From Blastopirellula retiformator (lineage in GTDB: Bacteria; Planctomycetota; Planctomycetia; Pirellulales; Pirellulaceae): a DNA stretch of 64,000 nucleotides. Location: NCBI RefSeq assembly GCF_007859755.1, contig NZ_SJPF01000004.1:372894-436893 (forward strand), written 5' to 3'. How positions within the stretch are numbered: the first letter of the stretch is position 1; every line of letters starts with the position of its first letter. Of this stretch, positions 1 through 64,000 are shown piece by piece. The position numbers and the translations under genes are program-made. The notes beneath the pieces are model-generated. The model was not told the origin of the DNA. It worked only from the letters and a program-made list of their open reading frames with translations, and did no database searches.

Positions 1-211
1 CCTCGGCGGCCCGCATGCGAAACGAGTTGCAGAGCGGATCGGGATAACGCTCCAGTCCCTGATCAAGTCGTTCCTTAATCGCACGCGTTACCGCCGGGCT
101 CGCGGGATACGGATTTTCGTTGGTGTTCAGCTTGATGAACTTGCCGGCTTGCGGCTGTTCGCCCGGCACGTAGCCGGCCATCGCGTCGATCTCTGGTCGC
201 ACGAAAGACAT
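1..211 (-). CDS. hisC: Histidinol-phosphate aminotransferase, N-terminal part
   Basis: This is the first 70 codons of a PLP-dependent aminotransferase that continues past the left edge. The start is the ATG read from the cat at 209-211. The protein begins MSFVRPEIDAMAGYVPGEQP and continues with KLNTNENPYPASP, the substrate-loop signature of HisC, followed by LDQGLERYPDP. HisC converts imidazole-acetol phosphate to histidinol phosphate in histidine synthesis. It lies 24 bp downstream of hisD on the same strand, so the two are probably co-transcribed. The identification rests only on the N-terminus, because the PLP lysine lies outside the window. Confidence 0.88.
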   Translation of the reverse strand, partial: MSFVRPEIDAMAGYVPGEQPQAGKFIKLNTNENPYPASPAVTRAIKERLDQGLERYPDPLCNSFRMRAAE

Positions 212-235
212 AGCGCAGACTCGAAGGTAGGAGAA

Positions 236-1597
236 TTAGGAAACGCGAATATCAACGCTGCGGCGGTGAGCGGTCAGCCCTTCTTTGTCCGCCATCCGCT
301 GAACATGGGGGGCGATCGCTTGGATGCCGGCGTCGGTGTAATGAATCACGCTGCTTGAGCGCAGAAAATCATTGGCCGACAATCCGCTCGCCCATCGCGC
401 CGTGCCACCGGTCGGCAACACGTGCGAAGGCCCAGCCGCATAGTCGCCCAGCGCCACCGGCGTGTAGTTGCCCAAGAAGGTCGCTCCGGCGTTCGGAATC
501 TTGTCAAGCAGCGTCTCTGCACTGTCGGTCGCGATGTGCAGATGCTCCGGCGCGATTTCGTTCGCCAGTTGGCAAGCTTGCTCTTGGCTTTCGGCCAAGA
601 TCAAACAGCCGAACGCTTCCAGACTTTGCACCGTTAGTTCGCACCGTTCGAGCAGCGCGACCTGGCGATTGAGTTCGGCGTAGGTCGCCTCCAGCGTCGC
701 GGGGCTCCAGGTGATCAGAATACTGGCGCCGGGCGCATGTTCGGCCTGAGCCAACAAGTCGGCGGCGGTGTAATCGGCGCGGGTCGTCTCGTCGGCGATG
801 ACCACCACTTCGCTCGGTCCGGCGATCGAATCGATGTCGACCTCGCCGTAGACATGTTTCTTAGCAAGCGCCACGAACAGGTTGCCAGGGCCGACGATCT
901 TGTCGACTTGCGGAATCCCTTCGACGCCATAGGCGAGGGCCGCGACCGCTTGAGCGCCACCCATCCGATAGACCTCGGTCACGCCCAACTCATGGCAGGT
1001 CGCCAGCAAGTCGGTGTTGTACGAACCGAACGGCGTCGGTGGAGCGACGACGACCAACTCTTTGACCCCAGCGGCCAAGGCCGGGACCGCGGTCATCAGC
1101 ACGGTTGAAGGATACGCTGCCGCGCCTCCAGGCACGCAGAGCCCCGCTCGCTGAAGCGGCAAGTAACGCTGCCGCAGGAAGTTGCCGTCGGGGCGATCGA
1201 CTTGCACATCTTTGTGCAGGATCGCGGTTTGAAACTCCCAGATGTTTTCGCGGATCTTGCGGAGCGTTTCCAGAAACTCCGGCGCCGCCGCAGCATGAGC
1301 CGCTTCTAGTTCGGATTGCGGAACGCGGATCGTCTCGGCGGTCAGCTGCTTGCCGTCTAGCTTTTCGCTGTAGCGAAGTACGGCGGCCAAGCCTTCGGTC
1401 TGCACCTCGTGGCAGATTCGCTCGACCACTTGTTGCGGCGAGAGGGGTTCGCCAAACGTTTCGATCGTGCGGCGGCGCCCCGCTTCGCTGACCACGTTGC
1501 CGCGGGGGCTGAGCTTTTCGCGAAGTTCGGCAAGACGGGCCGGAACGTCGTCCTGGCGAGCGTCAATACGAGCGATGTTCAAAGCGATTTCGGCCAT
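236..1597 (-). CDS. hisD: Histidinol dehydrogenase
   Basis: HisD is a zinc enzyme that oxidises histidinol to histidine in two NAD-dependent steps, the last reactions of histidine synthesis in the cytoplasm. Family signatures are clear: CVPGGAAAYPSTVLMTAVPA, VDKIVGPGNLFVALAK, IDSIAGPSEVVVIAD, LLAQAEHAPGAS and GPSHVLPTGGTARW. I chose the ATG at 1597 (MAEIALNIARID, 453 residues). A start 24 codons further upstream is open but would make the protein unusually long. Upstream of the ATG there is only a weak GAAAG-like ribosome site. hisC follows after 24 bp. Confidence 0.95.
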   Translation of the reverse strand: MAEIALNIARIDARQDDVPARLAELREKLSPRGNVVSEAGRRRTIETFGEPLSPQQVVERICHEVQTEGLAAVLRYSEKLDGKQLTAETIRVPQSELEAAHAAAAPEFLETLRKIRENIWEFQTAILHKDVQVDRPDGNFLRQRYLPLQRAGLCVPGGAAAYPSTVLMTAVPALAAGVKELVVVAPPTPFGSYNTDLLATCHELGVTEVYRMGGAQAVAALAYGVEGIPQVDKIVGPGNLFVALAKKHVYGEVDIDSIAGPSEVVVIADETTRADYTAADLLAQAEHAPGASILITWSPATLEATYAELNRQVALLERCELTVQSLEAFGCLILAESQEQACQLANEIAPEHLHIATDSAETLLDKIPNAGATFLGNYTPVALGDYAAGPSHVLPTGGTARWASGLSANDFLRSSSVIHYTDAGIQAIAPHVQRMADKEGLTAHRRSVDIRVS

Positions 1598-1705
1598 CGG
1601 GCTTTCAAGCGGCGTTACAAAGGTGGCAGGTCGGTCCAACAGGACAGGGCAGAGCCCTATTTTGTTCACTGGAAGGCGATCACGAAAGGGTAGCCCCCAC
1701 CCAAA

Positions 1706-3895
1706 TCAGGGGCGTACGATCATCCGCCAACAGCGATGGATTCGCTTATTGCGGAAATCTTCGGGGACGGTTCGCTTCGAGATCTCCCGAATCGAGAGCC
1801 CATCGAACAGCGATTCATCAAATTTGAACCGGCGGAAGTTGGTCGAAAAGTAGATCACTCCCTCCGGCGCCATCCGCGAAATCAGCAGTTCGAGCGCCTC
1901 CTCGTAGTCTTGCTGCACGTCCCAGACGGTCTCGGTCCGCTTGCTGTTGGAGAAGGTCGGCACATCGATAACCGCCAAGTCGTACGTCTCTTCAACCGGC
2001 GCCCGCAGCCACTGCATCACATCTCCCTGCAGCAGGCGATGTTCGCCGCCGCGGAAACCGTTCCGCCGCAAGTTGCGATCGGCCCACGCCAGGTAAGTGG
2101 GAGACAGATCGACGCTCGTCGTGCTGGCCGCGCCTCCGTCGGCCGCATATACCGAGAAGGCGCCGGTGTAGCAGAAGAGATTGAGAAAACGTTTCCCTTT
2201 CGCTTCGTCCCGCACCATTCCGCGGGCGACGCGGTGATCCAGGAACAGGCCCGTATCGACATAGTCCGAAAGATTGACCTCAAACTTCAGGCCACCTTCT
2301 TCGGCGTCGATCGTCACGCGGCGGTCGTCTTGCCGTTGATGCTGTTGGTCGCCCCGCTGCACGACGCGGGTCTTGCCGTAGACGTTCTCCCGCGGAATCT
2401 CCAGCGCATCGGCGGCGACGTCGGCCATGCGATCAAGCCACTCGGCATGTTGCGCTGTCGTCCGGTCGTGCGGACGTTCGTATTCGCTGAGGTGCAGATA
2501 GTCGTGATAGCGATCGACCACCAGCGGGATCTCAGGAATATCGCGTTCGTACAAGCGATAGCAATGGATGCCTCGCTTGGGCCAGCGGCGCAAGTGGCGC
2601 TGCAGTTTGACCAGGCGATTGGTGAACAGTTCGGCCTGCTTGTCCGCTTTCCCCGTCAGTCCGCCAAAGGCAGGCATCGCGGCTGGTTCCGGCTTTGGTT
2701 CTTGCGGAGGCGATTCAACATCGCTCGTTTCCAATTCCGCGCTGGCCGGCATGTCCAGCTCTTTCGGTGGACGCGGTCCGTAGAACTGGTAGTACTGACA
2801 CTCGATCCGCCCGTTGTAGATCTTACGGCGTCGATCCGCCTCCTGACCGATCAAACGCTCAAACTGCGACTCGGCGGTCAGTACATAGTGCGACCAGGTC
2901 GGCAAATGCCGCAGCACATGCGGGAAGGTCTTGTACAGCTGATCGAGTTCGCGGCGTTCGCCAATTCGCTCGCCGTAAGGCGGGTTGGTGATGATGCAGC
3001 CATACTCTTCGTCGCTGCGTAGATCGCGGAAGTCGCGCTGCTCGAAAATCACATCATGCGACACGCCGGCGGTGTTGGCATGCTGGCGAGCCAGCCGCAG
3101 CACATCGGCGTCGGTATCAAAGCCGCGCAACGGTTGGTCGAGCTTCTTCCGCTTCGCCTTGCGAGCGTCGGCCCGCAGGTCGGATATCATCTCGGGCGAA
3201 GTGAGCGGCCAGCTCTCAAAATCGAACTCGCGGGTCAAACCGGGCGCAAAGTTCCGCGCGACCAGCGCCGCTTCGATCGGGATCGTGCCGCTGCCGCAGA
3301 AGGGGTCGATCAAGGGACGTCCCGGCTTCCAAAAGCTGAGATCAATCAGGGCCGCGGCCAGCGTCTCTTTCAGCGGCGCCGGACCGACCAGACGGCGATA
3401 GCCCCGCTTATGCAAACTGGCGCCGGTCGTGTCGATGGTCAGCGTCGCTTCGTCTTCCAGCAGCGCCACTTCGACCGTCACCCGCGGGCCGGTCTCTGGC
3501 AATTCGCTGACGCCATGTTCGGCCAACAGTCGTTCGACGATCGCCTTCTTGACGATTTTTTGACAGGCCGGCACGCTCGAAAGTTGCGACTTCAGCGAAC
3601 GTCCATTCACCGGAAAGCAGCCGTCGGCCGGAATGAATTTTTCCCAAGGCAATGCCCGGACGCCGTCAAACAGCAACCCAAAGTCATCGGCCTTGAACGC
3701 CCCCAGTCGAATCAGCACGCGGTCGGCGGTTCGCAGCCAAAGGTTGGTCTTGGCGACGTCTTCCATAGTACCGCGAAACAAGATCTTGCCCGAGCCGATG
3801 ATCTTCGGCTCGTAGCCAAGTTGCTCGATCTGGCGTGCAGCGACCTTTTCGATGCCAAAAGCGGCCGCGGCCAATAAGTCGTAAGCGTCGTCCAA
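1706..3895 (-). CDS. rlmKL: Bifunctional 23S rRNA methyltransferase RlmK/RlmL
   Basis: The 729 residues match the fused E. coli RlmKL layout (about 700 residues). It starts with a THUMP-type RNA-binding region. Next comes an N2-guanine methyltransferase, with DPFCGSGTIPIEAAL near residue 200 and the catalytic NPPYGERIG near residue 305. The C-terminal Rossmann methyltransferase has FLNLFCYTGAFSVYAADGGA near residue 590 and a VIDVPTFSNSKR motif. By family, the enzyme modifies G2445 and G2069 of 23S rRNA. The gene stands alone: hisD lies 108 bp downstream and the divergent threonine aldolase about 180 bp upstream. A proline- and glutamate-rich linker (SPPQEPKPEPAAMP) joins the two halves. Confidence 0.93.
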   Translation of the reverse strand: MDDAYDLLAAAAFGIEKVAARQIEQLGYEPKIIGSGKILFRGTMEDVAKTNLWLRTADRVLIRLGAFKADDFGLLFDGVRALPWEKFIPADGCFPVNGRSLKSQLSSVPACQKIVKKAIVERLLAEHGVSELPETGPRVTVEVALLEDEATLTIDTTGASLHKRGYRRLVGPAPLKETLAAALIDLSFWKPGRPLIDPFCGSGTIPIEAALVARNFAPGLTREFDFESWPLTSPEMISDLRADARKAKRKKLDQPLRGFDTDADVLRLARQHANTAGVSHDVIFEQRDFRDLRSDEEYGCIITNPPYGERIGERRELDQLYKTFPHVLRHLPTWSHYVLTAESQFERLIGQEADRRRKIYNGRIECQYYQFYGPRPPKELDMPASAELETSDVESPPQEPKPEPAAMPAFGGLTGKADKQAELFTNRLVKLQRHLRRWPKRGIHCYRLYERDIPEIPLVVDRYHDYLHLSEYERPHDRTTAQHAEWLDRMADVAADALEIPRENVYGKTRVVQRGDQQHQRQDDRRVTIDAEEGGLKFEVNLSDYVDTGLFLDHRVARGMVRDEAKGKRFLNLFCYTGAFSVYAADGGAASTTSVDLSPTYLAWADRNLRRNGFRGGEHRLLQGDVMQWLRAPVEETYDLAVIDVPTFSNSKRTETVWDVQQDYEEALELLISRMAPEGVIYFSTNFRRFKFDESLFDGLSIREISKRTVPEDFRNKRIHRCWRMIVRP

Positions 3896-4078
3896 AGAAC
3901 TCTCTGCGGCTGGCGAAAGGCTGCGAGGAAACCGTTCATCCTACTCGATTGGGGCCGGTTCGCGAATGACTCCGCGGGGTGCGATCCCCCGTCGGCTTGG
4001 CTCCCAGGGCAGAAAGCGGATAATTGAAGGTCCTAGATGCCAAATTTCGCTCACTTCCCGCTTTCCCGTAGGAACGCC

Positions 4079-5107
4079 ATGATCGACCTCCGCAGCGACA
4101 CCGTCACCCAACCGACACCCGCCATGCGCGAGGCGATGGCCAACGCTGAAGTGGGAGACGCCGTGATCGACGTTGATCCGACCGTCGATCGGCTCGAGCG
4201 GCTGACCGCCGAGTTGCTCGGCAAAGAGGCGGCCGTCTACATGCCCTCAGGCAGCATGACCAACCAGATCGCGATCCGCATCCACTGCAAGCCGGGGGAC
4301 GAGTTCATCTGCGAAGCCGGCTGCCACGTTTACAACTACGAGCAAGCCGCCTTCGCCCAGCTGAGCGGCGTCGCCACCCGGACGATTGAAGGGGAATACG
4401 GCGTCCTGAAACCGGAGCAACTGCACGACGGTTTGATCCGTCCCGAGAACGACCACATGGTCCGCACGCGGTTGGTCTGTCTCGAAAACACGCACAACCG
4501 GGGCGCCGGCAAGGTTCAGCCGTACGAATATGTCAAGCAGATTTGCAGTTGGGCCCATGCCGCCGGGCTGATCACCCACCTGGATGGGGCTCGGTTGTTT
4601 AACGCCGTTGCGGCCACCGGCGTCTCGCTGGCCGATTGGTGCCAACATTTTGATACGGTCAGCGTCTGCTTCAGCAAAGGGCTGGGGGCGCCGGTTGGCT
4701 CTTGCCTAGCCGGTCCGGCCGATAGGATGCGCGAAGCCCGCCGCCATCGCAAACTGTTTGGCGGCGGCATGCGTCAGGCCGGCATCATCGCCGCCGGGGC
4801 GCTCTACGGACTACTGCACAACCGCGATCAGCTGGTCGAAGATCATCAGCACGCCCAAATCTTGGCCGCCGCGATTGGCGAGTCGGCCCATCTGTCGCTG
4901 ACCCCCGAGACGGTCGATACCAATATCGTCATCTTTCAGGTCGATCCAAAAATCGGCACGGCGGCCCAATTCGTCTCCCAGCTGAAAGAAGCAGGCGTCG
5001 CCATGCTGCCGGTCAGCGCACAGGAAGTGCGAGCGGTGACCCATCTCGATGTCACTCGCCCCCAGATCGAAGAAGCGGCGACGATCTTAAAAAAGCTAGG
5101 AAGTTGA
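4079..5107 (+). CDS. ltaE: Low-specificity L-threonine aldolase (beta-eliminating lyase family)
   Basis: This PLP enzyme of fold type I cleaves threonine or allo-threonine to glycine and acetaldehyde. Signatures are IDLRSDTVTQPTPAMREAMA at the N-terminus, LLGKEAAVYMPSGSMTNQIA, THLDGARLFNA, and the Schiff-base lysine in CFSKGLGAPVGS near residue 200. I chose the ATG at 4079, which is preceded by AGGA six bases upstream and matches the family N-terminus. An ATG at 4037 would add 14 unlikely residues. The length of 342 residues is normal. It is monocistronic, divergent from rlmKL. The 219 bp after it contain no gene. Confidence 0.93.
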   Translation: MIDLRSDTVTQPTPAMREAMANAEVGDAVIDVDPTVDRLERLTAELLGKEAAVYMPSGSMTNQIAIRIHCKPGDEFICEAGCHVYNYEQAAFAQLSGVATRTIEGEYGVLKPEQLHDGLIRPENDHMVRTRLVCLENTHNRGAGKVQPYEYVKQICSWAHAAGLITHLDGARLFNAVAATGVSLADWCQHFDTVSVCFSKGLGAPVGSCLAGPADRMREARRHRKLFGGGMRQAGIIAAGALYGLLHNRDQLVEDHQHAQILAAAIGESAHLSLTPETVDTNIVIFQVDPKIGTAAQFVSQLKEAGVAMLPVSAQEVRAVTHLDVTRPQIEEAATILKKLGS

Positions 5108-5326
5108 TTTGATCTTCCCCCCGCGAAATAGGCGGAGGGGTGAATAATTGCTACAACCAGAGACGTATTTCGCCAAGAGGGAGCGAACCGCGCAGTTGCG
5201 CCCTATTTTTGCATTCTCTTTGCCGTGATCCGGCAAAAGAATGTAAGCTAAAGAGTTATAGAGACTTAACTGCGGCAGACGCCCTGAAAATCACCTTCGT
5301 TCCACCCTCGCAAGACTTCCCACCGC

Positions 5327-8300
5327 ATGGCCGTCGCGAACACTCACGATTTCTGGAAATTGTTGCTGAAAAGCAACTTGCTGCCGAAGGACCGCTGCCA
5401 GCAACTCCACGAGAGTTACAAGCAGCAAGCCAATGGGGACGCCGATCCCAAAAAATTGGCGAAGTGGCTGATCAGCGAGTCGGCGATCACCCCGTACCAG
5501 GCCCGTATTTTGCTCGGCGGCAAGTCAGGCCCATTTCAGCTGGGCGCCTACAAGCTGCTCGACCGCATCGACGCTGGTCTACTGGCCGGGGCGTATCGCG
5601 CCGTGCATGTCGAGTCGGGTCATCCGGTGCTGCTGCACAAGATCTCGAAATCGATCCTCGACAACCCGCAAGCCTGGGCGGTGGTCGAGCAACAGATTCG
5701 CAGTCGCTGCGCTGCGCCCCACCCGCATCTCTGGCGCTGCTTTGAGTTGCTGGAGGTTGGCGGCAACCGCTTCCTCGCGACCGAAGAGCCGACCGGCAAC
5801 CCGCTGCAGGAAAGTCGCCCGGGGCCGGGTCAACCCGTTCCGGCCGCCGACTGTGCTCGCCTGGTGCGACAAGCGACCTTGGCGGTTGATTGCTTGCATA
5901 GCATCGGCATCATCCAGGGGAACCTGACGCCCGACGCGCTGTGGTTGGAAGCCAACGGCAACCTGAAGGTGATGAACAACCCGCTGCAGCTTCCCAGCCC
6001 GGCCGATTGGAACAAGGCGGACGAAGCGACGCTCCGCCGAGCCGACTTTACGGCGCCAGAGTTATCGTCGCCGGGTACGCCCCCAACGCGACTTAGCGAC
6101 ATCTACTCGCTCGGCTGCATCCTGTTTGATCTGCTGACCGGCAATCCGCCGTTCGCCGGCGGCGACCTCCAGCAAAAGTTCAGCCGTCATGCCGGCGAAC
6201 CGGTCGCCCAAGCGCCGCAGATCCCGCCGCCGATGTTTCAGACGCTCGCCTACATGATGGCGAAGAGCCCTACGGTCCGTTATCAATCGGCCGGCGACGT
6301 CGCTAGTGCACTCGCCCACCACGTCGATCCGTCGCAGCTCAATCCTCCGGTCGTCACGGCGCCGCCAACCCTTGGCGCTTACCAGCAGTCGCTGCCGCAG
6401 ACGTCGCCGCCCCCCAGCGCGACGCCGCCCCAAGGGATGCCGCAACACTTTTCTCCGCCCACCGCCGCGCCGTTTCCTGGCAGTCCCGGCATGTCGATGC
6501 CTGGCGCTCCCGGCATGCCGACGCCTGGCGGTCCCGGGATGCCGATGCCCGGCGCACCGCCGACCCCGCCTCCCATGCCCGGCTACGGAGTTCCGCCAAC
6601 CGCGGCTCCGATGGCGACTCCGGTAGCGACTCCCGTCGCAGCGCCGGTGGCGACGCCGGTTGGCGCTCCCGTGGCGACCCCAGTCGGCGTACCAGCTTCC
6701 GGCGCGCCGGTCGCTGGCGTCCAGGGAGAAAGCCGGGCGGCAATCCTGGCCGAACGTGCCCGCAAAAAGAAACAGGTCAAACGAATCACGCAACTGGTCG
6801 TGCTCGGTCTACTGGCGATCGGCATGGGCGGCGCGGGGATCTACGTGCTGCAAAACATGTCTGGCGATGGCGGTGACGTCGCTGACAACGATCCGTCGCC
6901 GGCCCCGACCGATCCCAGTAATCCTCCCGCCAACCCCATGGGCGGCGGCAACGGCCCGAGCAACCCACCAGCCAATCCGCCCGCTGGCGACGGCATGCCG
7001 GTGCAACTTGTCGCCGACGATCAACAAACGCTGTGGGCCTCGCCCACCCAAGGCGCCCCGATCACATTGGAAGGGCTACCGACCGGCGTCAAAAGCGTGT
7101 TGACCTTGCGCGTCGACGAACTGACCGGCAGTCAGCCGGGCCAGCAAGTGCTCGCAGCGCTCGGCCCACAGTTCAACGCCGTTTGGAAAGGCTGGGAAAC
7201 GACCAGTCGATTTAGCTGGAGCGAGGTCGAATCGGCTGTTTTCGCCTATGGACCGACCACGCCCGCAGCGCAACCGACGATTGTCGTTCGCCTGAAAGGT
7301 CCGACCAACCTGATGTCGAAATGGGGCGGAGCGCAGTCGGTTGGACAGGGGCCGGCGCAATACTTCAAGCTCGGCGCCTGGTCGTTCTTTCCGCTACCCG
7401 GCGCCAGTGATCGCGGCTTTGTGATGGGCGCCGATAGCGACATAGCCGCCATCGCCGCGTCCGGCGGAAAAGCGCCGCTGTTGCCGCTCGAAATGGAACA
7501 ACTGCGCCGCTCGTCCGATGACCAGCGCACGCTCAACCTGCTGTTCGACGCTCGTTACTTGATGTCGCCGCAGTCGCCGCTCGGCTCGGGCAACTTGGCC
7601 AGCTTGAAAGAACCGGTCAGCTGGTTCCTGGGCGATATGATTCAAGCCGGACTGGTCAGCTGCCAGCTCGACGCGACGCATTGCTATACCGAAGGTCGCT
7701 TTATCGGCTCGCTGGCGGCCGAACCGTTTGGCCTGGCCGAGTCGCTGCGGGCTCGCATCCTGGGCGGCTCGAAGCTGGTCGCCAATACGGTCACCCAACT
7801 CAGCCCGACTCCGTACTGGCAGTCGCTGGGCGGCAAGTTCCCGACGATGCTCGAGTTTGTGCATAAGTTCACCCGGACCGGCGCCGACGGCAAACAGGCG
7901 ATCGTCAACATCGCGTTGCCCTCGTACGCGGCGCCCAACCTGTTGGCGGCGTCGGAGTTAACGATCTCCGCTTCTTCCGGCGGCGCGAGTGCGGCTCCCC
8001 CCACGGCAATCGCCAGTGGCGGCGGTGGGGCGCAAACGCTTCAGCAGAAGCTGAAGAACAAGATCAGCCTTGGGTTTCCGCAAACGTCGCTCGACTTCGC
8101 CATGGGATTTTTCGGTGACGAATTGGGGGCCCCGGTCAAATTGCTGGGGGGGGACTTGCAGTTGGACGGCATTACCCAGAACCAGCAGATCCGGCAATTC
8201 AACATGATGGACAAGCCGGCCGAAGAGGTCTTAGTCGCCCTTCTGATGAAGGCGAATCCGATCACCACGGTGACCGCTCCTAACGAAGCGGATCAAAAAC

Positions 8301-8425
8301 TTGTCTATGTAATTGGCCCCGATCCGGAGAATCCGGACGGTGAGAAGGTTATATTGATTACTACGCGAGCCCAGGCAGCCAAGAAAAAATATGAGTTGCC
8401 AGCTCCGTTTCAACTGAAAAAATAA
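5327..8425 (+). CDS. Membrane-anchored Ser/Thr pseudokinase with extracytoplasmic STN-like domain
   Basis: The protein has 1,032 residues. Residues 1-60 match the lineage-typical lead-in of the active kinase at 61829-63550 (ITPYQARILLGGKSGPF then LGAYKLLDRI). Residues 65-335 keep a kinase-like fold, with a C-lobe reading DIYSLGCILFDLLTGNPPF. The catalytic loop reads IIQGNLTPDALWL instead of HRDxKPxN, and the DFG position reads VMNNP, so the catalytic and metal-binding aspartates are absent. A Pro/Gly/Met-rich linker (residues 340-465) precedes one transmembrane helix near 487-507. A large exported domain follows, ending in an STN/secretin-N-like segment (residues 900-1000). The next gene starts 33 bp downstream and shares the STN-like domain, so the two are probably partners. 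Substrate and role are unknown. Confidence 0.85.
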   Translation: MAVANTHDFWKLLLKSNLLPKDRCQQLHESYKQQANGDADPKKLAKWLISESAITPYQARILLGGKSGPFQLGAYKLLDRIDAGLLAGAYRAVHVESGHPVLLHKISKSILDNPQAWAVVEQQIRSRCAAPHPHLWRCFELLEVGGNRFLATEEPTGNPLQESRPGPGQPVPAADCARLVRQATLAVDCLHSIGIIQGNLTPDALWLEANGNLKVMNNPLQLPSPADWNKADEATLRRADFTAPELSSPGTPPTRLSDIYSLGCILFDLLTGNPPFAGGDLQQKFSRHAGEPVAQAPQIPPPMFQTLAYMMAKSPTVRYQSAGDVASALAHHVDPSQLNPPVVTAPPTLGAYQQSLPQTSPPPSATPPQGMPQHFSPPTAAPFPGSPGMSMPGAPGMPTPGGPGMPMPGAPPTPPPMPGYGVPPTAAPMATPVATPVAAPVATPVGAPVATPVGVPASGAPVAGVQGESRAAILAERARKKKQVKRITQLVVLGLLAIGMGGAGIYVLQNMSGDGGDVADNDPSPAPTDPSNPPANPMGGGNGPSNPPANPPAGDGMPVQLVADDQQTLWASPTQGAPITLEGLPTGVKSVLTLRVDELTGSQPGQQVLAALGPQFNAVWKGWETTSRFSWSEVESAVFAYGPTTPAAQPTIVVRLKGPTNLMSKWGGAQSVGQGPAQYFKLGAWSFFPLPGASDRGFVMGADSDIAAIAASGGKAPLLPLEMEQLRRSSDDQRTLNLLFDARYLMSPQSPLGSGNLASLKEPVSWFLGDMIQAGLVSCQLDATHCYTEGRFIGSLAAEPFGLAESLRARILGGSKLVANTVTQLSPTPYWQSLGGKFPTMLEFVHKFTRTGADGKQAIVNIALPSYAAPNLLAASELTISASSGGASAAPPTAIASGGGGAQTLQQKLKNKISLGFPQTSLDFAMGFFGDELGAPVKLLGGDLQLDGITQNQQIRQFNMMDKPAEEVLVALLMKANPITTVTAPNEADQKLVYVIGPDPENPDGEKVILITTRAQAAKKKYELPAPFQLKK

Positions 8426-8458
8426 AAGGGCCGGACTAACACTCCCCAGCGTAACGAA

Positions 8459-10738
8459 GTGGAACCTTTCTCGATCCGATGTACGACCTGCCGTGCGCCT
8501 CTCCGTGTAAAACACGCGGAGTTGATCGGACAGATTCTGCCCTGCCCGAAGTGCGGCAGCATGGTGCAGATCGTGGCGCCCGACGCCGAAGGGGATCTGA
8601 CGTCATCTGAATCGGCCAACGCCAAGACGGTGCAATTGCCGCAGGCGACGTCGTCGGCTCGTAGCCCGCAACCGACCGAATCAAAGTCGGCCCCATCGAA
8701 GCCTGCGGAGTCGAAATCAACGCCGTCCAAACCGGCCACCGCCATCAAGCGAGCCGCCTCGTCAGCGCCGTCCCCCAAACCGAAAGCGGCGGCCGCTACC
8801 GCTGCAGCCGACGCGGAAAGCTCGGAAGAATTGTTTGCCGATGCGGCGGCGTTGCTGTCCGGCGAGTCATCGGCGCCTCCGCCGTCGACTTCCCAGCCGG
8901 CGACTTCGCCATCCGCCACGTCCCAAGCGTCCGCTGATAAAGCGGCGAAGCCGGAAACGGCGCAGCCCGTCGCGGCGGGTGAAGCCGATCCTGCAGAACT
9001 TCCTTCCACGCTGCCGGCAAAATCGAAGTTCGCGACCTATCGCCTGATTGCGATGATCGGCGGCGGCGTGGTGGTCGGCGGTTTGCTGCTGACGCTGGTC
9101 GTTCGCCAAATCTTGATCGACGACCAACCGGTCGCCCAGATCGAAACCCCGGCCACGTCTGCCGAAGTCGCCCCGGAAACCCCGGTCGAATCACCGAGCG
9201 CAGAGCCCAAGCCGCCGCAAGACGAAACCACCGAGCAGCCGACCCCGCCGACCAATCCAGCTGACAAAACTCCCGCGCCGAAAGAAGCGAATCCCCCGGC
9301 CGAGAAACCGGCCCCGGAGACCGTTGCCGAAAAGCCGCCGGCCGAGATGCCGCTCGACGAATCGCAGCCGCAGGAAAACCCGTTCCTGTTTGACGTCCCC
9401 GATAGCGCCAAGCCGAAGAGCGAGCAGCCGGCCCCAGAAGAGGTTGCCGCCAACGACGCCGCCGAACCGAGTGACGAACAACGGATGAAGTTCGCCCAGG
9501 ATCCGCTGACCGGCGTGCTGGGCGAAGCGTTCCCGCTGTTTGACGAGTCGGTGTTTGACGCCCCCGATTCGCAGTCGCTCGCCGAAACGGCCCAGCCTGA
9601 AGCGCCGCTTCCCGATCCAGCCTCGATCCCTTCGCAAGAACCTGTCGCCAAGAAGCCGGCGCCACGGGCCGTCAACGTCGCGGCTCGCTTGAACGATCCG
9701 TTCCTCAACGCCCGGTTCCGCGACATTCCGCTGTTGGATCACCTCCGCAACCTGACCCGCTGGAGCACGATCCCGATATCGGTCGATCCGCTCGCGCTGC
9801 AATCGGCCGATATCGTCGGCGACAAAAAGATCAACGTCAATCAAAAGGGGACCAACACCGAGCGTCTCCTCCGGGGCGCCGTTGAGCCCTTGCGGATGTC
9901 GGTCGACGTGCAGAGCGACCAGATTCGCATTGTGCCGCTCAAGCAGGCCGGCATGCAGCGGCCGACGATTCGCTTCCAGGTCGACGATCTGGCCGACGAC
10001 GATCAAGAGGTCGCCGAACTCGCCTACAACATTACCCACCTGGTCGAACCAACCTCGTGGCAAGGCGCCGGCGGCGGCAACACTTGCCGCACGGGCAAGA
10101 AAGAACTGCAACTGGCGGCCGACTCCAAGACCGTCTTTCAAGCTTTGGTGCTGGTCGAAAAATTGCGCGTCGCCCGCGGCTTGGATCCGCGCAGTCGTTA
10201 CGACGAAAAGCTTTTCGAGCTTGCCCCACGCACCGAGCAAGGCGCCGCGATGCTCGACAAGAAGGTGCAGCTTACCTTCGCCGAGCCGGCCGAACTGCTG
10301 GAGATCACCGAACAGCTGGAAGATACGACCGGCGTAATTCTGCTGATCGACTGGCAGTCGCTGCTCAAAGAAGGTTGGAACCCCGCGACCGAAGCGACGA
10401 TGCTCGCGCTGGACGTCCCGCTGCGAGAGGCGCTGAACACGCTGCTCGATCCGCTGGAGATGGACTTCCGCGTCATTGACGATCGCACGCTGGAAGTCGC
10501 CATGAAGTCCGATCTAGCCACTCGGCCCGAGGTCGAGTTCTATCCGATCAGCGATCTGGCCGACGGCCCGACGCGAGCCAACGCCCTGATCAATCGCCTG
10601 AAGAAAGAACTGGCGATCGCTGACGATCCGCAGTTCGCTCTCATCTACGACGCCCCCAGCAAGAACCTGATGGTCCGCTTGCCGCAGGCCAAACAGGTCG
10701 AATTGGGCACGGCGCTCGCCAACATGCGAACGCCGTAG
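8459..10738 (+). CDS. Zinc-ribbon, single-pass membrane protein with STN/secretin-like repeats
   Basis: The 759 residues start with GTG, 33 bp after the pseudokinase. Residues 6-38 form a cytoplasmic zinc ribbon (CTTCRAPL ... LPCPKCGSMV). A Ser/Ala/Pro-rich stretch leads to one transmembrane helix near 197-220. A long Pro/Glu/Ala-rich periplasmic linker follows. From about residue 405 there are at least two STN or secretin-N-like modules (FRDIPLLDHLRNLTRWSTIP and LDVPLREALNTLLDPLEMDF). I see no secretin pore domain. By analogy with TonB and secretin systems these modules bind envelope partners, but the actual role is unknown. The close spacing suggests an operon with the pseudokinase. Confidence 0.82.
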   Translation: MEPFSIRCTTCRAPLRVKHAELIGQILPCPKCGSMVQIVAPDAEGDLTSSESANAKTVQLPQATSSARSPQPTESKSAPSKPAESKSTPSKPATAIKRAASSAPSPKPKAAAATAAADAESSEELFADAAALLSGESSAPPPSTSQPATSPSATSQASADKAAKPETAQPVAAGEADPAELPSTLPAKSKFATYRLIAMIGGGVVVGGLLLTLVVRQILIDDQPVAQIETPATSAEVAPETPVESPSAEPKPPQDETTEQPTPPTNPADKTPAPKEANPPAEKPAPETVAEKPPAEMPLDESQPQENPFLFDVPDSAKPKSEQPAPEEVAANDAAEPSDEQRMKFAQDPLTGVLGEAFPLFDESVFDAPDSQSLAETAQPEAPLPDPASIPSQEPVAKKPAPRAVNVAARLNDPFLNARFRDIPLLDHLRNLTRWSTIPISVDPLALQSADIVGDKKINVNQKGTNTERLLRGAVEPLRMSVDVQSDQIRIVPLKQAGMQRPTIRFQVDDLADDDQEVAELAYNITHLVEPTSWQGAGGGNTCRTGKKELQLAADSKTVFQALVLVEKLRVARGLDPRSRYDEKLFELAPRTEQGAAMLDKKVQLTFAEPAELLEITEQLEDTTGVILLIDWQSLLKEGWNPATEATMLALDVPLREALNTLLDPLEMDFRVIDDRTLEVAMKSDLATRPEVEFYPISDLADGPTRANALINRLKKELAIADDPQFALIYDAPSKNLMVRLPQAKQVELGTALANMRTP

Positions 10739-10761
10739 ATGCGAGTTAGACTCTCCACGCG

Positions 10762-10912
10762 ACACTAGCCCGCTGCGCAAGCGAGGGAATGTGGACGCAA
10801 GTGAAAGACGAATGTCGAAGCTCGAATGACGAAACCATCGCATTTCGCCCTTCCGGTTTCGACATTCGTCATTTAGCCAACGCATTCCCTCGCTCGCGCA
10901 GCGGGCTAGTGT
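10762..10912. repeat. Inverted-repeat element, family A, copy 1
   Basis: This 151-bp non-coding element lies between two genes. Its ends are inverted: acactagcccgctgcgc on the left and gcgcagcgggctagtgt on the right, with gcgagggaatg / cattccctcgc just inside. A second inner inverted pair surrounds gaatgtcgaag and cgacattcgtc. The copy at 19181-19334 is the same element in the opposite orientation, including the inner segment gctcgaatgacgaaaccatc. There is no reading frame and no transposase, so it looks like a MITE or a mobile hairpin. Confidence 0.85.
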
Positions 10913-10942
10913 TGATCTCAACTGGTCATTCCCGTCCTCTCT

Positions 10943-11956
10943 CTACATCTCGATCCCGAGCGCGTCGGCCACTTTGCGGCACTTGGTCATCGTTTGGGCG
11001 AACTGGTCAAGGTTCAGCGATTGGTAGCCGTCGCTCATCGCTTCTTCCGGCTTCGGATGAACTTCGATGATCAAGCCGTCGGCGCCCACCGCGACGCTCG
11101 CCGCACACATGTCTTCGATCAGGTAAGCGTGCCCGGTGCCATGGCTCGGATCGATCACCACCGGCAGGTGGGTCTTCTGATGCAAGTACGGAACGGTCGC
11201 CAGCGGCAACGTGAAGCGGGTATGCGTCTCGAAGGTGCGGATGCCCCGTTCGCATAGCATGACGTTCTGGTTCCCTTCGTTCAGAATGTACTCGGCGGCG
11301 AGCAGCAGTTCGTCGATCGTCGCGGCGGGACCACGCTTCAGCAGCACGGCGCGATCGACGCGGCCGCAGGCTTCCAGCAAGCGGTAGTTCTGCATGTTGC
11401 GAGCGCCGATTTGCAGCACATCGGCGTATTTGGCGACCAACTCAACGTCCTCGGGCGACATCACTTCGGTCACGATCGCCAGGCCAGTTTCTTCGCGAGC
11501 GGCGGCCAGCAGTTTCAGCCCTTCTTCTTTCATCCCCTGGAACGCGTAGGGGCTGGTCCGCGGCTTGAACGCTCCGCCACGAAGGGCGGTGGCTCCTGCT
11601 TTCTTCACGGCCCGGGCGGTCGTGATCAGTTGCTCTTCGCTTTCGACCGAGCAGGGACCGGCCATCACGCCCAGACATCCGGCGCCCACTTTCAAATCGC
11701 GGACGACGACCTGCGTCGACTCCGGCTTCACTTCACGACTGGCGACCTTGTAAGGCGCCAAGATCGGCATCACCGAGGCGACGCCGGGCCCGCTTTCCAG
11801 CGACTCTTTCGTCTCGGGTCGCTTGTCGCCAATCGCCGCGATCACGGTCTGTTCCGCACCGACGATAATGTGGGCCTTCAGCCCCAAACTCTCAACTCGT
11901 TGGGCCATGTGTTCGATCTCCGCCTGTTCGGCTCCACGCCGCATTACCACGATCAT
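10943..11956 (-). CDS. aroF: 3-deoxy-7-phosphoheptulonate synthase (DAHP synthase, regulatory-domain type)
   Basis: DAHP synthase condenses phosphoenolpyruvate and erythrose 4-phosphate, the first step of aromatic amino-acid synthesis. Residues 1-70 form a ferredoxin-like regulatory domain ([20 protein letters not shown]). A TIM barrel follows, with [65 protein letters not shown] and [15 protein letters not shown]. The 337 residues match the Thermotoga/Bacillus-type enzyme. A GGAG lies 11 bases before the ATG. A strong terminator at 12011-12046 isolates it from the upstream genes on the same strand. Confidence 0.95.
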
Positions 11957-12010
11957 TGCCTGGGTGCTCCGATGTTTTTTTGAAAGCTGTCGATTTGCAG
12001 TAGGTAAACG

Positions 12011-12046
12011 AAAAAGGCCCTGAACTTCTTGGGAAGTTCAGGGCCT
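12011..12046 (-). terminator. Rho-independent terminator
   Basis: On the minus strand a perfect 13-bp stem (aggccctgaactt / aagttcagggcct) encloses a six-base loop and is followed by five T residues. It ends transcription coming from the histidine kinase and small ORF upstream, just before aroF. Confidence 0.92.
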
Positions 12047-12074
12047 GCAAGGACTCGTATTAGCGATTGTGCAG

Positions 12075-12155
12075 CTACGCAGTTCCTCCAGGCCCACCGG
12101 TAAAGTAGGTAAAGAACTGCCAAAAGTAGCTGTTGGTCACGATCATGTTGGTCAT
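12075..12155 (-). CDS. Possible 26-residue small protein
   Basis: The frame MTNMIVTNSYFWQFFTYFTG, ending GPGGTA, lies between the histidine kinase stop and the strong terminator at 12011-12046. It is rich in aromatic and hydrophobic residues and ends in a Gly-rich tail. No clear Shine-Dalgarno site is visible, and the frame stays open upstream of the ATG. It could be a small membrane peptide or a chance frame in the 3' untranslated region. The well-placed terminator is the only support. Confidence 0.3.
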   Translation of the reverse strand: MTNMIVTNSYFWQFFTYFTGGPGGTA

Positions 12156-12262
12156 TATGACTGTCGGCGCCGCGAACGCAAGTCGTGCGGCGCGGCAATC
12201 GGTCAATCTGCGTGAATCACGCTGAAAACGTCCAAACGAGGGGCCTCCCCACGTTCGCCTTC

Positions 12263-13099
12263 CTACGACTGCTGGGCAGCCGTCGGAGCTACGTCGACCG
12301 CCGACTTCATGACGCTCGGCGGCACGACGGGGTTCGCAGCAGGCAGCCGAATCGTAAACGCGGTGCCGACGCCCACCGTGCTTTGCACCCGAATTTTGCC
12401 AGCGTGCGCCTCGATAATATCGCGGCAAGTCGCCAGGCCGAGACCGGTTCCACCTTTGCCGCTTTCGTCGGGACCTGATTTCGTCGAGAAGAATGGATCA
12501 AAGATTCTCGGCAATTGATCGGCCGGGATCCCGCTGCCGCTATCCCGCACCATCAGGCAAACGCCACCTTCCTCGTCTTGCGACAAGCGAACCACCAGGC
12601 GGCCCCCTTTGGGCATCGCCTGCCGGGCGTTGATCATCAGGTTGAGCAGCACCTGTTGAATCTGGTTGCCGATCGCCAGGGCCGGCGCAGTCGTCTCGAT
12701 CTGCACGTCTAGTTCGACGCGGTACTTTTGCATTTCTCGCTCGAGCAGCATCACCGCATCTTGCACCAAGGGCGCCAGATCGGTCGGTTCGCGACGATCA
12801 CTGCGGTTGCGAGCCATGCCCAGCACGCCGGTGGTGATCTTCGCCGCTCGGTTGCCGGCCGCCATGATCTTCTCAAAGCAACGATTGCGGGTCGCTTCGT
12901 CCTGATGGCGCATTCCCATCTGGGCGTAATTGATGATCGAGGTCAGGACGTTGTTGAATTCGTGCGTGGTCGAGCTCATCAGTTCGCCGAGCGCGGTGAA
13001 CTTCTGGGCCTCGGCCAATCGTCTCTTGAGCGTTTCGACTTGCTCCTCGAGCGATGGCTGGTTTGGGGACTCTGTGACCGGTGACGTCCTGGATGACAC
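12263..13099 (-). CDS. Soluble sensor histidine kinase (NtrB-like core)
   Basis: The 278-residue protein holds only a short coiled-coil (EEQVETLKRRLAEAQKF) and a kinase core. The H-box is STTHEFNNVLTSIINYAQMG with His46. The N-box is LMINARQAMPKGG, G1 is DSGSGIP, the F-box is FDPFFSTKSG and G2 is GTGLGLAT. There is no membrane segment or sensor domain, so input probably comes from a protein partner. I chose the GTG at 13099 because AAGGAAGG lies about ten bases upstream; an ATG 17 codons earlier is less likely. No response regulator is adjacent. It is divergent from the small gene at 13311. Confidence 0.85.
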   Translation of the reverse strand: MSSRTSPVTESPNQPSLEEQVETLKRRLAEAQKFTALGELMSSTTHEFNNVLTSIINYAQMGMRHQDEATRNRCFEKIMAAGNRAAKITTGVLGMARNRSDRREPTDLAPLVQDAVMLLEREMQKYRVELDVQIETTAPALAIGNQIQQVLLNLMINARQAMPKGGRLVVRLSQDEEGGVCLMVRDSGSGIPADQLPRIFDPFFSTKSGPDESGKGGTGLGLATCRDIIEAHAGKIRVQSTVGVGTAFTIRLPAANPVVPPSVMKSAVDVAPTAAQQS

Positions 13100-13310
13100 G
13101 CGCGTCCTGCCTTTCCTTCTAGAGACTTCCCACCCTGCTGGGTTTCGCAAAACCGCCGAAGCTTCCCTGTCGGCGTCGCTTAAAGTCCTGCGAAATGGAG
13201 ATTTACCGCTACGAAAACCTATCGACGTATTGCTCTTCGTGACTCAAATCGATCTCGCTACAATCGACGCCCCCGATACAGATCCCCCAATGTCGCAAAG
13301 GATTCTGCGC

Positions 13311-13574
13311 ATGCATACGCTCGACCTGCTGGAACAAGCTATCACCGCTGCTGAGAAACTCGGCTATCGAGTTCGCCGCGAGTGGCTCGGCGGAGGCGCC
13401 AGCGGCGGCTGCGAAATGGGGGGGCAGAAATGGATTTTCGTTGATCTATCGCTCGATTCGCATGAACAACTGATGCAAGTGCTCGAGGCCGTTGGCGAAG
13501 ACGATGCGCTGAAGACGATTCCGTTGCCCAAATCGCTCGAAACGCTGGCCCAGCGATCCCGCAAAGCGGCGTAG
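13311..13574 (+). CDS. Small conserved-looking protein of unknown function
   Basis: The 87-residue cytoplasmic protein begins MHTLDLLEQAITAAEKLGYR and has a Gly-rich loop, WLGGGASGGCEMGGQKW, before a helix-rich C-terminus. The ATG at 13311 is preceded by AAAGGA eight bases upstream; an ATG 21 bases earlier is in frame but lacks this site. No motif points to a function. It ends 12 bp before a palindromic hairpin that could serve as terminator for this gene and for the convergent nadD. Confidence 0.65.
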   Translation: MHTLDLLEQAITAAEKLGYRVRREWLGGGASGGCEMGGQKWIFVDLSLDSHEQLMQVLEAVGEDDALKTIPLPKSLETLAQRSRKAA

Positions 13575-13586
13575 GATACTTTTTGC

Positions 13587-13621
13587 GTGTGCCACTGCAG
13601 GCTTGTCCAGCAGTGGCACAC
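13587..13621. repeat. Short palindrome of the gtgtgccactg family, possible two-way terminator
   Basis: The arms gtgtgccactg and cagtggcacac flank the core caggcttgtccag. It sits in the 59-bp gap between two convergent genes. The same sequence recurs as a larger hairpin at 22632-22699. It could act as a bidirectional terminator, although T-runs are weak. Confidence 0.7.
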
Positions 13622-13633
13622 GTTTTCGGGAAA

Positions 13634-14254
13634 CTACTCCAACCCCGGGTGCCCAAACAGCCGCTTCGTTTGGATATACATCTCAACCGAGCGGGGCGTC
13701 TGATAGCGGATCGTTTCGCCAGCAGCGCAGCGGCGGCGAATCTCGGTGCTGCTCAGCCCAATCCCCGGCACATCGACCAGGTTGCCAGCGAACGACTGTA
13801 GACGTTCGGCCGAGCAATAAGGCGCCAGGACGCCCCAATCGGGCTCCGGCGAACCAGGCCGCCGCATCACCGCTGGCGCCGCCAGCTGACAGATTTCCTC
13901 CGGATTGCGCCAAGTACGAAAATCGGCCAGCGTATCGCCGCCGATCAGCAGAAACAGCTCGGCGTCAGGCAGCAGCTCTCGAATTTGCTTCAGCGTATCC
14001 ACCGTAAAGCTGACGCCGCCCCGTTCTAGTTCCAAAGGACAAACCGTGAACGCCTCGTTGCCGGCGATCGCCATTTGCAACATCGCCACCCGATCGGCGT
14101 CGTTGGCCAGCACTTGATCCAACTTATGCGGCGGGGTGGCGGCCGGCACGAACCAAACTTCGTCCAGCTTCAGCTGTTCTCGCGCGTACTCCGCCAGCAG
14201 CAAATGGCCAAAATGAACCGGCGAAAACGAGCCGCCGAAAAATCCGAGTCGCAT
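13634..14254 (-). CDS. nadD: Nicotinate-nucleotide adenylyltransferase
   Basis: NadD transfers AMP to nicotinic acid mononucleotide in NAD synthesis. The nucleotidyltransferase signature MRLGFFGGSFSPVHFGHLLL opens the protein and gives the HxGH motif. PAATPPHK, LIGGDTLADFRTWRNPEEI and the C-terminal LSSTEIRRRCAAGE (ISSTxIR motif) complete the family pattern. The length of 206 residues is typical. It converges on the small gene to its left and diverges from priA, with about 110 bp between the starts. Confidence 0.94.
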   Translation of the reverse strand: MRLGFFGGSFSPVHFGHLLLAEYAREQLKLDEVWFVPAATPPHKLDQVLANDADRVAMLQMAIAGNEAFTVCPLELERGGVSFTVDTLKQIRELLPDAELFLLIGGDTLADFRTWRNPEEICQLAAPAVMRRPGSPEPDWGVLAPYCSAERLQSFAGNLVDVPGIGLSSTEIRRRCAAGETIRYQTPRSVEMYIQTKRLFGHPGLE

Positions 14255-14364
14255 AGAACCTGCCCGCTTTTCCTGATCGCCCCCGGAAGCCGAAGGCCAA
14301 AATCGTTACAATTCAATGTAACCCCCACCCGCCGCGCAGGCCATCCAAGGGCCGTTGAACGCTC

Positions 14365-16641
14365 GTGAAGCAACAAGACCTATTCAATACCGCGCCGGCC
14401 CAGTGGGAAGTGGACGATCTCGTTTCGCATGTCGTCGCGAAGATCGTCTTCTCGACCGGGCCGCAAAAACCGTTCGACTATCTCGTGCCGGAACCTCTGG
14501 TGGCGGAAGCGATCGCCGGCCGTCGCATGCGCGTTCCGTTTGGCCGCGGTGATCGCCTGGTGCAGGGATACTGCGTTGAAGTCGCCGCGAAACAGATCGT
14601 GCCCGGCAAGCTGAAATCGATTTACGAAGTGGTCGACGACGTCACGCTGCTTAGCCGCACAATGCTCGACCTGACTCACTGGATGGCCGATTATTATCTA
14701 TGCCCTTGGGGACAAGTGTTAGACGCAGTCGTTCCGGCGGCGGTTCGCGGCAATGCTGGAACGCGCGAGGTCACGCTGCTGTCGGTCCCCCGCGAAACGG
14801 CGATGCAGCTCGCCACGCTCAAACTGCCCGCCAAACAGCACGCGGCCCTCAGCATCTTGGCCGGGGCCAGCCGCCCCATGACGCCCCCCGAGCTGGCCAA
14901 CGCCGCCGGTTGTACGCAAGCGCCGATCATGGCGCTACGGAAAAAGAAACTGGTCCAGGTCGAGATCCGCCGCATCAGCTTCGCCCATTTCGATGACGAA
15001 CCGGCCGAAGCGGAACCGCCCAAAGAGCTGAACCCCGACCAGACTGCAGCCCTGCGCACCATCCTGAACGCGGTCGAAGAGGAGCGACATCAGTCAGTAC
15101 TCTTGCATGGCGTGACCGGCAGCGGCAAGACCGAGGTCTACCTGCAGGCGATTCAAAAAGTAGTCGCCGCCGGCAAACAGGCGATCGTGCTCGTTCCCGA
15201 GATCAGCCTGACGCCGCAGACCAAACATCGCTTCCGGGCCCGCTTCAGCCAGATCGCGCTATTGCATAGCCACATGAACGACGTCGAGCGGCATTGGCAA
15301 TGGAAACGGATCGCCAGTGGGCACATTCCGGTGGTGGTTGGCGCTCGCAGCGCAATCTTCGCCCCGACGCCGCGACTGGGAATGATCATCCTGGACGAAG
15401 AGCATGAATCGTCCTTCAAGCAAGACACATCCCCGCGCTACCATGCCCGCGACGTCGCCGCGTGGCGAGCCGCCCACGAACACGCGCCGCTGATCCTTGG
15501 CTCGGCGACGCCATCGCTCGAAAGCTGGCGACAAACGCAAGCCGGCGAGATGACGCTGGTCTCGATGCCGCGCCGCGTAAACGACTATCCGCTGCCTGAC
15601 GTGAAGACGATCGACCTGCGGATCGACCGCAAGAGCCAAGGCCGCGGCGCGATCAGTCGCCAGCTATATCAGGCGATCAAACGGACCATCGAAGAAGATG
15701 GACAGATGATCCTGCTGCTCAATCGCCGCGGCTATGCGACCCACATCCAATGTCCGGCCTGCGGCGAAAAGGTGGTCTGTCCAGAGTGCGAAATTCCACT
15801 CACCCATCATCTGGCCGACAACGTGGCGATCTGCCATTACTGCGACTATCGCCGCCCGGCGCCGAAAAGCTGTCCAGCGTGCGACTACACCGGCATCCAT
15901 TTTTTTGGCTATGGCACGCAGAAGTTAGAAGCGGAAGTGAAGGCCCGCTTTCCCGGGGTCGAGTGCCTGCGGATGGACAGCGACACGATGAAGAAGCCGG
16001 GCTCCCACGAGGCGGCCCTCGATCGTTTCCGTCGCGGCGACGCCAAGATCTTGGTCGGCACGCAGATGATCGCCAAAGGACTCGACTTCCCCAACGTGAC
16101 GCTGGTCGGAGTGATCAACGCCGATACGGCGCTGCACTTTCCTGACGTCAGGGCGGGGGAGCGAACCTTCCAACTAATCACCCAGGTCGCCGGCCGAACT
16201 GGACGCGGGCACAAGGGAGGCCAGGTGTTGGTCCAAACCCTGAGCCCTGATCACCCGGCGATCGAAGCGGCGACGCGGCACGATTACTCGCTGTTCGCCG
16301 AGCGCGAGCTTCCATTTCGCGAGAAGTTCCACTTCAGCCCGTTCGCCAAGATGGTGCGACTGGTCGCGCGGGCCGAAGTCGCTTCGGCGCCTGAGGCGAT
16401 GCTCGAAGAGTTCGCCAAGCAGATGGTAAAAGTGGCCGAAGATTTGGACCTGGCGATTTTTCTCCAGGGGCCGGCCGCCGCGCCGATCGAGAAACTGCGA
16501 GGGCAGTATCGCTTCCATCTGCTGATCAAATCGCACGATGGCGAAAAGCTGCGTGAAGCGGTCAAACTGGTCGCCGCGAAGACGAAAACGCCCGACGATG
16601 TGATCTGGACCATCGACGTCGACCCGGTCGACATGATGTAA
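14365..16641 (+). CDS. priA: Primosomal replication-restart helicase PriA
   Basis: PriA reloads the replicative helicase at stalled forks. The 758-residue protein starts at a GTG. It has the 3'-DNA-binding domain (FDYLVPEPL ... RMRVPFGRG), Walker A GVTGSGKTEVYL near residue 250, the DEEH box in ILDEEHESSFKQD, and an eight-cysteine zinc module between residues 463 and 510 (CPACGEKVVCPEC ... CHYCDY ... CPACDY). Helicase motifs VGTQMIAKGLDFPNVTLVGV and VAGRTGRGHKGG follow. All catalytic motifs are intact. The next gene starts 110 bp downstream. Confidence 0.95.
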   Translation: MKQQDLFNTAPAQWEVDDLVSHVVAKIVFSTGPQKPFDYLVPEPLVAEAIAGRRMRVPFGRGDRLVQGYCVEVAAKQIVPGKLKSIYEVVDDVTLLSRTMLDLTHWMADYYLCPWGQVLDAVVPAAVRGNAGTREVTLLSVPRETAMQLATLKLPAKQHAALSILAGASRPMTPPELANAAGCTQAPIMALRKKKLVQVEIRRISFAHFDDEPAEAEPPKELNPDQTAALRTILNAVEEERHQSVLLHGVTGSGKTEVYLQAIQKVVAAGKQAIVLVPEISLTPQTKHRFRARFSQIALLHSHMNDVERHWQWKRIASGHIPVVVGARSAIFAPTPRLGMIILDEEHESSFKQDTSPRYHARDVAAWRAAHEHAPLILGSATPSLESWRQTQAGEMTLVSMPRRVNDYPLPDVKTIDLRIDRKSQGRGAISRQLYQAIKRTIEEDGQMILLLNRRGYATHIQCPACGEKVVCPECEIPLTHHLADNVAICHYCDYRRPAPKSCPACDYTGIHFFGYGTQKLEAEVKARFPGVECLRMDSDTMKKPGSHEAALDRFRRGDAKILVGTQMIAKGLDFPNVTLVGVINADTALHFPDVRAGERTFQLITQVAGRTGRGHKGGQVLVQTLSPDHPAIEAATRHDYSLFAERELPFREKFHFSPFAKMVRLVARAEVASAPEAMLEEFAKQMVKVAEDLDLAIFLQGPAAAPIEKLRGQYRFHLLIKSHDGEKLREAVKLVAAKTKTPDDVIWTIDVDPVDMM

Positions 16642-16751
16642 ACCGAGTACTGGCAGTACTTTCGGGGGAAGTGAATCTGTCTGGCTCCGAGTGGACCAAA
16701 CCTCTAGAATGCATACAAGTCCCCAAAGTTTTCCCATTTTCAACGTATTGC

Positions 16752-18656
16752 ATGTCCTACCGCTCGCTAAAACGCGTTCTCGGCGAAACGAACCTGGAGC
16801 GGAAGTGCCGCTTCTTGTTCGGGACCTGCTTGCTGCTGTTGATCATGGGAAGTTTCACCTGGTACGGTCAGCAGACCGAACAGCTGGTGCACGAGAAGAA
16901 CGAAGCGACCGGGCGTCTGTTGGTCGATGCGGTGCTGCTGAAGATCCACTGGCAAAGCAACGAAAAGACGTCGCAGCCAGGTTACGACGCGTACGTCGCC
17001 GAGACGGGACTCGACCTGGAATACATCACGTACAGGTGGGAAATCCTGGTTCGCGACCCGGAGGCGCAAAAACTGGCCCGCACGCTCAACAAAGAAGAGC
17101 GCATCGGACTGCCGGCCAACGAAAAGGAGTACCAGATCCTGGCCGAGTTGCAGTACGAGCAGGAGACCCGCGACAAAGAGATTCTGGAGAAGTTCTTAGC
17201 GACTCCAGAGCTCGAGACCAAAGTGGTCGACGAAGAGTGGGTCAAGTTCAAGCCGCAAAACGACAATAAGAATCTGGTTGAATACTCGCCCGTCTCTCGC
17301 TCATCGTACAACGACAACAGTAAGAAGTACGTTTACTACCAGCCGATCTACTGGAAGCATTCGTGCAAGACGTGCCACTACAACGACATCGCCGCCGCCT
17401 TCCCGGCCGGCGCCCCCGCGATTGACGACAAGCTGCCGTTCACGGTCGTCAAAATCACCAAGGATGACGACGTCACGCAGGTGGCGCTCAACAAGAACTT
17501 CGCCTTCCTGGTGGCGACCGGCATCATCACTGTGGCGCTCTCGATGGCGGCGCTCTACTTGATCGTCAAATACGTAATCGTCAAACCGCTCAACCATCTG
17601 CGTGAGGTGAGCGAAGAGGTGACCAACGGCAATACGTCAGTCCGGGCCGACATCCGCACCAACGACGAGTTTGAAGATCTCGCCTCGTCGTTCAACAAGA
17701 TGTTGCGTCACTTGATCGATGCGCAAAATCAATTGCACCTGGCCAACGATGACCTCGACAACAAGGTCGACGAACTGGCCCGCGTCAACGTGCAGCTCTA
17801 CGAAATGAACCGCGTCAAGAGCGACTTCCTGGCCAACATGAGCCATGAGTTGCGAACCCCGCTCAACAGCATCCTCGGCTTCTCCGACGTGCTCAGCGGC
17901 ATCGACAGCTTGAACGACAAGCAAAAGCGGTACGTCCAAAACATCCAGAAGTCGGGCCGCTTGCTGCTCGACATGATCAACGACATCCTCGACCTCGCGA
18001 AGATCGAGAGCGGTCGGATGGAAGTCCGCCCCAGCGAGTTCTCGGTCGCTGCGGTCGTGCGGGCCAACTGCGATATGGTTCGCTCCCTGGCCGAAGAGAA
18101 AAACCTCGATCTCGACTGCGATGTGCAGGACGGGGGCGAGCCGATGTTCCAAGACCAGACCAAACTGCAGCAGATCTTGACCAACCTGCTGTCGAACGCG
18201 ATCAAGTTTACGCCGGAAGGGGGACGCATCACGGTCCGCGTTTCTCGTGAAGAGGACGAGATGATCCTCGCGGTCACCGACACCGGCGTCGGCATTGCCG
18301 AAGAAGATCGCGAAGTTATCTTTGAAAAGTTCCGTCAAGGCGCCGTTTCGCCGCGGAACGATTCGCTGACGCGCGAGTTCTCTGGCACCGGTCTCGGTCT
18401 GTCGATCGTGATGGAAATCTGCAAACTGCTCGATGGTTCGGTCGACCTTGAGAGCCAGCTGGGCTCCGGCAGCACCTTCACGATCCGCATTCCGTGGATC
18501 GCCGACGAAGGGCCCGACCTTTCGCAATCGACGTTTCGCAGTAAGCTTAACGATCTGAGCAAGTCGAGCGGCGAATTCCCTCGGATCCCCGGTCCGAACG
18601 CGAACAACGGCGGCTCGTCCAACGCCGCTTCGCCCTCGCAGCGCAGCTTGACGTAG
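16752..18656 (+). CDS. Sensor histidine kinase with CxxCH heme-binding periplasmic domain
   Basis: The 634-residue membrane kinase has a first transmembrane helix near residues 20-38. The periplasmic domain resembles the DUF3365/Tll0287-like family and carries HSCKTCHYN, a c-type heme site at residues 205-209. A second helix spans about 248-275, then HAMP (VIVKPLNHLREVSEEVTNG), a coiled-coil, HisKA (FLANMSHELRTPLNSILGFS, His365) and HATPase (NLLSNAIKFTPEGG, DTGVGIAEED, GTGLGLSIV). It probably senses redox state, oxygen or NO through heme. I use the ATG giving MSYRSLKRVL; an upstream GTG would add 27 atypical residues. No response regulator is adjacent. Confidence 0.88.
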   Translation: MSYRSLKRVLGETNLERKCRFLFGTCLLLLIMGSFTWYGQQTEQLVHEKNEATGRLLVDAVLLKIHWQSNEKTSQPGYDAYVAETGLDLEYITYRWEILVRDPEAQKLARTLNKEERIGLPANEKEYQILAELQYEQETRDKEILEKFLATPELETKVVDEEWVKFKPQNDNKNLVEYSPVSRSSYNDNSKKYVYYQPIYWKHSCKTCHYNDIAAAFPAGAPAIDDKLPFTVVKITKDDDVTQVALNKNFAFLVATGIITVALSMAALYLIVKYVIVKPLNHLREVSEEVTNGNTSVRADIRTNDEFEDLASSFNKMLRHLIDAQNQLHLANDDLDNKVDELARVNVQLYEMNRVKSDFLANMSHELRTPLNSILGFSDVLSGIDSLNDKQKRYVQNIQKSGRLLLDMINDILDLAKIESGRMEVRPSEFSVAAVVRANCDMVRSLAEEKNLDLDCDVQDGGEPMFQDQTKLQQILTNLLSNAIKFTPEGGRITVRVSREEDEMILAVTDTGVGIAEEDREVIFEKFRQGAVSPRNDSLTREFSGTGLGLSIVMEICKLLDGSVDLESQLGSGSTFTIRIPWIADEGPDLSQSTFRSKLNDLSKSSGEFPRIPGPNANNGGSSNAASPSQRSLT

Positions 18657-18717
18657 TCCTTGGGCCGAGCCTTCGCCGGTCGTTTCGATTCACCCCAATT
18701 TCTTCGCGACTCACCTT

Positions 18718-19176
18718 ATGCCGTTCGAACCAGAAATCGCCCTCTACACCGATGGCGCCTGCAGCGGAAACCCCGGTCCCGGCGGCTGGGCCTTTATCCT
18801 GCGTCATTTGGCCAGCAACAAAGAGATGGAAGGCTCTGGCGGCGAAGAGGTTTCGACCAACAACCGGATGGAGCTGCAGGCAGTGATCGAAGGGCTCGGC
18901 ACGCTGACCCGACCTTGCCGCGTCGAGCTGTTCACCGACAGCGTCTACGTCGGCAAAGGGATGACCGAGTGGATGCCGAAGTGGAAGCAAAACAACTGGC
19001 GCCGCAAAGAAGGCAAATCGTGGAAGCCGGTGAAGAACGAAGAGCTATGGCGCCGCCTTGACGAACTGCTGCTGACCCACCAGGTGAAATACACCCGCGT
19101 CGCCGGCCACAGCGGCCATCCCGAAAACGAACGCTGTGACGAACTGGCGGTCGAAGCGAGCCAGAAGTACAAGTAA
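18718..19176 (+). CDS. rnhA: Ribonuclease HI
   Basis: RNase HI cuts the RNA strand of RNA-DNA hybrids. The four acidic catalytic residues sit in recognisable contexts: ALYTDGACSGNPGPGGWAF, TNNRMELQAVIEGL, LFTDSVYVGKGMTEW and VAGHSGHPENERCDELA. The 152 residues are the normal length for the bacterial enzyme. It starts 61 bp after the heme-kinase gene, possibly on the same transcript. A family A repeat begins a few bases after the stop codon. Confidence 0.95.
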   Translation: MPFEPEIALYTDGACSGNPGPGGWAFILRHLASNKEMEGSGGEEVSTNNRMELQAVIEGLGTLTRPCRVELFTDSVYVGKGMTEWMPKWKQNNWRRKEGKSWKPVKNEELWRRLDELLLTHQVKYTRVAGHSGHPENERCDELAVEASQKYK

Positions 19177-19180
19177 GTCA

Positions 19181-19334
19181 AACACTAGCCCGCAGCGCCA
19201 GCGAGGGACTGCGTTGGGCCAAATGACGAATGCCGAAACCGGAATGACGCATTGCGATGGTTTCGTCATTCGAGCTTCGACATTCGTCATTCCCTTGAGA
19301 CCACATTCCCTCGCTGGCGCAGCGGGCTAGTGTT
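19181..19334. repeat. Inverted-repeat element, family A, copy 2
   Basis: This 154-bp element has ends aacactagcccgcagcgcc and gcgcagcgggctagtgtt. Its reverse complement aligns along its length with the copy at 10762-10912, with scattered substitutions. It fills the rnhA-recG gap and starts about four bases after the rnhA stop. There is no open reading frame. Confidence 0.85.
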
Positions 19335-19395
19335 GGGCTAGTTTTGTCTTACAAACGGCGTCGCATTGGCGAAATCTCTCGCTAAAATAGCCAGG

Positions 19396-21489
19396 ATGTC
19401 GACTCCCAGCGCCAACCCGTCGCTTGAACGCCTGCGTACTCCCGTTCAATACCTGAAGGGAGTCGGGCCGCATCGCGCCGAGAAGTTGGCTCGGCTCAAC
19501 ATTTTCACAGCGCTCGATCTCCTCTTCTTCTTTCCCCGCGATTACCAAGACGTCCGCGACGTCATCCCGATCGCCCAATTGGTCGAAGACGAACCGGCCA
19601 GCATCATCGGGATTGTGGAAGAGGTGACCCTCCGCAACACCGGGCCAGGGCGTTCGATACTGGGCGTTTTGATCCGCAGCGACGATCAATACCTGCGGGC
19701 GGTCTGGTTCAACCAACCTTTCCTGCGGCGGCGATTTAATGAAGGAACCCGCGTGCTCCTCTCGGGCAAGCCGACCATGAACGGGCTCCGCTGGGAGATG
19801 GCCCACCCGATCGCCGACGTACTGGAAGAAGCGCAAGAAGAGATCGGCGGCAAGATCTTGCCGATCTACCCGCTAACCGAGGGAATCCGCCAAGGCGCGA
19901 TGCGGCGACTGGTCCACCTGACGGTCGAAGAGTATCGCAAAGAGATCGAAGAGGTCCTGCCGCAGTCGTTTCTCGACGAGCATGGCCTGATGCCGGTCCA
20001 TCATGCGATCCAGCAGATCCATTCCCCCGATGATCACGAGTCGAAAGCGGCGGCTCAGCGGCGGTTCATCTACCAAGAGCTGTTGGTGCTGCAATTGGCA
20101 CTGGCAGTCCGGCGCTACCAATTGACCGCCAGCCGGCATTCGCTGCCGATTCCGATCGACGGCCGTATCGACGACCGCATCCGCCGTCTGATCCCCTTTG
20201 AACTGACCGAGGCCCAAAACCAGGCGGTCGCCGAAGTGACCCAAGACCTCGCTCGCGACGTCCCGATGAACCGGATGCTGCAAGGAGACGTCGGCTCGGG
20301 CAAGACGATCGTCGCCCTCTACGCGATGCTGGCCGCGGTCGCCGCCGGATCACAAGCGGCGATGATGGCGCCGACCGAAGTGCTGGCTCGTCAGCATGCC
20401 AGGACGCTGGGCAAGTTGCTCGCCCAGGCGCAGGTCAAAGTCGGCCTGTTAACCGGCACCCTGACCGACCGTCAGCGTCGTGAACTGCTGGCCGAAGTCG
20501 CCTCCGGCGAAGTGCAGCTATTGATCGGCACCCAGGCAATGATCGCCAGTCAAATCGAATTCAAACAGCTGGGGCTGGTCGTGATCGACGAGCAGCACAA
20601 GTTTGGGGTTCGTCAGCGAGGATTGTTGCGCAGCGCCGGGCTCGATCCGCATTATCTGGTGATGACGGCGACGCCGATCCCGCGGACGATTGCGATGTCG
20701 CTGTTTGGCGATCTCGACGTCTCCTCGATTCGCGAAGCTCCGCCAGGCCGCCAGCCGGTCCATACCTATATCGGCGCCGAGGAAGAACGGGAAAAATGGT
20801 GGGAGTTCTTTCGCAAGAAACTACGTGAAGGACGCCAAGGCTACGTCGTTGCGCCGCTGGTCGATGAGTCTTCGACCGGCGATAGCGCCAGCGCCGAGCA
20901 GTTGATGGAGTCGCTTTCCAACGGCGAGCTGGAAGAGTTTCGACTGCGCCTGCTGCATGGCCGGATGAGCGCCGAAGAGAAAGAAGAGACGATGCGTCTG
21001 TTCAATGACGGCGAGATCCAGACGCTCGTTTCGACGTCGGTGATCGAAGTCGGCGTTGACGTTCCCAATGCGGTCGTCATGACGATCGAAGGGGGCGAAC
21101 GCTTTGGTCTGGCGCAGCTGCACCAATTGCGTGGTCGCATCAGCCGCGGCAGTCACGCTGGGTTCCTCTGCATCTTTGCGGATCCCAAGTCGGATCAATC
21201 GCGTGAACGACTCGAGGCGCTCGCCAAGTCGACCGATGGCTTTGAATTGGCCGAGCTCGACTTTCGACTTCGCGGGCCAGGCGACCTGTTTGGCTTCAAG
21301 CAGCATGGGATGCCGCCGCTACGGATCGCCGACCTGCAGCGCGACGCCGAACTACTGGAAAAGGCCCGAACCGATGCCCGGTCGATCATCGCCGCTGATC
21401 CGGCCCTGGCCGACGCCAAGTGGGAAAAATTGCGGCGAATGGTTTTCATTCGGTACGGAAAATCGTTAGAGATCGGCGATCTGGCCTAA
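19396..21489 (+). CDS. recG: ATP-dependent DNA helicase RecG
   Basis: RecG drives fork regression and Holliday-junction migration. The N-terminal wedge domain carries VQYLKGVGPHRAEKLARLNI and LLFFFPRDYQD. Helicase motifs are LQGDVGSGKTIVALYA (Walker A), MMAPTEVLARQHA, VVIDEQHKFGVRQR (DEQH box), MTATPIPRT, STSVIEVGVDVPNA and QLHQLRGRISRG. The 697 residues match the family. I chose the ATG at 19396 over the in-frame TTG at 19366. The promoter would lie inside or beside the family A repeat. Confidence 0.94.
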   Translation: MSTPSANPSLERLRTPVQYLKGVGPHRAEKLARLNIFTALDLLFFFPRDYQDVRDVIPIAQLVEDEPASIIGIVEEVTLRNTGPGRSILGVLIRSDDQYLRAVWFNQPFLRRRFNEGTRVLLSGKPTMNGLRWEMAHPIADVLEEAQEEIGGKILPIYPLTEGIRQGAMRRLVHLTVEEYRKEIEEVLPQSFLDEHGLMPVHHAIQQIHSPDDHESKAAAQRRFIYQELLVLQLALAVRRYQLTASRHSLPIPIDGRIDDRIRRLIPFELTEAQNQAVAEVTQDLARDVPMNRMLQGDVGSGKTIVALYAMLAAVAAGSQAAMMAPTEVLARQHARTLGKLLAQAQVKVGLLTGTLTDRQRRELLAEVASGEVQLLIGTQAMIASQIEFKQLGLVVIDEQHKFGVRQRGLLRSAGLDPHYLVMTATPIPRTIAMSLFGDLDVSSIREAPPGRQPVHTYIGAEEEREKWWEFFRKKLREGRQGYVVAPLVDESSTGDSASAEQLMESLSNGELEEFRLRLLHGRMSAEEKEETMRLFNDGEIQTLVSTSVIEVGVDVPNAVVMTIEGGERFGLAQLHQLRGRISRGSHAGFLCIFADPKSDQSRERLEALAKSTDGFELAELDFRLRGPGDLFGFKQHGMPPLRIADLQRDAELLEKARTDARSIIAADPALADAKWEKLRRMVFIRYGKSLEIGDLA

Positions 21490-21540
21490 ATCTCACCCCC
21501 CAGTTTTTGCCTCATAGGCGTTTTCGAAGTAACGTTTCCT

Positions 21541-21701
21541 TCGAGCGTTTTTCTTATAGCTGTAGCGTTTCTGGCGTTGGTGAGGCAAGCTGGTCAAGGC
21601 GACCGAAGCAGGCAAATCCTCAAGATTCGTCGATGCAGGTCAACGCCGACCAGCGCGGCCGCAACCAGCCACAACGCTAAAGATTGAAGAAAACCGCTCT
21701 A
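21541..21701. repeat. Inverted-repeat element, family D, copy 1
   Basis: This 161-bp element is nearly identical to 52961-53121. Its ends are imperfect inverted repeats of about 38 bp: gagcgtttttcttatagctg at the left, and a right arm whose complement begins tagagcggttttcttcaat. The inside carries tggtcaaggcgaccgaagca and gtcgatgcaggtcaacgccg in both copies. The terminal cta at 21699-21701 is the stop codon of the neighbouring minus-strand hydrolase gene. Confidence 0.88.
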
Positions 21702-22514
21702 GTTGGCGGCCGCGTGCTTCTTAACGAACTCGACCAACAATTGACATGCCGGCGGAACCGCAGTGCCGTGATTAAAACCACCCACCTCATGCAATTCCGC
21801 CTGCTTGTTTCCTAGCCCGGTCATCATCCGCCACAGATAGGCGTTCTCTTCGTACCGGCCGAGCATGTCCAGCTCGCGATCGCCGGTGACCAGCATAAAC
21901 GGCGGCGTATCTTTGCGGGGATAGTAAGCAGGCGCCAGTTCGTTGATGATCGGCGTGTTGCGATCGATGCCGCTTTCGCTGCGAATGGTGAAATGGGTGA
22001 ACATCTGCCCGCTGAGCGGCGCAACGCCTGCCAGTTGATCGGCGTCGATTTCATGGGCGGCCAGCCAACGCTTGTCGAGGCCGACGATGCCGGTCAGATA
22101 GCCGCCGGCCGAGTAGCCGCTGACAAAGATCTTTTTTGGGTCGCCCCCAAACTTTTCAATGTTGCGAAACGTCCAGGCGATCGCCGCAGCGGCGTCTTCG
22201 ATGTAGGCCGGGGACTTCACCTTGGGGGACAACCGATAGTTGACCGCCACCACGGCGAACCCTTGGTTTTTCAGCTCCTTCGGCACCGACTTGCTGCCGC
22301 CGGTCAGTCCGCCGCCATGAAACCAGACGACCGTCGCAAACCCTTTCTCGTTGGCCGGGTAGTAGACGTCGACCTTGCACCGCTCCTTTTGATACTCGGT
22401 GAGCGTCTCTCCTTCGCGATACGGAATATCTTTGTCGGTTTGATATTCGGCGGCGAAAGACGAAGCGGAAACGAGCAGCGCCAAAGCAAGCGAAGCGAGG
22501 GACAGAAGTCGCAT
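21699..22514 (-). CDS. Secreted alpha/beta-hydrolase (esterase/lipase family)
   Basis: The 271 residues begin with a Sec signal peptide (MRLLSLASLALALLVSASSF, cleavage after FAA). The oxyanion motif HGGGLTGG, nucleophile elbow SGYSAGG, acid in VTGDRELDML and histidine in GGFNHGT mark a complete hormone-sensitive-lipase-like catalytic set. It probably hydrolyses acyl or sugar esters outside the cytoplasm. The TAG stop lies in the terminal inverted repeat of a family D element, so the 3' end may have been reset by that insertion, but the last residues (FVKKHAAAN) look complete. Confidence 0.85.
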   Translation of the reverse strand: MRLLSLASLALALLVSASSFAAEYQTDKDIPYREGETLTEYQKERCKVDVYYPANEKGFATVVWFHGGGLTGGSKSVPKELKNQGFAVVAVNYRLSPKVKSPAYIEDAAAAIAWTFRNIEKFGGDPKKIFVSGYSAGGYLTGIVGLDKRWLAAHEIDADQLAGVAPLSGQMFTHFTIRSESGIDRNTPIINELAPAYYPRKDTPPFMLVTGDRELDMLGRYEENAYLWRMMTGLGNKQAELHEVGGFNHGTAVPPACQLLVEFVKKHAAAN

Positions 22515-22631
22515 GAGGTCGGCTTTCGGCAGGCGGGAGAAGGTGGCGGGGGAACGTCAGATGTTCCTACTATTCTCAACTGCCGACCGGCATGATTCAA
22601 CCCAACAAGTTTGGCCCCTAGGTTTACCAAC

Positions 22632-22699
22632 GTGTGCCACTGCTGGCTTGTCCAGCAGGTACTCAGTTCGCACTGCTGGACAAGCCAGCAGTGGCACAC
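22632..22699. repeat. Perfect 26-bp inverted repeat, gtgtgccactg family
   Basis: Two perfectly complementary 26-base arms (22632-22657 and 22674-22699) surround a 16-base loop. The arms start gtgtgccactgctggcttgt. The smaller hairpin at 13587-13621 has the same outer arms. It lies between the divergent end of mqnE and the start of the hydrolase gene and could form a stable RNA hairpin downstream of mqnE. Confidence 0.88.
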
Positions 22700-22718
22700 A
22701 TTAGAGCGTTGACCTACT

Positions 22719-23867
22719 CTAGCCGCCAACGGCGACTTGTTCGCCGACCGACCAGGCGGACGGATTGGCGGGGTCGCGTTCGACGCGGCGATACAGGGTA
22801 TCGCGTTCGACCGGTTCGCGTCCCGTTTCGCTGATCAGGCGGCGAATATCTTCGACCGACAGCACTTCCGGCGTGGTCGCGCCAGCGTCGTGGTAGATCA
22901 GTTCGTGACGAACGGTACCATCGATGTCGTCGGCGCCGTAAGCGAGCGCCGTCTGCGCGGTCTCGATGCCGAGCATGATCCAGTACGCCTTGATGTGATC
23001 GAAGTTATCGAGCATCAGCCGCGAGATCGCCATCGTTCGCAGGTCCATCAAGACCGACGGCTTCTTCAAGTTGCGCATCGCCGCCAACTTGGTGTTGTCA
23101 GGATGGAACGCCAGCGGAATGAACGTCTGGAACCCGCCGGTCAGATCCTGCTGCTCACGCAAACGAATCAGGTGGTCGATCCGATGGAACGCGTTTTCGA
23201 TGTGGCCGTACAGCATCGTGGCGTTGGTCTTGATGCCCAGCTTGTGCGCCGTGCCGTGCACTTCAAACCATTTGTTCGAGTTCGCTTTGTGCTCGCAGAT
23301 CTGATCGCGAACTTCGCGGTGGAAGATCTCGGCGCCGCCGCCAGGCATACTGCCCAAACCAGCGTCGAGCAAATCGGTCAGCACTTCCTCGACCGGCTTT
23401 TTGGTCAGGAACTCGAACCAGTTGATCTCGACCGCGGTCCAGCCCTTCAGGTGCAGCGTCGGAAAGGCGTCGTGCAAAATCCTCAGACAGTTGACGTACC
23501 ACTCGTATTTCTTCTGGTGATGCAGACCGCCGACGATGTGCATCTCGGTGCAGCCGTTGTCGACCGCTTCCTGACCGCGAGCGACAATCTGCTCGTCGCT
23601 CATCACGTAGCCGCGCGGCTCTCGCAGGTCAGCCCGGAACGCGCAAAAGTTGCAGCGATAGACGCAGATGTTGGTCGCGTTGAGATGGGTGTTGATGTTG
23701 TAGTAGCCGAAGTTTCCGTTCTTCCGCTCGCGGACCAAGTTGGCCAGCGCCGCCACTTCGTTCAGCGGCACGTCGTCCTGATAGAGGTAGACCCCTTCGT
23801 CCAGCGACAGCCGATCGCCGTTTTCCACTTTGTTAGCAATCGTATCGAGCGAAATTCCACCAGCCAT
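22719..23867 (-). CDS. mqnE: Aminofutalosine synthase MqnE (radical SAM)
   Basis: MqnE joins the chorismate-derived enolpyruvyl benzoate to SAM in the futalosine route to menaquinone. The radical-SAM cluster motif is CVYRCNFCAF (CxxxCxxC) near residue 68. Other family features are NINTHLNATNIC, EMHIVGGLHHQKKYEWY, LKGWTAVEINWFEF, LGSMPGGGAEIF and ATMLYGHIE. The 382 residues are the normal size. MqnC was considered, but the HIVGGLH and TAVEI motifs favour MqnE. No other menaquinone gene is in the window. The perfect hairpin at 22632-22699 lies just downstream. Confidence 0.9.
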   Translation of the reverse strand: MAGGISLDTIANKVENGDRLSLDEGVYLYQDDVPLNEVAALANLVRERKNGNFGYYNINTHLNATNICVYRCNFCAFRADLREPRGYVMSDEQIVARGQEAVDNGCTEMHIVGGLHHQKKYEWYVNCLRILHDAFPTLHLKGWTAVEINWFEFLTKKPVEEVLTDLLDAGLGSMPGGGAEIFHREVRDQICEHKANSNKWFEVHGTAHKLGIKTNATMLYGHIENAFHRIDHLIRLREQQDLTGGFQTFIPLAFHPDNTKLAAMRNLKKPSVLMDLRTMAISRLMLDNFDHIKAYWIMLGIETAQTALAYGADDIDGTVRHELIYHDAGATTPEVLSVEDIRRLISETGREPVERDTLYRRVERDPANPSAWSVGEQVAVGG

Positions 23868-23968
23868 GGGCGTCGGCTTCCTACATCAAATCCAGAGTCA
23901 AAATCAGCTAGAGTGACAACCGCAAAGCTTGGGCGGCCGCAACCAACTCTTTATGTTCTAACGAATGG

Positions 23969-25330
23969 TCACTCCCCGCAAGGGGCGACCGCCGCATCAA
24001 TCCCCGCTTTCGCGGCATCCACAATCCTGTCGATCTCCTCCAGCGTGATCGACAGGGGAGGCATGATAACCACCACATTGCCCAGCGGACGGAGCCAGAC
24101 CCCATTTTGGGTCGCATGCCGACAGGCTCGCCAGCCGCGGCGTTCGGTCCACGGATATTCCTGGCCCGTTTCCTTGTCGGCGATCAGCTCGACCCCCACG
24201 ATCAGGCCGCATTGCCGCACCGAGGCGACGTGCGGGTGGTCAACCAGTTCGGCCAGTCGTTTTTCGAGATGAGCGATCTTGGCCGGCAGCTGCTCGAGAA
24301 TTTTCTCCTCTTCAAACACATCGAGCGTCGCCAGCGCCGTCGCGCAGAGCAGGGGATTGCCACTAAAGGTATGCCCGTGAAAGAAGGTCTTCAGTTCGCC
24401 GTAGGTCCCCAGAAAGGCGTCCCAGATCTTGGTGGTCGCCACGGTGACGCTCAGCGGCAGATAGCCGCCGGTCAGCCCTTTGCCCAGACACAAAAAGTCA
24501 GGCGTCACCTCTTCCTGCTCGCAAGCGAACATCGTGCCGGTTCGCCCCATGCCAACGGCGATCTCGTCAAAGATCAGCAGCACGTCGTACTTGTTCGTCA
24601 GCTCGCGCAGACCGCGAAGATAGCCTTTCGGCTGCACCAGCATGCCGGCGGCGCCTTGCACGAGCGGCTCGATCACCACCGCGGCAAGCGTCTCGTGATG
24701 CTCTTTGAGAACCGCTTCCAACTGATCCAGGTAATACTGGCAGGCAGTCCCAGCCGTCACGCCATCGGGCAAATGATCACGATCGGGCGACGGCAAGCGA
24801 TGGACCGAGAAGAGCAGGGGGCGGAACATGTCGTGGAACATCTCGACGCCGCCCACACTGACACTGCCGAGCGTGTCGCCATGATACGCCTCGTGAAACG
24901 CGATGTAGCTGGTCTTTTTCGGCCGCGGGTCTTCTCGCTGTTGCCAATACTGAAACGCCATCTTCAGCGCCACTTCGACCGCCGACGAACCGTCGCACGC
25001 GTAGAAGACGTGATCCAGGTCGCCGGGCGTCAACTCTACGATCCGCTTGGTCAGTTCGATCGCTGGGACGCTGGAGCAGCCGAGATTGGTGACATGGGCG
25101 ACCTTATCGAGCTGATCGCGAATCGCCGCGTCGAGCTTTGGATGGCGGTGGCCGAAGGTGTTGCACCAGAGACTGCTGACGCCGTCGAGATAGCCGTTGC
25201 CGTCGATGTCGTACAGCATGCAGCCTTCGCCGCGCTCGATGATCAGCGGCTCGTACTCGGACATTTGCGTGAACGAATGCCAGTGGGCTTTACGGTCCCA
25301 ATGACGCAGCTCTTCAGGAGTTAAATTCAT
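23969..25330 (-). CDS. bioA: Adenosylmethionine-8-amino-7-oxononanoate aminotransferase
   Basis: BioA makes 7,8-diaminopelargonic acid in biotin synthesis, using SAM as amino donor. Signatures of this class III aminotransferase are WHSFTQMSEYEPLIIERGEG, YLDGVSSLWCNTFGHRHPKL, YACDGSSAVEVALKMAFQYW, YHGDTLGSVSVGG, LIFDEIAVGMGRTGTMFA and the PLP lysine in LCLGKGLTGGYLPLSV. The ATG at 25330 gives 453 residues. The open frame extends 22 codons further, but that part is encoded by a family C repeat and is not family-like. No other biotin gene is nearby. Confidence 0.93.
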   Translation of the reverse strand: MNLTPEELRHWDRKAHWHSFTQMSEYEPLIIERGEGCMLYDIDGNGYLDGVSSLWCNTFGHRHPKLDAAIRDQLDKVAHVTNLGCSSVPAIELTKRIVELTPGDLDHVFYACDGSSAVEVALKMAFQYWQQREDPRPKKTSYIAFHEAYHGDTLGSVSVGGVEMFHDMFRPLLFSVHRLPSPDRDHLPDGVTAGTACQYYLDQLEAVLKEHHETLAAVVIEPLVQGAAGMLVQPKGYLRGLRELTNKYDVLLIFDEIAVGMGRTGTMFACEQEEVTPDFLCLGKGLTGGYLPLSVTVATTKIWDAFLGTYGELKTFFHGHTFSGNPLLCATALATLDVFEEEKILEQLPAKIAHLEKRLAELVDHPHVASVRQCGLIVGVELIADKETGQEYPWTERRGWRACRHATQNGVWLRPLGNVVVIMPPLSITLEEIDRIVDAAKAGIDAAVAPCGE

Positions 25331-25369
25331 CGCCGGAGAGAGGGAATCAAGATGTCGACTGAAATTGGG

Positions 25370-25524
25370 GGCGCCGTTGCCACGTCTTTGTGGCAATGAA
25401 TGCGGTCACCAAATTCGGAACGGCGACGCCCGGTCGCACGACTTTCCCAAGACTGATTAGCAGGGCGATCCGTTGGCGAAGAACGGAGGCACATTCATTG
25501 CCACGAAGACGTGGCAACGGCACC
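25370..25524. repeat. Inverted-repeat element, family C, copy 1
   Basis: This 155-bp element has 33-bp terminal inverted repeats with two mismatches. The left end runs ggcgccgttgccacgtcttt and the right end reads cattcattgccacgaagacg. Each end also contains its own small hairpin (ttgccacgtctttgtggcaa). It lies upstream of bioA. The copy at 56046-56199 has the same ends but a largely different middle. Confidence 0.87.
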
Positions 25525-25554
25525 CGCCGTCAAACCATTCCGATCCCATCCAAC

Positions 25555-25962
25555 CTACCAGGAAATCTCGACTTTCGCGCCGGGGCGGATGCCGAGAAAC
25601 ATGGCGGCGCTTTCGCCGACGATGCAGAGTTCGAGAAAGCCGCTGAGGCCCAGGACCGCCACGTAGGTCATCTCGGGCTGTTGATGGTCGGCCGGATAGA
25701 TCCCCAGCGTTCGATGCTCGTCGCAGGTGATCGTCGTCCCTTCGTCACACGGCGCATCGGCGAGCTGGTCGTGCGAAATATCGCTAATGAGGTCGCCCGA
25801 TTCCGAAATTGCGGTGATGCTGCCGACTAGTTTCGCCGCCACGGGCCGGGCCTCAAGATGAAGGGAGAGTGGAGTTTTGGTGAAGAGCGTCTGGGCCGAT
25901 TCTAGCCCGATAGCACGAATTCGCCAAGCGTCTGGCCAACACGTAAAGTGAATAGCAGTCAA
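25555..25962 (-). CDS. Stand-alone SAM-hydrolase C-terminal-like domain protein
   Basis: The 135 residues resemble the C-terminal beta-barrel domain of the DUF62/SAM hydroxide adenosyltransferase family but lack the catalytic N-terminal domain. GSITAISESGDLISDISHDQ aligns with GEVLYADSFGNLVTNISRSD of the upstream neighbour. Its tail, VLGLSGFLELCIVGESAAMF, aligns with LYGSSGQLEVSIVGGDASAW. The ATG at 25962 overlaps the neighbour's stop by four bases, implying translational coupling. It may pair with the full-length enzyme as a regulatory or structural subunit. This reading is by eye and has not been tested by a profile search. Confidence 0.65.
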   Translation of the reverse strand: MTAIHFTCWPDAWRIRAIGLESAQTLFTKTPLSLHLEARPVAAKLVGSITAISESGDLISDISHDQLADAPCDEGTTITCDEHRTLGIYPADHQQPEMTYVAVLGLSGFLELCIVGESAAMFLGIRPGAKVEISW

Positions 25963-26744
25963 CTCTTAACTTCGATTTTTACCTGAACAGCCCCAGATCC
26001 CCCCATCCAAGCGGATGCATCGCCGCCAACGATAGAGACTTCCAACTGGCCGCTGGAGCCGTAGAGTGCGACCGGAGAACCTGTTTTTCGCTCGCTATAT
26101 GTCGATACAAGTGGACCGACCGCCCGACCGTCGACCTCGACCGAGACGATCTCGGCGTCGCCAACATCGCTGCGAGAAATGTTCGTCACCAGATTGCCGA
26201 ACGAATCGGCGTACAACACCTCGCCGCACAGCATGCCAGGATTGCGCGAAACCGCCGGCAGGTCGAACCGCGAGATCTCGGCCAGCGCCGGTCCCACTTC
26301 GTCCCACAAACCGCCAGCGGCCAAATAGGCGCCAACCGGTCCCATCACATCGCGGCCATGAAAAGTGGCCGATACGCTTGAGCGCCACAGCTTAGGATTG
26401 GCGACCTCACGTAGTTGCGTTATCTCGCCAGAGGCGGCGGCGACCGACAGCAAACCATTATCAGGCAGCACGAAGAACTGTCCCGCGATCTCGGCGGCGA
26501 TGATCTTCCGCTGGCTACCGACGCCGGGATCGACGACGCCCACGTGGACTGTCCCGTAGGGAAAGCTGCGGCAAGTCCGATCGAGCAGATAGGCGCCTTG
26601 CCGGATGTTCTGCGGCGCGACGCTGTTGGTGAGATCAACGATCGTCGCCAAGCGATGAACCGCGAGGATCGCTCCCTTCATCTCGGCGACGTAAGGACTA
26701 TCGGCGCCAAAGTCGGTGAGCAGCGTGATGATCCCCGACCTCAT
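25959..26744 (-). CDS. S-adenosyl-L-methionine hydrolase (DUF62, SAM hydroxide adenosyltransferase)
   Basis: The family hydrolyses SAM to adenosine and methionine and is related to fluorinase and chlorinase. N-terminal landmarks are IITLLTDFGADSPYVAEMKG, VDPGVGSQRKI and FHGRDVMGPVGAYLA, which hold the Asp, Arg and His of the water-activating triad. The C-terminal domain has VLYADSFGNLVTNIS. I chose the ATG at 26744, just after the gatB stop at 26756 and preceded by GGGG. It follows gatC-gatA-gatB on the same strand and overlaps the lone C-terminal-domain gene by four bases. A halogenase activity is unlikely without the halide-site insert. Confidence 0.85.
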   Translation of the reverse strand: MRSGIITLLTDFGADSPYVAEMKGAILAVHRLATIVDLTNSVAPQNIRQGAYLLDRTCRSFPYGTVHVGVVDPGVGSQRKIIAAEIAGQFFVLPDNGLLSVAAASGEITQLREVANPKLWRSSVSATFHGRDVMGPVGAYLAAGGLWDEVGPALAEISRFDLPAVSRNPGMLCGEVLYADSFGNLVTNISRSDVGDAEIVSVEVDGRAVGPLVSTYSERKTGSPVALYGSSGQLEVSIVGGDASAWMGGSGAVQVKIEVKS

Positions 26745-26755
26745 CGTCGCCCCAC

Positions 26756-28231
26756 TTACATGCTGGCGGACATATCGATGCACATCTGACGGAATGTGCC
26801 AGGATCGATATTTGGGTTCTTCTTTTTCGCCTGACCGATGAGAGCGCCGACCGCTTTGACTTTTCCTTCCTTCAGGTCAGCGACGACCTTGGGGTTGTTC
26901 TCGAGCAGTTCGCGGCAAAGGTTTTCGAGTTCCGAGTCGTCGACCTTCTCGATCCCCATCTCCTTCATCACGTCGGCGGCCGACTTGTCGGAGTCGAGCA
27001 TCTCGGCGAAAACGTCCTTTGCCCGGGTGCCGTCAATCTCTTTGCCGGCGACCGCTTTGATCAGTTCGGCCAAGCGCTCCGGCGAAATCGGAAAGCCGCC
27101 GATCTCCAGGTCCCGTTCTTTCTGAACGCGGAGAACTTCCTGCTGCACCCAGTTGCTGGCGAGTTTGCCGTCGCCGCCCAGTTTGGCGAGCGTTTCGTAA
27201 TACTCGACCGTCGCGCGACCTTGGTTGACGATCACGTCCGCGTCGTACGCCGGAATCTTGTATTCCGCTTCCAAACGCTCGCGCATCTGCCGCGGCAGTT
27301 CGCACAGCGAGGCCATCACGGCGGCGACTTCTTCTTCGGTCGTGGTGACCGGCGCCAGGTCAGGCTCGGGGAAGTAGCGGTAGTCGCTCGACTCTTCTTT
27401 GTGCCGCTGACCGCGGGTGACTTGAGCCTGATCGTCCCAGCCGCGGGTCTGCTTCGGCACTTGGCCGATCTTCTGTTTGGTCTCTTGCCAAACTTCGTAC
27501 TGCCGCGTCGCTTCGTAGGCGATCGCTCGCTCGACGGCGCGGAAGCTGTTCATGTTTTTGATCTCGACGATCGGCGTTGCGGCCTTCTTGCCGTCGTCGT
27601 CCAGCAGATGCAGATTCACGTTGGCGTCGACGCGGAGGCTTCCTTCCTGCATGTTGCAGTCGGAAACGCCGAGGTACTCCAAGATCAACTTCAGTTCGGT
27701 CAGATACGCCTTCGCTTCGAGCGGCGAACGCATATCGGGCTCACTGACGATCTCCAACAGCGGCGTGCCGGTCCGGTTCAGGTCGATGCGGCTATCAGCT
27801 TTGCCGGCCGCTTCGTCATGCATGCTCTTGCCGGCGTCCTCTTCGAGGTGAGCCCGGATGATGCGGACCTTACGCGGCTCGAACTGCCCCTTGGGATCGG
27901 TGATCAGCAGATAGCCTTTTTGCGACATCGGCAGATCGAACTGGCTGATCTGGTAACCCTTCGGCAAGTCAGGGTAGTAGTAGTTCTTGCGATCCCACTT
28001 GGTGAAGCGGGGGATCTCCAGGTTCAGCGCACAGGCGGTCTGCATCGCCAGCTCAAAGGCGTGACGATTCATGACCGGCAGCGTTCCCGGCATCGCCAGG
28101 CAAACCGGGCAGGTCTGCGTGTTGGGCGCGGCGCCGTACTTGGTGCTGCAGCGGCAGAAGAGCTTGGTGTTGGTCGCTAGTTGGACGTGAACTTCCAGCC
28201 CAATGACGATTTCGTAGGGCGACTCGCTCAT
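26756..28231 (-). CDS. gatB: Asp-tRNA(Asn)/Glu-tRNA(Gln) amidotransferase subunit B
   Basis: GatB binds mischarged Glu-tRNA(Gln) or Asp-tRNA(Asn) and activates it for amidation. Signatures are [73 protein letters not shown] and [13 protein letters not shown]. Cysteines in FCRCST and CPVC may bind zinc. The helical and YqeY-like tail ends [12 protein letters not shown]. At 491 residues it is full length. Its ATG overlaps the gatA stop by four bases, so translation is coupled. Confidence 0.96.
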
Positions 28232-29769
28232 GACAGTTCCGGTCTCCGCTCGTGCCAGTCGGTCGCGGTTTGATACATATGGGCCGCTTGCAGTAGACGC
28301 TCTTCAGCCAGCGGCGGTCCTTGCAATTGAACGCCGATCGGCATGCCGCTCTTGCTGAATCCGCACGGAATCGAAATCCCGCCGACGCCAGCCAGGTTGG
28401 CGGTCACCGTGAACAAGTCGCCCAGGTACATCGCCAACGGATCGTCGGTTTTCGTTCCGGCGGCAAACGACGGCGTGGGTGCGGTCGGGCCAATCAGCAG
28501 ATCGACGTTCTTAAACGCCGTTTCGTAGTCGTTGCTGATCAGGCGGCGAACCTTGAGCGCCTTCAAATAGTAGGCGTCGTAGTAACCGGCGCTGAGCGTG
28601 TAGGTGCCGAGCATAATCCGCCGCTTGACCTCCGGCCCAAATCCTTCCGCTCGGCTTTGGCGGTACATGCGAACGAGCGACGTATCGAGCTTCTTCAGCT
28701 CTTCCTCGTCTCCCTTCGCTTCCAGTTCGGCTCGCTCTTTCGCCAACTGCTCCAGCATCTTCGCTTCATCGCAGCGATGGCCATAGTGGGCGCCGTCAAA
28801 GCGGGCCAGGTTACTCGAAGCTTCACTCGGGGCGATGATGTAGTAGACCGCGATGCCGTACTTGCTGTGGGGCAGCGAGATGTCGGTCACCGTGGCGCCG
28901 AGCGACTTGTAAACCTTGATCGCTTCCTGAACGGCCGCGTCGACTTCGCTATCGAGCCCTTCGCCGAAGTGCTCTTTGACGATGCCCAGGCGTAAACCCT
29001 TCAGCGGCTGTTTAACCGACTGCGAGTAGGCCGGAATCCGCACGTTGGCCGAGGTCGAGTCGTGCGGGTCATAGCCGGCGATCGCTTCCAGCAAAAGTGC
29101 GGTATCCTCCGCCGTGCGAGCCATCGGGCCGATTTGATCCAGGCTGCTCGCGAACGCGATCAAGCCGTAGCGGCTGACCAGACCGTAAGTCGGCTTCATC
29201 CCAACCACGCCGCAGAACGACGCCGGCTGACGGATCGAACCGCCGGTGTCGGTACCGATCGAAAGCGGGGCCATCGACGCAGCCAAACAGGCCGCGGCGC
29301 CGCCGCTCGATCCGCCGGGGACGCAGTCGAGGTTCCACGGGTTGCGGGTCTTGCCGAGGGCCGAGTTTTCGGTCGAGCCCCCCATGGCGAACTCGTCCAT
29401 GTTGGTCTTGCCGATCAAGACCGCGTCGGCCGCCTTCAGCTTGCTGATCACCGTGGCGTCGTACGGAGGAACGAAGTTCTCCAGCATCTTCGACGCACAG
29501 GTGGTGACTTCACCCTTGGTGCAGAGCAGGTCTTTGATCGCGACCGGAACGCCGGCCAGCAGGCCGAGCTTTTCGCCCTTCTTGCGCCGCGCGTCAACGC
29601 TTTCGGCTTGCTCCAGGGCAGAGTCGGTCATGACCCGCAAGAACGAGCCAACCTGTTTATCGGCCCCTTCGATCTGGGCCAGGCAGGCCTTGGTCAGTTC
29701 GACAGAGGTAATCTCGCCCGACTCCAGCTGCGTAAGCAGTTGTGCGGCGGAAGCGTGAATCAGAGACAT
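28228..29769 (-). CDS. gatA: Asp-tRNA(Asn)/Glu-tRNA(Gln) amidotransferase subunit A
   Basis: GatA is the glutaminase/amidase subunit that supplies ammonia to GatB. Amidase-signature elements are [13 protein letters not shown] (catalytic lysine), [34 protein letters not shown] (Ser) and [16 protein letters not shown] (cis-Ser). The 513 residues are complete. gatC lies 119 bp upstream and gatB overlaps by four bases, giving the order rpmB-gatC-gatA-gatB. Confidence 0.96.
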
Positions 29770-29888
29770 CGATTTCCCGGAGTCCGCGAGTTCGGTGGTG
29801 GTGCGTCAAGAAGCGTTTGCCGACACCATACCGCCGGCGCTGCGCTTCGCCAAGCATGGGCCGACAGGGTAAAAGCGTCAGGCCGCGA

Positions 29889-30179
29889 CTATTCGCCCAA
29901 GACGGCCGGGACGCGAAAACATTCGTCGTCCCGTTTCGGAGCGTTCGCCAGCGCTTCGTCGCGCGGCAGGGAAGGGGCGACCTCATCCGCGGCGAACACA
30001 TTGAACTGTTCAACCGCGTGGGCCATCGGTTCGACGTCGGTCGTGTCGAGCTCACCTAGTTGCTCGACGTAACCGACGATATCACTCATCTGCCCAGTCA
30101 TCGTCGTCAGCTCTTCCTCCGTGAGGAGCAGCCGCGCCAATAGCGACACCTTTTTGACGTCGTTTTGAGAAAGGCTCAT
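29889..30179 (-). CDS. gatC: Asp-tRNA(Asn)/Glu-tRNA(Gln) amidotransferase subunit C
   Basis: GatC is the small scaffold that holds GatA and GatB together. The 96 residues contain the family pattern VKKVSLLARLLLTEEELTTM, YVEQLGELDTTDVEPMAHAV and LPRDEALANAPKRDDECFRV, ending in the usual short VP tail. It lies between rpmB and gatA on the minus strand. Confidence 0.95.
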   Translation of the reverse strand: MSLSQNDVKKVSLLARLLLTEEELTTMTGQMSDIVGYVEQLGELDTTDVEPMAHAVEQFNVFAADEVAPSLPRDEALANAPKRDDECFRVPAVLGE

Positions 30180-30227
30180 CGCACGAATCTCCAGCGTCCA
30201 GGCTATAGATGAATTCCGAAACCGAGC

Positions 30228-30506
30228 CTACTTCGCCACTTTTTCTTCCGACGGCAACTTGAACGGCTTGTGGCGAACGACCTTCTTCACGCGGCCGCTG
30301 CGGATGCACTGGGCGCAAACCTGCATCGACTTGTGCTGACCCGACGGAGTCACCGCTTTGACGGTCTGCAGGTTCGGCTTGAACTTGCGACGGGTGATGC
30401 CGGTGATTTTGGTACCGACGCCGCCGAGGTACTTCGCTTTACCACGGAGAGTCACCTGGTTTCCGACCTGCGGACCCTTGCCGCAGATTTCACATGCTTT
30501 GGCCAT
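30228..30506 (-). CDS. rpmB: 50S ribosomal protein L28
   Basis: The 92-residue protein begins MAKACEICGKGPQVGNQVTL and continues with TKITGITRRKFKPNLQ, typical for L28. CEICGK near the N-terminus and CAQCIRSGRVKKV later form two CxxC pairs, so this is the zinc-binding (C+) form. It heads a minus-strand run ahead of gatC with a 48-bp gap. Confidence 0.95.
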   Translation of the reverse strand: MAKACEICGKGPQVGNQVTLRGKAKYLGGVGTKITGITRRKFKPNLQTVKAVTPSGQHKSMQVCAQCIRSGRVKKVVRHKPFKLPSEEKVAK

Positions 30507-31000
30507 TGCCGTTTCATCCTGTCTCTATTGGAGCACTTGTATTGGCGCGGAAACCGCCAATATAGCAATTGCGAGGTAATCAGCAACCGGCGTTTGCTGG
30601 CGCCGCGAGAAATCGTACGGCGTTTTAAGGAAGAGAAGACGCAGCTATCACCAGAATTGATCCCCCAAGGCACCAATAGCCGACCGCTGAATTGCCGCAA
30701 AAGAAGCTCCGATGCGCTGATAGGCACCACTAATCCACGATTAATGCGCGCAAAGGAAATTAATTCTCCACAGCAATTATTTTCCACCTTGCGAGTTTCA
30801 GATCCCCCTAGTAGCCTGAGGCGATCATGACGCCTAACAGCTACCGTCGCTTTCCGATTTCCTCTGACCGGCCCTCTCCGCCGTAGCGGCAGCGCGTGCG
30901 TCCATTGTCTCTTGCTCGCATTCTTCATCCGGCAGGCTAGATCTCCCCAGGAGCCTGGCGGCTGAACTCGATCGACCTTCACACCCATAAATATCGACCG
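30507..31000. other. Gene-free interval between divergent rpmB and the SulP gene
   Basis: This 494-bp stretch must hold the rpmB promoter and the leader of the SulP transporter gene. It is more A/T-rich near 30690-30790. The last 200 bases contain GC-rich segments that could pair (for example ctccccaggagcctggcggc), but I recognise no riboswitch class. A minus-strand open frame crosses it, overlaps rpmB and lacks protein-like composition. Confidence 0.6.
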
Positions 31001-32758
31001 ATGCTCAATTTTTTCCAAAATCGGCAGCAGAACATCAAAAACGACCTCCTCTCGGGGCTGACCGTCGCTTTGGCCTTGGTGCCGGAAGCGGTCGCGTTCG
31101 CCTTCGTGGCAGGGGTCTCGCCGGTGATCGGGCTCTACTCCGCTTTCTTTCTGGGGCTGCTAACCGCGATCTTCGGCGGCCGGCCTGGGATGATCTCCGG
31201 GGCGACCGGCGCGATGGCGGTGATCGTCGTATCGCTGGTAGCGGTCCACGGCATCGAGTACATGTTTCCCGCCGTCATCCTGTGCGGGCTGCTGCAGATC
31301 ACCTTCGGGCTGACGCGGCTCGGGGTGCTGATCCGGATGGTGCCCCATTCGGTGATGCTGGGGTTTGTGAATGGCTTGGCGATCGTGATCGGCATGGCCC
31401 AGTTTGGCAGCTTTCAAACGATCAGCGACTCGGGCGTCCTCAGCTATCTGAGCGGTCCGCCCCTGTGGATCATGTTGGCCCTGACCGCGGTAACGATGCT
31501 GATTATCTGGCAACTGCCAAAGTTCACCCGGGCGATTCCCTCGTCGCTGGCAGCGCTCCTGCTGATCACGATCGCCTCGGTGGCGATTAACCAGACGCTC
31601 GACAAATCTTGGACAGCGCCCAATCAAGAGCATGTTGTGATGACGGTCGGCGACATGCTGCTGACCAACGCCAAATCCAAAGCGGCGACCGCGGCCCGCG
31701 GCGACGTCGCGACCGACGCGCATGGCGCCGCAGTTGTGGACGCAAACGCCGAACTGACGCCGGAAGTCGCCGCCGCCATGGCGAGCGTCACTCCGGAAAC
31801 GACCGGCATCTCCGGCGGACTGCCGCGGCTCTTCTTTTTGGAATACGTGCTGCCGCCGCTGACCTGGGAAACGCTGCTGATCATCTTGCCCTACTCGTTC
31901 GTCCTGGCGGCGGTCGGCTTGATCGAATCGCTAATGACGCTGACCCTGGTCGACGAAATCACCGAGACCCAAGGTAGCGGCAACCGCGAGTGCGTTGGGC
32001 AGGGGATCGCCAATGTCGTCTGCGGTCTGTTTGGCGGTATGGGTGGCTGTGCGATGATCGGCCAATCGCTCATCAATGTGAACTCGGGCGGTCGCGGCCG
32101 GCTCTCAGGCGTCACCGCCGCCGTCTGCTTGTTGGCGTTCGTGCTGTTTTTGGCGCCCTGGATCGAGATGATCCCGATGGCGGCGCTGGTTGGCGTGATG
32201 TTCATGGTGGTGATCGGCACGTTCGAGTGGGCGTCGCTGCAGATGTTCGGCAAAGTGCCGGCCAGCGATTATTTTGTGATGCTGGTCGTCGCCGGCTACA
32301 CCGCCGTGATGCACGACCTGGCGACGGCGGTGATCTTGGGGGTGATCGTTTCGGCCCTGGTCTTCGCCTGGCGGCACTCCAAGAACATCGGCGCTGACAT
32401 CAAGATCAACGAGGAAGGCGCCAAGGTCTATCAACTGCATGGGCCGCTCTTCTTCGCCTCGGTGACGAGCTTCAAAAAGCTGTTCGATCCGGAGAACGAT
32501 CCCGAGGACGTCGTGATCGACTTCTACTACACCCGGGTCTACGACCAGTCAGGCATGGAAGCGATCACCGGCCTGACCGAGAAGTACGACCAACTCGGCA
32601 AACGCCTGGTGCTGACGCACCTGAGCCCCGAGTGCCGCAAGATGCTCGACCGGGCCCATAAGATCGTCACGGTCAATCACGCCGAAGAGCCGCAGTACCA
32701 CGTGACGACCGAGCGGATCTTGAAGGTGGAGAAGACGAAGGAAGAGACGCGGGCGTAG
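31001..32758 (+). CDS. SulP-family inorganic anion transporter with STAS domain
   Basis: The 585 residues contain about 11-12 membrane helices and the SulP signatures [20 protein letters not shown] and [18 protein letters not shown], then [21 protein letters not shown] cytoplasmic STAS domain (residues about 460-570) has [20 protein letters not shown] and DYSGxxA-like [14 protein letters not shown]. Members carry sulfate, bicarbonate or other anions with H+ or Na+. The substrate cannot be read from the sequence. A hydrophilic insert of about 60 residues ([20 protein letters not shown]) lies between two helices. No sulfur or carbon-fixation gene is adjacent. Confidence 0.9.
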
Positions 32759-32772
32759 CAAGCCCTCGTCGC

Positions 32773-33120
32773 TCAGTTAGCTGCCTGTTGAAAAATGCCC
32801 TCGTGGCATTTTTCAACCTCGCCAGGCTCAGAGCATAGCTCTTCGCGGCTCGCAAAAATGGCGTCGTCATCCGGCAAGAGATGAAAAAACTCTAACAACC
32901 GATCGAGTTCTTGAGCCGTATTTTCGCCGGAGAAGTCTAAGCCATTTTGAGCGGCAGGACGCGTTGCAACGACCCAATACTCATACAGGACTTGCGGAAC
33001 AATACAGGCCTGAAGTTCCGATGTAAGCAATCGCGTCGTCGCATCGACCGCGGCCGAAAAATGAACGGCGTTCGGCTGCGACGTCCGAACAAGAATGCTT
33101 GTATCGACGAGAATGGGCAT
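32773..33120 (-). pseudogene. VapC-like PIN-domain toxin, C-terminus replaced by repeat DNA
   Basis: The frame starts as a PIN-domain ribonuclease: MPILVDTSILVRTSQ (first catalytic Asp), QVLYEYWVVATRPAAQNGLD (catalytic Glu) and LLEFFHLLPDDDAIF. From residue 90 the sequence ASREELCSEPGEVEKCHEGI is encoded by a truncated family B repeat and is not PIN-like. The C-terminal acidic residues, normally in an HDA segment, are missing. The product of 115 residues is shorter than a typical VapC of about 130-145 and is probably inactive. The antitoxin gene 15 bp upstream is intact. Confidence 0.75.
32778..32857. repeat. Inverted-repeat element, family B, truncated copy
   Basis: About 80 bp match one half of the complete copies at 37826-37980 and 63587-63741, beginning tagctgcctgttgaaaaatg and continuing through the palindrome gaaaaatgcc / ggcatttttc to cttcgcggctcgcaaaa. 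The other half, with the agcagtccgttga end, is missing. The break falls exactly where PIN-like coding sequence starts. Confidence 0.85.
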
Positions 33121-33135
33121 CGAATCGAAGCCTCA

Positions 33136-33369
33136 CTAGTAAATCGATTCGCGACTGTCGTCGACATGGTGATTTACTGCCGAATGACCTACCGCCCAGT
33201 CGCGAAATTTGGCCGCCAAATCTTCCGAACGTTTGGACGGCGCCGATTGCTGCTCAGCCTTAAGCAACATCAGGGCGTGCACTAGCGCAGCCTTTTTATC
33301 GGCAAAGGCGCCACTGGAAACGGCGTCTTGCAAGATCGCTTCGTATTGACTTGGTATGTCTAAGGTCAT
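33136..33369 (-). CDS. VapB-like antitoxin
   Basis: The 77-residue acidic and basic protein (MTLDIPSQYEAILQDAVSSG ... SEDLAAKFRDWA) fits a short antitoxin with a DNA-binding N-terminal half and a flexible toxin-binding tail. It precedes the PIN-domain gene by 15 bp on the same strand, the usual antitoxin-first order. With the toxin truncated, it may now act only as a regulator or be decaying. Confidence 0.6.
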   Translation of the reverse strand: MTLDIPSQYEAILQDAVSSGAFADKKAALVHALMLLKAEQQSAPSKRSEDLAAKFRDWAVGHSAVNHHVDDSRESIY

Positions 33370-33548
33370 GGCCGTCGGCTCTTCAGGAATTGGCGGATAC
33401 CTTTAGCTTGATCATTATCCTGGGAAAATGTCAACGAAAAAAGGGATGCTACAGCGAGTGCTGACCCGTATAGAGGGCGCCAAGCGGCAAAATACTCCTG
33501 GAAAGTTGCGAAAGGCCGACGCTGACTCGATTGGACCACCGGCCTTGC

Positions 33549-33974
33549 CTACCGCCGCTGCGGCCCGATCTCCAAGTCCAGCTCGGTCGGCGTCCCCGCT
33601 TCGACAGTGATCTTCTGCTTGTAGCCAATCACCAGCGCTTTGCCATGCGGGGTGATGTCGGGCTGGACGTTCTGCATCGAGTAGGCGTCGATCGAAACGG
33701 TCAGCGGGCCGCTCTCAACGCCGCGGCCGCTTTCCGCCGTGTTGAACTTCCCCTCTTTGATCTCCGCAAACCCGACCATGCCTTGATTGCCGGCCGCGGC
33801 GTCGGGCGAAAACTGGATGACGCCGATTGGTACCGGGTTGCCTTGATAGGTAACTCGACCCGAGATCGTCTGCAGCGTCTCTTCTTTCGAGCTGCATCCG
33901 GCTGCCAGCAGCGAAACGGCCAGACAAGCCGCAGCAACGCGGCAGGCATGGCGGAAGTTTTGAAACGTCGACAT
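33549..33974 (-). CDS. Small lipoprotein of the DUF1559-associated type
   Basis: The 141-residue protein has a lipoprotein signal (ACLAVSLLAAGCSS, Cys lipidation site) and then a beta-rich domain, ISGRVTYQGNPVPIGVIQFS, with KITVEAGTPTELDLEIGP at the end. It resembles carboxypeptidase-regulatory-like folds. The ATG at 33974 is chosen because it directly precedes the signal peptide. It follows the DUF1559 gene by 75 bp. The same pairing occurs at 48909-50362, where the lipoprotein has the related motif ISGEVTFEGAPIEKGSISVM. Confidence 0.8.
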   Translation of the reverse strand: MSTFQNFRHACRVAAACLAVSLLAAGCSSKEETLQTISGRVTYQGNPVPIGVIQFSPDAAAGNQGMVGFAEIKEGKFNTAESGRGVESGPLTVSIDAYSMQNVQPDITPHGKALVIGYKQKITVEAGTPTELDLEIGPQRR

Positions 33975-34049
33975 TCGAGGCGCCTTCGCAAACGAGGAGA
34001 TGGGGTCGCAGGGATCACGAATTGGCAAGTCGTGGGGCAGGGGAGCGAA

Positions 34050-34985
34050 CTACGGAATTTCGACCACCTCGCCGCCATTGCGGCTCGCCATTCCCAGGTA
34101 GTTGCTCATGTCGATCGTTTCAGGGATGAATCGCACACTGCCGTCCCCCAAGGCGAAGTTGGCCCCGCCGGGATGATGGCTGCCAAATGGTCCGTTATTG
34201 CTGAAGGCCGAGTAGACGGCGCTGGTGCTGTGCAAGCCGATATTGATCGGCCATTTGACGCTCTTGTAGGTGAACGCCCCCATCCCGGTCGAGCCGCCGT
34301 AGTCGACCATCCCCAGCGTGTATTCGCGATACGCGGTGTAATCGTTCCAGCAGATTTCGCCAAAGGCGAGCGTGTTCGAGGTTCCATCGGTGATTCCCTC
34401 AAACCCGATCGAGGTCCGCACATCGTTGGTCGCCAGCGTAAACATTCCTTCGGTCGCGATCTCTCCGGGGATTTCATCCAGATAGTTGTATTCCGTGTTG
34501 CCGTTGGCGGCGTTCTCTCCGATCGGCCCCAAGATTCCGTAATAATGCGTGGTGTAGTACTCGCATCGCGAGGCGACCGAACCGGAGTAGCGATCAACCG
34601 AGCCACTGGGGCAGCGAATGCTCTCCATCGGCGCATCGAGCAGCAGGTCCAGGTTGCTGGTCGAGTTCCAGTTTTCCGTATCGCGATAGCGATCATAGAA
34701 GGCGCCTTGCTCCATAAAGGGCGCCAGCCGCACCCAGAGACTCATGCCGCTGGCGCTGGCGGCGTCATAGGCGGCCGCCGGAAGCTTCCGATGCGTATCG
34801 GCATAGTTGTGCAGCGCCAGCGCGGCCTGCTTCAGCTGATTGGTGCACTGCATGCGCCGCGCCGCTTCGCGGGCCTGCTGAACCGCCGGCAAGAGCAACG
34901 CGATCAAGACGCCAATAATGGCGATCACTACCAGCAGTTCGACCAGGGTAAACCCAGGCCGCTTGTGCAAAGAAATTCGTAACAT
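34050..34985 (-). CDS. DUF1559 protein with type IV prepilin-like N-terminus
   Basis: The 311-residue protein carries the prepilin motif [20 protein letters not shown] followed by [20 protein letters not shown]. The C-terminus has [20 protein letters not shown], the planctomycete DUF1559 H-X9-DG signature. Such proteins are exported by the pseudopilin route; their role is unknown. I chose the ATG at 34985 because GAGG sits seven bases upstream; the ATG six bases earlier overlaps that site. The frame is open far upstream, but that part is the antisense-frame shadow of the oxidoreductase gene. Confidence 0.9.
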
Positions 34986-35043
34986 GGCCATGCCTCGTTG
35001 AAGATGAGATAGATCAGATCGTGAGCGTGAATCGGGGACGCTG

Positions 35044-36489
35044 CTAGCTCGGTATCTCCGGCAGTTCAAATCTGGCCCGATCGGGGCGGCTTCGCAACGC
35101 ATTCGCCGCCGCATTGTCGACAAACGTCTCGGTGGCGGCGTCAAACCGCAGGGTCGGGCCAAGGCGGTAGCGGCCGCGCGACAGGTCGACGTCGCCGAGC
35201 GTGACCAAGTGCCGCTGCATCGCTTCCCACGACTCGGCGGCCAGTTGATTGTCAGCCAGGCCTTCGGGCGATTTGGCGAACGGAACTTCCTGGCCCAGGC
35301 GATACGACGTGTTCCCCAGGTGGGCCAGCACGGCCGTTTGATGACCATCCAGAACGTCGCTGGCGAGATCCTCTTTCTTGCGACTGCGAACGCAATCGAT
35401 GAAGTTCTGGAAATGGCGGACGCCGTTATTCTCGGGCAGACCGTCGGCAGGGGCGTTGGCGATGCTCTCGCCTGTTTGTTTGCCGCGGGGATAGAACTTG
35501 CCCCCTTGAACCAGGCCCGCGTCGGTCTGAAAACCAATCGCCATCCGGATCGGGCTGTCGTAGTCGAGGCCGCGCTGTTGGCAAACCAACTTCGTCTCAC
35601 CAAAGTCGAACGCCGTCAGTTGCGAGTTGGGCGTTTGCCCCTGATCGTCGTAGCCAAAGCGGCCGCCGATGCTAACGACGCTTTGCGGCGCGGCGCCCTC
35701 AGGCAGCGCCCAACGGACCATCTCAAACTCGTGCGAACCGAGATTCCCCAATTCGCCGTTGCCATAGTCCCAGATCCAGTGCCATTGGTAGTGCACCAGG
35801 TTGGTTCGGTACGGATTCATCGGCGCCGGGCCAACCCACAGGTCGTAGTCCAGCTCACGCGGCGGGGCGGTCGACGCTCGGATGCCGATACTTTTCCGCG
35901 GCCGAAAGATCTGAATGTTGGCCGTTTGCAGTTTGCCATACTTACCGCTGCGAATGTCGGCCGTGTAATCGCGCCACTTGGGGTCGCTGCGCCACTGCGT
36001 GCCATGTTGCACGATGCGGTCGTACCGCTGGGCCGCCGCCACCATGCGCTGGCCTTCGACGATGTTATGGCTGCACGGCTTTTCGACGTAGACGTCTTTG
36101 CCGGCCTGGCATGACCAGATCGTCATCAGCGCATGCCAATGATTGGGCGCGGCGATCGAAACCGCGTCGAGCGACCGATCCTCTAGCGCCTCGCGCACGT
36201 CCTGCACGCACTTGGGCGTAAAGCCGGTCTGTTGCTTGACGGCGGCGCGGCGTGAAGCGAACAATCGACTATCGGGATCGATCAGGTACGCGATCTCAAC
36301 GTTTTTCAGACCGCCATAGACGCGCATGTGGACCTGGCCGCGGCCATTAATTCCTGCGACCGCGACCCGTACGCGATCGTTGGCTCCGATCACTTGCCCC
36401 GATGATTTCGTGCCGGAAATTACGAACGAGGCGCCGACGCCGCTGGCCGCTAGATACTTGAGCGCCTGACGGCGACTTTGCTGATGCAT
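35044..36489 (-). CDS. Tat-exported Gfo/Idh/MocA-family oxidoreductase
   Basis: The 481-residue protein opens with a Tat signal ([20 protein letters not shown]). The Rossmann domain starts [16 protein letters not shown], and [20 protein letters not shown] with [19 protein letters not shown] gives the EKP motif of the family. The C-terminal half fits secreted planctomycete members ([33 protein letters not shown]). It probably oxidises or rearranges a sugar or cyclitol in the periplasm. AGGGA lies eight bases before the chosen ATG. The DapA-like gene ends 43 bp upstream, so the two form an operon. Confidence 0.88.
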
Positions 36490-36532
36490 AACCAATTCCC
36501 TACTTCGTTTCGCGACAGAACGGCGGACCAAC

Positions 36533-37639
36533 CTATGACGGCTGCGACAGGTCGGGCGAAACTTCCTTTAGATACGGTTTCAACGCGGCGAACCGCGCTT
36601 CCACTTCGGCGACCTTTTCGTTGTTCATTTTGAATTCCGTCAAGATCGGCGTCGTTGGGATCGACTTGTTGGGACCATAGACGCGCGAGAGGAGATTCTT
36701 AAAGACGCCCCGCTTTTTCCAGATGTACAGGTTCGCGTCGCGTAGGCCGCCCGGCTTCACTTTGACCATCTGAATGAACTTGCCGAACATCTCCTCCAGC
36801 TTTTCGGGATCATCGCCGCTTTGCTGCAGGCTCCAGATTTCCGTTAGCAAGTCAGCATAGGCGGCCCGCTCGGTAATCACTCCCTCCGAGCCGAGACGCG
36901 ATTCTTCCAGCCAATGGAAACCGCCGCGAGCGCTAAAGACGCGGCGCACCGGCGGACGTGCCGCCAAGGAAGTTTTCATCCGCTCCAGCACATCGCCTGC
37001 TTCTTCTTTGATGTAGCCGAAGTGAGGAAACTCGGCGGCCAATTCGATCATCAACTTGGGCGACGGTAGCGGTCCCTTGTAAGCGACGCCGCCGGTCGTT
37101 TGCAGAATCACCGGTCGGGTCGCCACTTGAGCCAGCGCCCGCCAATACTGCCGCAGGTCCTCTTCGGTCTTTCCGGAGTCAGGCGGTCGCGAGATGATCG
37201 CCGTCGGGTTCAGCTTTTCCGCATGCGCAGCAAACTGCAGCATCTCGGCGGTGTCATTTCCCTGAACGCCCAAACACAGCGCTGTGGCTGACCCGCGCGT
37301 CGTTTCGGCCAGCACCTCCATTCCGTTCCGCTTTTCGTCAGCGGTCAAGAGATCGATGCTGTCGCCCGACTGCGGCCAAATCATGCCGGGCGTTCCCGCC
37401 CAGGCGACGAACTTCGCCTCTTGCGCCAAGACGTCGTAGTCGACCTCGCCATCTTCGGCGTAAGGGGTCGAGAGGATCGGAAATGGCCCGCAAACCTTCG
37501 GATCGGGCGCGACTTTTTCTGGACTAGTTTCGTCAGCCGCCAGCAAATTGGGCAGCGCCGCTGCCGCCATCAGGCCGGATGCTCCTCCGATGGCCTGCTT
37601 CAAGATGGTTCGGCGGGGGATGAGATGATTGGTCGCCAT
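36533..37639 (-). CDS. Tat-exported DapA/NanA-family aldolase or lyase
   Basis: The 368 residues begin with an RR motif and hydrophobic stretch (NHLIPRRTILKQAIGGASGL), a Tat signal unusual for this normally cytoplasmic TIM-barrel family. PFPILSTPYAEDGEVDYDVL matches the family start and FGYIKEEAGD gives the Schiff-base lysine. The usual YNxP tyrosine region reads PVILQTTGGVAY, so the proton-relay tyrosine may be absent or shifted. GAGGAG lies upstream of the ATG. It likely acts with the downstream Gfo/Idh enzyme on an exported sugar acid under control of the GntR gene upstream. Confidence 0.78.
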   Translation of the reverse strand: MATNHLIPRRTILKQAIGGASGLMAAAALPNLLAADETSPEKVAPDPKVCGPFPILSTPYAEDGEVDYDVLAQEAKFVAWAGTPGMIWPQSGDSIDLLTADEKRNGMEVLAETTRGSATALCLGVQGNDTAEMLQFAAHAEKLNPTAIISRPPDSGKTEEDLRQYWRALAQVATRPVILQTTGGVAYKGPLPSPKLMIELAAEFPHFGYIKEEAGDVLERMKTSLAARPPVRRVFSARGGFHWLEESRLGSEGVITERAAYADLLTEIWSLQQSGDDPEKLEEMFGKFIQMVKVKPGGLRDANLYIWKKRGVFKNLLSRVYGPNKSIPTTPILTEFKMNNEKVAEVEARFAALKPYLKEVSPDLSQPS

Positions 37640-37665
37640 GAAGCTCCTCGATCACGCGAAATTCA

Positions 37666-37682
37666 TTTTGCATATTGCATAT
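37666..37682. promoter_or_regulatory. Candidate GntR operator upstream of the DapA-like gene
   Basis: The A/T-rich segment ttttgcatattgcatat includes the small palindrome tgcatattgca, 27 bp upstream of the DapA-like start. A related ttttgcatat occurs in reverse orientation upstream of gntR at 38719-38736. A role as regulator site is inferred from this sharing only. Confidence 0.35.
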
Positions 37683-37825
37683 TACAGTAAGACCCACGGA
37701 ACCGGCGAACAAGTAGAACCTTCGAAAAATTCCGTAAACTTACGGATCGACACCACCCGCCAAGATTAGGGACAATCTTCGTAAGTACTCTCCAGAGAAC
37801 AGCTTCTATGAAAAACCAGGGAACC

Positions 37826-37980
37826 TAGCAGTCCGTTGATTTTCTCGACGGACTGCGTGATCGCAGGGATGCGATCCCAAAATAGCGACGTAAGTCGTTA
37901 TTTTGCGAGCCGCGAAGAGCCACGCTCTGAGCCTGGCGAGGTTGGAAAATGCCACGATGGCATTTTTCAACAGGCAGCTA
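37826..37980. repeat. Inverted-repeat element, family B, complete copy 1
   Basis: This 155-bp element runs from tagcagtccgttgattttct to ttttcaacaggcagcta. Its ends are similar inverted sequences (tagcagtccgttga and tagctgcctgttga). Inner palindromes include cagtccg/cggactg, ccaaaatagcgac/gtcgttattttg and aaatgcc/ggcattt. The final cta (37978-37980) is also the stop codon of the gntR gene. It occurs inverted at 63587-63741. Confidence 0.9.
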
Positions 37981-38715
37981 GGCCGAGTTCGATTCGCCAA
38001 ATCGCTCGGCCACGTAATCGGCCAGCCAGGTATCCAGGTGCTTGGCCAGCGCCTGTTGCGAGGCTTCGCGATCTTCGGCCAGCAGGGCCTCAATGATGGC
38101 CAGATGCTCCAGATTCTCTTCCCGGCGGACGAACCGCTCGGTCGATTGCAGCTCGAGATAGTAAGCGTCGCTTAGCGCTTTGTAGATCGTCGAATAGCGG
38201 GCGATCTCTTCTTTCAGCCGCCGATTTTGGCAATAGAACGCGATCGTCCCGTGCAGTTGTGCATCGATCCGCCGCGTCTCTTTGCTCGAGATCATGCTCG
38301 GCTCGGCGGCGATTACCTGCTTCAGATCGTGCTGCAGCGTCAGCAGTTGTTCCCGCGGAATCGTTCCGCAGGCACAGCGAATCGCTTCCAATTCCAGAAT
38401 CTTACGGACCTGGCACAGATCGCGGGCCTCTTGCGGGCCGAACTCGCGCACCCGCACCCCTTTGTGAGGCAGCACATCGACCATGCCTAGCGACTCAAGC
38501 TCCATCAGCGCTTCGCGCACTGGCGTTCGGCTGACGCCAAACTGCTCGGCCAATGGCTGAACGGTCAGCTTTTCGCCGGGTTGAAATCGCCGAGCAAAGA
38601 TAGCGATCGCCAAACGCTGACTGACTTGCGAGCGCAAACCGCCGCGCTGCAGAGGCTTGGTCAAGTCGCCAACCGACGTCGGGGCATTGTCATCGAACTC
38701 ATCGAGAGTTTCCAT
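37978..38715 (-). CDS. GntR-family transcriptional regulator, FCD type
   Basis: The 245 residues have an N-terminal winged helix (LTVQPLAEQFGVSRTPVREA, LESLGMVDVLPHKGVRVREF) and a helical FCD ligand domain (ICQVRKILELEAIRCACG-like start at residue 108, LHGTIAFYCQNRRLKEEIAR and HLAIIEALLAEDREASQQAL). FCD regulators usually bind small carboxylic acids and repress catabolic operons. The ATG at 38715 begins METLDEFDDNAPTSV. The DapA-like and Gfo/Idh genes lie downstream on the same strand and are likely targets. Its TAG stop is supplied by the end of a family B repeat. Confidence 0.87.
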   Translation of the reverse strand: METLDEFDDNAPTSVGDLTKPLQRGGLRSQVSQRLAIAIFARRFQPGEKLTVQPLAEQFGVSRTPVREALMELESLGMVDVLPHKGVRVREFGPQEARDLCQVRKILELEAIRCACGTIPREQLLTLQHDLKQVIAAEPSMISSKETRRIDAQLHGTIAFYCQNRRLKEEIARYSTIYKALSDAYYLELQSTERFVRREENLEHLAIIEALLAEDREASQQALAKHLDTWLADYVAERFGESNSA

Positions 38716-38718
38716 ACT

Positions 38719-38736
38719 GGATATTATATGCAAAAA
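38719..38736. promoter_or_regulatory. Candidate autoregulatory site upstream of gntR
   Basis: The segment ggatattatatgcaaaaa lies directly upstream of the gntR start. Its complement reads ttttgcatataatatcc, sharing ttttgcatat with 37666-37675. It may be the promoter and operator of gntR. The match is short and A/T-rich. Confidence 0.3.
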
Positions 38737-38896
38737 GCAGCCGGGTTTTGAATTCCGCCTTTTTCGCACCCAAAATTTGCGTAAAGCGAGCTACCGTCGC
38801 CATATAGGTTGGTCCGCCCATGGGGCTGCAGGTTGTTTCGTGCCGCTTGGCCAACGATAATGCGACTTCCCGCCACCCATCCCCCGGAATCCCACC

Positions 38897-40672
38897 ATGA
38901 AGATATTCCTCCGCTCGCTGCTGATCGTTGCGCTCTTGGCAAACGTCGCCCTAGCCCAAGCTCCTGCCAACAACGAACCGACCAACGCCGAAGAAGCGGC
39001 CGCCAAAAAGGCGAGAGAAGCCGCCGAGATCGACGCCCAGTACCAGGCCTGGATTGCGACGCTCACGCCGCAGCAGCAAGCTTGGGAAAAAACGCTGCAG
39101 GCCGAGCTGGGCGGTTTTTATCTGCCGATCCACAAGAAAGAAAAAGTCAAAGGCCGCTCTAACGCCTGGGACTTTGTCGCCGACGATCCTAAGCTGCCGC
39201 GGATCTTGCTGATTGGCGATTCGGTCTCGCGAGCCTACACGGGGACCGTACGGAAACAGCTGGACGGCATCGCCAATGTTCATCGCGCGCCTGCCAACTG
39301 TGGGCCGACGGCGACCGGGCTGAAGAAGCTGGACGTATGGCTGGACGACGGCAAGTGGGACGTGATTCATTTCAACTTTGGCATCCACGATCGCAACACG
39401 CCGCTGGATGATTACAAACAACGTCTGACCCAACTGGTCGAGCGGATGAAGAAGACCGGCGCGATGGTCGTTTGGGCCAGCACGACGCCGATCCCGGATG
39501 TCGAAGCGAAGAAGTTCACCGCCCAGTCGATCATCGATCGCAACAACGTCGCCGCCGAAGTGATGAAAGAACAGGGCGTAGTCACCGACGATCTTTACTC
39601 CGCGATCCTGCCCCGTTTAGACGAACTGCAACTGCCGGAGGACGTCCACTTCCGGGGCGAAGGGAATACATTTCTCGGTAAGCAGGTGGCGATCTTCCTC
39701 CAAGAAAACCTGCCGCAGGTCTACAAGCTGTCGAAGCGAGCCAGCGAGCTTGATCCGGCCGCCGCCGAACATCCTGAGATCGGCTTTGTCTTCGCCGACG
39801 CCAAAGGCAAGCCGCAAGACTTACAGCACGCGATCGTCGACACCCGCAAGCCGCAAAAGGGGCAACTGGTGATCTGGCTGATGGCCCACAACGGCACGTT
39901 GTTCGATCGACTCGCCAGCTACGGGCTGCATGCGATTCAGCCCCATTACGCCAACCGATGGTTCGGCATGATCGACGCCAAGCAGCGAGACGATGGCGAA
40001 AGCCTGGGCAAGATTCGCCTGGAAGCGGCGACCGGCGAAGACTTCAGCCCCGTAGTCGACATCCCGAAAGCGGACGGGATGAAGACCCGCGCTCTCCACT
40101 TCGTGAAGTACCTGGCGAAAGAAAACCCGGCCGGCAACTGGAAGCAGTTCCTCAACGACGATCAAACCGATCTGCGGTGGGACAAAGTGATCATGGCTGG
40201 CGCCTCACACGGCTCGACCACTTCGGCCCGGTTCGCCAAGCATCAAAAGGTGGCCCGCGTCGTGATGCTGTGCGGCCCGCGTGATCAACTGGACTCGTGG
40301 CAAGGTCTGCCGTCGGCGACGCCACAGAATCGCTACTTCGGCTTCAGCCACGTCTTGGACGGCGGCTGGACCGGCGATCACTACTGCCGTTCGTGGATCA
40401 TGCTCGGCTTGGCCAAGTTCGGTCCGGTCGTCAACGTCGACCAGGTACCCTATCCGTACGAGTCGTCACGCCGTTTGATCACCGACGCCGACGTGAAAAA
40501 GGATGCCCGCCGCGCCCACAGCAGCGTCGTCCCCGGCGGCTCGGCGGTCAAAGACGCTGACGGGAAGTTCATTCACGAAGAGGTTTGGCGATACCTGTTC
40601 ACCTACCCGGTCGATGACGTCGGCGAGGCGGTTGAACCGGAGTCGGACTGCATGCTCGATCTGCGGAAGTAG
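38897..40672 (+). CDS. Secreted double hydrolase: SGNH/GDSL domain fused to alpha/beta-hydrolase-like domain
   Basis: The 591 residues start with a Sec signal (MKIFLRSLLIVALLANVALA). The SGNH part (residues 85-280) has ILLIGDSVSRAYTGTV (block I Ser), FNFGIHDRNTPLDDYKQ (block III) and EDVHFRGEGN (Asp-x-x-His block V). The second part (residues 310-590) has VIMAGASHGSTTSARFAKHQ with a nucleophile-like Ser and a late histidine in DARRAHSSVVPGG, as in alpha/beta hydrolases. It may remove two ester types from polysaccharides. It is divergent from gntR and next to sugar-related genes, so it could belong to the same pathway. Confidence 0.8.
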   Translation: MKIFLRSLLIVALLANVALAQAPANNEPTNAEEAAAKKAREAAEIDAQYQAWIATLTPQQQAWEKTLQAELGGFYLPIHKKEKVKGRSNAWDFVADDPKLPRILLIGDSVSRAYTGTVRKQLDGIANVHRAPANCGPTATGLKKLDVWLDDGKWDVIHFNFGIHDRNTPLDDYKQRLTQLVERMKKTGAMVVWASTTPIPDVEAKKFTAQSIIDRNNVAAEVMKEQGVVTDDLYSAILPRLDELQLPEDVHFRGEGNTFLGKQVAIFLQENLPQVYKLSKRASELDPAAAEHPEIGFVFADAKGKPQDLQHAIVDTRKPQKGQLVIWLMAHNGTLFDRLASYGLHAIQPHYANRWFGMIDAKQRDDGESLGKIRLEAATGEDFSPVVDIPKADGMKTRALHFVKYLAKENPAGNWKQFLNDDQTDLRWDKVIMAGASHGSTTSARFAKHQKVARVVMLCGPRDQLDSWQGLPSATPQNRYFGFSHVLDGGWTGDHYCRSWIMLGLAKFGPVVNVDQVPYPYESSRRLITDADVKKDARRAHSSVVPGGSAVKDADGKFIHEEVWRYLFTYPVDDVGEAVEPESDCMLDLRK

Positions 40673-40702
40673 TCGTGGCAAATGCGAGACTCAGAATGCG
40701 GG

Positions 40703-43369
40703 CTATTCGCCAGCGCCATAGACGCTGAATGCTTCGCTGTAACGACGAGTCGTCAATGGACGTTCCTCCTCCGAAAGTGCGAGAACCCAAGCCGCGTTGA
40801 TCACTTGTTCGGTCAGCTTCTGCCGATCAAGCCCCGGCGGAAGCGTGTCGTCACTTGGCGCGGAAACGTCTGGGCAAAGCCGTTTTAATACAACGCGTCC
40901 CTCGTCAGTAATGGGTATCGTCGCTAAACGACATAGTAATTGCTCGCGCGTCAATTCGCTAAGCGTACGCGAGCTCTTTCGCACTGCCTGACTAACGGAA
41001 ACGCCTGGCTCGAAAACGTGCGAATAGAACTCACCGCAATAAAACGCCGTTGCAAGATCGTAGACCGGCCAAGCGGAACTGACGACTGCCGACGCTCCCA
41101 TTTCTAACAAGGCAGAAGGAAGACCAACCATCTCGTTGCCAAAGGATACGCCGTCGACCAATCCGCTTTCACAAGCACTCAAGAAGACGAACGGAGGAAA
41201 CTTCTCGCCAAGATGCCGTTGGAGCTGACGCATCGAAATGGGTCGGTCATGCAATACTAGTTTCGTAAAGTCGAGGAATTTCCAAGCGAACGTTGCGTGA
41301 CCTGCAAAATGCAAAGTTTCGACATGTTCAATGATCTCCGAAAACGTCTCAAACGTCGCTTGATCGCCTAGATATAACGAAACATTCCTTTCATCCCCGG
41401 CCAAACGGCGCCAGACCAGGTAGGCCTCAATGATCGACATTGGCAAGTCGCTCGCCGGCGCAAATATCGCCGCACTCCTGTGTTCCCTGGGGCAGACCGA
41501 TTTCCGTCGCAGGTTCATCCAGGCCTCAATCGACGGTATCTGTCCTACCGCCAATCGCTCTGGACAACCAAGGTGAAGCGGCAACAAAGATAAATCGCTT
41601 GTACCGGAGATGAGAAGATGATCTATCGTGTGCGAGAGCTTTGGCAAGACAGGAGAAAACAGCTTGCTCTTCACAAATTGGGCTGTCCTGTCGAGGCACG
41701 CGTCGAACTGAGTCGTCGCCGCCACTCGTGCGAGGTCTGCCAGTTCGGCCGAGGCCGGCAAGAGATAATTCAGCCGCGAATATAACAAGTGATACGAGTT
41801 GTAATATCCCGTAGCTTTTTCGGCATTCTTTTCGGCGATCGCCGCGAGAACTTCATTGCAGCGATGTCTCGCATCGGCCGGATCGTCTTGTCTCGCCGCC
41901 ATTGCCTCTTCGTCCCCGCGAGCTTCGTCAACTGCCGTCTTGTGACACCCAGACAGCATTTCTTGCCAACCCATGACCTCGCGATCTGCCGCATAGACGA
42001 TCCGATCAACGTCAGTTTTTGATACGACGTCAAAGAGCGTAATATGATCTATCCTACCTGCCTGCACCAGATAAGCTTCCAGTCCGAACGCTCCCTCGGA
42101 AATGTGAAGTATGGCAAGTTTCATGGGGACTTGTAAATCCTGGCCGGGAACGAAACGTCGCAGTTCTTCCAGGTGCTCGCGAACTTGCCAATTGTCTTCA
42201 ATTATGGAGGCGCGTGCGCCCGCAATTTTCTTCAATCCAGGTAAGGCCTCGTCAAAGTGCATGGAAGCGACGTCGGGAAGCGAATCCAAGAGACCGAGAC
42301 GTCGCTTGTACTCTCCCCAACTTTGATTGAGTTTTTTTTCGACCGCCTGTCGCAACAATAATTGCTCGGTTAGTCGGACCGACTTTCCTCGGTCGACCTC
42401 ACGCACCGCCTCGTCAAGGCGTCCGAGTTGGGCCAAGTAACTTGCTCTCTCGGATCGGGCAGGAGCGAACGCTCGCAACTGATAGAGACGTTCCTCAATA
42501 GAACGACATTGAAGCAGCGTTTGAGCAAGGAGTTCGCTCAATTCCAGAAGTTGGTCCGCGGCCTCGCCAAAGTCGTCTCGCAGCGCATATATCCTCGCAG
42601 CCAACCGCTTCGCATCAACGTACCCACCAAAGTTGCCCGCTTCCGCCATTTGCTTGATCGCCATCAATGCGTAGTTTTTCGCATCTTCGAGACGTGCACT
42701 TTTCCCCTCTCTCTCCCAACGTCGCATATTGTGACGAGCTTGCGCCATGTTGATGCTATAGGGTGGCCATGAAGGATGATTAATCGGCCAGCCTGCCTGG
42801 GCGTCCGCGAATGCGGCATCCGCCTGGTCGCCGACAAACTCGACTTCCGTCAACGCAAAGTCATACAAATGGGAATAGGCCAGCGCAATGTTGTATCGGT
42901 TTTTCGCAGGCGCAATACCGGCTGGAGCGCTTTCCCAAAACGTAATCGCGTCGTGAAGCCCTTCAATAGCTGCACTTCGTTCCACATCGTCCATCGTTAT
43001 TTTCAAATGCACCAGCCATAACAACCCCAGAGAATTCTTCGCTAGTGCGACATAGTGGTCGAACCCATGCTTCTGTGAAATGTCAATTGCAAACTTCAGG
43101 GCGTCTTCCGCCTCCCGCTTGTCATCCCAGCTATGGAGTCGTTCGTAACGCGTTCGCATCAACGTGGCCCGCATTCCTAGCGCCTGGATCAACTGTTCCC
43201 AGCGACTTCGCTTCATTGCGTACTGGATTACCAGCCCCAATTCTAGGTCGGCTTGGTGCGAATCCTGATCGCGGTCCCGTTGTTGGTAGAGGGCCAGAAA
43301 TTGCTCCGCTTCAGCGAACCTTTGTCGCGCTTCGTCGTCGGATTGAATTCCGTTGAAGTAGACCGACAC
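40703..43369 (-). CDS. CHAT-domain caspase-like protease with TPR-like N-terminus
   Basis: The 888 residues begin at a GTG with GGAGG seven bases upstream. Residues 1-330 are helical and repeat-like (ALGMRATLMRTRYERLHSWD, YLAQLGRLDEAVREVDRGKS), consistent with TPRs. The CHAT protease covers about 560-830: DHLLISGTSDLSLLPLHLGC, the catalytic His691 in LHFAGHATF, Cys733 in FVFLSACESGL, then GNEMVGLPSALLEMGASAVV. In other bacteria CHAT proteases act in programmed death or anti-phage pathways. The EACC1-like gene is 40 bp upstream on the same strand. Base composition is visibly more A/T-rich than the flanking genes, suggesting transfer. The substrate is not visible; no gasdermin-like gene is adjacent. 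Confidence 0.88.
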   Translation of the reverse strand: MSVYFNGIQSDDEARQRFAEAEQFLALYQQRDRDQDSHQADLELGLVIQYAMKRSRWEQLIQALGMRATLMRTRYERLHSWDDKREAEDALKFAIDISQKHGFDHYVALAKNSLGLLWLVHLKITMDDVERSAAIEGLHDAITFWESAPAGIAPAKNRYNIALAYSHLYDFALTEVEFVGDQADAAFADAQAGWPINHPSWPPYSINMAQARHNMRRWEREGKSARLEDAKNYALMAIKQMAEAGNFGGYVDAKRLAARIYALRDDFGEAADQLLELSELLAQTLLQCRSIEERLYQLRAFAPARSERASYLAQLGRLDEAVREVDRGKSVRLTEQLLLRQAVEKKLNQSWGEYKRRLGLLDSLPDVASMHFDEALPGLKKIAGARASIIEDNWQVREHLEELRRFVPGQDLQVPMKLAILHISEGAFGLEAYLVQAGRIDHITLFDVVSKTDVDRIVYAADREVMGWQEMLSGCHKTAVDEARGDEEAMAARQDDPADARHRCNEVLAAIAEKNAEKATGYYNSYHLLYSRLNYLLPASAELADLARVAATTQFDACLDRTAQFVKSKLFSPVLPKLSHTIDHLLISGTSDLSLLPLHLGCPERLAVGQIPSIEAWMNLRRKSVCPREHRSAAIFAPASDLPMSIIEAYLVWRRLAGDERNVSLYLGDQATFETFSEIIEHVETLHFAGHATFAWKFLDFTKLVLHDRPISMRQLQRHLGEKFPPFVFLSACESGLVDGVSFGNEMVGLPSALLEMGASAVVSSAWPVYDLATAFYCGEFYSHVFEPGVSVSQAVRKSSRTLSELTREQLLCRLATIPITDEGRVVLKRLCPDVSAPSDDTLPPGLDRQKLTEQVINAAWVLALSEEERPLTTRRYSEAFSVYGAGE

Positions 43370-43409
43370 TTATCGCCTCCGATCTTAGGTGGTGAATGAG
43401 CGAGCCAAT

Positions 43410-43802
43410 TCACGACGACTTGGACGTCTCCTTGTCGACCTCAAGATAAATTTTCTTCGCCCCTAGGTCCTTTGCCATTGCCACATACTCTTCGATCTCG
43501 TGCATTGGGGTATCAGAGGGAACCTCAACCCGAGCGTCGTTCTCGCCAACAATAACAATCGTTCCTTTGTTGCCAACTTCCGCTTGAACAATCTTCAGAA
43601 GCCCAACGAGAATTGTCGTCAGCACCGTGCCTATCGCACCTACGATCGCCACGATGATCGTCGGATCTGGAGCCAACATTCTTTGCTGATTGGGCAGATA
43701 GACCAGTTCATACTTGGCCGAATCTCCATCGCGAGATTTAGACAGTTCGGTGTAGACGCCATCCAAAGGAATGACGAAGGAGCGGATTTCAAGACGATCC
43801 AT
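43410..43802 (-). CDS. EACC1-like membrane protein (effector-associated constant component 1)
   Basis: The 130-residue protein has a soluble beta-rich N-terminal segment (MDRLEIRSFVIPLDGVYTEL), a single Gly/Ala-rich membrane helix (TIIVAIVGAIGTVLTTILVG) and a C-terminal domain TIVIVGENDARVEVPSDTPM that leads into helix EIEEYVAMAKDL. This order, and the pattern of a helix followed by I-V-x-G-x-x-R-x-x-E-V-P, match my recollection of the EACC1 family found beside CHAT and trypsin-like effectors in NTP-dependent conflict systems. GGAAG lies nine bases before the ATG. It probably tethers or senses for the CHAT protease encoded 40 bp downstream. Confidence 0.65.
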   Translation of the reverse strand: MDRLEIRSFVIPLDGVYTELSKSRDGDSAKYELVYLPNQQRMLAPDPTIIVAIVGAIGTVLTTILVGLLKIVQAEVGNKGTIVIVGENDARVEVPSDTPMHEIEEYVAMAKDLGAKKIYLEVDKETSKSS

Positions 43803-43854
43803 TGGAAACTCTTCCGTTTTTGACCCAGGTCGAACAGATGATCGCGACGGGACG

Positions 43855-44019
43855 TTACCCGTGGGCGAACGCCCGAGCAGATGTCTTAAACTCGTCCCGT
43901 AAGGATCCCCCTAGATATATCCGCTCACCTATCGGTCCACAACTTTCTTCTCGTAGAAGTTGATAATCTTCACTTCCAGCGATCATCCGCACCGACATCC
44001 AAAACGCGAATAATCCCAT
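43855..44019 (-). CDS. Doubtful small ORF upstream of the EACC1-like gene
   Basis: The 54-codon frame MGLFAFWMSVRMIAGSEDYQ ... KTSARAFAHG lies between the TauE stop and the EACC1-like start, in the operon direction. A longer version starting at 44064 overlaps the end of the TauE gene. There is no clear ribosome site and no known motif. It could be a small third component, a remnant, or noise in the promoter region of the CHAT operon. Confidence 0.2.
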   Translation of the reverse strand: MGLFAFWMSVRMIAGSEDYQLLREESCGPIGERIYLGGSLRDEFKTSARAFAHG

Positions 44020-44054
44020 GCTATCCGCGCGCTCAAGTGACTGATTCCGATCGT

Positions 44055-44864
44055 TCACCCCCAAAGCGTCTTCGCGATCACAAACATCGCCACCGCCACA
44101 ATCACCACGGCAAAACCTTTTTGCAGCACGGTGGCTGACAATCGTTTACCGATCGTTTGGCCGGCGAACAGGCCGCCGACGCCGCCGGCGATGAACAGTA
44201 GCGTCAGGACCGGTTCGATCGAGCGGCCGAGCAACAGATGCGACGTCACGCCGCTGACGCTGACAATGGCGATCACCATCAGCGAGGCCCCCACCGCTTT
44301 GTGGATCGGCATGCTGGTGAAGAAGATGAGCGCCGGCACGATCACAAATCCGCCCCCCACGCCAAACATGCCGCTCAGGATGCCGGTGATCAAACCAACC
44401 GCCGACAGCATCATCGCGCAACGTGAGGTCAGCAGCAGTTGACCGTCGGCATTGCGGCGACACGTTGCCGGCGCCTCGTCCGCGTCTGACTCGCAAGTGA
44501 TCGGCTTGGCCGCCGCCTTTTGCCATAGGCGAACCGCGACGACCAGCATCAGCAGGGCGAATAGCGATAGCAAGAGCGTCTCGCTCATCCGCCCCGCAAT
44601 CAGCGTGCCGAGTGGGGCGCCAATCATGCCGGCGACGGCGAACAGCAGCCCGGTCCGAACTTCAACATCGCCATGTCGCAAGCGAGCGAAGAACCCGATC
44701 AGCGAGGTCGCTCCGACGGCGGCCAGCGAGATGCCGACCGCCTCGTACATCGAAACTCCCATGCCGTAAACCAACAGCGGCACGGCGAAGATCGCTCCAC
44801 CGCCGCCGGTCAGTCCGAGCGACAGACCGACAATCGCGCCAAACAGCAGTGCGACGGGTGACAT
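44055..44864 (-). CDS. TauE/SafE-family sulfite exporter-like permease
   Basis: The 269-residue membrane protein has about eight helices and the family's duplicated Gly-rich motifs: IVGLSLGLTGGGGAIFAVPL near the start and GILSGMFGVGGGFVIVPALI in the second half. TauE/SafE proteins export sulfite or related sulfur anions. It lies 31 bp after the persulfide dioxygenase-rhodanese gene on the same strand, so it likely removes sulfite made by that enzyme. The central loop (SDADEAPATCRRNADGQLLL) is cytoplasmic. Confidence 0.88.
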   Translation of the reverse strand: MSPVALLFGAIVGLSLGLTGGGGAIFAVPLLVYGMGVSMYEAVGISLAAVGATSLIGFFARLRHGDVEVRTGLLFAVAGMIGAPLGTLIAGRMSETLLLSLFALLMLVVAVRLWQKAAAKPITCESDADEAPATCRRNADGQLLLTSRCAMMLSAVGLITGILSGMFGVGGGFVIVPALIFFTSMPIHKAVGASLMVIAIVSVSGVTSHLLLGRSIEPVLTLLFIAGGVGGLFAGQTIGKRLSATVLQKGFAVVIVAVAMFVIAKTLWG

Positions 44865-44895
44865 GGGATGACCTCCCTTTCCCGCGGCGCGCGGC

Positions 44896-46317
44896 CTAAA
44901 TGCCGGCGCCAGACCAGGCCGTTTCCAAGGGCAACTGAGCGGCGCTGTAGGCCTGGATTCCGCCGCTCATGTTGGTGACGTCCAATCCGCTTCGCTGCAG
45001 CAAACTGGCGGCGATCGACGAGCGAGCGCCGCTCTTGCACTGCACCACGTACGACTGCAACGGATCGAGTTGATCCATATTTCGCAACAGTCGTCCCAGA
45101 AACTGATGCTGGGCGCCGGGGATGTGACCTTGCAGGAACTCCGCTTCCGACCGCACGTCGAGCAGCGTCACCTGTTTTTCCTCGATCGCCGCTTGCAGTT
45201 CTGCCGGCTTACCGCTGGGGTACGACTCGGTACGCAGTCCGGCGTCGCGAACCGCCGCAGCGTCAAAATAGCCGCTGATCCGATCGATGCCGATCGAGCG
45301 GAGCGACGTCAAACAGGTCGGCAGCGTCTCGTCATCCACGATCAGATAGATCGGCTCTTCGTAGTTGACGAAGAAGCCGGCCCACTGCGACAACATTTTG
45401 GTCGGAATGTTGATCGTGCCGGGGACATGCGCTTCGCTGAACAGGCTCGACGGCGTCACATCGATCACCAGGCGATCCTCCGCGATCGAGGCCAGACCAG
45501 CCGGATCCATCGCCGCGACCGTTTGCAGGTCGGACAAGATTTCGGGGCCTTCCCTATTTACCCGCTTCATCACGGCGAAGTAGAACGGGGTCTCCGGCTG
45601 ATCGGCCAAGATATAGTCGACAAACGCTTGCTCGTCGTCGTACTGCAGCGCGGGGTTGAATTTCTTCTCGTAGCCGACGGTGCTCGACGGAATCGCTCCC
45701 AACCCTTTGCCGCACGCGCTGCCGGCGCCGTGGGCGGGCCACACCTGCAAGTAATCAGGCAAATTGCGGAAGCGCTCGACCGACTGGAACAACTGCCGGG
45801 CGCCTTGTTCGGCGCTGCCGACCACGCCGGCCGCCGTTTCCAGCAGGTCAGGCCGGCCGATCGAACCGACAAACACAAAGTCGCCGGTGAAGATTCCCAT
45901 CGGTTCGGACGCGCCGCCCCCCTGGTCGGTCAGCACAAACGAGATGTGCTCCGGCGTATGTCCTGGCGTATGCAGCGTCTGCAGCTTCACCTTGCCGACA
46001 TAGAACGCGTCGCCATCTTTCAGCAGCTTGGCGTCAACCTTGTCGGCGTATTGATACTTCCAATCGGCCGGACCTTCGTCCGACAGGTAAAGCGTCGCGC
46101 CGACACGATCGGCTAGCTCGCGCGAGCCGGAGACGAAGTCGGCGTGGATGTGCGTTTCGGCGGCGCCAACGATCTTCAGCCCGTTCGCCTTCGCCGCGTC
46201 GAGGTAAGGCTGCACGTTGCGGCCAGGGTCAATCACGATCGCTTCGCCCGACTTCTGGCAACCAACCATGTAGGACGCATGAGCAAGCGCCGTGTCGTAA
46301 AAGTATTTGAGTAACAT
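44896..46317 (-). CDS. Persulfide dioxygenase-like metallo-beta-lactamase fused to two rhodanese domains
   Basis: The 473 residues begin with an ETHE1-like MBL domain: THIHADFVSGSRELADRVGA, TLHTPGHTPEHISFVL and TGDFVFVGSIGRPDLLE carry the iron ligands. Residues 260-360 form a rhodanese domain without its active cysteine (EPIYLIVDDETLPTCL). Residues 375-470 form a second rhodanese with the intact loop VVQCKSGARSS. The layout matches CstB-type or BLH-type sulfide detoxification enzymes that turn glutathione or CoA persulfide into sulfite and thiosulfate. The ArsR-type repressor gene is 78 bp upstream and a palindromic site lies between them. Confidence 0.9.
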   Translation of the reverse strand: MLLKYFYDTALAHASYMVGCQKSGEAIVIDPGRNVQPYLDAAKANGLKIVGAAETHIHADFVSGSRELADRVGATLYLSDEGPADWKYQYADKVDAKLLKDGDAFYVGKVKLQTLHTPGHTPEHISFVLTDQGGGASEPMGIFTGDFVFVGSIGRPDLLETAAGVVGSAEQGARQLFQSVERFRNLPDYLQVWPAHGAGSACGKGLGAIPSSTVGYEKKFNPALQYDDEQAFVDYILADQPETPFYFAVMKRVNREGPEILSDLQTVAAMDPAGLASIAEDRLVIDVTPSSLFSEAHVPGTINIPTKMLSQWAGFFVNYEEPIYLIVDDETLPTCLTSLRSIGIDRISGYFDAAAVRDAGLRTESYPSGKPAELQAAIEEKQVTLLDVRSEAEFLQGHIPGAQHQFLGRLLRNMDQLDPLQSYVVQCKSGARSSIAASLLQRSGLDVTNMSGGIQAYSAAQLPLETAWSGAGI

Positions 46318-46350
46318 CGCCTGACTCCTTTCCCCAAGTCTTTATTAGAA

Positions 46351-46370
46351 ATATCGCAACATTACGATAT
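46351..46370. promoter_or_regulatory. ArsR operator 2, upstream of the persulfide dioxygenase gene
   Basis: The 20-bp near-perfect palindrome atatcgcaacattacgatat lies in the arsR/MBL gap, 34 bp before the MBL start. It matches the site upstream of arsR at 46736-46755 in all but four positions. Confidence 0.7.
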
Positions 46371-46394
46371 TTGATATCAAAAAAAGAGGCGACG

Positions 46395-46712
46395 CTACGT
46401 CGCCGCCTCGACTCCAAATCGACTTTCGATGCAATGCAGGATGTCTTGCAGGTGGGGTTCGGCGACCGAGTAGTACACCTTCCGCCCATCCTTTTGACTG
46501 TTGAGGAATCCGCACCGCTGCATCAGGCGCAAATGCTCCGACGCCATCGGGCTCGGAATCTCACACGCCTCGGCCAGTTCACCGACGGTGTAATCCCCCT
46601 GCAGCAACATCTGCACCATGCGCAGGCGATGGGGATGCGCCAAGATCCGCAAGCATTCGGCGGCTTGCCCCAAGGCGTCTAAGGTCGTCAGTTTTAGTTT
46701 TGGCGTAGGCAT
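46395..46712 (-). CDS. ArsR-family repressor, probably sulfide/persulfide-responsive
   Basis: The 105-residue winged-helix protein has the ArsR pattern LRILAHPHRLRMVQMLLQGD, YTVGELAEACEIPSPMASEH (recognition helix) and LNSQKDGRKVYYSVAEP. Cysteines at 20, 50, 67 and 94 could form a redox pair as in SqrR/BigR regulators; no CVC metal site is present. The ATG at 46712 has GAGAGAGGAAC upstream; an earlier ATG would place the start beyond the operator. A palindrome overlaps its promoter and a second copy precedes the MBL-rhodanese gene. Persulfide sensing is inferred from the operon content. Confidence 0.85.
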   Translation of the reverse strand: MPTPKLKLTTLDALGQAAECLRILAHPHRLRMVQMLLQGDYTVGELAEACEIPSPMASEHLRLMQRCGFLNSQKDGRKVYYSVAEPHLQDILHCIESRFGVEAAT

Positions 46713-46735
46713 CTTCCGTTCCTCTCTCTCCAAAT

Positions 46736-46755
46736 ATATCGGAACATTCCGACAT
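46736..46755. promoter_or_regulatory. ArsR operator 1, autoregulatory
   Basis: The palindrome atatcggaacattccgacat (perfect core cggaacattccg) lies 24 bp upstream of the arsR start. It shares the frame atatcgNaacattNcgaNat with 46351-46370. Repression of arsR by its own product is the simplest reading. Confidence 0.7.
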
Positions 46756-46923
46756 GTCAAGTCCGCGAATCCGACCGCCAACCGACGATTTATTCTAAAT
46801 TAGTTCACGCCTCGCGATAACTAGATATTATACGCTCAGTCAAACCAGCCCAGTTTCTCTCCCGATATTCGTCGCTTAATTGCAACGCCTGCGCCGCAAG
46901 AACATTTTTTTCCTGAAAGCCGC

Positions 46924-47649
46924 ATGTCCGTCAACACGCTCGAAATCATCCCCCCAAACCGCCCGATCACCATCGGCGCCATCCTGTTCCCGAACATGGA
47001 CCAGATCGATCTGACCGGCCCGCTGTCGGTCTTGGCCCGGCTTCCCAACAGTTCGCGACAACTGCTTTGGAAGCGAATCGAACCGATTCACGATCATCTG
47101 GGTTTGGGGCTGTTGCCTGATACGACGTTTGACCAAGCGGGGGCGATCGACCTGTTGCTGGTGCCTGGCGGACCGGGGCAAGAGGAACTGATGGAGGACG
47201 AGGAAGTCCTGTTGTTCCTCCGCAAGCGCGCACCGAAAGCCAAGTGCATCTTCTCGGTCTGCACCGGTTCGATCGTCTGCGGGGCTGCAGGCCTGTTGAA
47301 AGGGAAAACGGCGACGACCCACTGGACGGCGCTGCCGCTGCTGAAATACTTCGGCGCCCAACCTTCAAAACAGCGCGTCGTCGTCGACGGCAAATACGTC
47401 AGCGCTGCGGGACTCACCTCCGGAATCGACGGCGCCTTGATAGTGGCGGCGCTGCTGCGCGGCGAAGAAGTCGCCCAGGCTATTCAACTGGCGATTCAAT
47501 ATGCCCCCGATCCACCGTTTGATTGCGGCGAACCTGACTTAGCGCCCCCCGAAACGCTGGCCATCGTCACGCAGCAAACGGCGGAATTGACGGCGCGGCG
47601 CGAAGCGACGGCCAAGCGAATCGCAGCGAAGCTGGGAATTGAAGTCTGA
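46924..47649 (+). CDS. DJ-1/PfpI-family protein (isonitrile hydratase-like)
   Basis: The 241 residues show the flavodoxin-like DJ-1/PfpI fold: ITIGAILFPNMDQIDLTGPL (conserved Asp), DLLLVPGGPGQEELMEDEEV and the nucleophile elbow FSVCTGSIVCGAAGLLKGK with its cysteine. ATTHWTALPLLKYFGA and GLTSGIDGALIVAALL are typical of the isonitrile-hydratase/InhA branch. The actual substrate is unknown. No AraC domain is attached. It is divergent from the arsR operon and 18 bp upstream of the next gene, probably co-transcribed. Confidence 0.85.
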   Translation: MSVNTLEIIPPNRPITIGAILFPNMDQIDLTGPLSVLARLPNSSRQLLWKRIEPIHDHLGLGLLPDTTFDQAGAIDLLLVPGGPGQEELMEDEEVLLFLRKRAPKAKCIFSVCTGSIVCGAAGLLKGKTATTHWTALPLLKYFGAQPSKQRVVVDGKYVSAAGLTSGIDGALIVAALLRGEEVAQAIQLAIQYAPDPPFDCGEPDLAPPETLAIVTQQTAELTARREATAKRIAAKLGIEV

Positions 47650-47667
47650 ATCACACCGAGCCAACGT

Positions 47668-48579
47668 ATGCCCATCGACAACGTCATCCTCGAAATGTTC
47701 GGCCCCGATCCCCGGATCCTAGAGATCGCGGCGATCTTTAGCGCGAAACAATACGGCCAGACGGCGGAAGGCAAATCCGACGCAGGCCAAGCCAGCTACT
47801 ACGCCGCCCTTGAAATCGAAGTCGCCGCCACCGAAGACGAAGAGAGACTAGACGCTGCTTTAAGCTGGATAACGCATCACGCGTCGCTGCTGGCGGAGTT
47901 CGACGGCGAGAAGGTGCTCGAAATCCAATCGCATCTATCGGCCAACGACGGTAGCCGCTCGCTTTGTCTCGACCAAGCGTTCATCGACGCGCTCGCTGAA
48001 AATGGACTGCGACTGCGTCACCAAGTTTCGCGCGAGATTGTCGACCGTCTCCAATTGGCGCGTGAAGGCGTCGTGGCGCATGAAGGGATCTTGCCGCTCG
48101 ACGATCCAAGATGGTCCCAGCTAGCCGACGCGCTCGGCGAGACTTTCGAGTGCGGGCAGATGTTGCGGCAGCTACTAGAAACCGGACCAAGCGAATCAAT
48201 CTGGGACGTCTGCTGGAACCGGCTCGTCTATCAAGAATCGATTGGTGAGGTCAGCTACGCCGCCGCTCCCTATCTAGCCATGTTCGTTTGTCATTCGGCC
48301 GAGATCGACTGGAACGCGTTGGCGATTCTCTCGGCAATCGAACTTGCCCGGCCAGACGGTCCGCCGCTTCCGCCAGAGCTTGCCGAGCCCTACTTCGTCA
48401 CACTCCACTCGGTGCCGCAGATGCTCGCCAATCATGCGAGCCAACAATGGGACGAACTTGTCACGCGCTGCGCCGCGTCGTGCATCGCGTTGGCCCGGGG
48501 ACAACGAGAGTTGGGGCGAATCTATGCCGAAATGAGCCTGGCCGAGGGGCTTGCGTGGCTAAGGCGAGAGGGCGAGTAG
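47668..48579 (+). CDS. Uncharacterised protein, DUF4279-like N-terminus with HEAT-like C-terminus
   Basis: I do not firmly recognise this 303-residue soluble protein. Residues 1-130 (SYYAALEIEVAATEDEERLD, LSWITHHASLLAEFDGEKVL, DALAENGLRLRHQVSRE) resemble the general pattern of DUF4279 proteins. Residues 150-295 (SIWDVCWNRLVYQESIGEVS, YAAAPYLAMFVCHSAEIDWN) resemble helical-repeat proteins that often begin with LW..L.HQG..Y.ASYAA.PYL. Both kinds occur in toxin-immunity neighbourhoods. There is no signal or membrane segment. It lies 18 bp after the DJ-1 gene. The start has no strong ribosome site. Confidence 0.6.
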   Translation: MPIDNVILEMFGPDPRILEIAAIFSAKQYGQTAEGKSDAGQASYYAALEIEVAATEDEERLDAALSWITHHASLLAEFDGEKVLEIQSHLSANDGSRSLCLDQAFIDALAENGLRLRHQVSREIVDRLQLAREGVVAHEGILPLDDPRWSQLADALGETFECGQMLRQLLETGPSESIWDVCWNRLVYQESIGEVSYAAAPYLAMFVCHSAEIDWNALAILSAIELARPDGPPLPPELAEPYFVTLHSVPQMLANHASQQWDELVTRCAASCIALARGQRELGRIYAEMSLAEGLAWLRREGE

Positions 48580-48908
48580 CAAAGTCATGGTCATTGCGCA
48601 AACGCGGCAGATGCCATCCCCTCTCCGCCGGCCCAAGCGATGGAAACATTTTGAGATTTTGTCTTTTTTTCGCCGAGCAAAGGACTGCTCAAGGCCACCC
48701 GTCAATGCTCATCTACCAAACCTTAACGAGATAAAGAATGCCATTAAAGCGGAAATTTCCTCCAGTATACCCGCAATAAAACCAGAAAGGTCGGAAAAGC
48801 ATCTCAATTCCATGGCAAAAATTCTCATTGCTGCGATGGTCGGTGCGTGGCTACGATCTCCGCGATATCCCCTCTTTTTCTAAAAAACCTTGCATCTTGT
48901 GAGCCGCC
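48580..48908. other. Gene-free interval upstream of the second DUF1559 gene
   Basis: This 329-bp stretch is more A/T-rich than its surroundings (aaatttcctccagtataccc, ttctaaaaaaccttgcatct). It must carry the DUF1559 promoter and leader. I see no recognisable RNA motif or repeat of the window's families here. Confidence 0.6.
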
Positions 48909-49865
48909 ATGTACCGCTCCAGCGCCCGATCTGGATTTACGCTTGTCGAACTGTTGGTCGTCATCGCCATTATCGGCGTGTTGATCGCGTTGTTGCTTCC
49001 GGCCGTGCAACAAGCCCGCGAGGCGGCTCGGCGTACGCAATGCGTCAGCAACATGAAGAACGTCGCCCTGGCGATGCATAACTATCACGACACGTACCAA
49101 AAGCTTCCCTACTTCGGCTTTGGCCCAAAGTTGTTTCCTGGCGAGCCCGGCGACAAGCTCGACACGATCTCGTGGTATGGCCGCGTGTTGCCGTTCTTGG
49201 AACAACAGCCGCTCTACGACACGCTGAACTGGAATGTCCGGGTCAATGCCGGTAACAACGTCGCCTATCGTACGACGTCGCTGTCGGTGATGTCTTGTCC
49301 GTCCGAAACGATGACGATCGGCGAGTCGAACAGCACCCCGACATGGTGTCATCAACGGGCCAGTTACGCCGTCTGCGTCGGCAGCACCAACTACCGTCAG
49401 GACAACGCCAACAACTGGGACGGCACCTGGACCTATCAGAACGGGGGCTCCGCCTTTACGGTCGATGGCATTCATGGGCTAGAAACGGTCACCGACGGCA
49501 CCAGTTCGACCTTGATGGTCAGCGAAGTGCCGACCAATCAGAACGAGACGGGCTACCAAGGGACCTACGGCGTCACGATCTTCACGTCGGGCGCCGGGTT
49601 TACCGGGTATCTAAATCCCAACACCACGGCGGTCGTCGATGGCGGGCGTTACTGCTGGCAGCCGGAAGACTACAAGCGCAAGATCCAGTGCAAGTATGTC
49701 CTCGACTACTGGTGGGGCGCTACCTTCCCGGCCATGAGCATGCACCCAGGAGGCGTCAACGCCGCCCACTTCGACGGCTCGGTGACGTTTGTTCCCAGCA
49801 CGATCGATATCTGGACGTGGCGGGCCATGTGTTCGACGCAAGGAAGCGAAGTTATCTCGGAATAG
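48909..49865 (+). CDS. DUF1559 protein with type IV prepilin-like N-terminus
   Basis: The 318 residues start with [20 protein letters not shown] and [20 protein letters not shown], the prepilin and DUF1559 start. The C-terminus [20 protein letters not shown] is the H-X9-DG signature. A 47-bp gap separates it from a lipoprotein gene, the same layout as the pair at 33549-34985. Function is unknown; export by the type II/IV pseudopilin path is inferred. Confidence 0.9.
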
Positions 49866-49912
49866 CGTTTCGCCAGGTACTCTCTAAATCGATCGACAAC
49901 GGGAACAAATGG

Positions 49913-50362
49913 ATGACTAGCTTCGGTTCTGGACGTGCACTCTGCAGTTGCTTTCTGGCGGCGGCTCTTATGGCAATGCTGGGATGCGGTTCCAACGATG
50001 GTTTGATCGCGATCTCCGGCGAGGTGACCTTCGAAGGAGCGCCGATCGAAAAAGGCTCCATCTCGGTCATGCCGATCGATGGGCATGGTTCGCCGGCCGG
50101 CGGCGAAATTAAAAACGGCCGCTACACGGTGCGAACCGTCCCCGGCGAACAAACCGTACTGATCTACGCCCAGCAGCAGGTTGAGAAACAAAACGCCTCG
50201 GCCGCAGACATCGATCGAGGCCTGAACGTCTACGAGCAACAGTTCCTGCCGGCGGCGTACAACGATCAGTCGAAGCTGCGCATCAAGGTCGACGACTCAC
50301 ACCGCAACTTCAATTTCGCGCTCAATCAGCAAGCGGACGTGCCGGTTACTGCCGCCGAGTAG
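49913..50362 (+). CDS. Small lipoprotein of the DUF1559-associated type
   Basis: The 149 residues have a lipobox (AALMAMLGCGSN) followed by ISGEVTFEGAPIEKGSISVM, a beta-sandwich start like that of the lipoprotein at 33549-33974. The tail SKLRIKVDDSHRNFNFALNQ keeps the pattern. The longer frame upstream is the out-of-frame shadow of the DUF1559 gene; the ATG at 49913 precedes the signal peptide. It follows DUF1559 by 47 bp. Confidence 0.8.
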   Translation: MTSFGSGRALCSCFLAAALMAMLGCGSNDGLIAISGEVTFEGAPIEKGSISVMPIDGHGSPAGGEIKNGRYTVRTVPGEQTVLIYAQQQVEKQNASAADIDRGLNVYEQQFLPAAYNDQSKLRIKVDDSHRNFNFALNQQADVPVTAAE

Positions 50363-50539
50363 ATGGTCGGGACCGGATAGATAGTTCGGGGCGGGTTAGC
50401 AGGGTTGTGGTCCGCACAGTGTACAGTGTATAGACCGTACACAAAGCGGGCCCTACGCCAACGGTCAGCCTTTGTTTGAACCAGCGAGCAGATTCCCTCG
50501 GCTTGCGCACTCGGGCTACAATTGGGGCCTTTTCGCTGG

Positions 50540-51349
50540 CTAGTCTTGCCGCGGGAACTTCCGCAAGATCTCCAGAACCTCGCCATGGACGCTCTTGGCA
50601 CACCCCACCCCCTCTTGGTGGTGTGCGGTCGATTCGCCTTGCCAGTCGGTGAAGATGCCGCCAGCTTCCTCGAGGATCGGCTGGGCGGCCGAGGCGTCCC
50701 AGACGCTCATGATCGGGTCGACCATCACCAGGGCTCGTCCTGTGGCCACCAGGACGTATCCGTAGGCGTCGGCCCAGGTCCGGGTCAGCCAGGCGGCCTC
50801 TTCCAGCTGGTCGTACGCCTCTTTGGCCCCCCGGGCGGCAAATTTGCTGGCCTGGGATGTCACAAACAGACCGTCCGCCAGCGGGGTGTCGTTGTTTACC
50901 TTCGCCGGCTTTGGCTCGCCGCCGGCGCGCACATGCCAAGCGCCATGCCCGGTCGCGGCGTAGACCAACTCGTCGAGCCCCGGGATATAGATCGCGCCGA
51001 TCGCCGGGCGCCCTTCGTACTCGATGCCAATCATCGTGCCATACAGCGGAACGCCAGAGACGAACGCCTTGGTGCCGTCGACCGGATCGACGATCCAGCG
51101 GAAGGGACTTGTCCCCTTGTGGGCGCCATATTCTTCGCCCAGCAAACTGTCGTCCGGAAATTGCTCCAGCACCCGCGCCCGAATCAGCTCTTCCGCCTGA
51201 CGGTCGGCGATCGTGACGGGGGAGTCGTCCGACTTGCTTTCGACGACCAGGCCGTCGGTTTGAAAATAGGTGAGCGTTCCCTTACCCGCTTCGACGGCGA
51301 GCGAGCGAGCGAGTTCTAGACGTTCAGCAAACAGTTGGGGCGTGTTCAT
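50540..51349 (-). CDS. Inositol-monophosphatase-family phosphatase (HisN-like), copy 1
   Basis: The 269-residue Mg-dependent phosphatase has SDDSPVTIADRQAEELIR, LLGEEYG, the metal motif FRWIVDPVDGTKAFVSGVPL and the second motif SVWDASAAQPILEEAGG. The pattern SGVPLYGTMIGIE fits HisN-type histidinol-phosphate phosphatases more than inositol phosphatases, but the substrate is not proven. It shares strong similarity with the gene at 51465-52274 and lies 115 bp downstream of it on the same strand. Confidence 0.85.
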   Translation of the reverse strand: MNTPQLFAERLELARSLAVEAGKGTLTYFQTDGLVVESKSDDSPVTIADRQAEELIRARVLEQFPDDSLLGEEYGAHKGTSPFRWIVDPVDGTKAFVSGVPLYGTMIGIEYEGRPAIGAIYIPGLDELVYAATGHGAWHVRAGGEPKPAKVNNDTPLADGLFVTSQASKFAARGAKEAYDQLEEAAWLTRTWADAYGYVLVATGRALVMVDPIMSVWDASAAQPILEEAGGIFTDWQGESTAHHQEGVGCAKSVHGEVLEILRKFPRQD

Positions 51350-51464
51350 ACGGGAGAGAATAAAGGAGGGAAATAAAAGCTGACAACGGGGAGTTGCCGC
51401 TCTTTCGCCAAACGGGGCAAGTTTTTGGCATCTTCACCGAAAAAGGTGGGTAACGGCGGGGGCG

Positions 51465-52274
51465 TTACGGCAGCCGCGGGTACTCGCGGCAGATCGCCAG
51501 CACCTCGGGCATGACATGCGGATTGGCGCCGATCCCTTCGCCGCTGTGAATGGTCGGCTCGCCATGCCAGTCGACGAAGGCGCCTCCGGCTTCTTCCATG
51601 ATCGGCTGAATCGCCGCGGCGTCCCAGACGCTCAGCATGGGATCGACCATCGCCACGGCCCGGCCGGTCGCCACCAACAGATAGCCGTAACAATCGCCCC
51701 AGGTGCGGGTGATGAAGGCCGCTTTTTCCAGACGATTGAAGGCCTCAAAGGCGTCTCGGCGGGCGAAGGTGTTGACCTGCGATGTGACGAAGACGCCGTC
51801 GGCCAGCGACTTCGCGTCGCTGACGCGGGTCAGCGTCGGCTCGGCGTCTCCCTGTTTGTACCAGGCGCCACATCCCTTGGCGGCGTAGACCATCTCGTCC
51901 AGGCCGGGGATGTAGATCACGCCGGCGACGTTCTGCCCCGCCTGCTCGATGCCGATCAGGGTTCCGTAGAGAGGCACGCCGGCGACAAAACTCTTGGTGC
52001 CGTCGATCGGGTCGATGATCCAGCGGAAGTCGCCGGTCCCTTCGGTGACTCCAAATTCTTCGCCAATAATGCCGTCGGCCGGGAACCGCTCGGCCAGTTG
52101 GTTGCGTATATAGGTTTCGGCCTCGCGATCAGCGACCGTTACCGGCGAGTCATCCGACTTGCGGTCGACCACCAATCCCGCCTTTTGAAAGTGTTTTAGC
52201 GTTCCGCGTCCGGCGGTGACGGCAAGCTCTAAGGCCAGCTTGAGACGATCGGCGATTTCGGGCGAAGTGTTCAT
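51465..52274 (-). CDS. Inositol-monophosphatase-family phosphatase (HisN-like), copy 2
   Basis: The 269-residue paralog has SDDSPVTVADREAETYIRNQ, IIGEEFG, FRWIIDPIDGTKSFVAGVPL and SVWDAAAIQPIMEEAGG, all metal ligands intact. It equals the downstream copy in length and matches along its length, so the pair arose by tandem duplication. HisN-type histidinol-phosphatase or a 3'-phosphoadenosine-type phosphatase are the main options. It is divergent from rbfA, with about 150 bp between. Confidence 0.85.
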   Translation of the reverse strand: MNTSPEIADRLKLALELAVTAGRGTLKHFQKAGLVVDRKSDDSPVTVADREAETYIRNQLAERFPADGIIGEEFGVTEGTGDFRWIIDPIDGTKSFVAGVPLYGTLIGIEQAGQNVAGVIYIPGLDEMVYAAKGCGAWYKQGDAEPTLTRVSDAKSLADGVFVTSQVNTFARRDAFEAFNRLEKAAFITRTWGDCYGYLLVATGRAVAMVDPMLSVWDAAAIQPIMEEAGGAFVDWHGEPTIHSGEGIGANPHVMPEVLAICREYPRLP

Positions 52275-52422
52275 AAGAGGGAAAGATACGGCGCCTGTAG
52301 GCGTTACGACAACCAGGGGTGGCGATTTCGAGGCGAACCTAGCCGAGCGGAGCGCCTCCTTCTACACTTCGGTATCAAGCGAACCGTCGCAAGGACCGCA
52401 ACACCCATGAAGGAAATTAACG

Positions 52423-52794
52423 ATAGCCAAATCACGCAAACCGGGCCGAACTTCTTCGTTCGACCCCAAAGCCGATCGGAAAACGCTGCAACTGTGCCGC
52501 CAGGTGCTGGAAACGCTAGAGATGGTTCTCTCGGGCGAGATCGACGATGATCGCTTGCCGATCCTGCACGTGGTCGAAGTCACTCCGGCGCCCGACAGTT
52601 CTCGTATGTTGGTAACGATCTCAGCCGACATCGCCGAGACCGACGATGACCCCAACGAGATTCTAATCACGCTCAGCGAGTACGCCGACTTGCTGCGTAT
52701 GGAAGTCGCCGCGGCGATTCATCGGAAGAAGGCGCCGATGCTCTTCTTCCAATTTACTCCGTATGCGAACTATCCGATCGACCCTACCGATTGA
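52423..52794 (+). CDS. rbfA: Ribosome-binding factor A with apparent AUA start
   Basis: RbfA aids 30S maturation. From the GTG at 52504 the frame reads LETLEMVLSGEIDDDRLPIL and then HVVEVTPAPDSSRMLVTI, a KH-like RbfA domain, but without its first helix. The frame is open back to a TGA at 52408-52410. The missing part, AKSRKPGRTSSFDPKADRKT LQLCRQ, is protein-like and gives a normal length of 123 residues if translation starts at the ATA at 52423, where AAGGA lies eight bases upstream. No ATG, GTG or TTG exists in that frame before 52504. An ATG at 52407 is out of frame. Either AUA is used, or there is a mutation or sequence error. Confidence 0.75.
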   Translation: MAKSRKPGRTSSFDPKADRKTLQLCRQVLETLEMVLSGEIDDDRLPILHVVEVTPAPDSSRMLVTISADIAETDDDPNEILITLSEYADLLRMEVAAAIHRKKAPMLFFQFTPYANYPIDPTD

Positions 52795-52929
52795 TCCAAA
52801 CTTCCGCTCGCTATCACTGCGTCCAACTTTTAGGGCAAGTACGGAACAACTAGGATAGCCCGAACAAGCGGCTATTTCGGGGTGCGGAGCACCGCTTCCC
52901 TGCGAATCGTCATGTCCTATCGATCAGCA

Positions 52930-52962
52930 TAGCAGTCCGTTGATTTTCTCGACGGACTGCTA
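52930..52962. repeat. Family B terminal hairpin, solitary
   Basis: Arms tagcagtccgt and acggactgcta surround tgattttctcg. This is the end hairpin of family B without the rest of the element. Its last two bases, ta, are also the first of the family D copy that follows, so the two elements abut. Confidence 0.8.
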
Positions 52963-53121
52963 GAGCGTTTTTCTGATAGCTGTAACGTTTCTGGCGCCGG
53001 TGAGGCAAGCTGGTCAAGGCGACCGAAGCAGGCGAATCCTCAAGATTCGTCGATGCAGGTCAACGCCGACCAGCGCGGCCGCAACCAGCCAGAACGATAC
53101 AGATGGAGGAAAACCGCTCTA
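52961..53121. repeat. Inverted-repeat element, family D, copy 2
   Basis: This 161-bp element starts tagagcgtttttctgatagc and ends ggaggaaaaccgctcta. It matches 21541-21701 in the same orientation with about a dozen differences. The flanking ta at each end fits a TA target site. Confidence 0.88.
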
Positions 53122-53211
53122 AAAGTGTGATCAGCGAAAACAACGCCGCCAAGTAAGCATCCCCAATAGCCCTTACCCCTCACGCTTTTTTTTGGCAGGA
53201 ACCCGAACAAG

Positions 53212-53331
53212 TTGGCGGCTGATTTGGCCGAAGAATACGAGATGACCGAGCTTGAAGCTTGGCGTCTGGCGTATGAGTATGCCATGGAACAAAAAGAAGA
53301 CGTCGCCGGCGCTTCGGCAGCCGCCGACTAA
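53212..53331 (+). CDS. Short ORF or gene remnant downstream of a family D element
   Basis: The 39-residue frame LAADLAEEYEMTELEAWRLA ... KEDVAGASAAAD is acidic, helical and protein-like, from a TTG with AGGA upstream. The region before it contains an eight-T run and the family D element, and a short start-like piece (gtgatcagcgaaaacaacgcc) ends at a stop. It may be a small gene whose 5' part was displaced by the repeat or a frameshift. I found no family. Confidence 0.35.
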   Translation: MAADLAEEYEMTELEAWRLAYEYAMEQKEDVAGASAAAD

Positions 53332-53456
53332 GCCCAAAGGCCGCTTTTGCCGCCGCTCGACCTGCGATTTTGCTTGTCGAATCCTTCCGTTGATTGGATA
53401 ATGAATGCTAGGCGGATTATCCGCTTCGTTAGCAACCAACGGCGGAAGGGGACGAA

Positions 53457-54656
53457 ATGTGCAGTAATCCAATGGGCGGCAGCCGAAAATCTGGGAGCCG
53501 AATCCTTTGGCTCTTAATCTTGGCGTCGATCTTGATCGCCTCCCCGATGGCGATTCAAGCCCAGGAATTGCGCGGCACGCCCAACGGCAAGTACAACAAC
53601 AATCCGACCTTTGGCAGCTTTGGAACCGGCTCTAGCAGTCGCCATCATTCCCACAGCGGCCACAATTCCAACAATTGGAACCGGGGCGGAAACTGGAATC
53701 GCGGCTGGAGCGGCGGCGGAAGTTGGAACCGTGGATGGAATCGCGGTTGGGCGGGTCCCGGCTACTGGCCCGGTGGCGGCGGCATCTATAGTTTCTACGG
53801 CGGGTACTATCCCGCGTACGGCGGTATTACGCCTGGCTATGGCTGGTCACCCAATTACTACCAGTCGACCGTCTACGCTTCCAACTATTGGAATCCCTAC
53901 GGCGTCTACTACCGTCCCAGCGATCAATACACCGAGTACTATCTGCCTCCGTACGAACCGGCCGAACTCCGTTGGGGCCCGCAAGCGCTGAAGCAGTTTT
54001 ACGGACTGCCGCGGACCTTCGCGATGGAGCCGCTTCTCTCCGGCAACCTGGCCGATCTGCCGAACCCCACCTATCCGACGCTGACGCCGGAGTTGCTGCG
54101 GGTCGCTTTGGGCGAAACCAAACCGGCCGGCATGCCAGAGCCGTCGCAACCCGCGGCCCGCGAACGGGCGTCGCGCTACGTCGGTTTCGGCGATCGGCTC
54201 TTCAAAGAGCAAAGATTTCATGAAGCGATGGCGAAATATCGCGACGCCGTCGCCGCCGCGCCCGACTTGGCGGCGCCGCAGTTTCGGCTTGGCCTCGGCT
54301 ACGTCGCGACCGGCCGCATGGAACAAGGCGCCGAAGCGTTTGAGCGCGGCATGCAGCTTCAGCCGCAGTACATCTTTACCACCAATTTCAATCTAGAAGA
54401 GCTGTACGCCGGCAATCCCCTCGCCAAAAACGCATTGCTGGAAGGGATGGCCCGCAAGACGCTGAATGATCCGACCAATGCCGACAACCTGTTTGACGTC
54501 GGCATCGTCTTGTACCTGGATGGCCAGCACGCCACGGCGCGTAAGTACTTTTCGGCCGCCCGAATGCGGTTGGCCGGGGCCGACGATTCGCACTTGGTTC
54601 CTTTCCTGGCGCAGCCCGGACAAGACGCAGCCGCCCCCGGCGGCCTCAATTTGTAG
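53457..54656 (+). CDS. Secreted TPR protein with Trp/Asn/Gly-rich repeats
   Basis: The 399 residues follow a strong ribosome site (ggaaggggacgaa). A signal peptide (ILWLLILASILIASPMAIQA) precedes a low-complexity region of NWNRGGNWNRGW-type units (residues 75-100) and a Tyr/Gly/Pro-rich section (GGYYPAYGGITPGYGW). Residues 240-330 contain TPR units (RLFKEQRFHEAMAKYRDAVA, APQFRLGLGYVATGRMEQGA). It probably acts as an exported scaffold; the function is unknown. Confidence 0.75.
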   Translation: MCSNPMGGSRKSGSRILWLLILASILIASPMAIQAQELRGTPNGKYNNNPTFGSFGTGSSSRHHSHSGHNSNNWNRGGNWNRGWSGGGSWNRGWNRGWAGPGYWPGGGGIYSFYGGYYPAYGGITPGYGWSPNYYQSTVYASNYWNPYGVYYRPSDQYTEYYLPPYEPAELRWGPQALKQFYGLPRTFAMEPLLSGNLADLPNPTYPTLTPELLRVALGETKPAGMPEPSQPAARERASRYVGFGDRLFKEQRFHEAMAKYRDAVAAAPDLAAPQFRLGLGYVATGRMEQGAEAFERGMQLQPQYIFTTNFNLEELYAGNPLAKNALLEGMARKTLNDPTNADNLFDVGIVLYLDGQHATARKYFSAARMRLAGADDSHLVPFLAQPGQDAAAPGGLNL

Positions 54657-54786
54657 CCCCTCGGCGGCAGGGCGACTTTCGAGAGCCATCTTTTTCGCCG
54701 CCGAGAATTCGGTATCCTAGATGACATTCAATTGCAAATAGCCATTTCCGGCACCTCGATTTTTCTGCTCTTAGGAAACACGACTG

Positions 54787-55452
54787 ATGCGTATCACCCT
54801 GACCGGGCTGCTGTTGGCAACCGCCATTTTCGGCTTTAGCGCGACGATGTCGATCGGCTGCACCTCTTCGACGCCGGCCGAGACCGAAGATCACGATGAC
54901 CATGATCACGATGACCACGATCACGAGCATGGCGATCACGAGCATGGCGATCACGAGCATGGCGATCACGAGCATGGCGATCACGAGCATGGCGATCACG
55001 AGCATGGCGATCACGAGCATGGCGATCACGAGCATGGCGATCACGACCACGACGAACATGCCGGCCACGATCATGGCGAGATCGGCCCCAACGGCGGTCA
55101 TATCGTGGAACTCGAAGGGGGCGACCTTCACCTGGAATGGGTTCACGCCGAAGGCAAACAACCGGCCGACGCCGAGAAGATCATCACCTTCTACGTGCTG
55201 GACGCCGACGGCAAAAAGGAAATGCCGATCGCGGCCGAAGCTCTGACCGTCAACTTGACGACCGGCGGCGAGACCAAGAAATTTGAAGCGAAGGCGGATC
55301 GCCCCGAAGGCGCCGACAAGACCGCCAAGTTCGTCCTGACCGACGAGTTTGCGGCCACGATCATGCTGTCGGAAGAAGTCGACGCGGTCGTCTCCTTTAA
55401 GGTCGACGGCAAAGAGCTGAAAGCCAAAATCGAAGATCACCATCACCACTAA
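54787..55452 (+). CDS. His/Asp-rich lipoprotein, possible metal-binding protein
   Basis: The 221-residue protein has a lipobox-like signal (FGFSATMSIGCTSS). Residues 35-98 are almost entirely His, Asp, Glu and Gly, built from GDHEH units. A folded domain, GPNGGHIVELEGGDLHLEWV, follows, and the C-terminus ends EDHHHH. It could bind Zn, Ni or Cu in the envelope, like other His-rich lipoproteins near metal uptake genes, but no transporter is adjacent. A strong terminator follows. Confidence 0.75.
   Translation: MRITLTGLLLATAIFGFSATMSIGCTSSTPAETEDHDDHDHDDHDHEHGDHEHGDHEHGDHEHGDHEHGDHEHGDHEHGDHEHGDHDHDEHAGHDHGEIGPNGGHIVELEGGDLHLEWVHAEGKQPADAEKIITFYVLDADGKKEMPIAAEALTVNLTTGGETKKFEAKADRPEGADKTAKFVLTDEFAATIMLSEEVDAVVSFKVDGKELKAKIEDHHHH
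54931..55035. repeat. Seven perfect 15-bp tandem repeats inside a coding region
   Basis: The unit ggcgatcacgagcat is repeated seven times without a change, then varies (ggcgatcacgaccac). Each unit encodes GDHEH. The multiple-of-three unit keeps the frame if copies are gained or lost. Confidence 0.97.
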
Positions 55453-55478
55453 TAACCAGGTGATCAGTCGCAACCACA

Positions 55479-55507
55479 AAACGGCCCCATCGAGGGCCGT
55501 TTTCTTT
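55479..55507 (+). terminator. Rho-independent terminator of the His-rich lipoprotein gene
   Basis: The stem aaaacggccc / gggccgtttt with a four- to six-base loop is followed by ctttgg after a T-run. It lies 26 bp past the stop codon. Confidence 0.88.
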
Positions 55508-55541
55508 GGGACTCTCCAACTCTCGCTTTTGCGTTTTATGA

Positions 55542-55678
55542 TGAAGAATAGAACACGGAGGTCACGGATTTGTCACGGACGAGCACGGTATGAAGAGAAG
55601 AAGAAAACATATTCGCTCTTCCTTTCCGACCGTGCTGATCCGTGCTCTTCGCCGTCGCCTCCGTGTTCCATTCTTCAG
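55542..55678. repeat. Inverted-repeat element, family E (single copy here)
   Basis: This 137-bp segment has imperfect inverted ends tgaagaatagaacacggag and ctccgtgttccattcttca, and inner pairs gagcacggt / accgtgctg. It lies between the terminator and the zinc-ribbon gene. Only one copy is in the window, so its mobility is inferred from structure. Confidence 0.65.
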
Positions 55679-55698
55679 GAACTACCAACAATGACGCC

Positions 55699-56031
55699 AT
55701 GAGCCATTCGCCCGCGGACAACTCGCCGGAGAATCCTTTTCAGTCGCCGACCGATGTGGCCGACGACTATCTGGTCCGCGGTCCCGGTATCTGCCCCTAT
55801 TGCGGCGACGCCGATTTTGAGCGGCCCTATTTCACCAACTGGGGCGGCTACATCGGACCTTGGTTGCTGACGCACGCCGTCTGTCGTCGTTGCGGTCACG
55901 GCTTCAACGTCAACAGCGGAACCAGCAACCTGCTGAACATCGCCCTCTATCAGATCAGCAGCGTACTGCTGGTGATTCTGGCCCTGGCGGTCGGCTTCTT
56001 CTACATCCTGCCTGCCTGGAAACTGCTCTAA
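55699..56031 (+). CDS. Small zinc-ribbon membrane protein
   Basis: The 110 residues contain GICPYCGDADFERPYFTNWG and AVCRRCGHGFN, a four-cysteine zinc ribbon, followed by NVNSGTSNLLNIALYQISSV and one or two membrane helices (LVILALAVGFFYILPAWKLL). The ATG at 55699 gives MSHSPADNSPENPFQSPTDV, a common acidic planctomycete start. The function is unknown. Confidence 0.72.
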   Translation: MSHSPADNSPENPFQSPTDVADDYLVRGPGICPYCGDADFERPYFTNWGGYIGPWLLTHAVCRRCGHGFNVNSGTSNLLNIALYQISSVLLVILALAVGFFYILPAWKLL

Positions 56032-56045
56032 CACGCACGATATCG

Positions 56046-56199
56046 GGCGCCATTGCCACGTCTGTGTGGCAATGAATGTGCTTGGACATTCCGTTAGTTT
56101 CTCCGCCAAGATGCGGTTCCTATCTCAGACTGCTACCAGATCAAAAACGTTTTGGGCTGGCAGCCCCATTCATTGCCACGCAGACGTGGCAACGGCGCC
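56046..56199. repeat. Inverted-repeat element, family C, copy 2
   Basis: This 154-bp element has ends ggcgccattgccacgtctgt and cattcattgccacgcagacg, nearly the same as the copy at 25370-25524. The middle is mostly different, with only weak similarity in inverted orientation. It lies directly after the zinc-ribbon gene. Confidence 0.85.
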
Positions 56200-56337
56200 C
56201 CCGCCCAAAAGATCGCCCCCGCTAGCTTGCAGTCAAACTGATCTAGCGGTTTTTCGGCATTCTCTTTAGAAAGTACGGCAACTAGAGATTCCAACCCTCG
56301 CTATCGCTTCGCCTACGCCACATTTCAGCCTGTCACG

Positions 56338-57870
56338 ATGAACGCCCCAGCTATGCACCAACCCGATTTTTCGCCGCGTTGGTTCTGGACGTTCGCGATC
56401 GTCCATCTGCTGCTCTGGACCGCCGTTCCCTTTTTCACCCAGGCCAACGGCCCCCTCGACAATGTCGAGATGCTCAATTGGGGACAGCAGTGGCAGTGGG
56501 GCTATCCCAAACATCCGCCGCTGCCCGCTTGGGCGGCCGAAGCGGCCTCGTACCTGCCCGGCGATCCGGTCTGGTCGACCTATCTGTTGAGCCAGGTCTG
56601 CATTGTCGCCTGCTTCTGTGCGGCCTGGAAAATGGGGCGCCAGTTCCTCACCCCCGGCGTCGCGCTGGCCGCAGCCGTCATCCTGGAAGGGAGCATCTAC
56701 TACAACTGCACGACGCCTGAATTCAACAACAACATCATGGCCAAGGCCTGCTGGGCGTTGTTCATTTTATTCGCTTACTACGGCATCGCGCGCGGGCAGG
56801 TTCGTCACTGGGCCGCAGCCGGCGTCTTCCTGGCGGCGGCGATTTTGTCGAAGTACGACGCGGCGCTGTTGCTGGGTGCGACACTGTTGTTTTCGGTCTG
56901 CAACCGGCAAGCCCGCAGCTGTTGGAAAACGCCTGGCCCCTACGTGTTGACCGGGGTCTCGCTCACCTTGGCGGCGCCCCATCTGTGGTGGCTGTGCACC
57001 AACGACTTCGTCACGCTCCGCTACATTTCGGCTCGATCTTCCGCGACTCATTCGTGGCTGAATCACCTTGAGCATCCGGCCGAGTTCCTGATCGCCCAAT
57101 TGGGCGCGATCGCCGTGACGTTGATCCTGGCGACGACGATGCTCGGGTGGCGATGGCGGCTACGGCAGATTGAGCCGTCAGCCCAACTGGCCCGCAGTTT
57201 CGTCAGCTGGATCTTGCTCGGCCCGCTCGCGTTGGCGTTGGGCTATTCGCTGCTGACCGGCGCCCATCTCCGCAGCATGTGGGGCGCATCGATGTTCACC
57301 TTTACCGGCGTGCTGCTGTTCGCCTGGTTTGAATTCCGCGCCGACCCGGCGCTGGTGCGACGAACCGTTTACGCATCCGCGTTGACTGGCCTGTTGTTCG
57401 CCCTGGGCCTGGGAACGCGGAACCTGGTCGGCGATGGCATGGTCAACTTGCCGCTCCGCGTCGACTATCCCGGCCAACGTCTGGCGGCCGAAATCGAACA
57501 TGTCTGGACACAGCGCACCGATCAACCACTCGAAAACCTCGGCGGCGACTGGTGGCTGGCCGCCAACGTCAACGTTTACCATCCGCAGCGACCCGCGATT
57601 GCGGCCGAGATCGATCACGATCGCCCCCGCTGGACCGAGCCAAACGTCTGGCAGACCGAAGGGGGCGTCATCGTCTGGGAACTGACCGCCGCCGGCGAAA
57701 ACTACCAGGCCGAAATCAAGCGACAGTATCCCAACGCCGAGATCCTGCCGCCGGTGGAGTTCGCCTGGACGAAGAATCACGATCGACCGCCGCTGCGCGT
57801 CGGCATGGCGGTCGTACAGCCGCAAACCGCCCCGCGGATCGCCTCGCCCGAGTTGCCGACGCGGCGTTAA
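56338..57870 (+). CDS. Membrane glycosyltransferase, GT39/ArnT-like
   Basis: The 510-residue polytopic protein has about ten helices and the early DxE-type motif in ANGPLDNVEMLNWGQQWQWG with HPPLPAW, as in lipid-linked sugar transferases of the GT39/GT83 group. The C-terminal soluble part (ADDWWLAANVNVY-like GGDWWLAANVNVYHPQRPA) is periplasmic. It probably transfers a sugar from polyprenyl phosphate to a protein or lipid. The GT2 gene overlaps its stop (TAATG), so the two are coupled and probably make and use the same lipid-linked sugar. Confidence 0.82.
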   Translation: MNAPAMHQPDFSPRWFWTFAIVHLLLWTAVPFFTQANGPLDNVEMLNWGQQWQWGYPKHPPLPAWAAEAASYLPGDPVWSTYLLSQVCIVACFCAAWKMGRQFLTPGVALAAAVILEGSIYYNCTTPEFNNNIMAKACWALFILFAYYGIARGQVRHWAAAGVFLAAAILSKYDAALLLGATLLFSVCNRQARSCWKTPGPYVLTGVSLTLAAPHLWWLCTNDFVTLRYISARSSATHSWLNHLEHPAEFLIAQLGAIAVTLILATTMLGWRWRLRQIEPSAQLARSFVSWILLGPLALALGYSLLTGAHLRSMWGASMFTFTGVLLFAWFEFRADPALVRRTVYASALTGLLFALGLGTRNLVGDGMVNLPLRVDYPGQRLAAEIEHVWTQRTDQPLENLGGDWWLAANVNVYHPQRPAIAAEIDHDRPRWTEPNVWQTEGGVIVWELTAAGENYQAEIKRQYPNAEILPPVEFAWTKNHDRPPLRVGMAVVQPQTAPRIASPELPTRR

Positions 57871-58754
57871 TGGAAGACCACCGAGTGCCCCAGTCTCTGT
57901 TCGTCATCCCGTGCTACAACGAAGCGGATCGGATCGATCTCGCCGCGTTCGACGCATTCGCCGTCGCCAATCCCGAGATCAACTTTCTGTTCGTCAACGA
58001 CGGCAGCAGCGACGCAACCAGCGAAATCCTGCATCAGTTCGCCGGTCGCCGCCCCGATCGATTCATGGCGATCGACCTGCCGCACAACCAAGGCAAAGCC
58101 GAAGCGGTTCGCGTCGGTATGCTGCAGGCCCTCGACCAAGAGGCTGAACTGATCGGCTTTCTCGACGCCGACCTGGCGACGCCGCTGGCCGAATGTCGTC
58201 GCCTGCAGGAAGCGCTCGCAAGACGCCCCGAGATCCAGATGGCGATCGGCGTGCGACTTCCGCTGGCCGGGCACGCCATCCAGCGCAAACGGATTCGCCG
58301 CTGGATCGGCCGTGGTTTCGCCCGGGTCGCCTCGACGATGCTCGGCATCGCGATCGCCGATACCCAGTGCGGCGCCAAGCTGCTGCGCAGCAACCAGCTG
58401 GCACGGTTTCTGTTCGCGACGCCGTTCCTGTCGCGGTGGATCTTTGACGTCGAGGTCTTCGCCCGACTGCGGATTGCCGGCGATCGTCTGGCGGTACGCG
58501 ATGCGATTTACGAACTGCCGCTCGAGTCGTGGCGCGAGATCCCGGGCTCGAAGCTGCGGCCGCGTCACTTTCTGCTGGCGATCGGCGACCTGGCGATGAT
58601 CTACCGCGAATACTTCCTCTCGCGGCGCTGGAAAGAGCGGGCCGTCGAACTGCGGTCGGAGCCCGAAACGGCGGCGGACGCTTCGGCCCCATGGCCCGCC
58701 GCGCCGCACAGCGTCCGCGCAAAAATCAAGCCGACGCGAAAAGCGTCGGCTTGA
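57870..58754 (+). CDS. Polyprenyl-phosphate glycosyltransferase, GT2 (ALG5-like)
   Basis: The 294 residues begin at an ATG that overlaps the previous stop. GT2 motifs are SLFVIPCYNEADRIDLAAFD, NFLFVNDGSSDATSEILHQF, GKAEAVRVGMLQAL and IGFLDADLATPLAECRRL (DxD). The QCGAKLLRSN segment and a DVEVFARLR loop fit dolichyl-phosphate glucosyltransferase-like enzymes. No C-terminal membrane domain is present. The 3' end contains the terminator used by the convergent gene. Confidence 0.85.
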   Translation: MEDHRVPQSLFVIPCYNEADRIDLAAFDAFAVANPEINFLFVNDGSSDATSEILHQFAGRRPDRFMAIDLPHNQGKAEAVRVGMLQALDQEAELIGFLDADLATPLAECRRLQEALARRPEIQMAIGVRLPLAGHAIQRKRIRRWIGRGFARVASTMLGIAIADTQCGAKLLRSNQLARFLFATPFLSRWIFDVEVFARLRIAGDRLAVRDAIYELPLESWREIPGSKLRPRHFLLAIGDLAMIYREYFLSRRWKERAVELRSEPETAADASAPWPAAPHSVRAKIKPTRKASA

Positions 58755-58755
58755 T
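58721..58755 (-). terminator. Rho-independent terminator inside the end of the GT2 gene
   Basis: On the minus strand a perfect 13-bp stem (atcaagccgacgc / gcgtcggcttgat) with a five-base loop is followed by five T residues. It sits 26 bp past the stop of the minus-strand CxxCH gene and overlaps the last codons of the convergent GT2 gene. Confidence 0.85.
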
Positions 58756-58780
58756 CGAAGTTCTACAGTAGCGGCTTGGT

Positions 58781-60688
58781 TTATCGCCCGCCGCTGGCGA
58801 TCCACGCCTTGGCGACGTCGGACGGAGGTTTGCCATAGACGCCGGCAAACGCCTGATCAAACGGCATCCCTTTTCGCAGGGCCTGCATCAACGCGTCAAA
58901 CTGCTGACCGCGGCCCATCAGGGTCTTCATGAAGGCGAAGCTGACGGCGCCGTTCTGATCGGGCGCCAACTTGTTCTGCACAAAGTCGTCCGGCTTCTTC
59001 ATCGCGCCGACCGCCGACTGCAGTTGGTTCCCCCATTCGACAACCCGAGGGTCTTTGCCCGAGACGCGCGACGCGACGACTCGGCCGACGCCGTCGGCGA
59101 ACCAATCGGGAGCGTCAAGGCTGGCGACGTAGTTGCTGGCGATGACCTGAGCGAACATCGCATCCAGATCGTACGCGTCGCCGACCGGCAATTGCACCAT
59201 GCCGTAGGCGTCGGTCACGTCGTACCAGTAGTGGCCTTGCCATTGCGGCGGAACGTCGCGGCGTTCGACCATCTTGCTGAATTCGTTGTAGTCGTACTTC
59301 GCTTTGACCAAGAAGAGCGAGACGCGTCCTTTGACCAGCGGCTGACCGGCCGGGGCCTTCAAGATGCGGCGAACGTCATCGGCCGCTTTTTCGGCCTGGT
59401 CGGCGAACTCGTCATTCGCCTCTTGCCCCAAGGCGCCCATCACAAAGACGTCTTTGCGGTCGGAGGTCGACATCGCCACGCCCGGCAGACCAAGCTGAAT
59501 CTTCGACTTGCTGGTTTCGACGCGGGCCTTGGCCAGTTCGTCGTGCGTCGCATTCTTGGCGAACGCATAGGCGGCCACGCGGGGCATCGACGAAGTCGGC
59601 GAGTCGCCGTCAAACTTGGCGCCTTCGGTGATCCAGGTCTCAAACTTCCTGATTTGGTCGTCGGTCAGCGGCGGACCGTTGCGCGGCATCCGATCGGGCG
59701 CCGGCGCCTTGAAGAGTTGAATCAACAGGCTTTCGTTCGGCTTACCGGGGGTGAGCGGAGCGCCGCTGTCGCCACCACGCAACATCGTCTGAAAGCTCGC
59801 CAGGCTGAAGCCACCCGGCGGATTCCGTTGGTCATGGCAGCTGACGCAGCGAGCGACCAGCACTGGCGCGATATCGCGACCGAAGCTGACCTTCTCGTTG
59901 CCGCTGGCGCTGGCGACTTCCAACCGCGGCATCGGCATCGGAGCGGCGCCGGGAGCCAGCGACGCGAGATTCGCTTTTGGGTCGGCGCCGTCAAACTTGG
60001 CGCCTTCTTTGATCCAGGTTTTCAGCGCCGTCAGTTCGGCTGGCGACACCTTCTGGCCGCCGCGCGGCATGTCGCCGGTTTCGATCACTTCAACAAAGCG
60101 GCTCCCATCCTGACCGGGGAAGATCACAACCCCTTCGGCCGGACCTTTCATCAGCACTTCGTAGCTGGAAGAGCTGAAACCGCCGCGGGCCCCACTGACG
60201 TGACAGTTGCCGCAGCGGGCGACGATCACCGGGGCGATATGTTTGGTAAAGCTGAGATTGGTCGCCGGGAACATGGTCGGCAACGTGCTGGCCGGCGGCG
60301 TCGGCGTTCCAGGCACTGCCGGAGCCATCATCTCGGTCGGCTGGGCGACGGCGGCGTTGCGCATTCGCGGCAGGGTAACCCCTTCCAGCTCTAGTAGCGC
60401 GTGGGCCGGGGCGAGCGACTCAAACAGCTGATCCACCCCTTCCTGCAGTTCGGGGTCGACCCCTTCCAGCCGCTGCAAGCGTTCGATGATCAGCTTGACG
60501 GTCTGGGTCGATTCGGCCACTCTCCCTTGCTTCAGGAAGTTGGAAGCCTTGCGGATTTCGACCTTCAGATCGCGCACTTCGCTCCGCTGTTCGTCCGTCG
60601 GGGCCGCGCCGAGCGTCCAGGGGGATAGCAGAATCGCCGTCAAAGCGGCGCAGGCCGCGAATTTCGCCAATAGGTGAAAGGCTCTCAT
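58781..60688 (-). CDS. Secreted planctomycete CxxCH protein with DUF1570-like C-terminal domain
   Basis: The 635 residues have a Sec signal (KFAACAALTAILLSPWTLGA) and two similar cytochrome c-like modules: HIAPVIVARCGNCHVSGARG near residue 155 and DIAPVLVARCVSCHDQRNPP near 280, each followed by a PxDxxDMPRGG-type or RMPRNGPPLT segment that could ligate heme. The C-terminal third (SLFLVKAKYDYNEFSKMVER, DAPDWFADGVGRVVASRVSG) resembles DUF1570-type peptidase-like proteins, but the usual HExxH is not present. It may handle electron transfer in the envelope. Confidence 0.78.
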   Translation of the reverse strand: MRAFHLLAKFAACAALTAILLSPWTLGAAPTDEQRSEVRDLKVEIRKASNFLKQGRVAESTQTVKLIIERLQRLEGVDPELQEGVDQLFESLAPAHALLELEGVTLPRMRNAAVAQPTEMMAPAVPGTPTPPASTLPTMFPATNLSFTKHIAPVIVARCGNCHVSGARGGFSSSSYEVLMKGPAEGVVIFPGQDGSRFVEVIETGDMPRGGQKVSPAELTALKTWIKEGAKFDGADPKANLASLAPGAAPMPMPRLEVASASGNEKVSFGRDIAPVLVARCVSCHDQRNPPGGFSLASFQTMLRGGDSGAPLTPGKPNESLLIQLFKAPAPDRMPRNGPPLTDDQIRKFETWITEGAKFDGDSPTSSMPRVAAYAFAKNATHDELAKARVETSKSKIQLGLPGVAMSTSDRKDVFVMGALGQEANDEFADQAEKAADDVRRILKAPAGQPLVKGRVSLFLVKAKYDYNEFSKMVERRDVPPQWQGHYWYDVTDAYGMVQLPVGDAYDLDAMFAQVIASNYVASLDAPDWFADGVGRVVASRVSGKDPRVVEWGNQLQSAVGAMKKPDDFVQNKLAPDQNGAVSFAFMKTLMGRGQQFDALMQALRKGMPFDQAFAGVYGKPPSDVAKAWIASGGR

Positions 60689-60836
60689 CTAGGGCCCCTT
60701 ATGCAGCTTTCTCGACTAGTCGTATTTGGCAGGATGTCCGACGCATCCCTGCCGACTTCTTCGAAGCGAAGCCAGACCCCCGTTGTACTCAGAAATTACG
60801 GCCTCGGCGATTGTATTTCAACAAATCGAGCCTGCT

Positions 60837-61544
60837 TCAGCTCGAATGATGCCGTCGTACGACCTTTTTTGCCGCTTGCGCCGCCAGCGACTGGCGACGG
60901 GTGGGGCGATAACCATATTCGATAGCGAACCATTCGGCGTACCGCTCACGGTCGACGTAGCTCGTATTGCGGTTATCGAGGAGATGCCCCAGTTCATGGA
61001 TCAGGACGTTGTTCAGGTAGAAGTCGCGGATCGCCTCCTGCGTCCAGACCAACCGCCATTCGCCGTCGTCGCCACCTTCCCACTTCGCCCCGTACATCTT
61101 CGCTTCCACCACTTGGGCAGGGCGGGGTGGAGTGTAGAAATACTCGGTCAGCGTCTCGTCCATCGGATAAAGATAGAGCGCCGAGCCCCACTGCATGCCG
61201 TAGCACGGATAGCTTAACTTCTTACGAGTCAAGCGACTTAGCTGCACGACTTCCAGCGGCTCCAGCATCCACGAGGGCAACTTCGCCAAGCGATCACGGA
61301 CGTCCTGCTCACTCACCACGTGCACGAAACCTTCCCCCGGATCTTGCGTGATCACGCGATACCGGGCGCCGGTTTCGCCTTGCGGCTCGTGCCAATCTTC
61401 CGGCGGCGAGAAGCCAACGTCGGTCGTGTTGCCCGTTTCGCCGCAAGCCCGTTTCCGCAATTGGCCGACGGTACGAAAATCGCGCGGAATGGATACGCGC
61501 TTCGTTTTCGCTCGAATCAGCTTGTTGTGGTTGGATCGCGCCAT
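60837..61544 (-). CDS. Zincin-like putative metallopeptidase
   Basis: The 235-residue cytoplasmic protein contains NNVLIHELGHLLDNRNTSYV, an HExxH zinc motif, followed by DRERYAEWFAIEYGY, where a glutamate or tyrosine could be the third ligand. The N-terminus is basic (MARSNHNKLIRAKTKRVSIP) and has no signal. No peptidase family is certain. It could be a pseudo-protease or a DNA-linked zincin. It stands alone on the minus strand. Confidence 0.65.
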   Translation of the reverse strand: MARSNHNKLIRAKTKRVSIPRDFRTVGQLRKRACGETGNTTDVGFSPPEDWHEPQGETGARYRVITQDPGEGFVHVVSEQDVRDRLAKLPSWMLEPLEVVQLSRLTRKKLSYPCYGMQWGSALYLYPMDETLTEYFYTPPRPAQVVEAKMYGAKWEGGDDGEWRLVWTQEAIRDFYLNNVLIHELGHLLDNRNTSYVDRERYAEWFAIEYGYRPTRRQSLAAQAAKKVVRRHHSS

Positions 61545-61828
61545 GCGTCTGACTTTTGAAACGGAACGACGTTTGAGGTCTTGTGAACGACGAATGAATG
61601 GGAACGCTTGGCGTGCTCGATCAGCTAGATTGCAGCAACGCCGGTATGGCCGTTTGCGTCCCTGCGGTTCGACTCACCTATGGTACGTGGACAGCGACCA
61701 CGATTTCAAGCAATATACGCAAGTCGCTTGTAAAACAAGACTTACAGCGAACAGGACAGCCAGATCGGCCGCCTCAGATGGCCAACATTCGCCGCTTTGA
61801 CTGCCTCGCAAGCAGCCCGACAGAGGTA

Positions 61829-63550
61829 CTAAGAGACCCTCTCGGCGAGGCAGCTGGGATAGTAATCGCCAGCATTGTGCGACACTTCGAAGCCCATTTT
61901 CTGCGTCGGCGCCGGCGTATCTTCGTCTTCGATCTTCTGCAGCATCAAAAATAACAGCACGCCAATCAATAAGAACAGAAGTCCAATGGCAATCCAGATG
62001 AATGCGGGAACGCCAGCGAAGTTCAGGTTGATGCCGCTGCTGCCGTGCGACTTCGATCGCGAGCGTTTATCGCGGGCCGCTTCTTTCTCACTGACGCGGT
62101 TCTGCAGCGCTTCGCGCGAGATCATCGTCGCGCCGCCGACGCTCTCGCCGGCCGTCATTAGCGGATCAGCGATGCTAACATCCAACACCCCGCTGGCGCC
62201 AGGATCGGACATCGACGACAGCAAATCGTCATCCAGCGCCCGCGCCACCGGCAACGGCTTGCCGCGACCGGCGCTGGAGAGGCCGGCGCTGGAGCGTCCG
62301 GCGCTGGAGAGGCCGGCATCGGTTTCAACGCGTTGACCGCGGACCGTTTCGGAATTGAGGATGCCAGAGTTGCCGTCGTCCAGTTCTTCCAGCAGTTCGG
62401 CCACGCGGGGCATCGTCGACGGGGCGACCGTGCCCGACTTGCCCCCTTCGGCCTTGGCTTGCCGCAGCTCGACTTCTTCACCGGCGACGGTCAGTTCTTC
62501 GTCAGCGCCGCTGCGTCGCTGTTTCAGCCAATCTCGGAGGGCGACGGCCACTTCGCTGGCCGATTGATACCGCTGCTCCGGCTTCTTCATCATCAGCTTT
62601 TCGCAGATTTTCGCCAGCAAAGCAGGGCAATTGGGGCGCAACTTCCGCAGCTTCTCGGGATTGATCGTTTGGTGTTTGGCAATCCGCTGCGCCAGACTGC
62701 CGTCCGGAAACGGCGGATGGCCGACCAACAGGAAATAGAGCGAGCACCCGAGACTATAAAGGTCAGCGCGACCATCCACCTTGTGACTGTTGACCGCTTG
62801 TTCCGGCGACAGATAGTCGGCCGTGCCTAGCACGCTCTCTTGATTGGCGAGCGTCAGCGAGGTGGCGTCGTCTCGGGTGAACCGGGCCAGTCCCATATCC
62901 AGGACTTTCACCACGCCGCTATCGTCCAGCAGCAAGTTGGCCGGTTTGATGTCGCGGTGGATCAGACCCCGCTGATGGGCGTGCTGCAAGGCGTCGGCCG
63001 CTTGGGCGATGTAGTCGGCCGCGGTTTCGACTTCCAGCGGACCTTTCTCGCGGACCAAGACCTGCAAGTCGCACCCCGGGACGTACTCCATCACGATGTA
63101 ATGGGTATCCCCTTCGTTATCGACGTCGAAGGCCCGCACGATGTTGGGATGGTCCAGTTGAGCCGCCGCCTGCGCTTCGAGATGGAATCGACCCAGATAG
63201 GACGAATCTTTGACGCGATTGCGGGGGAGCACTTTGATCGCCACCTTGCGCTGCATCACCGTATGCTCGCCCAGGTAAACGCTGCTCATGCCGCCGGTCC
63301 CTAAATGGCCCAACAGCTTGTACTTGGAGAGGAAGAAACCCTTGTATTTCCCCTGCAGGATCTTCTCGCGGTGCCAGGTGGTGATGTACTTCTTGGCGAC
63401 GAAGTAATCGGCCGTCTGCTGCACATCTTCCGGCAATTCTCCCCCGTTTTGAGCGCGCAGCTCAGCAACGGCGGTTTCAAATTGCGTGGGGTGGATCAGT
63501 TGTGATCGCCCGGCAAGTTCAATGAAACGTTCGGAAGTAATGTTACTCAT
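61829..63550 (-). CDS. Membrane-anchored Ser/Thr protein kinase
   Basis: The 573 residues include a lead-in region (YITTWHREKILQGKYKGFFL) and an active Hanks kinase (residues 78-345): LGTGGMSSVYLGEHTVM, KVAIKVLPRN, GLIHRDIKPANLLLDDSGVV, LDMGLARF (DMG instead of DFG), LSPEQAVNSHKVDGRADLYS. A variable tail has tandem SSAGR/SSAGL units (residues 412-430) and a C-terminal helix (FIWIAIGLLFLLIGVLLFLM) that anchors the protein. It shares its lead-in with the pseudokinase at 5327-8425. The substrate is unknown. Confidence 0.9.
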   Translation of the reverse strand: MSNITSERFIELAGRSQLIHPTQFETAVAELRAQNGGELPEDVQQTADYFVAKKYITTWHREKILQGKYKGFFLSKYKLLGHLGTGGMSSVYLGEHTVMQRKVAIKVLPRNRVKDSSYLGRFHLEAQAAAQLDHPNIVRAFDVDNEGDTHYIVMEYVPGCDLQVLVREKGPLEVETAADYIAQAADALQHAHQRGLIHRDIKPANLLLDDSGVVKVLDMGLARFTRDDATSLTLANQESVLGTADYLSPEQAVNSHKVDGRADLYSLGCSLYFLLVGHPPFPDGSLAQRIAKHQTINPEKLRKLRPNCPALLAKICEKLMMKKPEQRYQSASEVAVALRDWLKQRRSGADEELTVAGEEVELRQAKAEGGKSGTVAPSTMPRVAELLEELDDGNSGILNSETVRGQRVETDAGLSSAGRSSAGLSSAGRGKPLPVARALDDDLLSSMSDPGASGVLDVSIADPLMTAGESVGGATMISREALQNRVSEKEAARDKRSRSKSHGSSGINLNFAGVPAFIWIAIGLLFLLIGVLLFLMLQKIEDEDTPAPTQKMGFEVSHNAGDYYPSCLAERVS

Positions 63551-63586
63551 CTCAAGCCCAAGGAATCACGAATTCAGGCGCCTCGC

Positions 63587-63741
63587 TAGCTGCCTGTTGA
63601 AAAATGCCATCGTGGCATTTTCCAACCTCGCCAGGCTCAGAGCATAGCTCTTCGCGGCTCGCAAAATAACGACTTTCGTCGCTATTTTGGGATCGCATCC
63701 CTACGATCCAGCAGCCCGTTGAGAAAATCAACGGACTGCTA
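63587..63741. repeat. Inverted-repeat element, family B, complete copy 2
   Basis: This 155-bp element runs tagctgcctgttgaaaaatg to aaaatcaacggactgcta and equals 37826-37980 in inverted orientation with few changes. A ta pair flanks both ends. It lies between the kinase gene and the divergent glutaredoxin-like gene. Confidence 0.9.
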
Positions 63742-63923
63742 GTGGAGATAGCGACTGCAACCTGTTCCCCGCAGTATAAATAATTGCGTTTCGGCTTAAC
63801 ATTGGCAAAATCGTCCGGTTATTTGCCGATCCCCTGATTCATGTTCAAATTGGGGAAGAAATCCAAGATAGCGCTCCGCAAGTTATCCAAATCTTAACAC
63901 ATATCCCCCTAAGGGCGCCAATC

Positions 63924-64000
63924 ATGACCGCTTACCACACGCGACTGTTTACCCGGCCTGGTTGTCATCTGTGCGAAGACGCCGAGCAAATCTTGCTGCG
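63924..64000 (+). CDS. Glutaredoxin-like (DUF836) protein, N-terminal part
   Basis: The first 25 codons encode MTAYHTRLFTRPGCHLCEDA then EQILLR, with the CxxC motif of small glutaredoxin-like proteins. AAGGG lies eight bases before the ATG. The gene runs off the right edge. Confidence 0.75.
   Translation, partial: MTAYHTRLFTRPGCHLCEDAEQILL

Follow-up and report, generated by a model that had tools for sequence, protein, structure and literature searches.

A gene for a large CHAT-domain protein and a gene for a small membrane protein lie side by side in Blastopirellula retiformator, and the locus raises the question of whether the two form one conflict or death module and whether such a module belongs to the EACC1 systems, as a first-pass annotation of this DNA had proposed. 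We addressed this in the window (the whole stretch of DNA that was analysed, 64,000 nucleotides), which comes from a 6.2-Mb genome in ten contigs.

The two genes

The features of the locus are as follows.

40703..43369, minus strand: gene for the predicted CHAT cysteine protease (888 aa, GTG start)
43370..43409, minus strand: intergenic gap (40 bp), which carries the GGAGG ribosome site of the CHAT gene
43410..43802, minus strand: membrane partner gene (130 aa, ATG start), without detected relatives
43803..44054, minus strand: leader (252 bp, TauE to the small gene), taken as the promoter region from its position alone
40673..44054, strand not applicable: acquired low-G+C cassette between two conserved flanking genes
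38897-40672: GDSL-like protein gene, conserved flank of the cassette
44055-44864: TauE exporter gene, conserved flank of the cassette

Both genes are real and stand at the positions given by the first-pass annotation; on the minus strand the 130-aa gene comes first and is followed, after the 40-bp gap that had been noted, by the 888-aa CHAT gene. Clean ribosome sites had been claimed for both. This held for the CHAT gene, with GGAGG 6 nt upstream of its GTG, and less so for the small gene, the ATG of which is preceded by a weaker GGAAGAG. The 40-bp gap and the ribosome site would fit a single transcript for both genes. For the small ORF the codon score is above zero in its own frame and below zero in each of the five others. 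Together with a third-position G+C like that of the CHAT gene, this makes the partner credible as a gene although it has no detected relatives. The 252-bp leader showed no Rfam match and folds in an ordinary manner (z -0.89); a consensus scan found no promoter-like site in it.

An acquired cassette at a variable site

The pair is an acquired cassette. Its G+C content is 0.530, against 0.595 (35000-40672) and 0.601 (44055-48600) on the two sides, which bears out the A/T-richer composition noticed at first reading; at a scale of 3.1 kb no other part of the window is so poor in G+C, and the only 4 of 609 sliding windows of that size that are as low all overlap it. The foreign composition is common to both genes, with third-position G+C values of 0.568 (CHAT) and 0.565 (partner) versus 0.693-0.784 in ten neighbours. 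The site is empty in the same-genus genome G018, where about 105 bp separate the aligned flanks (3.4 kb in the window), while two other members of the genus, G080 and G107, carry 4.3-4.8 kb of other content in the same gap, including a gene that we take to be DUF1559-like. Given this different content among four genus genomes, the spot is variable within the genus, and the CHAT and small protein pair was found, among these four, only in the window's genome.

Between 40661-40760 and 43796-44070, no direct repeats of 7-12 bp were present and the only inverted repeats were three of 7 bp. No tRNA occurs within the window, and neither cassette gene matched an integrase or transposase family in Pfam. 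The six flanking proteins that were scanned with Pfam comprise a GntR regulator, a GDSL-like protein (below the curated cut-off), the TauE exporter, a beta-lactamase-fold/rhodanese protein, an ArsR regulator and a DJ-1 protein; no Cas gene and no sigma factor was found among them. On these six Pfam assignments, the flanks appear metabolic and regulatory and do not resemble a defence island. A phage origin was considered for each gene and rejected: the partner gave no match in viral or phage searches, and the CHAT protein gave none in viral contigs (a search that reaches close relatives only) and a single remote phage-record match (E 2e-4).

The large gene encodes a predicted CHAT protease

By profile and by its conserved His and Cys, the large protein is a CHAT protease, for which proteolysis is predicted. 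The CHAT domain (PF12770) covers residues 562-809 (E 3.6e-29; 102.6 bits versus a cut-off of 24), and the catalytic pair H691 and C733, first reported as intact, is indeed so and is invariant in both alignments examined (9/9 and 27/27 rows). Beyond CHAT, Pfam at E <= 1 gave Peptidase_C25 alone, with 17.7 bits, under its cut-off, and returned neither Peptidase_C14 nor any TPR family. The term "TPR-like" used at first reading thus found no profile behind it and stands as a structural prediction for the N-terminal half, which is predicted to be helical. In an AlphaFold2 model built from 27 sequences (mean pLDDT 64.1), residues 11-120 were modelled as helix pairs at pLDDT 68-80, with a possible bias from the TPR relatives that the alignment included, and residues 365-540 were mostly under 50. 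Blocks in the CHAT half mostly reached pLDDT 66-91, dropping to 54-56 at residues 731-750, at and after C733, with residues 737-744, right after this cysteine, under 50.

A Foldseek search with this model gave Csx29 chains (8eey_B, E 1.9e-11) and separases as top matches. As these matches combine low TM-scores (about 0.15-0.45 by either length) with a high rmsd, they back a TPR-CHAT-like layout, not close kinship. When the profile of the CHAT alignment was searched against the PDB, Csx29 and DdvA chains were among the 275 distinct sequences at E <= 0.01 (best 60 of 275); TPR proteins top this list because of the relatives contained in the alignment. The CHAT protein alone matched no PDB sequence at E <= 0.01. 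PADLOC returned a weak BovA match in the CHAT part (E 1.4e-4, residues 702-781) and nothing else for this protein, and PHROGs gave no match.

The small membrane partner

The partner has one strong hydrophobic helix, as first described for this 130-residue protein, with a mean Kyte-Doolittle value of 2.48 from residue 49. In a single-sequence AlphaFold2 model (mean pLDDT 60.5), the membrane helix spans residues 47-76 and the C-terminal tail (80-122) is modelled as strand-strand-helix-strand, in blocks at pLDDT 75-88. The N-terminus carries two predicted strands of low confidence, residues 1-54 being under pLDDT 50 except residue 26.

The partner matched no family in Pfam, PADLOC or NCBIfam, its best PHROGs match (E 0.042) lay over the helix, and a structural search with its model gave nothing at E <= 0.001. 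No relative was detected at E <= 0.001 in 392 phylum genomes (1/392, the protein itself), in plasmids or phages, or in genome and viral collections searched with short exact peptide patterns, which reach close relatives only. At the loose limit of E <= 1, matches appeared in 42 of 198 family genomes besides its own (best E 0.0095); five of these loci were inspected and judged by eye to be chance matches. Two of these five, L183 and L188, seemingly belong to one protein family, matching via a glycine-rich hydrophobic stretch. The partner is presented as a lead, not yet a family.

EACC1 identity

The first-pass annotation had called the partner EACC1-like and read in its C-terminus the Val-Pro-Asp-Thr-Pro pattern of EACC1. 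This label was rejected, for want of a Pfam match, for a profile score in the shuffle range and for a misread motif: the sequence is VPSDTP, and DTP is absent from all nine EACC1 sequences of our profile. PF19953 did not match the partner up to E 10; in the same genome its sole match lies elsewhere (window 62450-62560; 16.8 bits, below cut-off), and 9 of 14 control genomes also give a match at this loose limit. Genuine EACC1 genes were represented by ten matches over the cut-off in five actinobacterial genomes, and a profile was built from nine. Against it the partner scored 1.2 bits, a value that 115 of 1000 segment-wise shuffled versions of it equalled or exceeded, compared with 30.2 bits for L009, a protein from the same phylum, and 9.6-53.4 bits for left-out genuine members. 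The power of this profile is limited, as the left-out L178 (9.6 bits) fell below the best shuffle (9.8); PF19953 itself gives L178 40 bits and L009 23.3 bits. Including L009 in the profile raised the partner to 3.4 bits, a score matched by 40 of 1000 shuffles. Alignment of the partner with the EACC1 profile by hhalign had a probability of 0.2% over nine columns. On these sequence comparisons, EACC1 membership fails the tests made and is not supported.

The anatomy of EACC1, one membrane helix with short alpha/beta flanks, is also that of the partner, as a likeness of layout only. The gene downstream of EACC1 is expected to carry an N-terminal caspase or cNMP cyclase; here CHAT is C-terminal and no C14 match appears at E <= 1. 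At L009, in another genome of the phylum, an EACC1-like gene is followed by a C14 caspase gene, and in each of three EACC1-adjacent genes scanned the C14 domain is N-terminal. Since gene order and anatomy match the published EACC1 description, the partner may nevertheless work like EACC1.

It might also be a true but very diverged EACC1, with CHAT in the place of the C14 caspase normally found next to it, a reading that we consider improbable. It would account for the order of a small membrane gene and a caspase-superfamily gene, the similar size, and the single helix with small residues between alpha/beta flanks; the pair at L009 places EACC1-like and C14 caspase genes in this phylum, the addition of L009 improved the score, and the nine-sequence profile has limited power, as the score of L178 shows. 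Against it, PF19953 finds both L178 and L009 and misses the partner, the score against the nine-member profile lies within the range of shuffles, the hhalign probability is very low, and the predicted tail of the partner carries an extra strand. We take the tail of EACC1 to lack such a strand.

Distribution of CHAT loci and of the pair

CHAT is common in the phylum (184 of 392 genomes at E <= 1e-6). Relatives of this CHAT protein are fewer, and were found in 3 of 198 other family genomes (E <= 1e-10) and in 26 of 391 other phylum genomes (E <= 1e-8), in searches that scored at most four and two candidates per genome, respectively; of the plasmid matches, 6/15 were inspected. For a comparison of neighbourhoods we used 113 CHAT loci, consisting of the best 80 of at least 331 confirmed and 33 more, the latter all from the window's phylum. 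These represent 112 distinct loci (L034 = L152), six pairs, including that one, being more than 90% alike, and 97 of the 113 have at least 500 bp upstream together with an internal start; the other sixteen lack one of the two. No comparable partner was seen in the 113 loci (112 distinct; 97 with enough upstream), so that, as far as these searches reach, both outcomes that the first-pass annotation had named as speaking against EACC1 were observed: no significant profile match, and CHAT genes without such a neighbour. A loose one-helix filter passed eight ORFs, two of them upstream (L022 and L023), and by eye none resembles the partner. All these loci are remote: among 122 alignments over the 113 loci (E <= 1e-4), none starts before query residue 506, which leaves the N-terminal half, too, without detected relatives. 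As the loci share the common CHAT half only, the comparison does not bear on close homologues of the pair, and none of these was found.

A possible membrane-coupled protease module and its alternatives

The acquired pair of a CHAT gene and a membrane-protein gene is thus real, and its membership of the named EACC1 system fails. Of the two-gene defence or death module proposed at first, the CHAT protein and its close one-helix partner, as one acquired unit, stand, and EACC1 falls. Given the analogies and the cassette-like setting, it is plausible that the pair is a conflict or death module in the broad sense, and an anti-phage role would be one putative form of it.

Our leading reading, to which we accord somewhat less than an even chance, is a horizontally acquired two-gene conflict module in which the protease would work at the membrane through an anchored partner. 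The partner, encoded first, would be held in the membrane by its one helix, with the alpha/beta tail at its C-terminus exposed to the protease in the cytosol. A cue of infection or damage, sensed or relayed by the helical half of the CHAT protein at its N-terminus, would turn on the C-terminal caspase-like site, and the protease, both held and regulated by the partner, would act at the membrane; alternatively, it might cut the partner and so release or unmask an effector. In either case the infected cell would stop growing or die.

Several observations favour such a module: (i) the residues of the CHAT dyad are in place, (ii) the best structural matches, Csx29 and separases, are regulated proteases, (iii) the two genes share a strand, a 40-bp gap and a matched atypical third-position G+C, (iv) the cassette is missing from a same-genus genome in which the flanks are intact, and (v) published layouts follow a like logic, pairing a membrane EACC1 with a caspase or a gasdermin with a caspase-like protease. 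Others speak against it: the searches brought up no relative of the partner by which the pair could be shown to be conserved, no comparable partner was seen in the 113 CHAT loci, the six scanned flanking proteins do not make a defence island and PADLOC offers only the weak BovA match for CHAT and none for the partner, and CHAT also occurs in non-defence signalling, as in the DdvA anti-sigma entry. A further reading, which we regard as doubtful, is that a TPR-CHAT protease and a partner of a new family would form a minimal death switch coupled to the membrane and would have reached the EACC1-caspase layout independently.

The pair could instead serve membrane signalling of a stress or anti-sigma type and not defence. 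A CHAT protein does occur in the DdvA transmembrane anti-sigma entries (8rot, 8rw5), and Csx29 is reported to free a sigma factor from Csx30 (PMC10028731). The six scanned flanking proteins include no sigma factor, and within the genus the pair is confined to one genome of four, and this explanation has a low probability in our view. About as unlikely is an addiction module with the partner as protease inhibitor or membrane-tethered antitoxin: the small gene comes first and the large one second, in a compact, acquired and patchy unit, but membrane-spanning antitoxins are unusual and the partner matches no family in Pfam, PADLOC or NCBIfam. That two unrelated cargo genes merely share a variable spot, the small one functionally unlinked to the protease, would agree with the different 4.3-4.8 kb of two other genus members and with the lack of recurrent pairing in the 113 loci, and is made very unlikely by the 40-bp spacing, own ribosome sites and matched codon composition.

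Comparison with known systems

To our knowledge, a partner is known for few CHAT proteins other than Craspase and the gasdermin pairs. Among the literature matches listed, mainly open-access and judged by title and the start of the abstract, none dealt with a one-helix partner of this sort for a CHAT protease, and no article naming DdvA was among them. The weight of the finding is limited, as it concerns a single locus whose partner protein has no detected relatives. The pair does make it practicable to ask whether a protease of the TPR-CHAT type can signal directly to the membrane when neither a CRISPR complex nor an NTPase nor a gasdermin takes part, and an independent origin of its layout, if true, would suggest that the EACC1-caspase arrangement arose more than once.

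In bacterial gasdermin systems, gasdermins adjoin caspase-like proteases that activate them (PMC9612521), a compact combination of caspase-like protease and membrane-acting partner like the one seen here. The partner of this study differs in having its own hydrophobic helix and no PADLOC or Pfam match. Gasdermins are also larger. DdvA (8rot, 8rw5) likewise places a CHAT protein at the membrane and was recovered both as a structural match (E 5.4e-8) and as a profile match; chain B of the anti-sigma entry is named CHAT domain-containing protein. By the entry names DdvA is one polypeptide, whereas in our pair a separate protein carries the membrane helix.

Csx29 of type III-E CRISPR (Craspase), the best structural match, shares with our protein a helical N-terminal half, a C-terminal CHAT domain and a His-Cys dyad, which in Csx29 is H615/C658; after allosteric activation it cuts its locus partner Csx30 once (PMC10028731 for both points). 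The NCBIfam Csx29 model, however, gives our CHAT protein 11.4 bits versus a cut-off of 300, and instead of a Cas gene (Cas7-11 included), which the six scanned flanking proteins lack, its neighbour is a small membrane protein. In EACC1 System 4, a membrane EACC1 lies upstream of a caspase and is proposed to be a membrane sensor that triggers it, the caspase being mostly at the N-terminus of the second protein (PMC7159879). The likeness here extends to gene order, a small one-helix protein with alpha/beta flanks and a caspase-superfamily second gene, and the difference to a partner unrecognised as EACC1 and a second protein with C-terminal CHAT and no Peptidase_C14 at E <= 1. Overall, the layout of the pair resembles both the EACC1-caspase and the Csx29-Csx30 arrangements, and the pair is a member of neither.

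A variable spot flanked by a GDSL-like gene and a TauE exporter gene

The interval separating these two genes was compared among four genomes of the genus:

40673-44054, window
10318-10424, L108
10206-14962, L109
10473-14813, L110

It is almost empty in one other genome (L108), while two further genomes (L109 and L110) carry 4.3-4.8 kb of other content, and the gap is thus a variable spot within the genus.

At the empty site itself (L108, around 10318-10424) lies an inverted repeat whose two arms read CACTGCTGG and CCAGCAGTG; both short sequences also occur in the window, at 22671 and 22685, 14 bp apart.

Related genes elsewhere

Profile matching pointed to a second CHAT-like protein in the window's own genome and to two adjacent genes in another genome of the phylum:

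332327-332551, L002 (G000, contig 6), second CHAT-like protein
1345-1692, L009 (G435), EACC1-like gene
1703-2845, L009, C14 caspase gene

The open frame at L002 spans 1006 aa, with the profile match limited to positions 5-80. Because neither the His-Gly-His nor the Ala-Cys-Glu signature was seen in the 797 residues inspected, this protein may be an inactive CHAT.

The EACC1-like gene of L009 scored just under the Pfam cut-off (23.3 versus 23.6 bits) and is followed after 10 bp by the caspase gene; together they likely represent an EACC1-caspase pair within the window's phylum, the sole such pair among 294 genomes searched at E ≤ 0.001.
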